A stretch of DNA of 29,976 nt from a virus, in IMG/VR virus record IMGVR_UViG_3300023281_001323, positions 1 to 29,976 of that record. One strand, given 5' to 3'. Made by a program: the position numbers and the translations under genes. The notes beneath the pieces are model-generated. The model was given only the letters and a program-made list of their open reading frames with translations. It was not told the origin of the DNA and searched no databases. This document shows positions 1-29,976 of the stretch, one piece after another; position 1 is the stretch's first letter; every line of letters starts with the position of its first letter.

Positions 1-2
1 GG

Positions 3-323
3 TCATCGTTCGATCCTCTCGAGCTCGAGCACGGCGCCGCAGACGGTGCACGCGTGGGTCGTAATGTTGAATACGGGGCCGCATCGGTGGCAACGACCGG
101 CCGGATAGGTAGCGGCGTCTGTTGGCTGATCCCAGGTCGTAGCTAGGTGGTCGAGGAAGTCGTCGATCTGGGCGACCTCGAGGGCGCCGGCGGTCCGCTG
201 GTAACGGCCGGCCGCGGCTGTGAGCTCCGGAAGGGTATACAGTCGGCCTAGGTGGCCGGCTGTTTCCGATCCGGAACGGGTCCGGGCGCCGGCGGTCCGG
301 GTGGTCGTGCTCGAGGTCGTCAT
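3..323 (-). CDS. Small zinc-ribbon-like protein, 106 aa
   Basis: Protein of unknown function with two CxxC pairs near its C terminus (Cys78/Cys81 and Cys92/Cys95). This spacing fits a treble-clef or zinc-ribbon fold, so it probably binds one zinc ion. The N-terminal 25 residues are Thr/Ser/Arg-rich and look disordered. The start was chosen at the ATG that overlaps the stop of the upstream gene in an ATGA junction (320-323); the longer open frame to 476 is very Arg-rich and overlaps the upstream coding frame. Its own stop overlaps another ATGA (3-6), so a further gene begins at position 6 and runs off the left edge. It belongs to the left small operon. Confidence 0.7.
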   Translation of the reverse strand: MTTSSTTTRTAGARTRSGSETAGHLGRLYTLPELTAAAGRYQRTAGALEVAQIDDFLDHLATTWDQPTDAATYPAGRCHRCGPVFNITTHACTVCGAVLELERIER

Positions 324-523
324 ATCTGACCTCCGCATCGGTCGCACGCGACGATTCCGTTCGCTTCGGCTGCGACGCGTTCGTACCTGTTGCCTCGTCC
401 CGCGTCGCCTTCGTCGGCGATGCGTCCTCGGGCGATCCTCCCACTGTCTACCTCGAGGCGGTGGCAGGGTTCGCAACGGATAACAGACATGACGTAATCG
501 TGTATCTCGTAGGTGGTCATCAT
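320..523 (-). CDS. Small protein with two CxxC pairs, 67 aa
   Basis: Very small protein with Cys17/Cys20 near the N terminus (RCEPCH) and Cys60/Cys63 at the C terminus (CDRCGG). The four cysteines could hold one structural zinc with a basic, Gly/Arg-rich middle segment between the pairs. The start is one of two tandem ATGs (523 or 520); the first overlaps the stop of the preceding gene as ATGA. No family was recognised. Typical roles for such phage miniproteins are nucleic-acid binding or host takeover, but nothing in the sequence decides this. Confidence 0.65.
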   Translation of the reverse strand: MMTTYEIHDYVMSVIRCEPCHRLEVDSGRIARGRIADEGDAGRGNRYERVAAEANGIVACDRCGGQI

Positions 524-834
524 TCGCCTTCTTCCCATTGTTCTCCGAACCTGTCTCGCCAGACGGCCGGCGGTCGGCACTCGTTGCCGTCCTGGTCTAT
601 CCATTGTTCCGCGTGGCGGTAGTAGCGGGTCCCGGCGACGACCATCGACGTATGGCCGATATCGGCGGCGATGGCGTCCTGGTCGGCGTCTGTTTCCCAT
701 TCTTCCGCGATGTCTAGTAGTGCTCGGGTGAGCGGGTCCGCTTTGGTCCCGTAGTGCTTCGCTTGGGTGTTCGCTTGGCGTTCGCGGGCGGCGTTCCACC
801 GGCCGGAATACTTGGTTAGATAGGTACGGGCCAT
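520..834 (-). CDS. Hypothetical protein, 104 aa
   Basis: Soluble, charged protein with no recognised domain. It contains a Trp/Arg-rich C terminus and an acidic helix-like middle segment (around residues 40-60). The chosen ATG at 834 overlaps the stop of the 42-aa gene upstream as TAATG, so translation is probably by re-initiation; no good Shine-Dalgarno sequence precedes it. The same frame stays open upstream to 981, and the residues just before the ATG look protein-like, so a longer product made by frameshifting from the 42-aa frame cannot be excluded. It is followed by an ATGA overlap with the next gene. Confidence 0.6.
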   Translation of the reverse strand: MARTYLTKYSGRWNAARERQANTQAKHYGTKADPLTRALLDIAEEWETDADQDAIAADIGHTSMVVAGTRYYRHAEQWIDQDGNECRPPAVWRDRFGEQWEEGE

Positions 835-962
835 TATCGGCCGGCCGGCTGTGAGCTCGTCCAGGGGCGCCAGGTGATACCGGCGGCTGTCGAACACGGT
901 TGGCACTCTGCTAGCGGTCCGGCTAGTTGGCCGGCGACCGTAACTGTGTTTACGTCTTGCAT
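834..962 (-). CDS. Microprotein, 42 aa, first gene of left operon
   Basis: Short frame starting at an ATG with a strong Shine-Dalgarno sequence (AAGGAG, 9 bases upstream), the first good start after the 474-base non-coding region. The stop overlaps the next start as TAATG. The N terminus, with NTVTVAGQL, resembles the first beta strand of single-stranded-DNA-binding proteins, and a CxxC pair follows at residues 20-23. It is far too short to be a complete OB fold. It may be a leader peptide, a small zinc protein, or the 5' part of a frameshifted gene. Confidence 0.5.
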   Translation of the reverse strand: MQDVNTVTVAGQLAGPLAECQPCSTAAGITWRPWTSSQPAGR

Positions 963-1020
963 TGTGGGTGACTCCTTGCACTAGTACCCTGCGACCCCTT
1001 TTTAGGATCGCCCGGACATC

Positions 1021-1036
1021 GTCTCATACATGAGAC
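1021..1036. repeat. Inverted repeat GTCTCAT-AC-ATGAGAC
   Basis: Perfect 7-bp arms (1021-1027 and 1030-1036) separated by two bases, 59 bases upstream of the first start codon of the left operon. The position and symmetry suit an operator for a dimeric repressor close to the promoter. Confidence 0.6.
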
Positions 1037-1123
1037 AGAATTGGAACCCCCCGTACGCTGGGCTTTTACCGTTTTTTTTGGCCGGCCGGCCGTTTTTCGG
1101 TCGTTTTCGGGCTCGAGCTCGAG

Positions 1124-1153
1124 CGGGTCCGGAACGGGTCCGCATCGGGTCCG
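1124..1153. repeat. Three iterons CGGGTCCG, 11-bp period
   Basis: Identical octamers lie at 1124-1131, 1135-1142 and 1146-1153, each followed by three variable bases. The 11-bp period puts all copies on about the same face of the helix, as expected for cooperative binding of an initiator or regulator. The last copy is inside a 7-bp-arm palindrome (GCATCGG-GT-CCGATGC, 1142-1157). Confidence 0.65.
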
Positions 1154-1174
1154 ATGCAAGCCTCAGAATTAGAA

Positions 1175-1191
1175 TTGGAATCCAATTCCAA
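1175..1191. repeat. Inverted repeat TTGGAAT-CCA-ATTCCAA
   Basis: Perfect 7-bp arms (1175-1181 and 1185-1191) with a 3-base centre, in the AT-rich core of the non-coding region. It directly precedes the 18-bp palindrome at 1198. Confidence 0.6.
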
Positions 1192-1197
1192 ATTGAG

Positions 1198-1268
1198 TGA
1201 CTAGTTAACTAGTCATTTGGTCGTAGGACTTTGGTCGTAGTCACTCGGCCTAGTCAGTGACTAGTCAC
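1198..1268. repeat. TGACTA/TAGTCA cluster with two perfect palindromes
   Basis: The hexamer TGACTA or its complement occurs at 1198-1203, 1210-1215, 1238-1243, 1251-1256, 1258-1263 and 1262-1267. Two pairs form perfect palindromes: TGACTAGTTAACTAGTCA (1198-1215) and GTGACTAGTCAC (1257-1268). Between them the 11-mer TTTGGTCGTAG is repeated at 1216-1226 and 1230-1240. Such a cluster normally marks a cooperative protein-binding region (operator array or origin). Confidence 0.7.
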
Positions 1269-1298
1269 CCCCCCTCCCCGGATTTTTTTCAAGTAAGG

Positions 1299-1319
1299 GC
1301 ATGACTGTCCGCGTCATGC
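1299..1319. repeat. Hairpin GCATGAC / GTCATGC
   Basis: Perfect 7-bp arms (1299-1305 and 1313-1319) around a 7-base loop. On the plus strand a T7 tract lies before rather than after it, and on the minus strand it is followed by A residues, so it does not look like an intrinsic terminator in either direction. It may be another binding site or a structural element of the non-coding region. Confidence 0.55.
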
Positions 1320-1436
1320 GACCGGCGGGCGAATCGAAACCTGCTCGAGAAGTCCGGGACCTGTCCGTAGGTTTTGGGGGATCGAATGTTGAGCCGGCTC
1401 GAGCTCTATCGCGGCCGGACACTCAGACCGTCGAAA

Positions 1437-1697
1437 TTACGAGGTACCCATCCAATTTTTTCGTAGTGAGCCCATAATTCCCTCGAGGATGCCGGGGAGC
1501 GTCTGAGGGTCGCCGTATTGCGAAATCGGCTCGGCGTGCATAAGAGGTAGAGGTACCTCGTACTCGGCTGCTGCGAGGCTCTCGTGAGCCATACGGACTT
1601 GCTCGTCGGTGGCAGCGTCCGGGCCGGAACGTATATGGCTCACCACCCCACGATCGGTCGTGAACGAGGTACCGCAACTAGGGCATCGGGCTTTCAT
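1437..1697 (-). CDS. Small zinc-finger-like protein, 86 aa
   Basis: N-terminal CPSCG with Cys5/Cys8 and a following His21 in a helix-like SHIRSG segment resembles the first part of a C2H2 finger, although a clear fourth ligand is missing in the usual place. The rest has no recognised domain. The start is fixed by an ATGA overlap (1694-1697) with the stop of the methyltransferase gene; the longer open frame upstream only runs antiframe through that gene. It is the last gene before the non-coding region. It may be a DNA-binding accessory of the methyltransferase, which is inferred only from coupling. Confidence 0.7.
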   Translation of the reverse strand: MKARCPSCGTSFTTDRGVVSHIRSGPDAATDEQVRMAHESLAAAEYEVPLPLMHAEPISQYGDPQTLPGILEGIMGSLRKNWMGTS

Positions 1698-2743
1698 CGG
1701 ACAACCTCCAACATGAGCGGGCCGACACGCTCGAGGGCGAGTTCGGCGTTGCGTTCGTCTATGTCGATACCTATCGCGTTCCGGCCGTGGCCGGTCGCTA
1801 CCGCCAAGGTAACGCCGGTGCCGGCGAACGGGTCGAGGACCATTCCCGGTCGCCAGCTCTCGTGGCCGCACGATGTTGGAGCGGGAGTTCCACATTCCTT
1901 ACAGACCCACTCCGGACACATCGACTTGATCGGGATGACACACAGCTCGGCCGGGTAGGTGGCGTAGTGGGAGCCCGGATAGCCAGACGGTGACAGTTTC
2001 CACCAATCCAACGGCGGCGCACCGCCAGGGTTACCGCCGTTGTCGCTGCGCGAACCAGACGACAGGCCCACGGCTTTACGGGCTTGCTCATGGCCGACGC
2101 CTCGAGGGGGCATCGTGTGGGGCGGGACGGTTGGTTCAGTTCGTACTGCGTCCAGGTCGAAGTAGCGTTTCGGGTTGCGGGTGAACACGGCCATCTCGGA
2201 CGTGGCAGGTCGGAACTTGTCGCCTAGAGCACCAACTGGCGGGTTGGGTTTGACCCATCGAACCACGTTACGGACCAGCCAACGGTCGTCACCCTCCCAC
2301 CAGACTCGACCGTTGAGCGGGTTAACACCGTACGCGAGAGTGACCCGGAACAATTCGGGAATCAGAGATAGCGACTTCGGTCGAGGCCAGACCCCCCGTT
2401 TCTGGGCGGACCCCGACCAGAAGTTCTGGCTTTCGCGCCAGCCGCCGGCGTTGTAGTCGCCGCCGGCGCCGCCAGATCCGGCGTAGGTGTCGCCCAGCTC
2501 GAACACGATCGAACCGTGAGGTGCCAACACAGTCGAGAGTTCATCGACAACGGAGCAGAGAACGTCGATGAACGCTGCCGGGTCCGGTTCCGATCCTATC
2601 TCGCGGTGTTTGTTCGGATGATCGGCTGGGAGGTACGACCGTAACGCCAAGAACGGTGGCGAGGTCATCACCAGATCGACCGATCCTGGTTCCAGCTTCG
2701 CGATCTGTTCGGAAACGTCGCCGATCAGGTAGGTAGCGGGCAT
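1694..2743 (-). CDS. DNA methyltransferase, beta class (N4-C or N6-A)
   Basis: Transfers a methyl group from S-adenosylmethionine to an exocyclic amino group in DNA. The catalytic motif IV TSPPF is at residues 27-31, near the N terminus, and the SAM-binding motif I DPFAGTG is at 304-310, followed by GIDID. This IV-before-I order defines beta-class enzymes. SPP rather than DPP is commoner in N4-cytosine enzymes but does not prove the target base. Between the motifs lies the target-recognition region, and a Cys-rich insert (CPEWVCKECG) before motif I is a probable zinc knuckle seen in many phage solitary methyltransferases. No restriction partner is adjacent, so the likely role is protecting phage DNA. 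The start is one base after the stop of the 73-aa gene. Confidence 0.9.
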   Translation of the reverse strand: MPATYLIGDVSEQIAKLEPGSVDLVMTSPPFLALRSYLPADHPNKHREIGSEPDPAAFIDVLCSVVDELSTVLAPHGSIVFELGDTYAGSGGAGGDYNAGGWRESQNFWSGSAQKRGVWPRPKSLSLIPELFRVTLAYGVNPLNGRVWWEGDDRWLVRNVVRWVKPNPPVGALGDKFRPATSEMAVFTRNPKRYFDLDAVRTEPTVPPHTMPPRGVGHEQARKAVGLSSGSRSDNGGNPGGAPPLDWWKLSPSGYPGSHYATYPAELCVIPIKSMCPEWVCKECGTPAPTSCGHESWRPGMVLDPFAGTGVTLAVATGHGRNAIGIDIDERNAELALERVGPLMLEVVR

Positions 2744-2744
2744 G

Positions 2745-2966
2745 TCAGTACCACCCTCGAGGCGGGCGGCGCTTAGGGACGCCCTCGTCGGGTACCGCCT
2801 GGTCAGTACCGTATTTCCAGTCTCCGTACTGCGAGAACCCTGAGTGGTGGGGGTGTAGACGCCCGCCGGCGCCGAACTCGTCGGCCTCGAGCAGTAGACG
2901 GGTGAGCCTCCCGGCGAGGTCGGAGGCGATCGCGTCGATCTTCGCTTCGATCTCGTCGTTGGTCAT
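2745..2966 (-). CDS. Hypothetical protein, 73 aa
   Basis: Small protein with an acidic, amphipathic N-terminal helix (residues 1-30) and a His/Gly/Trp/Tyr-rich middle. No family was recognised. The ATG overlaps the stop of the 42-aa gene upstream as ATGA, and its stop is one base from the methyltransferase start, so it is part of the coupled operon. Confidence 0.7.
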   Translation of the reverse strand: MTNDEIEAKIDAIASDLAGRLTRLLLEADEFGAGGRLHPHHSGFSQYGDWKYGTDQAVPDEGVPKRRPPRGWY

Positions 2967-3091
2967 CGGTGATACCAGCGTCGAGGTCGGGCGCGGTGTC
3001 TATCTTCTGGTCGCATCGGTGCGAGGTGCATCCACTGACGGAACCCCACAGAGAATTGTATGGGCTCATCACAGAGCAGACAGAATCGCAT
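2963..3091 (-). CDS. CxxC microprotein, 42 aa
   Basis: Short frame with a strong Shine-Dalgarno sequence (GGGAGG, about 8 bases upstream of the ATG at 3091). Its stop overlaps the next ATG as ATGA. It begins with FCLLC (Cys4/Cys7), then a Trp/His/Met segment and a very Arg-rich C terminus, as in a small zinc-knuckle RNA- or DNA-binding protein. Signal strength and exact coupling support it as a real gene despite its length. It fills most of the otherwise unexplained gap between the nuclease and the 73-aa gene; the remaining 96 bases (3092-3187) hold no other feature I can see. Confidence 0.6.
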   Translation of the reverse strand: MRFCLLCDEPIQFSVGFRQWMHLAPMRPEDRHRARPRRWYHR

Positions 3092-3187
3092 GATGGTCGT
3101 ACCTCCCTTATTGTTGATCTCCCCAGGCCGCTTACAACAGCCACTTCCCCTATGACCTTTACGCTGCCACGGCCCAGGGAGAACCCT

Positions 3188-3508
3188 TCACGACAGCCGT
3201 TTGAGAATCGCCTCAATCGTCCCGTCGTGCCAATCCAGCTCAGTCCAGAGATAGACCTCGACTCTGCCGCCTTGGAGTTCACCAAACCAGTCGGTCTGGT
3301 GGTCCGATAGTTTGCGGCCCTTCACCTTCAACTCGGCGAATATCACCCTACCTGTACGCGCCATGCAAAGGTCGGGGAACCCTGGGTCACCCGATATCGC
3401 GGTCGACCACTGGCCGCTGGCGTTCTTGGATGGGCGGTCGTGGTGGACCCGCCACTTGTATAGCGTGGCGAGTTCGAGGATCGCCGATTGGAGTTCCGCC
3501 TCTCTCAT
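3188..3508 (-). CDS. VRR-NUC family nuclease, 106 aa
   Basis: Short stand-alone VRR-NUC domain, a PD-(D/E)xK-type nuclease found in many phages and also in FAN1. The visible motif residues are Glu5 in the first helix, the GFPDL motif with Asp46, the AELKVK motif with Glu59 and Lys61, and Gln71 in the following helix. The full small-domain length is present. Stand-alone members can cut branched DNA such as Holliday junctions, which would fit the adjacent annealing protein. The start is the ATG at 3508 in an ATGA overlap with the upstream gene; a GTG three codons earlier is less likely. Confidence 0.85.
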   Translation of the reverse strand: MREAELQSAILELATLYKWRVHHDRPSKNASGQWSTAISGDPGFPDLCMARTGRVIFAELKVKGRKLSDHQTDWFGELQGGRVEVYLWTELDWHDGTIEAILKRLS

Positions 3509-4308
3509 ACGCCGCACATACCTTCACATTCGGCGTCCCAACCGTCGAGAGCCATCTGACCGTGATCCTCCACGGTCGCGAGGTTGACCTCAGAGAGAGG
3601 GATTCGTTTTTGGTGAAGGTATGCGTTGCCGAGTAGCTCCTGGCGCGCTTCGGTCGCCTTCGGATAGCCCTTACGGATCGCTGCGTCGAACGCGACGGCG
3701 TCGGCGAACTCAGAGTCTGAGAGATCCCGCCAGGTGTCATCCGAGCGGAACGGACAGCCGACACAGGCCGAGCGGGGCGGTTCTGGATAGCCATTGTCGA
3801 CCATCCAGAGTTTGCAATCGTGTCGAGTCATCCGTAGGTCGACAAGTGGGTAATCGAAGTGCTGCCACTTCGCCTTGGAATCGCGCATTCGGCGAACCTC
3901 GTCGAGAGAGATCCCGACTACCTGCTGGACTGTTTTCCCTCGTAAGTTCCCACCGACCCGGTCCCGTATCTCAGCGGTGATCGGCCCGATTTTGTATTCG
4001 TTGGTGCATTGACGGCGGGAGATCCCTGGTGACCCATCGGGGTTCTTGATATACAACGGCATCGACGCGAACCGTTTGCTGGGGTCGAGAGCGTCGGATC
4101 GGATGTCGCCGCCCGACACCTTCACAATCTCGATTGGTGTTATCCCCTCGAGGAACTCGAGCCATTCGTAAACCGCAGCGGGTTCCCATCCGGTATCAGC
4201 GAATATCGCGACATCGGCGGGTTCGATCTCACCAGAACCCATCATTAGAAGAACGGTGGACGATTGGACACCAGCGCCGAGAGAGAGAACTCGTAGGTCA
4301 CGTTTCAT
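3505..4308 (-). CDS. PAPS reductase-like (PP-loop ATPase) protein
   Basis: Member of the adenine-nucleotide alpha-hydrolase superfamily often labelled phosphoadenosine phosphosulfate reductase-like. The PP-loop variant SLGAGVQSS is at residues 9-17, followed by an FADTGWE segment typical of this group. Later come a CTNEYKI motif, a CVGCPF motif and a final CEGMC; these cysteines could bind a metal or Fe-S cluster. Phage members are common, but their substrate is mostly unknown. They are related to DndC-type enzymes of DNA phosphorothioation and to tRNA thiolation enzymes, so a role in nucleic-acid sulfur chemistry is possible. No other sulfate-assimilation gene is nearby, which argues against classical PAPS reduction. 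Coupled by ATGA to the ERF gene. Confidence 0.8.
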   Translation of the reverse strand: MKRDLRVLSLGAGVQSSTVLLMMGSGEIEPADVAIFADTGWEPAAVYEWLEFLEGITPIEIVKVSGGDIRSDALDPSKRFASMPLYIKNPDGSPGISRRQCTNEYKIGPITAEIRDRVGGNLRGKTVQQVVGISLDEVRRMRDSKAKWQHFDYPLVDLRMTRHDCKLWMVDNGYPEPPRSACVGCPFRSDDTWRDLSDSEFADAVAFDAAIRKGYPKATEARQELLGNAYLHQKRIPLSEVNLATVEDHGQMALDGWDAECEGMCGV

Positions 4309-5147
4309 GCGTTGACCAGCTCGTCGATCGCCCCGCCCGCCGCGAACAGATCATCGACTTCACCGAACACGGCCATCGACCAGGCGAACCGGCGATCGGC
4401 GTTCTTGCCCGACATTACGTTCCCGCCCTGGCAACCGTTCTCGGTGCATTCGATGAACGCGGTGTTCTTCTGGCCCCGGTGGACAAGGTTGAGTGATCCC
4501 CAGTCGTAGGGACAGACCTGGGGGAACGATCCGTCCCCCTGGCGGGCGGCTTCGGTCATCTGGAGCGGCGGGAGTGGAACGCCCTTGGTCACCGTGACCT
4601 CCTGTTCAACTCGAGGTGCTGGCTTCGCGGGTTTGCGTACTGCTGGCCGCGGCGCGGGGGTACCGTCGTCGGCTTCGGCGTGTGGAGAGAACGAATCTGC
4701 GTCGGGCTCATCGGTCGGCGATAGGAATAGTTGCAACAGGCACATCTTGAGAGCCTGTGAGAGCGCCTGGTTGCCCGCCTTGTCCTGGTAATCGGTTGAT
4801 AGGCCGTAGGACTCAGTAACCAGCTCGTCGACGGGTCCACGGAACGTGTACTCGACCACGAGAGCAACGGTCATCGGGTGTTGGCCCTTCTGGTTCGGGT
4901 CGATCCTCATTTCTGAGTTGACGATCCGCTGGGTGATGATGACGCCCCGGCCCAGGATCGCGGTGTGGACCGCGCCCAGGACTTGCTCGATCCCACGGAA
5001 CGAATACTTCTGGTGAGTGTTCTTCCCCTCTTTACGGATCGCCCCGACCTCGAGCGCCGCTTCGATCATCAGTTCGCGGGTGGGTTTCGCTTTGGGTTTG
5101 GTGGCGGCTGGCTTCTTGGTGGCGGGCTTGGCCTTGGGGTCAGGCAT
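4305..5147 (-). CDS. erf: ERF-family single-strand annealing protein
   Basis: Promotes annealing of complementary single strands in phage recombination and genome circularisation. After a Lys/Pro/Ala-rich N terminus (residues 1-24) the ERF core runs to about residue 151: YSFRG at 48-52 and the family signature at about 115-151, with YQDKAGNQALSQALK and then FLSPTDEPDAD. A Pro/Ala linker joins a C-terminal part with Cys212, Cys234 and Cys239, perhaps a zinc-binding or partner-binding tail not present in the short P22 protein. The start overlaps the end of the 88-aa gene by 8 bases. The following PP-loop and VRR-NUC genes form a recombination/DNA-processing module with it. Confidence 0.88.
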   Translation of the reverse strand: MPDPKAKPATKKPAATKPKAKPTRELMIEAALEVGAIRKEGKNTHQKYSFRGIEQVLGAVHTAILGRGVIITQRIVNSEMRIDPNQKGQHPMTVALVVEYTFRGPVDELVTESYGLSTDYQDKAGNQALSQALKMCLLQLFLSPTDEPDADSFSPHAEADDGTPAPRPAVRKPAKPAPRVEQEVTVTKGVPLPPLQMTEAARQGDGSFPQVCPYDWGSLNLVHRGQKNTAFIECTENGCQGGNVMSGKNADRRFAWSMAVFGEVDDLFAAGGAIDELVNA

Positions 5148-5406
5148 TCGGATCTTCCTCCCAGACGATCGGGTCGCCGTCCATGAACTCCCCGAGAAGG
5201 TCGAACAGTTGGGCGGCTTGGTCTTGTGACAGCATGAACGCTTCGAGTGACAGATTCTTGCGTTGTAGGTTGAGGATCAGGGCGTGGTCATACTCGTCGT
5301 GGACGCCGCCATCGACAACGACCGGGTTGCGGCGGACCTCGACGACCTCGATCCCCGACAGCTTGTGGAAGGTGGCGGGCTTACCCAGCGCGAACGGGTT
5401 AGGCAT
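5140..5406 (-). CDS. Hypothetical protein, 88 aa
   Basis: Soluble beta/alpha-looking protein with an acidic C terminus; no family recognised. The ATG at 5406 overlaps the stop of the 23-residue membrane peptide by 8 bases, and its own stop overlaps the ERF start by 8 bases. That placement between the secreted-protein pair and ERF suggests expression at the same level as ERF. Confidence 0.7.
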   Translation of the reverse strand: MPNPFALGKPATFHKLSGIEVVEVRRNPVVVDGGVHDEYDHALILNLQRKNLSLEAFMLSQDQAAQLFDLLGEFMDGDPIVWEEDPNA

Positions 5407-5470
5407 CGGCGATCATGTATCCCCACGCCACACAGATCCCGAGGATCAGCAGCAGCCACGGCCAAGTCAC
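5399..5470 (-). CDS. Membrane micropeptide, 23 aa
   Basis: A GTG start forming a GTGA overlap with the stop of the secreted-protein gene (5467-5470) opens a 23-codon frame whose product is essentially one hydrophobic helix (PWLLLILGICVAWGYMI), with a short acidic tail. It ends 8 bases inside the next gene. Exact fit between two neighbours and the clean transmembrane composition argue that it is translated. A second in-frame GTG at 5476 is an alternative start. It might anchor, or help export, the adjacent secreted protein. Confidence 0.5.
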   Translation of the reverse strand: MTWPWLLLILGICVAWGYMIADA

Positions 5471-5778
5471 TCCCACGGCCAGTTGTTCCCGTCGATCGGT
5501 GCGGGAACGTAGTTGTTCCCGTCGATCACATAGTTGTTACCGACCACCGCGTGCGGGTGGTTGCCGTCGTTGGAGCATTGTTGTGGGTTGCAGTTCCCGT
5601 CGTTGGGGTGGCAAGGTACCGTCGTCGGTGGGTTGCAGTTCCCGTCGTTGGGGTGGCAGTAGGTCGTAGTCGTGTTGCCGTCGCCTGGTTGGTTCCCGTC
5701 CTGGCCCAGAGCGGCCGAGCTGGTGAGGACCAGGGCGAGCCAGAGGACTAGGCCGATGACTCTTATGGTTCGGATCAT
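5467..5778 (-). CDS. Secreted Asn-Gly repeat protein, 103 aa
   Basis: N-terminal signal peptide: two Arg, a hydrophobic core (residues 7-20) and a small-residue cleavage region around SSAALG|QDG; there is no lipobox cysteine. The mature part is dominated by DGN/NDGN units, including two CHPNDGNCNP repeats of 15 residues with paired cysteines, and later IDGNN units. The coding DNA has a 31-base perfect direct repeat with a 45-base offset (5583-5613 and 5628-5658). Cysteines probably form disulfides outside the cytoplasm. An Asp/Asn-Gly pattern can bind calcium or build a beta-roll-like fold, but no family was recognised. A cell-surface role such as superinfection exclusion is possible. Confidence 0.7.
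   Translation of the reverse strand: MIRTIRVIGLVLWLALVLTSSAALGQDGNQPGDGNTTTTYCHPNDGNCNPPTTVPCHPNDGNCNPQQCSNDGNHPHAVVGNNYVIDGNNYVPAPIDGNNWPWE
5583..5658. repeat. 31-bp direct repeat, two copies 45 bp apart
   Basis: The copies at 5583-5613 and 5628-5658 are identical and lie in frame inside the secreted-protein gene, encoding the CHPNDGNCNP unit. The DNA identity indicates a recent in-frame duplication or gene conversion. Confidence 0.85.
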
Positions 5779-6053
5779 GTGAACAGTTTCCCTTCGGGAT
5801 AGGAGATTTCTGGCAGGCCGAGAACGTACTCGACCATCGGTGCGACGTGGTGATGCTCACCGTTCTCACAGTTCTGGGTGTCGATAGCCCAGCCCTTGAC
5901 CCGGAGGTCATACACCCTCGCGGCTAGGCGGTGGGTGATCGGTGAGTCTTGAGCGTAGATTTCAGACGAACAGATCGGACCTCGACGTAGCCGTTCGAGG
6001 ATGGTGTGAGCCTGGGTTCCTTCGGTCGGTTCGATCGCGTGGAGGGTCATCAT
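5775..6053 (-). CDS. Winged-helix/HTH DNA-binding protein, 92 aa
   Basis: Small protein matching the phage helix-turn-helix group with the pattern TILERLRRG-P...SEIY...RLAARVYDLRVKGW-I. Helix 1 is at about residues 16-24, the turn and second helix at 28-34, the recognition helix at 41-53, and a beta wing follows. The C-terminal half is His/Glu-rich. Such proteins are common among early genes of actinophages and probably act as regulators. The start forms ATGA with the upstream gene; the next codon is also ATG. Confidence 0.75.
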   Translation of the reverse strand: MMTLHAIEPTEGTQAHTILERLRRGPICSSEIYAQDSPITHRLAARVYDLRVKGWAIDTQNCENGEHHHVAPMVEYVLGLPEISYPEGKLFT

Positions 6054-6310
6054 TCGGGTACCTCTCTGGTTCCTGTGCCGTTACACGTCGGACACGTCTT
6101 ACCACCGTCGACCCGGTAGCCGTCCGCGTTGTGGGATGAATGATCGACGTAGCCGTCGCCCTTGCACGTCGGGCAGGCGGGGAACTCAGAGGCGGCGTGG
6201 TGCTGCTCGAGTCGACGATCGGATTCGAGTTCAGCGAGTTCAGCGACCAGGCCCACGGCTTCCTCGTACTCGGCCATGTCGTCGTCGAATGGGTATCCCC
6301 AGATTGGCAT
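6050..6310 (-). CDS. DnaJ-like CxxCxGxG zinc protein, 86 aa
   Basis: Two CxxCxGxG motifs (CPTCKGDG with Cys46/Cys49 and CPTCNGTG with Cys73/Cys76) form the zinc-binding module known from the Cys-rich domain of DnaJ and from many phage miniproteins. The N-terminal half is acidic and helical. There is no J domain, so it is not a DnaJ co-chaperone. Its start overlaps the preceding gene's stop by 1 base or a few bases, and its end by ATGA with the winged-helix gene. Confidence 0.8.
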   Translation of the reverse strand: MPIWGYPFDDDMAEYEEAVGLVAELAELESDRRLEQHHAASEFPACPTCKGDGYVDHSSHNADGYRVDGGKTCPTCNGTGTREVPE

Positions 6311-6507
6311 CAGGACACCTCGATCTTCGGGAAGTCGTCATCGGAGAACTCGTGGGAGAACAGCCAGTGGGGGAACCTCTTGACTTGCGCGACGATCTCG
6401 TCGTCGGACTTCCCAGCGAGGTACCCGCCGCCTAGATCCAGTAGCTCGTCGAGTCCCTCAGTGTCGAGCGAGCATGTGTAGGTGACGGTGACGGTGACGA
6501 TGCTCAT
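6310..6507 (-). CDS. Hypothetical protein, 65 aa
   Basis: Begins with a Thr/Val-rich beta strand and ends in an acidic segment; no recognised family. The start at 6507 is fixed by an ATGA overlap with the 80-aa gene. A longer in-frame extension to 6564 runs through that gene in another frame and has no start signal. Confidence 0.65.
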   Translation of the reverse strand: MSIVTVTVTYTCSLDTEGLDELLDLGGGYLAGKSDDEIVAQVKRFPHWLFSHEFSDDDFPKIEVS

Positions 6508-6746
6508 GATGGGTCGACCCCACCCTCGAAATACTCCTGGTCGGACGTCTTGGCGTCTGCCCAATACGTCCGAACGCTGCTAATCCGATGCCACGGATAG
6601 AACATGAACTCGTCGGGTTGGCGTTCGGTCACGACGCCGGTCGAGTTGATCGTCACGTCCTCCTTGTGATAGGTGAGTGTGACATTGGGGGTGCCGGTGA
6701 ACTCGATGGTTCGGAACGGTCGGCGGCGGTCTGGTGTGGTGGGCAT
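6504..6746 (-). CDS. Hypothetical protein, 80 aa
   Basis: Mostly beta-strand-like, with a basic N terminus (TPDRRRPFR) and an acidic C terminus. No family recognised. It has a strong Shine-Dalgarno sequence (AAGGAG) inside a 13-base stretch that is repeated exactly before the left operon (see findings). It starts 15 bases after the stop of the regulator gene and heads the chain of coupled small genes. Confidence 0.7.
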   Translation of the reverse strand: MPTTPDRRRPFRTIEFTGTPNVTLTYHKEDVTINSTGVVTERQPDEFMFYPWHRISSVRTYWADAKTSDQEYFEGGVDPS

Positions 6747-6761
6747 GATGGTGACTCCTTG

Positions 6762-6971
6762 CTAGTCGGTTGGTGTGAGCGACGACATCGGCACGTCGAG
6801 GGCTTGAGCGATCGCGACCAGAGTTCGGATCGTCGGATTGGTCCGCGCCCCGGACTCGAGCAGCGAGACGTAGGACCAGTGGATGTTGGCTTTGGTTGCC
6901 AACGCCGCCTGGGTCATCTTCTGCTCCTGTCGGATCTTGCGGATTCCTGGGTATGCCGATTCACTACTCAT
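6762..6971 (-). CDS. Xre-family HTH regulator, 69 aa
   Basis: Single Cro/CI-type helix-turn-helix domain: GIRKIRQEQKMTQAALA (helices 1-2), HWSYVSLLESGART (recognition helix and turn) and TIRTLVAIAQALDV (helices 4-5). No oligomerisation or cleavage domain follows, so it resembles Cro or small repressors rather than full CI. The start at 6971 was chosen over the longer frame because it follows an AAGGAC ribosome site and because the promoter/operator and terminator lie in the longer frame. It is the first gene after the late terminator and probably regulates itself and the early genes downstream of it through the adjacent inverted repeats. Confidence 0.88.
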   Translation of the reverse strand: MSSESAYPGIRKIRQEQKMTQAALATKANIHWSYVSLLESGARTNPTIRTLVAIAQALDVPMSSLTPTD

Positions 6972-6981
6972 ATCGGTCCTT

Positions 6982-7011
6982 ATCTTGACTGACAGTATAG
7001 GGATTGTCAAG
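6982..7011 (-). promoter_or_regulatory. Promoter and nested operator of the regulator gene
   Basis: A perfect -35 box TTGACA (7005-7010, minus strand) is followed after 17 bases by CAAGAT (6982-6987); alternatively TATACT at 6994-6999 is the -10 element with a T-rich -35. Two nested inverted repeats overlap it: CTTGAC (6984-6989) with GTCAAG (7006-7011), and TGACA (6990-6994) with TGTCA (7005-7009). This is what autoregulation by the adjacent HTH protein would need. The exact -10 is uncertain. Confidence 0.6.
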
Positions 7012-7016
7012 GGGTC

Positions 7017-7061
7017 AAAAAAAAGAGAGGGAAGCAGGGGATGTCCCGATCCCTGCTTCCC
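7017..7061 (-). terminator. Intrinsic terminator of the late operon
   Basis: Perfect 11-bp stem GGGAAGCAGGG (7051-7061 paired with 7029-7039) with an 11-base loop, followed on the minus strand by TCTC and eight T (7017-7024). It lies 29 bases after the holin stop and ends transcription of the head/tail/lysis operon before the regulator promoter. Confidence 0.88.
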
Positions 7062-7089
7062 CCCCATCCTTGTCGGGATGACCTAGTTG

Positions 7090-7419
7090 TTAGGCAACCC
7101 GACGATTCAACGTGACCACGCCGGCGGGAGACGCCGCAGCGGATACCTCGAGTGACGTGCCGCCAATCAGTTTCTCGTAGACGATCTGGCCGAGGAACCA
7201 GACCCCGGTGCCGTTCGCCATCATTGCCTCGAAGTTTGAGAACGACAGGGCCGAGAGCCCGTTCTGGGTGGTGTAGGCCGCTACACCCAGGACCAGGGAC
7301 ACCACGATCGCGAACAGACGTTTGCGTTGTGGCTCCCAATCAGCCGCTTTCAGATATGAAATGGCGTATGGGGCGACAAGAGAGGCACCACCGATCCACC
7401 ACAGGGTTTCTAGTTCCAT
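7090..7419 (-). CDS. Holin-like membrane protein, 109 aa
   Basis: Three hydrophobic segments at about residues 5-24, 35-52 and 70-86, with a charged loop (EPQRKR) after the first. Size, topology and its place directly after the endolysin and before the terminator fit a holin that permeabilises the cytoplasmic membrane at lysis. A good ribosome site (AGGAAA) precedes the ATG. The sequence is not diagnostic for a named holin family. Confidence 0.7.
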   Translation of the reverse strand: MELETLWWIGGASLVAPYAISYLKAADWEPQRKRLFAIVVSLVLGVAAYTTQNGLSALSFSNFEAMMANGTGVWFLGQIVYEKLIGGTSLEVSAAASPAGVVTLNRRVA

Positions 7420-7429
7420 CAGTTTCCTC

Positions 7430-8131
7430 CTAGATGAGTAGGGCGGCGACGATGCCGTCGATTTCGCCCGTTGGTGGTAGGTCCATCATGCTTTGGAAGT
7501 TGACTACCGCTGTCGCGGTGAGCGTCCCGTAGTAGCCGTCGACTTCAAGGCCGGCACCGACGACGTTGAGTGCCTCTTGGAACTGGCGGTTGGCTTCGCG
7601 GTGTGGGTTGCCTTGTTTCAATACCATCTCGTCGTCCTCTCCTACGGGTGGGATGGGTGCTGGCCCGCCACCGGCGATCGGCCAGGGCGAGTCGTCGTTG
7701 TAGAACTCTGGTTCCGGGCGGCACGATAGGTGGCCGGGGGAAGTGTGAGGGTTCGCGCCAGAGTAGGTCCGCCACTCCCAAGCTGGCCCGTTGCGATGAT
7801 CGTAGGACGTGAAGATCAGCGAATCCTTGATCGCGTATTTGATTCGAGGATCTCGAGCGATACGCAGCGACTCGAACAAAGCCCACACGTCGGTCCCATC
7901 GGTGTCATCGTTGTGAGCGATGTCGATCGCGCAGACGATCCCCACAGGAACCTTGTCTGGTTCGTGATCCGATGTCGGGTTGTTGATCGAGTGTTGGCTC
8001 GAGGCGGCGGTCCCGTCCGGGGTGACGTCGCGGTTCGGGTCGCGCTCGATGAGTTGACGGCCGAGCTGCTCGAGACAGGGAGCTGAGATCCATGACTTGC
8101 CGTTCTTGGTCCCGGACCAGCGCCACCCCAC
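7430..8131 (-). CDS. Endolysin: M15-type peptidase plus peptidoglycan-binding domain
   Basis: Cell-wall hydrolase for host lysis. The N-terminal part resembles the M15/D-Ala-D-Ala carboxypeptidase-like domain of actinophage lysins: SDHEPD with His56, AIDI with Asp70 and GANPHTSPGHLS with His134 provide the His-Asp-His zinc ligands. After a Pro/Gly linker (residues 152-168) a PG_binding_1-type domain spans about 178-229 (FQEALNVVG, VDGYYGTLTATAVVNFQ). No signal peptide is present, so export depends on the holin. The GTG start overlaps the preceding stop as TAGTG. The exact cleaved bond cannot be read from the sequence. Confidence 0.85.
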   Translation of the reverse strand: MGWRWSGTKNGKSWISAPCLEQLGRQLIERDPNRDVTPDGTAASSQHSINNPTSDHEPDKVPVGIVCAIDIAHNDDTDGTDVWALFESLRIARDPRIKYAIKDSLIFTSYDHRNGPAWEWRTYSGANPHTSPGHLSCRPEPEFYNDDSPWPIAGGGPAPIPPVGEDDEMVLKQGNPHREANRQFQEALNVVGAGLEVDGYYGTLTATAVVNFQSMMDLPPTGEIDGIVAALLI

Positions 8132-8499
8132 TACTGCCCCATTTCTGAGAGGCTTTTGATAATGGTGAGAGCGTTCCCACCAAAGAGCCCGAGCAGGACG
8201 ACGATGGCGGCGACAACGGTCTTACGTCCGATCGTGAACTCGACCCCGCCGGCGTGGATAGTGATTCCGTCAGTGGACACAGGATCGGCCGCGGCCGCGG
8301 CGACGGCTGGGTGGAGTCCTCCGTTGATAGCGGCGATGATCTCACCCTTGTTGGTGTCGATCAGAGTGCCGAGCGCTTTACGCTCATCAGAGGCGTCGTC
8401 CAGTTTTTCATCCACGCCGGATCTCCACTCTTTCAACGTGGCGATGTCCTCACCATGCTGAGTTAGACGTTCCTTATCGGCTTCGGTGAACTCCGCCAC
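8131..8499 (-). CDS. C-tail membrane protein, candidate second holin/antiholin
   Basis: Helical, charged N-terminal half (possible coiled coil, residues 1-45), Ala-rich middle and one strong transmembrane helix near the C terminus (KTVVAAIVVLLGLFGG). The arrangement recalls XhlA-type lysis accessory proteins. The GTG at 8499 was chosen because AGGGGGA lies just upstream; an ATG at 8526 and a GTG at 8538 lack such a site. It sits directly before the endolysin, so a role in lysis timing is likely. Confidence 0.65.
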   Translation of the reverse strand: MAEFTEADKERLTQHGEDIATLKEWRSGVDEKLDDASDERKALGTLIDTNKGEIIAAINGGLHPAVAAAAADPVSTDGITIHAGGVEFTIGRKTVVAAIVVLLGLFGGNALTIIKSLSEMGQ

Positions 8500-8552
8500 A
8501 ATGATCCCCCTCTGGTGACCTTCCATGTGACGGCCCACCGGATGTTGTAAAT

Positions 8553-8580
8553 ACTTTACCTGCGGGAGCTGTCAGTTCAA
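8553..8580 (-). promoter_or_regulatory. Possible weak promoter before lysis genes
   Basis: TTGAAC (8575-8580) and TAAAGT (8553-8558) with a 16-base spacer on the minus strand, in a 72-base gap that is AT-rich compared with its surroundings. Each box matches four of six consensus bases. It could give the lysis genes independent expression but is weak evidence. Confidence 0.25.
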
Positions 8581-9168
8581 TGGCATCCAGAACAGGTACG
8601 GGTTGTCGACCGAGCCTGTCCCGCCGCCAGACACCCTGGCCTCCAACGTAAACACGTTCTCCCCGGCTGTGAGGTCGTCGACCAACCACGACTTATCCGC
8701 CTGTAGGCGTTGATCCGCGACGTCCGAGTCCATGAAGTATGCCTCGTTGGATGAGTTCGCTCGAGTCGAGGCGCCAGATATGGAGAAGCCGAGTATCACA
8801 GCGGACCCGGCGGTGGCGGCTGAGATCCTAGCGCCCCAAGTGACGATCCCTGTTGTCCCGGTTTCGACAGTGACGTCAGTCCAGTCGGTGTTGTTCCAGG
8901 TACCCGCGTCATCTAGTCGTTCGTCGGTGGCGGTCGTCGAACTCTTACTTAGGCTTGTCCATGTGTGACCGACCTCCCGCCAGACAGGTTGACCCGTTTT
9001 CCAGTCGAGGACCATAACCCCGGTCTGTTTCTTTGGGAGTCCGAATCTGGCGTTGATCTGTTCGTCGGCGATCTGCTCGATGAGGCGCCGATCGACAGCG
9101 CCCTGGTCGATGACGTTGAAAACAGGGGAGCCGTAGAAGGATGGGAGCCCATCGCGGTTCCGCGTCAC
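8572..9168 (-). CDS. Fibre-like structural protein, 198 aa
   Basis: The N-terminal 45 residues form a conserved-looking helical segment (QGAVDRRLIEQIADEQINARF), followed by a Ser/Thr/Gly-rich, beta-structured remainder with an SWLVDDLTAGENVFTLEARV segment. This layout (short attachment part, beta-rich distal part) and the position after the nozzle gene suggest a tail fibre, decoration or receptor-binding protein. No family was recognised. The GTG start forms GTGA with the nozzle stop. Confidence 0.5.
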   Translation of the reverse strand: MTRNRDGLPSFYGSPVFNVIDQGAVDRRLIEQIADEQINARFGLPKKQTGVMVLDWKTGQPVWREVGHTWTSLSKSSTTATDERLDDAGTWNNTDWTDVTVETGTTGIVTWGARISAATAGSAVILGFSISGASTRANSSNEAYFMDSDVADQRLQADKSWLVDDLTAGENVFTLEARVSGGGTGSVDNPYLFWMPLN

Positions 9169-11108
9169 GCCAACCCCATCTCCTTGAACGACAAGAGGAC
9201 AGCCTGTTGGTCGTGAGCGGACTCGTCGTCGATGTCGGTGATGATGATCGAGTCGATAATCACGTCGTAAGAATCGGCGGCGTCCTCCTCTCGGTTGGTG
9301 AACGGGTCACCCCAGGCCACCACCGTCCCCGCAGCCGCGGCAACTTCGAGCTCGTCGATGAGTTCCCATCCTGGTTTGTCGGTTCCCGCAGCGGAACGGA
9401 TCGAGTTGACGTCGGCGGCGACAGTCCAGGCTCGACGTACTTGAGCTGATTGGGAGCGGACTCGTACCCGGTAGACCCGCAACGGATCTTCGTCGTCGGT
9501 GGAGCGGTCGGTGACCGTGAACCGTAGATCGAGATCCTTGCCTGATACGGTACCCCCGCTCGAGGACGACAAGGTCCACTCGAACGTCGACGCACCACCA
9601 CCGAAAACCGTGGTGTGGTTGGTGAACGATCCGCCGTCGACCGAGTAGGACAGGGTGATCTCGTCGAGGGCGTCGAGGTCGTTGGTGTCGATCGCGACAG
9701 TCGTGAATACCTTCTCGACGTTGGGGTATCCGAAATGCCATCGGCCGGTCGTGAAGTGAGGTTCGGCCAGTGAGCCGGCCGTCTCGTCGATGAGTGTCTT
9801 GCGGGGTTCAATCCGCAAGACGGTGCCTCCCACGATGTTCGACACGAACAATTCGCCGGCGTACACCACGGCGGACGACACAGACGCGGAAAGAACGCCA
9901 GCGCGAAGATGTGACATCATCCCCCACGCCGCGTTGGAGAAGTTGTAAACGAACACGTTCTTGCCGAATACCACGACCAGACCGTCGTCGATGATCCCCG
10001 CTATCAGCGGCCAGTTCCCTGCGGCGAACTGGAAGATGGATTGGGTGAGGTAGGGGTCGGGCGATACCGCTCCGACGTTGGAAGGGATGGGGCCGATGGT
10101 CCCTTCCTGGCCTCCCCGCTTATAGAAGATGTAGCCGCGGCCCGACGTGAGGTTCCCATCGGCGGTGACGAAGTCGACGAACGATAGGAAGAAGAACCCG
10201 AGCGCCCAGTACAACTGGCATGGGCGGGCGGCGGGGTAGGGGATACGACCGACGATGCGCTGGGTGTCTGAGCCTACGTTGTATTCGTATATGTAGGTGT
10301 GGCCGTCTGGTGCTTGGACCCACCAGATCGGGCCGACGTCCGATACCGATAGCCGCTTCGATGAGTCCGCCTCGGAGAGAATGATCCGGGTGTAGGTCGT
10401 GGCTACGTCAGCGACCTGGGTCCGGGTGTCGGTAGACGTCTGGTCGATTTCGTAAAGGTCGTTGCCGTCGAGGGCGAACACTCGACTATCGAACGCGACG
10501 ACAAGAGGGAGTTCAGCAAACGGATCACCAGCAGCAGCCGCGTAGTGGGTCGTGTTGCCTGGTGTGCCCTTCAGTCCGGTGACCTTGTGGATATCTTTGA
10601 CGTTGTCGTTGGTGATATACAGGGTGTCGGACCCAGGCGACGCACCCGATGTCATATCGTCGCTCGCTCCGGTTCCGACCGTGACCCCCGTCGCTTCCCA
10701 CTCGATGTCTTTCCAGTCGACAACGGTTCCGTTCGACGTCAACCCGGCATAGAGATCCTGTTCGGCGATGGTGAGGAACTGCGCGGTCTTGTTTCCGCCA
10801 GCCGCTTCGATCTGAGTGATTTCGGGTTCGGCACCCAGACGCAAACCGCCGTCGTCGGCGAAGAACCAGAAGGCATTGCGGACAGCGGCGTCGTTGGGAC
10901 TCCACCACGGCGACGGCGACAGCCCACCAGAGAAGTCGTCGATCACCCAATCACGGAACTCGAGGTCGGCGGTGAACTCGAACTGCTGGCCGGGGATGAA
11001 ACGATCGGACGGTCGAACCGGCTCGTAGGCCCGCTGATACCGTTCGGACGGCTCGAGCCATGAGGCCAGGACGAACTCGACGCTGCCGAGAGTGGCCTTA
11101 CGAACCAT
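9165..11108 (-). CDS. Tail nozzle / tail tubular protein B-like
   Basis: 647-residue beta-rich protein with repeated blade-like segments (DLYAGLTSNGTVVDWKD, SRVFALDGNDLYEID, HTYIYEYNVGS, VVFGKNVFVYNFSN) as in the propeller domains of podovirus nozzle proteins such as T7 gp12. It follows the adaptor gene, the usual order for tail tubular A and B. Early residues contain FSGGLSPSPWW, resembling the N-terminal FxGGL motif of such proteins. The C-terminal third is Ser/Thr/Asp-rich. It would close the short tail and hold fibres. Assignment rests on pattern and gene order. Confidence 0.65.
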   Translation of the reverse strand: MVRKATLGSVEFVLASWLEPSERYQRAYEPVRPSDRFIPGQQFEFTADLEFRDWVIDDFSGGLSPSPWWSPNDAAVRNAFWFFADDGGLRLGAEPEITQIEAAGGNKTAQFLTIAEQDLYAGLTSNGTVVDWKDIEWEATGVTVGTGASDDMTSGASPGSDTLYITNDNVKDIHKVTGLKGTPGNTTHYAAAAGDPFAELPLVVAFDSRVFALDGNDLYEIDQTSTDTRTQVADVATTYTRIILSEADSSKRLSVSDVGPIWWVQAPDGHTYIYEYNVGSDTQRIVGRIPYPAARPCQLYWALGFFFLSFVDFVTADGNLTSGRGYIFYKRGGQEGTIGPIPSNVGAVSPDPYLTQSIFQFAAGNWPLIAGIIDDGLVVVFGKNVFVYNFSNAAWGMMSHLRAGVLSASVSSAVVYAGELFVSNIVGGTVLRIEPRKTLIDETAGSLAEPHFTTGRWHFGYPNVEKVFTTVAIDTNDLDALDEITLSYSVDGGSFTNHTTVFGGGASTFEWTLSSSSGGTVSGKDLDLRFTVTDRSTDDEDPLRVYRVRVRSQSAQVRRAWTVAADVNSIRSAAGTDKPGWELIDELEVAAAAGTVVAWGDPFTNREEDAADSYDVIIDSIIITDIDDESAHDQQAVLLSFKEMGLA

Positions 11109-11111
11109 CGG

Positions 11112-12029
11112 CTACCAGTCCCGGCGGCGTTTGTTCCCGACGTACAGGCGTTCCTCGGGGATCTCACGTTTGAGTTTGGCGTTGAGCCCCTTCCGCATCT
11201 GGAAGAACTCAGCGTTGAACGTCCTCGAGTCCCTTGCGAACCCGCCGTCAGAGTTCTGCCGGGCGCGGCGGGGAGGGTCGACCCGATCGGGAATGATGTT
11301 CGCCTCGACCAGTTTCGCGCAGACCCGCCAGGGGATCAGATCGGCCACCTCGTCGGATAGGTTGACAAGGTCGTCGGGGTGGGGCCGGCGCTTGGCGTCG
11401 TAGTACGCGACGAAGTCATCGTCGGGAACCTTCAACAGACGCAGCGTCGCGAGGTTGGTATCGACGGCGGTGTTGACTTGCTGCTCAACCTCGAAGTGAC
11501 CGCGAGAAATGAACTTGAACTTCTCGTATCCCTCGGTGTTGTGCTGGTACATCCGGACCACTTCAAGGAGATACTGGTCGGCGAGCGCGTAGGTCGTCTC
11601 TCCTGTGATGAACGTGACCGACGCTGAGTGCCACGTCCAGACGTGCGGCCAGAGGTCGTTACGGAGTACCTCGTTGATGAGAGTCTCGATCAGGGTCCGG
11701 GTGAACGGTGGGTCGATCTCACAGCCTGCGCCGTCCGCGTGGGAGGTGGCGGTCAGGTCCGGGTAGAAGTTCCCCTCCGTCTCTCCTGCTCGCTGTACGG
11801 CCACGCTGGTAGCAGCGACATAGTCGTCGGTGCATCGCACGAGGTCGCCGTCCTCGAACTCAGCGATCGTTCCCCTATTGAACAGGTTCTCGAACTGGGT
11901 GTCGGATATCAGTGAGGCGGACCCAGCCGCGAACGCTCCATTCAGGGTCGCGAACTTGGGACGTTTCGCCGGTGAACTCGAGTAGGCCATCGCGCGCACG
12001 CGTGCGTAAAGGTCATCAAGGGTTGCCAC
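11112..12029 (-). CDS. Head-tail adaptor, tail tubular protein A-like
   Basis: Helical 305-aa protein resembling T7 gp11/P22 gp4-type adaptors: an N-terminal DDLYARVRAMA helix, a core with Trp-rich segment LWPHVWTWHSASVTF and a long charged C-terminal stretch. It would bind the portal and connect to the nozzle encoded next. The GTG start overlaps the end of the 184-aa gene by 14 bases. Function is inferred from size, composition and order. Confidence 0.6.
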   Translation of the reverse strand: MATLDDLYARVRAMAYSSSPAKRPKFATLNGAFAAGSASLISDTQFENLFNRGTIAEFEDGDLVRCTDDYVAATSVAVQRAGETEGNFYPDLTATSHADGAGCEIDPPFTRTLIETLINEVLRNDLWPHVWTWHSASVTFITGETTYALADQYLLEVVRMYQHNTEGYEKFKFISRGHFEVEQQVNTAVDTNLATLRLLKVPDDDFVAYYDAKRRPHPDDLVNLSDEVADLIPWRVCAKLVEANIIPDRVDPPRRARQNSDGGFARDSRTFNAEFFQMRKGLNAKLKREIPEERLYVGNKRRRDW

Positions 12030-12570
12030 GGATCACCGTTCCTCGGTCCCATCCACGCTGCGCGTAGACTTCCTCGGCGGATTCTCGAGCCATGGCCTTA
12101 GCTACCTCACCGATCTGCTCGACGATCTGGTCGTCGGATAGGTGAGCGAACTGCTGGGGGTTGGTGCCTCGAATGAACTTGGCCCGCTGCTTGGCTACCT
12201 CTGGGGAGGGAGAGTCCTTCACCCATTGGAGGATGTCACGCAGCACCCGGTCCTGGGTAACGAGAGGATCGACGGGCTCACGAGACACCCGTTTAGGTTG
12301 TTCCATCGTCAGCTCGTTGTCGAACTCTGCCGATTGGTGGTGTTCCCCACCGACGAAGTTCCCGACGATGCCGCCCTCGTGGTAATGAGTGAACTGTGAC
12401 CGGGGCCTCGACACGATCTGGCCCGCCCGATTTATCTCCAACGGTTGAGCTGCTCGAGCCTTGCGTTTACGGTCGGCGATCTGCTCGTCGGTCATCATGA
12501 CGACGGTGCCAGGGGCGTGTTCCTGGTCCTTAAACCGGGAGATCCCGAACGATGCTTTCTTGGCTACCAA
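12016..12570 (-). CDS. Hypothetical virion-module protein, 184 aa
   Basis: Charged protein with a basic N terminus, a Gly/His patch (THYHEGGIVGNF) and a helical C-terminal half (from about residue 105). No family recognised. The start is a rare TTG at 12570, supported by AAGGAG eight bases upstream and the absence of another usable in-frame start. Its place between capsid and adaptor genes suggests head completion or assembly. Confidence 0.65.
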   Translation of the reverse strand: MVAKKASFGISRFKDQEHAPGTVVMMTDEQIADRKRKARAAQPLEINRAGQIVSRPRSQFTHYHEGGIVGNFVGGEHHQSAEFDNELTMEQPKRVSREPVDPLVTQDRVLRDILQWVKDSPSPEVAKQRAKFIRGTNPQQFAHLSDDQIVEQIGEVAKAMARESAEEVYAQRGWDRGTVIRGNP

Positions 12571-12598
12571 CCCGACACTCCTTCATTCCCGATCGAGT

Positions 12599-13495
12599 CT
12601 ACCGTCCTAGCCCTTGCGCGGCGGTTATGGCGTTGGTAGTCCCAATGGCGTAGGCGCCCTCGACGGCTTGGCGGTCGATCTCTGAGCAGTACCCGGAGTA
12701 TGCGAACTGGCCGTTGACGTCGATCGCGGCGGGGACGAAACATCCGATCCGACCACAGAGCGCCGGCTTACAGAACTTGAATCCCTTCTGGATGTACCGC
12801 TGGGTGGCGTCATAGAGCGACCCACCAAAGTTGTTGACCTGATCTTCGAGCATGACCTGGACGATGTGTGGTCCCTTGGGGTTGACTAGTTTCATCGTCC
12901 GCGAGTTGCCCTTGCGAGCGGAGTGCTCGGCCTGGAGCTGTTTGGCCTGCTCGATGACCGAAGCCTGAGTTGCCTCGACACGGCCCAACCCTTGCGAGAG
13001 GCGTTCCTTGTTGATGTCACGCAACTCCATCTGCGCCATGTCGAACAAGGCTTCCTCACCGAAATGCTCGATGACGGCTTCGGGGGAGTTCCAGTTCCAC
13101 GAGGACACGTCGAACGTCGGGTCGAGCCGATCGCGTTCGTCCTCGAGTTCGGCGTTGCGGGCTTCGAGCTGCGCGTTGCGGGCTTCGAGCCTCTCGTTCT
13201 CGGTGGTGACCTGAGAAAGTTCTGCGGCCTGGGAAGTGGTGATCTCCCCTGCGGCGTCGATGTCGGTGACGGTCAAACCTACGTCGTGGATGATGACAGT
13301 TTCGGTGACCTCGACGCTGTCCGCGTGGGCGGCGGCCGTGGCGGTGGTGCCGGCCTTGGTCCACTCGCGGGCGCGGCGCTGGACTGTCTTGGTGGTACAC
13401 CCCAGGAACTCAGCGATCGCCTTCTGGGATTTGCCGTCGTCCTCGTACATTTTGCGGGCGTGGTCCCACAGAGCATCAGTGATTTGAGTAGCCAT
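12599..13495 (-). CDS. HTH / coiled-coil / four-cysteine protein, 298 aa
   Basis: Three-part protein. Residues 6-46 are a resolvase-like helix-turn-helix (SQKAIAEFLGCTTKTVQRRAREW); residues about 95-125 are a short tandem-repeat coiled coil (ERLEARNAQLEARNAELEDE); residues 200-298 form a separate domain with Cys242, Cys247, Cys252 and Cys270, possibly one zinc site. DNA-binding head plus coiled coil is the plan of small terminase subunits, but those normally lie next to the large subunit, and this gene lies between capsid and tail genes. A late regulator or DNA-binding virion protein is equally possible. It has no overlap with its upstream neighbour. Confidence 0.7.
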   Translation of the reverse strand: MATQITDALWDHARKMYEDDGKSQKAIAEFLGCTTKTVQRRAREWTKAGTTATAAAHADSVEVTETVIIHDVGLTVTDIDAAGEITTSQAAELSQVTTENERLEARNAQLEARNAELEDERDRLDPTFDVSSWNWNSPEAVIEHFGEEALFDMAQMELRDINKERLSQGLGRVEATQASVIEQAKQLQAEHSARKGNSRTMKLVNPKGPHIVQVMLEDQVNNFGGSLYDATQRYIQKGFKFCKPALCGRIGCFVPAAIDVNGQFAYSGYCSEIDRQAVEGAYAIGTTNAITAAQGLGR

Positions 13496-13522
13496 ACGTC
13501 GTTTGTCTCTCCGTTCGGGAGT

Positions 13523-13557
13523 CGTGGGGAGCAGCCGTTAGCCAGCCGCCCCCCACG
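13523..13557. other. Intergenic hairpin
   Basis: Perfect 7-bp arms CGTGGGG (13523-13529) and CCCCACG (13551-13557) enclose a GC-rich 21-base loop in the 66-base gap after the 152-aa gene. No T-tract follows on the minus strand, so it is more likely a transcript-processing or stability element after the highly expressed capsid genes than a terminator. Confidence 0.4.
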
Positions 13558-13561
13558 GATC

Positions 13562-14020
13562 TCACTTCTTTTTCTTCTGCATCTCGGCCAGGACCGATTC
13601 GGTCACAACCATGATGCCGTCCGAGTTGAAGGCGTTGTTCGTGTTGGCCGCTTCTATGGTGGACGTCTTGACGTCGCGTGCGACACCCAGACGGCCCTCC
13701 TTGTAGAAGTAGACCTTCGACGGACCAGAAGCCATGACCTTGCCGGTCGGCTTTCCGTTCTTGTCGAACACGAGATCCTTCGATCCCTGACGGAACACTT
13801 CCTCGGTTGTGTCAACAACCTCGAGAGTCTCAACTCCATCAGCGTCGAGGGACTTCACGACCTTCTGCACACGCTTCTCGACCTTCCGGCGCCCTGGATC
13901 TACATCCTTGGCAACCTTCGTCTCGACTTTGTGTGGAGGGACCGACATCTTGTGGACCTCGGCTCCGTCATCAACGTCATCATGACGTACCTGGAGAGGA
14001 ACGATGAGAATGTTCGACAT
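13562..14020 (-). CDS. Capsid-associated protein, 152 aa
   Basis: Lys/Asp/Val-rich protein with a C-terminal MQKKKK tail; no family recognised. It follows the major capsid gene by 14 bases and has an almost ideal ribosome site (AAAGGAGG) before the ATG at 14020, implying high expression like the capsid protein. A minor capsid or decoration role is therefore plausible. The longer in-frame extension to 14110 lies antiframe in the capsid gene and was rejected. Confidence 0.65.
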   Translation of the reverse strand: MSNILIVPLQVRHDDVDDGAEVHKMSVPPHKVETKVAKDVDPGRRKVEKRVQKVVKSLDADGVETLEVVDTTEEVFRQGSKDLVFDKNGKPTGKVMASGPSKVYFYKEGRLGVARDVKTSTIEAANTNNAFNSDGIMVVTESVLAEMQKKKK

Positions 14021-14034
14021 CGTTGCCTCCTTTC

Positions 14035-14913
14035 CTATACGTCGGTGATGATTGAAACGCCGCGGTCGTCGTCGATCTCGCCCACGGAATAGGCGGCGGT
14101 TGCCACCCACTCTGTAGCACGCAGCGAAGCGTCCCGGTCTGTTTCCAGACGCGAGGCGTACTTGCCAACGTGTGCGAGAGCCGCACCCTTCTCGAACATT
14201 CCGCCGCCGTAGTCGGCAGCAGCGTTGAGAGTTCCGACCGTGTTGTTCACGATCACTTCCACGCCGTACATCATGCCTGCATCACCGTCACCGGGGATAC
14301 CACCCATGTCGTTCGTGGCCTGACGTGCGGAGGTTCCGGTTGTCGAGGCTGCTGACACGGTCGAACCGACCGAAGTGACCAAGTCCTCGAGCTGCTGCGG
14401 GGCGAGCCCAGCGCAGAGAGGGGCGTTCACGTCGGTCGCTCGCAGGGTTGTGATCGCGTTGCGGAACTGGAGTTCGGTCAGGTCAACACCTGTCGTCCCT
14501 ACGAAGTTCGAGAACGCGCCCCACAGGAGCGTGATGTCAGTTGTCATCTTGTCACGAATGGCGAGTCCAAGGTCGCGACCGTACTGGCCGGCGCCACCGA
14601 AGATGTTCGACATCGTGTTCAGGTCTGTCGGGGTCACCATTACACCTATTTCACCAACGGTCAGAGTGATCTGAGTTGGTGTGTAAGTGGTGTTGGTGAT
14701 GTCTGTGCCGTCCGCTACCGCGGCTGCGGCAATGACCGGCGGCTTGGGGAACCGCTGGGAGTCGGAAGGGAGTCCGGCTAGGGACGCCCGACGCATTGCT
14801 CCCAGGACGTTCGCCAAGGGGTGCAACGCCGAGATGAGGTTCTCACGATTGAGGATGTAATCCTCGGAGAAGATCGCCTCGGTCGTAGCGAATGTGATAT
14901 TCGCAGTTGCCAT
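14035..14913 (-). CDS. Major capsid protein
   Basis: 292 residues with the composition of a capsid protein: Ala/Thr/Gly-rich, few Cys, no catalytic motifs. Characteristic segments are an N-terminal arm (about residues 1-65), ITLTVGEIGVMVTPTDL, a helical spine-like region (GRDLGLAIRDKMTTDITLLWGAF) and a C-terminal end SVGEIDDDRGVSIITDV. It directly follows a scaffold-like gene and has a strong ribosome site (AGGAGG), as expected for the most abundant virion protein. The HK97 fold is assumed from the class of phage, not seen. Confidence 0.82.
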   Translation of the reverse strand: MATANITFATTEAIFSEDYILNRENLISALHPLANVLGAMRRASLAGLPSDSQRFPKPPVIAAAAVADGTDITNTTYTPTQITLTVGEIGVMVTPTDLNTMSNIFGGAGQYGRDLGLAIRDKMTTDITLLWGAFSNFVGTTGVDLTELQFRNAITTLRATDVNAPLCAGLAPQQLEDLVTSVGSTVSAASTTGTSARQATNDMGGIPGDGDAGMMYGVEVIVNNTVGTLNAAADYGGGMFEKGAALAHVGKYASRLETDRDASLRATEWVATAAYSVGEIDDDRGVSIITDV

Positions 14914-14936
14914 TTATGGCCTCCTGATAGGAGTGC

Positions 14937-15539
14937 CTACAACTTCCGTCCCCCACGGTTCTCGACCATTGCGAGTTCCTCTGGGGACAAAGGTGTGGCT
15001 GCTACACGCCCCGCACGCCATGCCTCACCGAACTCGTCCTGAGTGGCCGATTCGATGAAAGCCTTGTGTTCCGCGGTGTTCGGCTGGAGAACATTCTCCC
15101 TCGGGGGAGGACCCTGCCCACCAGGATTGGGACCGCGGACAAGACCCGGTGTGGCGTCTGTCACGTTCTCTCCTGATGTCGGCTGGGTAGTGATCCCGTC
15201 TGCCGGTGGAGCAACAACCGCGGGCGTTACAAGAGATCCGAACCTCGCTTCGATCTGCTGCTCGAGCGCTTCGACACTCTCAAATGTCGCTTCGCCGAGA
15301 GAGTTCGTAATGAGGTCGGACCAGTTCTTGAACTGGTCGGGGTCGTTTACTTCCTTCGCGCGTAGCCAAGACTCCGCATGTCTGAGAACGCCTGAGCTTT
15401 TCACAGCTACCTCGAGTTCCCCGCTTTTGGCGAGAGCCTCGTCACGTTCGGTTTTCATGCGGTCGAATGCCTCTTGTGAGACTGTTCCGCTGGCTGGGTC
15501 GGGTGGGGCGTTTGCTGGTTCTGCCACTTGCTGCTCCAT
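14937..15539 (-). CDS. Scaffold protein
   Basis: Acidic, helical, Pro/Gly-rich 200-aa protein immediately before the capsid gene. Coiled-coil-like helices (FDRMKTERDEALAKSGELEV), a disordered Pro/Gly middle and a basic C-terminal end (ENRGGRKL) match the plan of head scaffolds, whose basic C terminus contacts the capsid protein. No strong Shine-Dalgarno sequence is seen before the ATG, which is unusual here. Function rests on position and composition. Confidence 0.75.
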   Translation of the reverse strand: MEQQVAEPANAPPDPASGTVSQEAFDRMKTERDEALAKSGELEVAVKSSGVLRHAESWLRAKEVNDPDQFKNWSDLITNSLGEATFESVEALEQQIEARFGSLVTPAVVAPPADGITTQPTSGENVTDATPGLVRGPNPGGQGPPPRENVLQPNTAEHKAFIESATQDEFGEAWRAGRVAATPLSPEELAMVENRGGRKL

Positions 15540-15613
15540 TCATGGCTGTAATGGATGCGGCCTTCGACAGAGCGAGGTCGTCGGCCCTTATGACGCCCTA
15601 AGACTTGGGGGGA

Positions 15614-15663
15614 GGCGGGCAGCTCCGTCCCCTTGCAAGGGGGACTCTACTCTATTGCCCGCC
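15614..15663 (-). ncRNA. Structured RNA element before the scaffold gene
   Basis: Outer 8-bp arms GGCGGGCA (15614-15621) and TGCCCGCC (15656-15663) enclose an inner hairpin with arms GTCCCC and GGGGAC (15627-15632, 15640-15645) around CTTGCAAGG-type symmetry. The outer arm overlaps the stop region of the 497-aa gene. The 112-base gap (15540-15651) is one of the few real gaps in the operon. With no T-tract, it is more likely a processing, stability or attenuating structure than a terminator. Confidence 0.4.
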
Positions 15664-17145
15664 GAAACCTTGGAGTTGTAGACCTTGTCTGCCGATCGAC
15701 GCCTGGGCGCCACCGAACCCGGACGACGCCGCACGACGGTCACGCTCGAAACGGGCGAGCCGGTTGAGGATCTCACCAGACCCTGTCCCGGTGGGGGATT
15801 CCTCCCCAAAGAACACCGACACGAGATCCTCGTCGGTGATGTCGAACTTGCCGATGTCGAGTTCGTGGCGGTTACGGACAGCGGTGAGGGCGAGTTCCTG
15901 GGCGAGTTTCGCATATGATTCTGGGGTGCGGAACCCGGACACGTCGTCGATGATGTCGACCAGGCCGTCGATGTCGACACCGTCGAACCCTGCCTCGGAC
16001 AAGGCGATCGACGCCGACGCTGTGTTGAGCGCCTCGGTGATATCGAGCGGCGCCGAGTCGGTCATGACCTGGAGCAGCCCGAGCTCGTCGGTCGGGTCGA
16101 ACCCTGACGCCACCAGGACATCGTTGAGTTGCACTAGAGCGTTCGGGTTGTGGGTGATCTGCTGCTCGAGTTCCAACGCTGCGGCGAACGTCGCCGATGT
16201 CCAACCGTTCGCGAGGACGTCGCCGATGTCCTGGTTGGAAAGGGATTCTCCTGGGCGGTAACGGCGTATGGCTCCGAGAAGGGCCGTCTCCTCGCTGAGA
16301 TACTCGTCGACCGCCGCCTCGATAGTCGTATCGCCCAGGAGAAAGGTGTCGACGCCTGGGAACCGGGCGCCGAATGCGTCGGTCTTGGCGAGTTCGGTCC
16401 AGAGTCGGTTCGAGGACCAACCTTCCTGGGTGGAGAACACGATCAGTTTCTTCGCTTCTTCCGAACCCATAATCCACGCGGGAGGCGCGGTCAGGCCCAG
16501 GGCGCTGATCTCTCGACCGATCTGAGAGTCGAGGGTTTCGGTCTGGCCGATCACTTCGGACACCGACCCCAGCGAAATTGCGCCGGCTGCGTCGAACTGT
16601 GCCTGGGTTAGAACCCGCGACGTGCTGAAAGCGTTGGCGCCTTCGGGGAATAGCTCGTCGAATGTGAGCTGGTCGCCGATCTCAAAAGTGACAAGCGAAC
16701 CCAGGACGTTGTAGCGGAGGTAGTAGATCGCGTCGGTAGCGGACCCGGTCGGCGAATCCACCCGCAGCAGGGTCGCCCCGTCCGGGATGACAGTGTCGAG
16801 TCGATGTTCTGGGAGTTCGCCGACGATGCGCGCTAGGGACACGACAAGGTTGTCGAGGCTTCTTCCTTCGGTTACTTCGCCGGCGATCCTGGCGGCGTCG
16901 TCTGGACCCTTGTTGAACTCCGGGTTCTGAGCGAACGCCTCATCGAGCAGACCCTGGAGGATCTCGGTGTCGCCGCCGCCCGCGGCTGACTGATCGGCGA
17001 GAGTCTGGATACGGTCCTCGGGTAGTTCCCCATCGGCCCCGGTGAAGTCGATCCCCGCTCGAGCGAGGATGTCGAAGAACGATGTGAGTTCCTCGATCGA
17101 GAGAGTCCCGTCATTGTCGATGAATGATTCTTGGCCTACGGTCAC
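15652..17145 (-). CDS. Candidate ejection/internal virion protein, 497 aa
   Basis: Large acidic helical protein of unknown family. Residues 8-19 (FIDNDGTLSIEE) look like an EF-hand loop lacking the first Asp, so calcium binding is doubtful. The end is Gly/Gln-rich (RQGLQLQGFGGQ). It lies between the giant protein group and the scaffold gene and is coupled to the 363-aa gene by a GTGA junction with a GTG start. Together with its two upstream neighbours it probably forms a set of internal head or ejection proteins; this is inferred from size and context. Confidence 0.6.
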   Translation of the reverse strand: MTVGQESFIDNDGTLSIEELTSFFDILARAGIDFTGADGELPEDRIQTLADQSAAGGGDTEILQGLLDEAFAQNPEFNKGPDDAARIAGEVTEGRSLDNLVVSLARIVGELPEHRLDTVIPDGATLLRVDSPTGSATDAIYYLRYNVLGSLVTFEIGDQLTFDELFPEGANAFSTSRVLTQAQFDAAGAISLGSVSEVIGQTETLDSQIGREISALGLTAPPAWIMGSEEAKKLIVFSTQEGWSSNRLWTELAKTDAFGARFPGVDTFLLGDTTIEAAVDEYLSEETALLGAIRRYRPGESLSNQDIGDVLANGWTSATFAAALELEQQITHNPNALVQLNDVLVASGFDPTDELGLLQVMTDSAPLDITEALNTASASIALSEAGFDGVDIDGLVDIIDDVSGFRTPESYAKLAQELALTAVRNRHELDIGKFDITDEDLVSVFFGEESPTGTGSGEILNRLARFERDRRAASSGFGGAQASIGRQGLQLQGFGGQ

Positions 17146-18233
17146 GAGTACGCCCCTCTACCAAGCCCAGAGATCGTCTGAGCGTATCTTTGAGCGATGG
17201 ATGGCCCCGACGCAGCGTGAACAGGTCGGGTGTTAGCGATCCTCTGAGCCTGCCCCGCAGCGGACGCTCCTGATCGTAGAGTCGTCTCCGTCTCGCGGGC
17301 TTGTTGGCCCTGAGTCAATTGTGGGAACGAACCGACAACCGCTCGAGTCTGAGCGACGTAATCGCGGGTCGATACCGTTGCTGGTTTCTTGGAATACATC
17401 GACTTGAACCGGCCCGTCCCTTCGATGCGTCCTTGTATGAATGTCTCGAAATCGAGGTTGCCGCCTTTGTTACGCCAGAACCCGTTGGCTTCCTTCTTGT
17501 AGTCCTCGACCCACTGGGCGATCTGCGCGTCGTCGGGTTCGAGTAGGAAGTAGCGGTACTGGTCGGTCGCTCCTGCGGTGAGCTGGTCGGTGTCGAACGC
17601 CCGGTTCGCACGTCCGGTCCCGGTCTTAGGTTTCTTCTGGGGGAGGATGTCGGCGAGGTTTATCATCGGGAGCGACGAGTTGAACAGGACTAGCCCGTCT
17701 GGTTCGTCCTCTGTCGGCTTGCTGCGGACAACGTCGCCGCCGCCCGCGAACCTACTGCCGGTACCAGCTCTAGTGTCCGCGGTGAGTCCTGTGAGGAAGT
17801 CGCGGCGCATGATCGTCATCGAGCCGTCCTCGTTGACGAGGTTGAACGCCGGCGGGAGGATGTTGTCCTGGAGTACGGGTAGCCACGCTGCGCCTGATAC
17901 GAACCCGTTGCTGGCCCAGAGCTGGTCGGGGGTGACGTTGTAGTTGTACGTCGTGTCTTTCCCCGTCCCTTCGATGTCGAGGTACTCGAGTCCCCACGAG
18001 TTGAGCCAGTCGTGGACTAGGGCCGGACTCGCTCCGGTCATCCCTACGACCTGTTGTTTGACCCACTCGAAGTCGGCGGGGTTGGCTTGTGAGTAGGTCG
18101 GTTGCGCTGGGACCTTGTCGTCGTCGCTGCCAGTGTCGGTGTCACCGTCGTCAGTACCAGTGTCGTCGCCGATGAGTCCACCGGGATTGAACCCGTCGCC
18201 GTCAAGAAAGAAATCGAATCGGAATCCACCCAT
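17142..18233 (-). CDS. Candidate internal virion protein, 363 aa
   Basis: The N-terminal 45 residues are Gly/Asp-rich and very acidic (DDTGTDDGDTDTGSDDD), the rest mixed, with a basic, Ala/Gln/Arg-rich C terminus from about residue 300. No family recognised. Its ATG overlaps the stop of the giant gene as TGATG and its stop overlaps the next start, so the three proteins are made in a coupled way and may act as one complex. Confidence 0.6.
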   Translation of the reverse strand: MGGFRFDFFLDGDGFNPGGLIGDDTGTDDGDTDTGSDDDKVPAQPTYSQANPADFEWVKQQVVGMTGASPALVHDWLNSWGLEYLDIEGTGKDTTYNYNVTPDQLWASNGFVSGAAWLPVLQDNILPPAFNLVNEDGSMTIMRRDFLTGLTADTRAGTGSRFAGGGDVVRSKPTEDEPDGLVLFNSSLPMINLADILPQKKPKTGTGRANRAFDTDQLTAGATDQYRYFLLEPDDAQIAQWVEDYKKEANGFWRNKGGNLDFETFIQGRIEGTGRFKSMYSKKPATVSTRDYVAQTRAVVGSFPQLTQGQQARETETTLRSGASAAGQAQRIANTRPVHAASGPSIAQRYAQTISGLGRGAYS

Positions 18234-21200
18234 CAGGTACTACTCCCTTCGAGTGCGGGGGTCGTGGACTTTCCAGCGTTGAGGATACCCTGGAGGTCGA
18301 TGACATCGCCGCCAAGTTGACCACCAGTCACGTTCGACGCGGTGAAGTATTCGGGTACCCAGATCGGAATCCCGTCGACATACATCCACACTTTGATCCG
18401 CTGCTTCGACGTGTACTGCTGGACCCGTCCGTACTGGTCGCCGTCGAACATGATGAAGTTGATCGTCTCGGCGCCTTGCAGCAGCTTCTCGAGGTTGGAT
18501 AGAGCTTGCTTGCCTCCTGGTTCGGCCCACTCCGGGGTGTTGATCCCAACGAGACGCAGCTCGACGAACCCGTCTGAGGTCCGCAACGACAGAGTGTCGC
18601 CGTCGAGGATGGACATATCGCCTGTGACTAGGTCGTTGGCGTCGGCGGGAATGTTGAACTCGATCCGATCCGAACCCAGCTTCGGCGGGTCGGGGGGTAC
18701 CCAGTTGAGGTCGCCGAGCGCGTAACGGAAGTAGCGGTCGTAGTCGCCGACACCGATAGTCCCTGCGTCGATAGCCTCGCGCATCCCCACGCGGCCGTGT
18801 TCCTTGAACTCCTCGGGCCAGTCGGAAATGTACTCGATCCCTAGGTTATCTTCGGCGTACTTCGACATGGCCTCAATGTCGTCCATCACCGACCCGGACC
18901 CTTGTAGGGCAGTAGCGGCAGCGTTCTCCATGAACCCCAGATCGAATGTCGAGGACGCCAGGGTGTCCATCTGGTCGCCGAACCAGTCCCGCCACTCCTG
19001 GCCGGTCATCTTCACCTGATCGAACTGAGTGTTGGGAGGTCCGCCACCAGGAAGTTCGACACTACTCGTCGGTGGGTGAATTCCCATCTGGTCCATCAGT
19101 TGAATGGCCGTCGCGTTGGTGAGAGCGAACTGATCCTCGGCGACGTCTTTGGTGAGCTTGATCGAGTAGTTGTAGTTGGTCATATCTGAGAACGCCCAGC
19201 GGAGGAACTTGCGTCCCGCCTGGTGGACACGTTCGGAAGCATCGGCGGACCATTCACCCTCCGGGCGGTAGCCGATCTGACCTAGCTCGTACATCTCTCG
19301 TTTGTCGTCGCGTCCAGCTTGACCCTGAGCTAGAGGTTTGGAATTGAACCGCCCGTCGATCGTGCAGTACGACGTTGAGAAGTAGTTGCCTGCTGCGTCG
19401 GGCATACAGGCGGTGGTTGAGACGAGGTTGGTTCCCATCGCCGGGTCGATCAGCAACGACAGAGTCATCAAGTCCAGACCGGGGTATTCCCGTCCGACGA
19501 AGTAGTCCTCGGACTTCCTTATCCCCTCAGAACCTGGGATGGTCGCATCGCTGAGCCGGTCGAATACGACCGTGTTGAGGATGTCGTAGAGATCCCACGC
19601 TTCCTTCTCAGAGATCGACCCGTTGTTCCACTTGGTCCACAGTCCCTCGAAGGCTTCACCGTCGCCGAATAGATCCTCGAGGTCGTGGGAGTTGAGAACC
19701 CCCGCCGATTTGAGAACGTCGAGTAGTCCGCCCTCGTCGCCTGGTTTGAGCAGCGCCGAGTAGAAGTCGAGGTTGGATAGGTCACGGTCCCGATATCCGA
19801 CACCAGGGAATAAGTGCTGGACACGGTCGGCGGCTTCACGACGCCAGAGGTCGTCGCGGACGGTGGTACCTGTCGACGAGATCCACTTGTCGTGTTCCTC
19901 GGTGCCAGGGAGCATCGTCCAAACCGAATTACGCATCTCGAGTCCGACCTCGTTTTTCATGACTGTGCCAGTACCGAACGGTTCGGACCTCGACGAGATC
20001 GCCTGGGTCATCTGCTGGCCCCAGTTACCGGGGAGGGACGGGGCGATAGCGAGGCCGGCGGCGGTGACCACCGAACGGATCGACCGTGACGAGTCGGGGA
20101 ATACGAAGTCGTCGATGTCGTCGAACCCGAGATTCCCGCCGACGTTGTCACGGAAGTAGGAGAACGACGGCCAGATCCGCTCGACGAAATCTGACCCTGG
20201 GATCTCGGCGTAACGATCCGCCGCCCACCACGGCAACGCCACAGCGAGTCCTGGTTGCGGCGAGATGTTCATCATGAACTGCGTCCCCTTGCGAAGTGGG
20301 AGGAACGTGAAAGAGTTCATCAGCGCGCCTGGACCCCAGAACCCGCCGTCGTATCCTTCGGCGGACGCCCCTGTCATAGCTTCGGAAAGGTGAGCCATCT
20401 TCGCCACGAGCCGCACGTTGATCGGTTGGCGCTCGAGTAGCTCGACACCCTTGGCGGTGGCCCGTTGAATCCCCGAACCCTGCGACCAGGCGTACAGCTT
20501 CTCTCGTGAGACTCTGGTGGCGTTACCGTCGAACATCCAACGCATCCAGCGGGCGCCGAAGTCAGCTTGGGCTCGCACGAACGGCAACGCCAGAGGGTTG
20601 TCGAGTTTGTTCCCGGCGAGTGAGCGGGTCACCGTCGAGTACATGAGGTCGTCGGCTTTCTGCGCGGCGTAAGCTCGAGCGGTCTGTTCGGCCATCTCGT
20701 GAGTCTTGAACCCGCGGCCCAGCAGATCCCGAACCCTGGGGTCGTTGGTGCGGATCAGCGCCGCGGCGTGGTCGAGGTCGCGGGCGATCTTCTTAGAGAC
20801 AAGGTAGGACGGCTCCAACAGAATCCCGGCTTCGGTCCACGCGTCGACGAGAACCTTGCGGTACGGCTCGTAGAACTGGTCGAACATGACCCCACCGGCC
20901 CGCTGCTGTGGCCGTGTCCAGAACGAGTTCATCATCCCGTCGAGCCATGAACCCTTCGGGGTGTTGACGTCGGGACCGACCGTGTACTTGAGGTTCTGGA
21001 GCAGTTCGGCGTCGGCGCTGCGAGATATCTTGGGGCCTGTCCCGGTGGCTGCTTCGATGAGACGTTGACGTAGGGAGTCCTGGAGTTCGGCACCGTCGAC
21101 TATGTCGTCGACCCAGCGGCCGATGACTTGGTCGAGGTAGCCGTCGATCCCCACAATGTCGTCGGGGGAGTTGATCGCCAGCTTGCCGACGTCGTCGCCG

Positions 21201-24200
21201 AAGGTGAGTTCAGTGGCGTCGTACTTGGCCTGGCCTTTCGTTTTCCACCAGACCCGAAGTTCGGCGTCGGTGATAAGCCCGGCCTGTCGTTTCGCCCACA
21301 TCTGAGTGAGTTCGTCCTGAGCCAACGACCCTTGTAGGAATCGTTCGGCGTTGGCGCGGAACTCTGCCGTCCCATGCTTCGTGCCGGGGGACGGGTTGTC
21401 CATGACGTGCCAGCCGCTACCAGACGCCGTCGCGAGGGTGTCGCCGGCGTTGGCGCCGTATCGGGCGGCTTCGTCGGACAGCCCGCCGAACAGGTCGTGC
21501 ATGAACCTGCCGTCTGGGTGGAATAGCGACCCGCGGACTACCGCGCCTGCCGATGAGTCGAGCGCAGCCTTGAACCCTTTGAGTCCGCCGAGTTCTTGGA
21601 ATAGGCCCATCGCCTCGTCGAGCCGGCCCTTGAACCCGGTGATCGGATTGCCGAGAAGGTTGACGGCCCAGAACTTGCGTAGCGTTCCGACGATCGAGCG
21701 GAACCGTTCCTTCTGGACTAGCTCGCGGTACTTCTGCAACGCCCGAGGGTTGTTCTTGAGGTTCTGGTAGGCGGTGACTTCCCATGACGACGCGGGCGCC
21801 TCGTGGAAGGTAGACCTGCGGAGAACCTCGAGTTCACGGAGTTCCTTTTCGATGTCGGCAGCGTCGTCAAAGTTGTGGGTGAGCCCGGTCGTTCTCGACA
21901 CAGAGTCGTCGAGGGTGATCGTGCGGGGGCCTTCGACCTTCCTTGTGTTGGTGACGGGCGTCCAGTCGTAGGTGGTGATCCCTGACTCGTTGACTCCCTT
22001 TACTTCCAACCCGAGCCGGTCGCCCTGTTCCGCCCAGAACTGGTCCATCCAGAGTCGCTGCTCGATGAACAACTCTGGTTCGGCGATCGCCTTCTCGATA
22101 CGAGCGAGCTGAGATTTGATCTTGTTGAGTTGCTGCTCGAGGTCGGAGCGCGGCGCGCCCGCTTCGGTGATCTCTCTGATCCGGGTGCCGAGAGCGTCAC
22201 GTTTGGCCTGCAACGCGGTGCGGGCGGCGTCGTCCATCGTCGTCGCCAACTGGCGGTCGTAAGCGTGGAGAGCGACCCTGGCGTCCTCGAGCGCTTGACC
22301 CATGACCTTGCCGGTGAGCCGTGGGACGGTGGCGCCGAGGTCGCGGATCTGCTGGGCGATCGCCTGCTGCGCCTGCTCGAGTGCGTGTTTCTGAGCGACC
22401 GAACCGTTGCGGGCGTCGATGAACGACCCTAGGTGACGGAACGCCGTGTCGGGGTCGTCGGGGAACATCGTAAAGAGCATCGCCTTGATGTCGTCGACGG
22501 AGTTCGTCGAACCGAAACGGAACGCCCGATCGACCGATCGGTTAGTGAAAGCCCGGATAGCTCGAACCTTGACGGCGTCGGGAATGGAATCGAACCGGGC
22601 GAACATCTGAGCGGCGCCGAGAGCGGTCTGGCGGGTGGTGGCGTGACCCATTGACGATGGAATCCAGGTGCCTCCGTAGGCGGGGAGGGCGTTCATGGCG
22701 ATCGACTCTGCGACGTCGCGGGTGAGCGTCCCTGCGCGGTGGGCGTTGATGATTGCCAGGGTTGCCTTGTCGCCGAAGTTCTGGAGGGCGCCTAGCGATC
22801 CGAGAATCCGTTCGGTGTTCCCTGATCCCAGCGAGTCGAGAAGGTATCGCGCTCCACGCGTCCGCATGACCATCGGCCCGAACTTCTGGGAGCGGAGCAT
22901 CGTTTTCATGAACACCTGGCGGGTCGCCCCACCAGCGAATATGGCGTTGGTGGGGTCGAAGATGATCGACGCGGTGACGTCGGCCCATTCTTTCAACCCG
23001 CCTTCCAGGTGGAAGTAGTCGCCGACAGTGTCCGACTGGTCCTCTTGGAACATGGCGTTCCAGTTCTCGGTTACGTCGTCATCGTTGAACACCGCGCCGA
23101 CGACGTTCACCCCGTCGAGGATGGCGTCGACTGTCTGCACGCCGATCCACTGGGTGATTTCCTCCCACTGTTCGAGAGCCGAGAATCCCTTCTCGACGCC
23201 AGCGTCCCAGATCCGGGATATTTGAGAAGCCTTGTCGTCGTCGGTTGACGACATGATCTGTTCGATGATGTCGCCGGTGAGCATGTTCTCCAGCTCGAGG
23301 CGCATCTCGGTCGGGTCGAACGCGCCCTGGTCGGCGGCGGACATGGCAAGGTCGACGGCTTGGCCTGCGTCGAGTTGACGGCCTTCCTCGGCTGAGAGCC
23401 CTGCGAACTGGGTGCCGACAATGCCGATCATCTGAGCGTCGGTGAAGTTCCCGTCGACATACATCTCGTGGACGTCGGACTCTGTTGGAAGTACCTGTTC
23501 GTCGTTGACGAGCATTATCTCCATCGCGTCCAACGCCGGCGAATACTGACTGAAGGCGCCTCCTTCTTCGGCGTCGCGTGTCTTGTTGCCGATGAACTCA
23601 AAGGTGGCGCCGAGCTGCGTCTGAGAGCCAGGTATGTCGTCCTGGAGTACGACCTCATGTTTGAGTCCAGCGATCGCCAGGACCGCGGTAGTGAACGCCT
23701 CGATGTCGTTGGTGATCGTCGTGTCGTCGTCGACCTCAATGAAGAACTCTTTGACCGATCCGTCCTCAAGGGTGATATTCCCTGCGAGGATTCCAGCGTC
23801 GAACACCCAGACGCCAGGGCGATCGGACAACGACGATCGAAGCTCACCGAAATGTTCGGCGGTGAGCGGATCGAACCCGCTGAGTTCTATGTCCCGGTTC
23901 TGTTCCATGTCGGGGAACATCTGGGCGTTGGCTTCACGCCACACCTCTCGCTTCGGCATCGTCTGTTCGGTCCATTCGCCACCCAGCAGATCGGCTTGGG
24001 CGGCGGTGTTATCGAGCCAGAGCTTCTCGGCGCCGATGATTAGCTGCTCCTGGCGTACCGACTCGACGAGTAGCTCCAGGTTGGAGGGCATGTGGTTCGG
24101 GTCGGCGCGCATTGCCCGGACGTCGCTGTCGGTGTACGCCAGGGCCGTCTCGAAGTCGGTGGCGAGGACGTCGAGAACCTCTGGGTAGGCGTCGGCGATA

Positions 24201-24616
24201 TTGAGAATGTGGTCGGTGATCGCCTGGACGAGACTGTCGTTGGAACCGGACAGGTGGAACGTGACGATCGCTTCGGCCCGGAACGCATCTTCTTCGGTGT
24301 AGAGAGATCCTCGGGGAGCGAACGGCAGACCGTCGCCGGCGCGGGCGATGGCCGGATCGAAGAAGCGGTTGTCCAACCCGGTGTCGGTGGGTCCGACAGC
24401 GAACGTCGGGTTCCCTGCCGCGTCGAACAGATTCGGGTCGCGACCGTGACCCGCTGGCGGGTCGAGCGACCTCGGTCCCTCTAGTCGAGACGGGCCTGCT
24501 CGTCCGTCGTCTGACGGTGGGACGGTCGGCGGCGGGGCGGGCGCGGGCTTGTGTGGGGCGCTAGCTGCTTTCCCCGGATCGTCTTGAAGGGGTCGCCGTT
24601 CTCTTGGGTCTGGCAT
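18233..24616 (-). CDS. Giant virion-associated protein with C-terminal SNase-like domain, 2127 aa
   Basis: Residues 1-75 are Pro-rich and disordered. About 76-1990 is mostly helical with no recognised enzyme; a long coiled coil lies at about 740-860. Near 1998-2093 is a staphylococcal-nuclease (thermonuclease) domain: DGDTL (Asp2005, Asp2007), ELRLVGINTPE (Arg2021, Asn2026, Thr2027, Glu2029) and DQYGR (Arg2064). These match the nuclease residues Asp19/21, Arg35, position 40, Thr41, Glu43 and Arg87; only Asp40 is replaced by Asn, a change also seen in natural relatives. The size and position after the portal suit an internal or ejected virion protein. The nuclease could degrade host DNA or trim DNA during entry. 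It starts in a TGATG overlap with the 113-aa gene. Confidence 0.85.
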   Translation of the reverse strand: MPDPRERRPLQDDPGKAASAPHKPAPAPPPTVPPSDDGRAGPSRLEGPRSLDPPAGHGRDPNLFDAAGNPTFAVGPTDTGLDNRFFDPAIARAGDGLPFAPRGSLYTEEDAFRAEAIVTFHLSGSNDSLVQAITDHILNIADAYPEVLDVLATDFETALAYTDSDVRAMRADPNHMPSNLELLVESVRQEQLIIGAEKLWLDNTAAQADLLGGEWTEQTMPKREVWREANAQMFPDMEQNRDIELSGFDPLTAEHFGELRSSLSDRPGVWVFDAGILAGNITLEDGSVKEFFIEVDDDTTITNDIEAFTTAVLAIAGLKHEVVLQDDIPGSQTQLGATFEFIGNKTRDAEEGGAFSQYSPALDAMEIMLVNDEQVLPTESDVHEMYVDGNFTDAQMIGIVGTQFAGLSAEEGRQLDAGQAVDLAMSAADQGAFDPTEMRLELENMLTGDIIEQIMSSTDDDKASQISRIWDAGVEKGFSALEQWEEITQWIGVQTVDAILDGVNVVGAVFNDDDVTENWNAMFQEDQSDTVGDYFHLEGGLKEWADVTASIIFDPTNAIFAGGATRQVFMKTMLRSQKFGPMVMRTRGARYLLDSLGSGNTERILGSLGALQNFGDKATLAIINAHRAGTLTRDVAESIAMNALPAYGGTWIPSSMGHATTRQTALGAAQMFARFDSIPDAVKVRAIRAFTNRSVDRAFRFGSTNSVDDIKAMLFTMFPDDPDTAFRHLGSFIDARNGSVAQKHALEQAQQAIAQQIRDLGATVPRLTGKVMGQALEDARVALHAYDRQLATTMDDAARTALQAKRDALGTRIREITEAGAPRSDLEQQLNKIKSQLARIEKAIAEPELFIEQRLWMDQFWAEQGDRLGLEVKGVNESGITTYDWTPVTNTRKVEGPRTITLDDSVSRTTGLTHNFDDAADIEKELRELEVLRRSTFHEAPASSWEVTAYQNLKNNPRALQKYRELVQKERFRSIVGTLRKFWAVNLLGNPITGFKGRLDEAMGLFQELGGLKGFKAALDSSAGAVVRGSLFHPDGRFMHDLFGGLSDEAARYGANAGDTLATASGSGWHVMDNPSPGTKHGTAEFRANAERFLQGSLAQDELTQMWAKRQAGLITDAELRVWWKTKGQAKYDATELTFGDDVGKLAINSPDDIVGIDGYLDQVIGRWVDDIVDGAELQDSLRQRLIEAATGTGPKISRSADAELLQNLKYTVGPDVNTPKGSWLDGMMNSFWTRPQQRAGGVMFDQFYEPYRKVLVDAWTEAGILLEPSYLVSKKIARDLDHAAALIRTNDPRVRDLLGRGFKTHEMAEQTARAYAAQKADDLMYSTVTRSLAGNKLDNPLALPFVRAQADFGARWMRWMFDGNATRVSREKLYAWSQGSGIQRATAKGVELLERQPINVRLVAKMAHLSEAMTGASAEGYDGGFWGPGALMNSFTFLPLRKGTQFMMNISPQPGLAVALPWWAADRYAEIPGSDFVERIWPSFSYFRDNVGGNLGFDDIDDFVFPDSSRSIRSVVTAAGLAIAPSLPGNWGQQMTQAISSRSEPFGTGTVMKNEVGLEMRNSVWTMLPGTEEHDKWISSTGTTVRDDLWRREAADRVQHLFPGVGYRDRDLSNLDFYSALLKPGDEGGLLDVLKSAGVLNSHDLEDLFGDGEAFEGLWTKWNNGSISEKEAWDLYDILNTVVFDRLSDATIPGSEGIRKSEDYFVGREYPGLDLMTLSLLIDPAMGTNLVSTTACMPDAAGNYFSTSYCTIDGRFNSKPLAQGQAGRDDKREMYELGQIGYRPEGEWSADASERVHQAGRKFLRWAFSDMTNYNYSIKLTKDVAEDQFALTNATAIQLMDQMGIHPPTSSVELPGGGPPNTQFDQVKMTGQEWRDWFGDQMDTLASSTFDLGFMENAAATALQGSGSVMDDIEAMSKYAEDNLGIEYISDWPEEFKEHGRVGMREAIDAGTIGVGDYDRYFRYALGDLNWVPPDPPKLGSDRIEFNIPADANDLVTGDMSILDGDTLSLRTSDGFVELRLVGINTPEWAEPGGKQALSNLEKLLQGAETINFIMFDGDQYGRVQQYTSKQRIKVWMYVDGIPIWVPEYFTASNVTGGQLGGDVIDLQGILNAGKSTTPALEGSST
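18330..18630 (-). other. SNase-like nuclease domain of the giant protein
   Basis: Domain region inside the 2127-aa gene (residues about 1997-2096). It has the full order of thermonuclease motifs, ending with WMYVDGIPIWVPEYF in place of the usual final strand-helix. Roughly 30 residues follow to the end of the protein. See the parent gene for residues. Confidence 0.8.
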
Positions 24617-24957
24617 CAGCGCCGCGTTCTAAGAAGGTTCATTCGTTGGCCGACAGCACGCATGAAAGCACTCGGTGATTGAGTGAGCCGGTCCTCGAGC
24701 TGCTGGACGGGTTGGGGCGTACCAGCGATACCGGGTTGGGTGAGGTTGGGTAGCTGGTCGGGGGTGACCTGTTGGAGAATATCGAACGGCCGCTGTGGCG
24801 CGACAGGCGACGTCTGGCCGGCGCCAGCGGCGAACCCCTGGGCGGGCGGTTGCGCGGTCGATGACACAGGAACGCCACCAGACTGACGGGCGGCGACGTT
24901 CTCCTGGCGGGCGCCATACGGCAACCCGGTCGGCACGAGGTCGGTTGATGAGGGCAT
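24616..24957 (-). CDS. Pro/Gln-rich protein, 113 aa
   Basis: Low-complexity Ala/Pro/Gln/Thr-rich protein with a short basic C-terminal helix (FMRAVGQRMNLLRTRR); no folded domain expected in the first 80 residues. The ATG follows the portal stop with no gap and its stop overlaps the giant gene's start. It may be a portal-binding linker or a minor head protein; no family recognised. Confidence 0.65.
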   Translation of the reverse strand: MPSSTDLVPTGLPYGARQENVAARQSGGVPVSSTAQPPAQGFAAGAGQTSPVAPQRPFDILQQVTPDQLPNLTQPGIAGTPQPVQQLEDRLTQSPSAFMRAVGQRMNLLRTRR

Positions 24958-26826
24958 TTAAGCGGCGGTCCTTCCTGGTCCTGTCTCGGCGATCTGGCGC
25001 CCCACGTTCCCAGGCAACAGGGACAGAAGGTCTGCTCCCGGTGGTGGGGGTAGCCCTTCTGCGTTACCTGGGATACCGCCTGATGCCAAGCTGCGCTGCT
25101 CGCGGACGGTGTCGGGTGGGGCGCCAGGACCGCCGGGTACTCCACCCGGACCTTGCGGTTGGCCGGTCGGCTGGGACTTTTTGATGGCGTCGAGGACGGC
25201 CTGGTTGACGGTCATCTTGTCGTCGTCGATCGCCTCGATGAACTCTTGGATCAACTGGATGTTCCCCGCTTCGATCTGCTGGGGGAGGATCGCCGCGTAG
25301 AACAGTTTCGAGAGGTTCTCGATCGCGATCGTCCGTTCCTCCTGTAGAGGGTTGTCGACCAGACCGGACTTCTCCATGAACGTCCGCAGGGAGAACCCTT
25401 CCATGTTCCGCATCGTGGCGATAGTGGTTAGGTGCTGGTTGGCGTCTAGCCCGGACCGTTCCGCGTAGGTGACGATGTTGCGGTAGTCGCCGTCGAACAC
25501 GGCGGCGGCGTCGTAGGTTTCCTCGAAGTCGGCGCCCTCGTCGACGCCGATGATCTGCTTCGGCCCGGCACACCACAGCTCGTCGAGAGCGGCGGTCATC
25601 GCGGTCGACCGTTGCAATAGGTGAGTCATCTCACGTTGCGCCACAGCGAGTTCCATGTTGAACGCCCCGAGTAGCGACGTGGTCCCTTTGCCTGAGACGA
25701 TCGAAGCCTGGGGGTCGCCTGCCCGCTGCGCCGGCTCCATCGCCTGATGGCGTGCCTGTTCGACGAGCTGGCCTATGACTTGCTGCGCCTCGAAGTTGAC
25801 TGGCGCTCGAGCGTGAGTGATGTTGGCTGGACCCTGGCCGTCACCGACCATGATGGCGCCTGGTCCCCACTCGTCGATGTTCTCGATGTTGTCGGCTACG
25901 ACGGGGGCGAATATGTTGGCGGACAGATCGTCGAGAAGCCGCTTCATGAACGTGTTCGCCGTTTTCATCGTCGGGATGACGTCCATGACCGGACCCCTGT
26001 AGCGGGCGTCGACAGTCGGCCATTTCGCTTCGGTGATCGGACAGCCGGGGAGAAGGTGCGGTTCGGGTTCGCGTATCCACTCCATCGCCAGACTGTTCGA
26101 CTCGTTCACCGTGTCGAGGTCGGTGCGGTAGAAGTCGTCGCCAGATCCCATCTGAGGGTCACCGAACGCCACGCCCCACTCGCGTTCGTTCATGTACCAG
26201 GTTTCCTCGAACCAGTCGTCTGGTTCCGAGCGTCCTCGACGGAACATATCGAGAGCGCCGACACCGTATTCCTGCTCGATCTCGAGCTTGCGCCGGCGGG
26301 TGATGACCATCGCCTCGTTGAGCGTCCCGATCGGGTCGTGGCCGAGCGGGTACACGTTGCGGGCGTTGACCTTCATGATGAACGGGAACCGCTTGTTGGA
26401 CGGGTTGGGGGCGCCGTTCATAGCCATCCAGTTCGTCCACGGAATCGTATACATGGCGCCTGTGTGGAACAGGTTCATGAACCAGACCGGGAGGTTGCGG
26501 GATACCTTCGACCGTTCCCACGTCGACATCATGACCCTGCGGCGGACCTGAGCGGAGCGTTCCCCACGATCGGCGCGGGTGCCGCGCTTGGGTGGGACTT
26601 TGAGGACGGGGAGGACGATCCCGGCGGTGAGGGCTTTGTCCTCGACGGCCTGGGAGTAAATGTTCTCGACGAGAGGTTCGGATTCCTCGACCCAGTCATC
26701 ACCGAGCGCCACGGACCACTGGTCGTTGTAGATCGCGTCGGCGGTAGCGATGTCGTCTTTCCAATATCGGAACTCACGAATCGCCCACTCGCGACGGACG
26801 TTGAGGTCTTTGGCCGTCAGACTCAT
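24958..26826 (-). CDS. Portal protein
   Basis: 622-aa protein directly after the large terminase, the usual portal position. It shows an N-terminal helical region, a middle with conserved-looking WFEETWYMNEREWG, IREPEPHLLPGCPI and TMKTANTFMKRLLDDLSA segments, and a long helical C terminus ending in a Pro/Gly-rich tail (from about residue 560). Portals form the dodecameric channel through which DNA is packaged and ejected. Size is in the range of podovirus portals. The start forms ATGA with the terminase stop. Confidence 0.78.
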   Translation of the reverse strand: MSLTAKDLNVRREWAIREFRYWKDDIATADAIYNDQWSVALGDDWVEESEPLVENIYSQAVEDKALTAGIVLPVLKVPPKRGTRADRGERSAQVRRRVMMSTWERSKVSRNLPVWFMNLFHTGAMYTIPWTNWMAMNGAPNPSNKRFPFIMKVNARNVYPLGHDPIGTLNEAMVITRRRKLEIEQEYGVGALDMFRRGRSEPDDWFEETWYMNEREWGVAFGDPQMGSGDDFYRTDLDTVNESNSLAMEWIREPEPHLLPGCPITEAKWPTVDARYRGPVMDVIPTMKTANTFMKRLLDDLSANIFAPVVADNIENIDEWGPGAIMVGDGQGPANITHARAPVNFEAQQVIGQLVEQARHQAMEPAQRAGDPQASIVSGKGTTSLLGAFNMELAVAQREMTHLLQRSTAMTAALDELWCAGPKQIIGVDEGADFEETYDAAAVFDGDYRNIVTYAERSGLDANQHLTTIATMRNMEGFSLRTFMEKSGLVDNPLQEERTIAIENLSKLFYAAILPQQIEAGNIQLIQEFIEAIDDDKMTVNQAVLDAIKKSQPTGQPQGPGGVPGGPGAPPDTVREQRSLASGGIPGNAEGLPPPPGADLLSLLPGNVGRQIAETGPGRTAA

Positions 26827-28976
26827 TGCGGTTGTCCTGCTTGCTCGAGGAGCTTCACTTGTAATTCTGCCATAGATAGGGGCTCACGTCTGGACTCCTT
26901 GACTCGCTGGTTCGTATTGTGCCGCGCCTTGGCAGCGTCATACGCCCGCTGGATCGACACCGGAACAGCAATGTGGGGACGGCCTGGGCCACGCGCCCGA
27001 ACGCCGTGACCGAAGATTTCCCGGACTTTGATATATCCCACCCACGCGGCGAGACACCCATCGTCGGCTTCGTGACCGGGCGAGCCGGGCTTCTTACGAT
27101 TATCGGACTGGCGGTCCCACGCCTTGAAATGGGCCTTGAGCGCCTTGGTGATTTTACGGTCCTCTGGGGTGCGGGTGGGGAACTTGATAATCATCCCTCG
27201 CATGTCACCAACCATCTGAGCCGGTCCGAGCGTGTCCGACGATCGGTTCTGCCAGTGGGTTTTGTGGCGGTACACGTTGACGTTCATCCGTCTGATGAGG
27301 GCTTGCATGAGGACGTCGTCGAGTTCTCCCTCGTGACGGTTGACCTCGTAGCAGAACCAGATCGGGTTCCACCGGGTGATCGGCTGCTCGATCAGAACCT
27401 TCTTGATCCCGTCCGAGCCGAGCTTCGCCACGATCTCCACGTCGATGACTGTCGCCGTGTTGAGTTCACGATCGACACCCCACGCGACGTAAGCGGCACC
27501 GAACTTGCGGGCCGGATCGCTGCCGGTGACGACAACTTCACCAGGCATACGAACCCCGTAGGAACGGGTGGGATCGTCACACAGATCCAATACTTCGTCG
27601 GTGAAGTCGGCGACGTCGAACGACGGAACCCGGATCTGCTGGTGGGTTGCCTGATATGAGATGTACTGGTCGGTACCGGGTTCGCCACGCAACTCGAGCT
27701 GACCTTCGATGCGTTCCTCGGCCATCGGCGCGAGGTCGATGAGTTCTGCATCGTTGAGCTCGTGGACGTGGTGAGTCTCGAGGACGTCCTCTGGGGTGCG
27801 GACGATGATCTGGGATCGGAAGGGGAACCGTTCCTCCCAGAACGACCGTTCGTGTTCGGACCCTTGGTCGAGGATGGCGGGGTGGCGGACGATGGCGACA
27901 CCGTTGCGGTAGCGGGTGACGAACTCGTCCGAGTAGAGGACCCCGGTGCCTTCGGGTACCCATTCTTCCATGAGAGCCTCGTAGTTGTTCTCAACGTCGA
28001 GAAGCGTCCCCAGGAGGAACTTGCGGCCACGACCATCGAGGCGCGACTTGAGGGTTCCACGGACCATGCCGAGCTGCTTGGCGCGCAAGTCGGGGGACAA
28101 CTGGTTCTCTCTCGTGAACATATCCGACAGGACAGCGGTACGGATACGCTGCCCATAGATCGACCCGTCGACGCCTGTAGCCCAGAGATCGGGGTCGGCT
28201 TCGTTGGTCGAGCCACCCACGAAATAGCACTGGGTCTGAGTCCACTGGAGCTGGGGGATCTTGGTCCCGTCCGGGTAGATCATCCCCTTCACCCACTTGA
28301 ACGGACCCCAGAGGGCGATCGGGTTGATCGTCGGGATCTGCCCGCCGGGAGTTTCGGCCGGCTGGTAGAGGTAGGTGCGTTCGTCGGTGAGGTAGTTGAC
28401 GATCCGCTGGAGTTTCTTCTTGCCTTCCTTCTCAGATTCGGTGATGTAGGCGGTGCGGTTCTCGCGGGTGAAGTCGGCGCATTTGAGATGGACGATGGCG
28501 TCCGATGCGGTCGTGTCCTTGCCTGCGCCAGTAGGACAGAAGTACATGACGGTGTGGTTGGTCTTGTTCTCCCACTCGTTGATGGCGTCCTGGTGGTGAG
28601 GTTGGGACGGCCTACCGAATGCGTCCCAGCGGAACTGCTCGAGTCCTGGGACTTCTGGCCGTTCGGCGTCGGGGTCAACGACGAGCCCGAGGGCGGATTT
28701 GCGGAACAGCGACGCTGATTCTCTGCCCTGCTCGCGGGCGTACTCGTTGGCGTCGACCAGGGTCCGGACCTGGGTGTCGTACAGCTCGTAGGTCGAACGC
28801 CAGTTCTCGATCGTCCGTTTCGTGACTCCTGCGGTTTCGGCTGCTCGAGCGAGCGACCCGCCAGCTTTGAGCGATTGGAGAACCTTGAGCATTCCCTGGG
28901 ACGTGCGTTCCTGGAGTCCTGGGAAGTTCCCGATGAACCTGAAGTCCATGTCCGGACCACGTTTGAGATCGGTCAT
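26823..28976 (-). CDS. terL: Large terminase subunit with N-terminal HTH, 717 aa
   Basis: DNA-packaging motor. Residues about 40-65 form a helix-turn-helix (SLARAAETAGVTKRTIENW). The ATPase has Walker A CPTGAGKDT (147-155), a possible Walker B hydrophobic strand ending in Asp285 (TAVLSD) and a coupling-like LLGTLLD (321-327). The RNase-H-type nuclease has Asp487 (VVTGSDPARKFG), Glu544 (FCYEVN) and Asp638/639 (HEADDGCLAAW). At 717 residues it is longer than the common 450-600, and the built-in HTH could replace DNA recognition by a small subunit. No separate small terminase gene is visible next to it. Coupled by ATGA to both neighbours. Confidence 0.92.
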   Translation of the reverse strand: MTDLKRGPDMDFRFIGNFPGLQERTSQGMLKVLQSLKAGGSLARAAETAGVTKRTIENWRSTYELYDTQVRTLVDANEYAREQGRESASLFRKSALGLVVDPDAERPEVPGLEQFRWDAFGRPSQPHHQDAINEWENKTNHTVMYFCPTGAGKDTTASDAIVHLKCADFTRENRTAYITESEKEGKKKLQRIVNYLTDERTYLYQPAETPGGQIPTINPIALWGPFKWVKGMIYPDGTKIPQLQWTQTQCYFVGGSTNEADPDLWATGVDGSIYGQRIRTAVLSDMFTRENQLSPDLRAKQLGMVRGTLKSRLDGRGRKFLLGTLLDVENNYEALMEEWVPEGTGVLYSDEFVTRYRNGVAIVRHPAILDQGSEHERSFWEERFPFRSQIIVRTPEDVLETHHVHELNDAELIDLAPMAEERIEGQLELRGEPGTDQYISYQATHQQIRVPSFDVADFTDEVLDLCDDPTRSYGVRMPGEVVVTGSDPARKFGAAYVAWGVDRELNTATVIDVEIVAKLGSDGIKKVLIEQPITRWNPIWFCYEVNRHEGELDDVLMQALIRRMNVNVYRHKTHWQNRSSDTLGPAQMVGDMRGMIIKFPTRTPEDRKITKALKAHFKAWDRQSDNRKKPGSPGHEADDGCLAAWVGYIKVREIFGHGVRARGPGRPHIAVPVSIQRAYDAAKARHNTNQRVKESRREPLSMAELQVKLLEQAGQPQ

Positions 28977-29976
28977 AGGTCACCCCCAGCCGGCCCTCGA
29001 TACCCCGCGGCTTGGAGGTCGGCGTTGATTGCTGCGGTAAGGGTAGCCGTCGACGCTCCCGAGTTCGCGGCCCACGCCGCGGCTACGGACTGTTGGACGT
29101 GAAGCATCCCGGCCTTGTCACCGTTGAAACGGAACCTGGCCGACACCTTCTCGAAGTCGTTCTTGTCGAGCCACGAGTTCATCACCGAACGCTTCGGCCC
29201 GGCTCCCAGCGACAGCGAGTCCGATGCGAGGTTGCGGAAGAAGTGGCCTGATTCCTTGGCGTAGATCGTGACGAGGATGACGCCGGCGATGGGCGTGTGG
29301 ATCGTGAAAAGGAGGTCAGTGGTGTCGGGAGTGACCGTCGTCCCGGTAGCGACCGACACCGCGGGAACGGTGAACTCGAGGGCGATGACGCCAGGTGTCA
29401 CGGTGGCGGACAACGCCAGGACTGTGACCTGGGGAATCGTGAACGCCAGGGCGATCTCGGCGGGAGTACGGGTTGATCCGATCGCGATCGAGGGAGCGTC
29501 GACGGTGAACGCCAGAGCGGTCGCGGCGGGGGTCACTGTGGCGTCGGTCTGAGTGACAGCGGTCGCCGCGGGGATCGTCAGGGTGATCGGTGTTGCCGCG
29601 GGCGCCACGCTCGAGCCGGCGCCGATGGTGGGAGCGTCGACCGTGAACGCCAGGGCGATGACGCCTGGGGAGGCGGTGTCGTTGGTCGACGTGACGATCG
29701 TCACCGCGGGGACCGTGAACGCCAGGGCGGTCACCGCGGGGGAGGCGGTGTCGGACGTTCCAGCGACAACCGTGACGGTGGGGACGGTGAGGGTGATAGG
29801 TGTTGACGCTGGCGAGGCCGTCCACCCAGTCGCGATCGTCGGGGCGTCGACGGTGAACGCCATGGCGATCGTGTCGGGGAGCGCCGAGATATTCGAGGCG
29901 GCGACGATCGTCGGGACGGGGATCGTGAGGGTGATGGGTGTCGCCGCGGGGTTGACCGTGGCGTTCGATTCGGTGG
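28973..29976 (-). CDS. Tandem-repeat structural protein, 5' end outside the window
   Basis: At least 333 residues, open through the right edge; an internal ATG at 29863 is not taken as the start because the repeat pattern continues beyond it. About ten repeats of 22-24 residues run from the edge to about 29270, each with the pattern [TS]P....[LA].FT[VI]..P..., alternating FTVDAPTI and ITLTIP forms. Each unit probably gives a beta strand pair of a fibrous or decoration domain. The remaining 100 residues form a mixed domain with HFFRNLASD and FEKVSARFRFNGDKAG. No family recognised. Its stop overlaps the terminase ATG as ATGA. Confidence 0.7.
   Translation of the reverse strand, partial: TESNATVNPAATPITLTIPVPTIVAASNISALPDTIAMAFTVDAPTIATGWTASPASTPITLTVPTVTVVAGTSDTASPAVTALAFTVPAVTIVTSTNDTASPGVIALAFTVDAPTIGAGSSVAPAATPITLTIPAATAVTQTDATVTPAATALAFTVDAPSIAIGSTRTPAEIALAFTIPQVTVLALSATVTPGVIALEFTVPAVSVATGTTVTPDTTDLLFTIHTPIAGVILVTIYAKESGHFFRNLASDSLSLGAGPKRSVMNSWLDKNDFEKVSARFRFNGDKAGMLHVQQSVAAAWAANSGASTATLTAAINADLQAAGYRGPAGGDL
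29290..29976. repeat. Tandem repeats of about 66-72 bp
   Basis: In-frame DNA repeats encoding the 22-24-residue units; similar words such as GTGAACGCCAGGGCG and ACGGTGAACGCCA recur on the plus strand. Copy number in this gene may vary between related phages. The repeats continue to the window edge. Confidence 0.75.

Follow-up and report, generated by a model that had tools for sequence, protein, structure and literature searches.

A staphylococcal nuclease domain at the C-terminus of a giant, putative ejection protein encoded in a viral head module

A giant protein encoded between the portal and capsid genes of a virus ends in a staphylococcal nuclease (SNase) domain. For the last approximately 140 residues this identity was confirmed by sequence profiles and by the predicted fold. 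The analysed stretch of DNA, called the window in the following, is the IMG/VR record IMGVR_UViG_3300023281_001323 with 29,976 bases, in which the main genes are encoded by the minus strand (Table 1). By synteny and by a weak but specific profile match to one short motif, the giant protein appears to be a very divergent, remote member of a PHROG_10618-like family. Tentatively, we favour the explanation that it is a giant ejection (internal virion) protein of a podovirus, whose SNase domain would be delivered into the host and cut host nucleic acid early. Among the matches listed, the fusion of an SNase with a giant protein is present in one genome only. As far as the literature was searched, no description of an SNase on a giant ejection protein was found.

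Table 1 Features of the giant gene and of the surrounding head module
Feature	Position	Strand	Remarks
Large terminase, 717 aa	26823..28976	-	N-terminal small-terminase-like HTH, residues 25-82
Portal protein, 622 aa	24958..26826	-	homologue of Beephvirinae portals (E 1e-12)
113-aa ORF	24616..24957	-	between portal and giant gene; small ORFs at the same place in relatives
Giant protein, 2127 aa	18233..24616	-	proposed as an ejection (internal virion) protein; SNase domain at the C-terminus
Second family segment	21593..21688	-	residues 977-1008; colinear, alone non-significant (hhalign, E about 0.3)
Conserved giant-family motif ...LPFVRAQADFGARWMRWMF	20525..20701	-	residues 1306-1364; 14.4 bits, best null 4.7
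Proline-rich junction VPPDPPK	18680..18700	-	residues 1973-1979, immediately N-terminal to the SNase domain
SNase (thermonuclease) domain	18236..18649	-	residues 1990-2127; profile-aligned core 2001-2072 = 18401-18616
363-aa protein	17142..18233	-	in relatives, the second gene of the giant-gene block has this position
497-aa protein	15652..17145	-	position matches the relatives' peptidase/glycosylase genes
200-aa protein	14937..15539	-	scaffold by position only (before capsid gene)
Major capsid protein	14035..14913	-	

The thermonuclease domain

A C-terminal thermonuclease domain had been proposed in a first-pass annotation made from the letters of the window, and it is supported by an SNase profile, by PHROG_452, by sequence matches in the PDB and by the predicted fold. 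This profile combined 11 further SNases, viral and free-standing, without the window's own domain, and scored that domain at 54.9 bits (E 4.4e-19); the best of 300 locally shuffled copies reached 4.3 bits. PHROG_452 ('endonuclease') matched residues 2002-2065 with E 1.7e-4. In a phmmer search of the PDB the top matches were all staphylococcal thermonuclease (E 1e-3), and the catalytic positions were aligned. The match to PF00565 expected in the annotation was found over profile positions 2-52 with 15.9 bits (E 3.5e-4), but it lies under the curated cut-off of 21 bits. With the whole 2127-aa protein, nothing was listed by hmmscan against Pfam.

Structure prediction, suggested in the same annotation, pointed to an OB fold of the SNase type. 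In the AlphaFold model, obtained from a 14-row alignment, strands and helices follow one another as in SNase; its confidence is modest (pLDDT 54). The best 50 PDB matches of this model in Foldseek were all staphylococcal nuclease (E 9e-5), and VIA-align gave a Z of 7.8 over 96 residues at 3.1 A. The segment after the R87 equivalent is divergent, and the C-terminal third of the fold was modelled with low confidence.

The residues named beforehand, D2005, D2007, R2021, N2026 (corresponding to Asp40), T2027, E2029 and R2064, were all numbered correctly. In the PDB alignment the equivalents of D19, D21, R35, T41, E43 and R87 coincide with the thermonuclease, and D40 is replaced by Asn. Thus, five of the six positions formed by the catalytic R35, E43 and R87 and the metal ligands D21, D40 and T41 are exact (R2021, E2029, R2064, D2007 and T2027); the sixth, D40, is N2026. 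A loss of catalysis, leaving an OB-fold tail that binds nucleic acid or is purely structural, is rather unlikely. It would agree with the Asn at one metal ligand and with the poorly conserved C-terminal helices, and it would avoid danger to the packaged DNA. However, R35, E43, R87, D21 and T41 are all kept despite the high divergence. Asn40 is also present in free-standing phage SNases, among which the motif GINTPE is common, and it was found in at least 92 SNases (92 of the 93 loci fetched), a count that indicates commonness and not frequency since the search pattern favours N. As proof of inactivity, Asn40 was rejected because it is common in free-standing SNases.

The giant gene and its relatives

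The giant gene is a single unbroken ORF with an ATG start. Its limits as one 2127-aa gene had been given correctly, without a strand. GC (0.59) and GC3 (0.76) of the SNase part match those of the remainder of the gene; a contig artefact or a recent chimera was rejected on the grounds of this even composition and of the continuous reading frame. The stop codon overlaps the start of the next gene (TGATG). The protein is strongly acidic with a net charge of -116, which is unexpected in a DNA binder and counts against the favoured explanation. An Rfam scan and a defence-system search gave no match.

From right to left, the window contains an incomplete repeat-rich protein, the large terminase, the portal, the 113-aa ORF, the giant gene and the genes of the 363-aa and 497-aa proteins. 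Next come the probable scaffold, the major capsid protein and other structural genes, then an endolysin-like protein in which a peptidoglycan-binding domain is present, and finally a block of recombination and metabolism genes. The portal shows 24-28% identity to portals of Streptomyces podoviruses (Beephvirinae), and the terminase is weakly related to the Beephvirinae terminases. One relative, Abafar, was identified as a podovirus by electron microscopy (PMC11536984). In the Beephvirinae the portal is followed by a few small ORFs, a gene for about 1650 aa, a gene for about 275 aa, an NlpC/P60 peptidase, an SLT glycosylase, tRNAs and the head genes; a giant ORF after the portal is present in the Streptomyces phages Immanuel3, FlowerPower and Manuel. 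In the window, too, the giant gene lies after a homologous portal and before the head genes. The earlier description of a giant head-module protein encoded after the portal is supported.

A portal profile search of IMG/VR yielded more than 500 relatives, of which 80 were kept. Those among the 80 with enough downstream DNA carry an ORF of 1500-1880 aa directly after the portal. Giants of this size at this place are very common in the IMG/VR portal group and are without any Pfam domain. The closest capsid relative among the matches listed, L112, shows 40% identity and has a 2120-aa giant gene before the capsid gene; this giant is a clear family member (E 3e-16) and carries no SNase. In a capsid-protein search with the window and L112 sequences, only L112 was found. 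Close relatives of the window's giant protein, of its SNase domain or of its terminase were not found in IMG/VR.

A family profile was built from about 53 giant proteins of the relatives (1514-2120 aa). Residues 1306-1364 of the window's giant protein matched it with 14.4 bits, compared with at most 1.8 bits for 300 shuffles, 4.7 bits for 953 other ORFs (899 cellular ORFs and the other ORFs of the window) and 4.2 bits for reversed members. The signal was obtained with the family profile only; BLAST, phmmer and hhalign against the Beephvirinae or ct2KA10 giants gave no match. PHROG_10618, which the ct2KA10 giant matches with E 3e-13, did not list the window's giant. In common with the giants of this type (Immanuel3 gp09, FlowerPower gp9, Manuel gp10 and ct2KA10), the gene follows the portal and small ORFs, precedes a gene of about 270-380 aa, has the head genes on the same strand and shares one central motif. 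In contrast to these relatives of 1514-2120 aa, which have no Pfam domain, its core is very divergent and an SNase is attached.

In 48 IMG/VR relatives and in Immanuel3 no match to PF00565 was detected, and a Pfam scan of 47 relatives' giants revealed no domain and hence no nuclease. An SNase is present in ct2KA10 as a separate 145-aa protein and not on the giant. With the SNase family (PF00565 and PHROG_452) the window's domain shares the OB-type fold and the catalytic residues. The other SNases among the viral and cellular matches listed stand alone or belong to proteins no longer than 638 aa, whereas the window's domain ends a 2127-aa phage head-module protein.

Possible functions of the nuclease

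Podoviruses keep their ejection proteins at the portal and release them together with the DNA; enzyme domains travel in this manner on T7 gp16 and on the N4-type virion RNA polymerase (vRNAP) (PMC8954989, PMC10925440). The C-terminal part of T7 gp16 reaches the cytoplasm (PMC8954989), and the N4-type vRNAP gp71 shares an operon with gp72 and gp73 (PMC10925440). The window's giant resembles these systems (N4/DEV vRNAP and T7 gp16 with its lytic transglycosylase) in a giant protein, a three-gene block and an enzyme domain. Unlike them it shows no sequence relation, and its cargo is a nuclease instead of an RNA polymerase or a cell-wall enzyme. An ejection protein would fit the probable remote membership in the Beephvirinae-type giant family, and an ejection module the NlpC/P60 and SLT cell-wall domains in the relatives' downstream genes. 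No sequence match was found between the 363-aa and 497-aa proteins and their syntenic counterparts in the relatives, and neither a peptidase nor a glycosylase domain was detected in the 497-aa protein with Pfam and PHROGs.

By analogy with T7 gp16 and the N4-type vRNAP, we infer presence in the virion and ejection for the giant protein. It would be assembled inside the head near the portal and exit through the tail, together with the DNA or before it, and the SNase, joined to its C-terminus by the proline-rich stretch, would thereby enter the host. There it could cut the chromosome, plasmids and RNA at the start of infection. An attack on host DNA, plasmids or prophages, as put forward in the first-pass annotation, is conceivable. 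Activity of the domain, host nucleic acid as its target and restraint in the virion are likewise inferred. While packed, the nuclease might be kept silent because its metal is missing, because it folds only once ejected, or because it is tethered at a distance from the DNA. In its strongest form, with an active nonspecific nuclease in the ejection machinery, packed with the phage's own genome, silent until entry and cutting host nucleic acid before phage gene expression, the proposal is doubtful.

Calcium at millimolar level is scarce in the cytoplasm. The classic SNase depends on Ca2+ at about 0.5-1 mM (PMC5035972), and this need combined with the scarcity argues against nuclease action inside the host. 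Mg2+-dependent SNases exist, however, so that the metal cannot be assumed (PMC3585158). As an artificial means of destroying viral genomes, SNase has been fused to capsid proteins and employed in Ca2+-rich medium (PMC5035972). An active copy beside packed DNA would therefore be risky, and a natural fusion would have to be under restraint, depend on a different metal, reach its fold only once ejected, or lack activity.

The strict Ca2+ dependence would also fit an SNase that works outside the cytoplasm, with its activity confined to the Ca2+-rich cell surface or wall during entry, where it would clear extracellular DNA or trim DNA in the envelope, and silent in the host cytoplasm. The nearest cellular relatives, free-standing and presumably secreted SNases of Nocardioides and Acidimicrobiia, are in line with this. 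We regard it as unlikely, as the virion would meet the same Ca2+ before infection, with its own DNA endangered, and the metal is uncertain as stated above.

Processing of phage DNA by trimming of ends or by action at the portal while DNA is packaged or ejected, or recycling of host nucleotides before assembly, is quite improbable. The giant gene belongs to the head module adjoining the portal, and ct2KA10, a relative from the same group, retains its free-standing SNase. However, the large terminase has an apparent nuclease site of its own, with D487, E544 and D639 invariant in a five-way alignment, and the sampled relatives do without an SNase on the giant.

A polymorphic-toxin-like effector of the MuF or polyvalent type, directed against competitors and considered in the first-pass annotation, is very improbable: a C-terminal nuclease on a post-portal head-module protein is the layout of MuF toxins (PMC5576092), but these belong to temperate phages and mostly have a small ORF next (PMC5576092), whereas the next gene here encodes 363 aa at a syntenic position, no integrase was found among the window ORFs scanned, and a pattern search of 85,000 prokaryote genomes gave no relative of the portal. 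MuF and polyvalent identity were rejected. No match to PF04233 or PF06152 was obtained in Pfam up to E 0.1, nor a MuF match in PHROGs; no polyvalent-protein domain was found in Pfam or PHROGs, and a single domain was detected where several are required. Thus, the window shares with both groups a C-terminal effector domain and genes near the portal, but it lacks their domains, a small following immunity-type ORF and temperate signs. SNase is not mentioned in the main text of the MuF-toxin paper (PMC5576092) or of the polyvalent-protein paper.

Injected phage enzymes already known include RNA polymerase, cell-wall lysins and MuF toxins. If the SNase of the preferred entry-delivered ejection protein is active, its storage as a nonspecific nuclease beside the virion's own DNA is a puzzle. 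The fusion gives a first functional handle on a large family of giants without domains, which is widespread in environmental podoviruses.

Further genes of the window

The N-terminal HTH of the large terminase points to a possible fusion of small and large terminase. The kin of the capsid protein are Pelagibacter phages with siphovirus-type tail genes (HTVC112P) and those of the portal are Beephvirinae podoviruses, which suggests a mosaic head module. No clear tape-measure protein was detected in the window (best E 0.018), in line with the podovirus reading. A 298-aa protein (12599-13495, minus strand), encoded within the structural genes that follow the capsid gene, carries a transposase/sigma-like HTH at its N-terminus and probably a coiled coil.

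The protein placed before the terminase gene (28973-29974, minus strand) is open at the contig end and contains a 72-base tandem repeat (29639-29790) in two or more copies, encoding ASPAVTALAFTVPAVTIVT-like units. An 863-aa protein of L112 has weakly similar stretches in its C-terminus; the window's protein is possibly an adhesin or fibre. Furthermore, a DNA N4/N6-methyltransferase (1694-2743, minus strand), a PAPS-reductase-like protein (phrog_424; 3505-4308, minus strand) and an ERF annealing protein (4305-5147) are encoded in the window.
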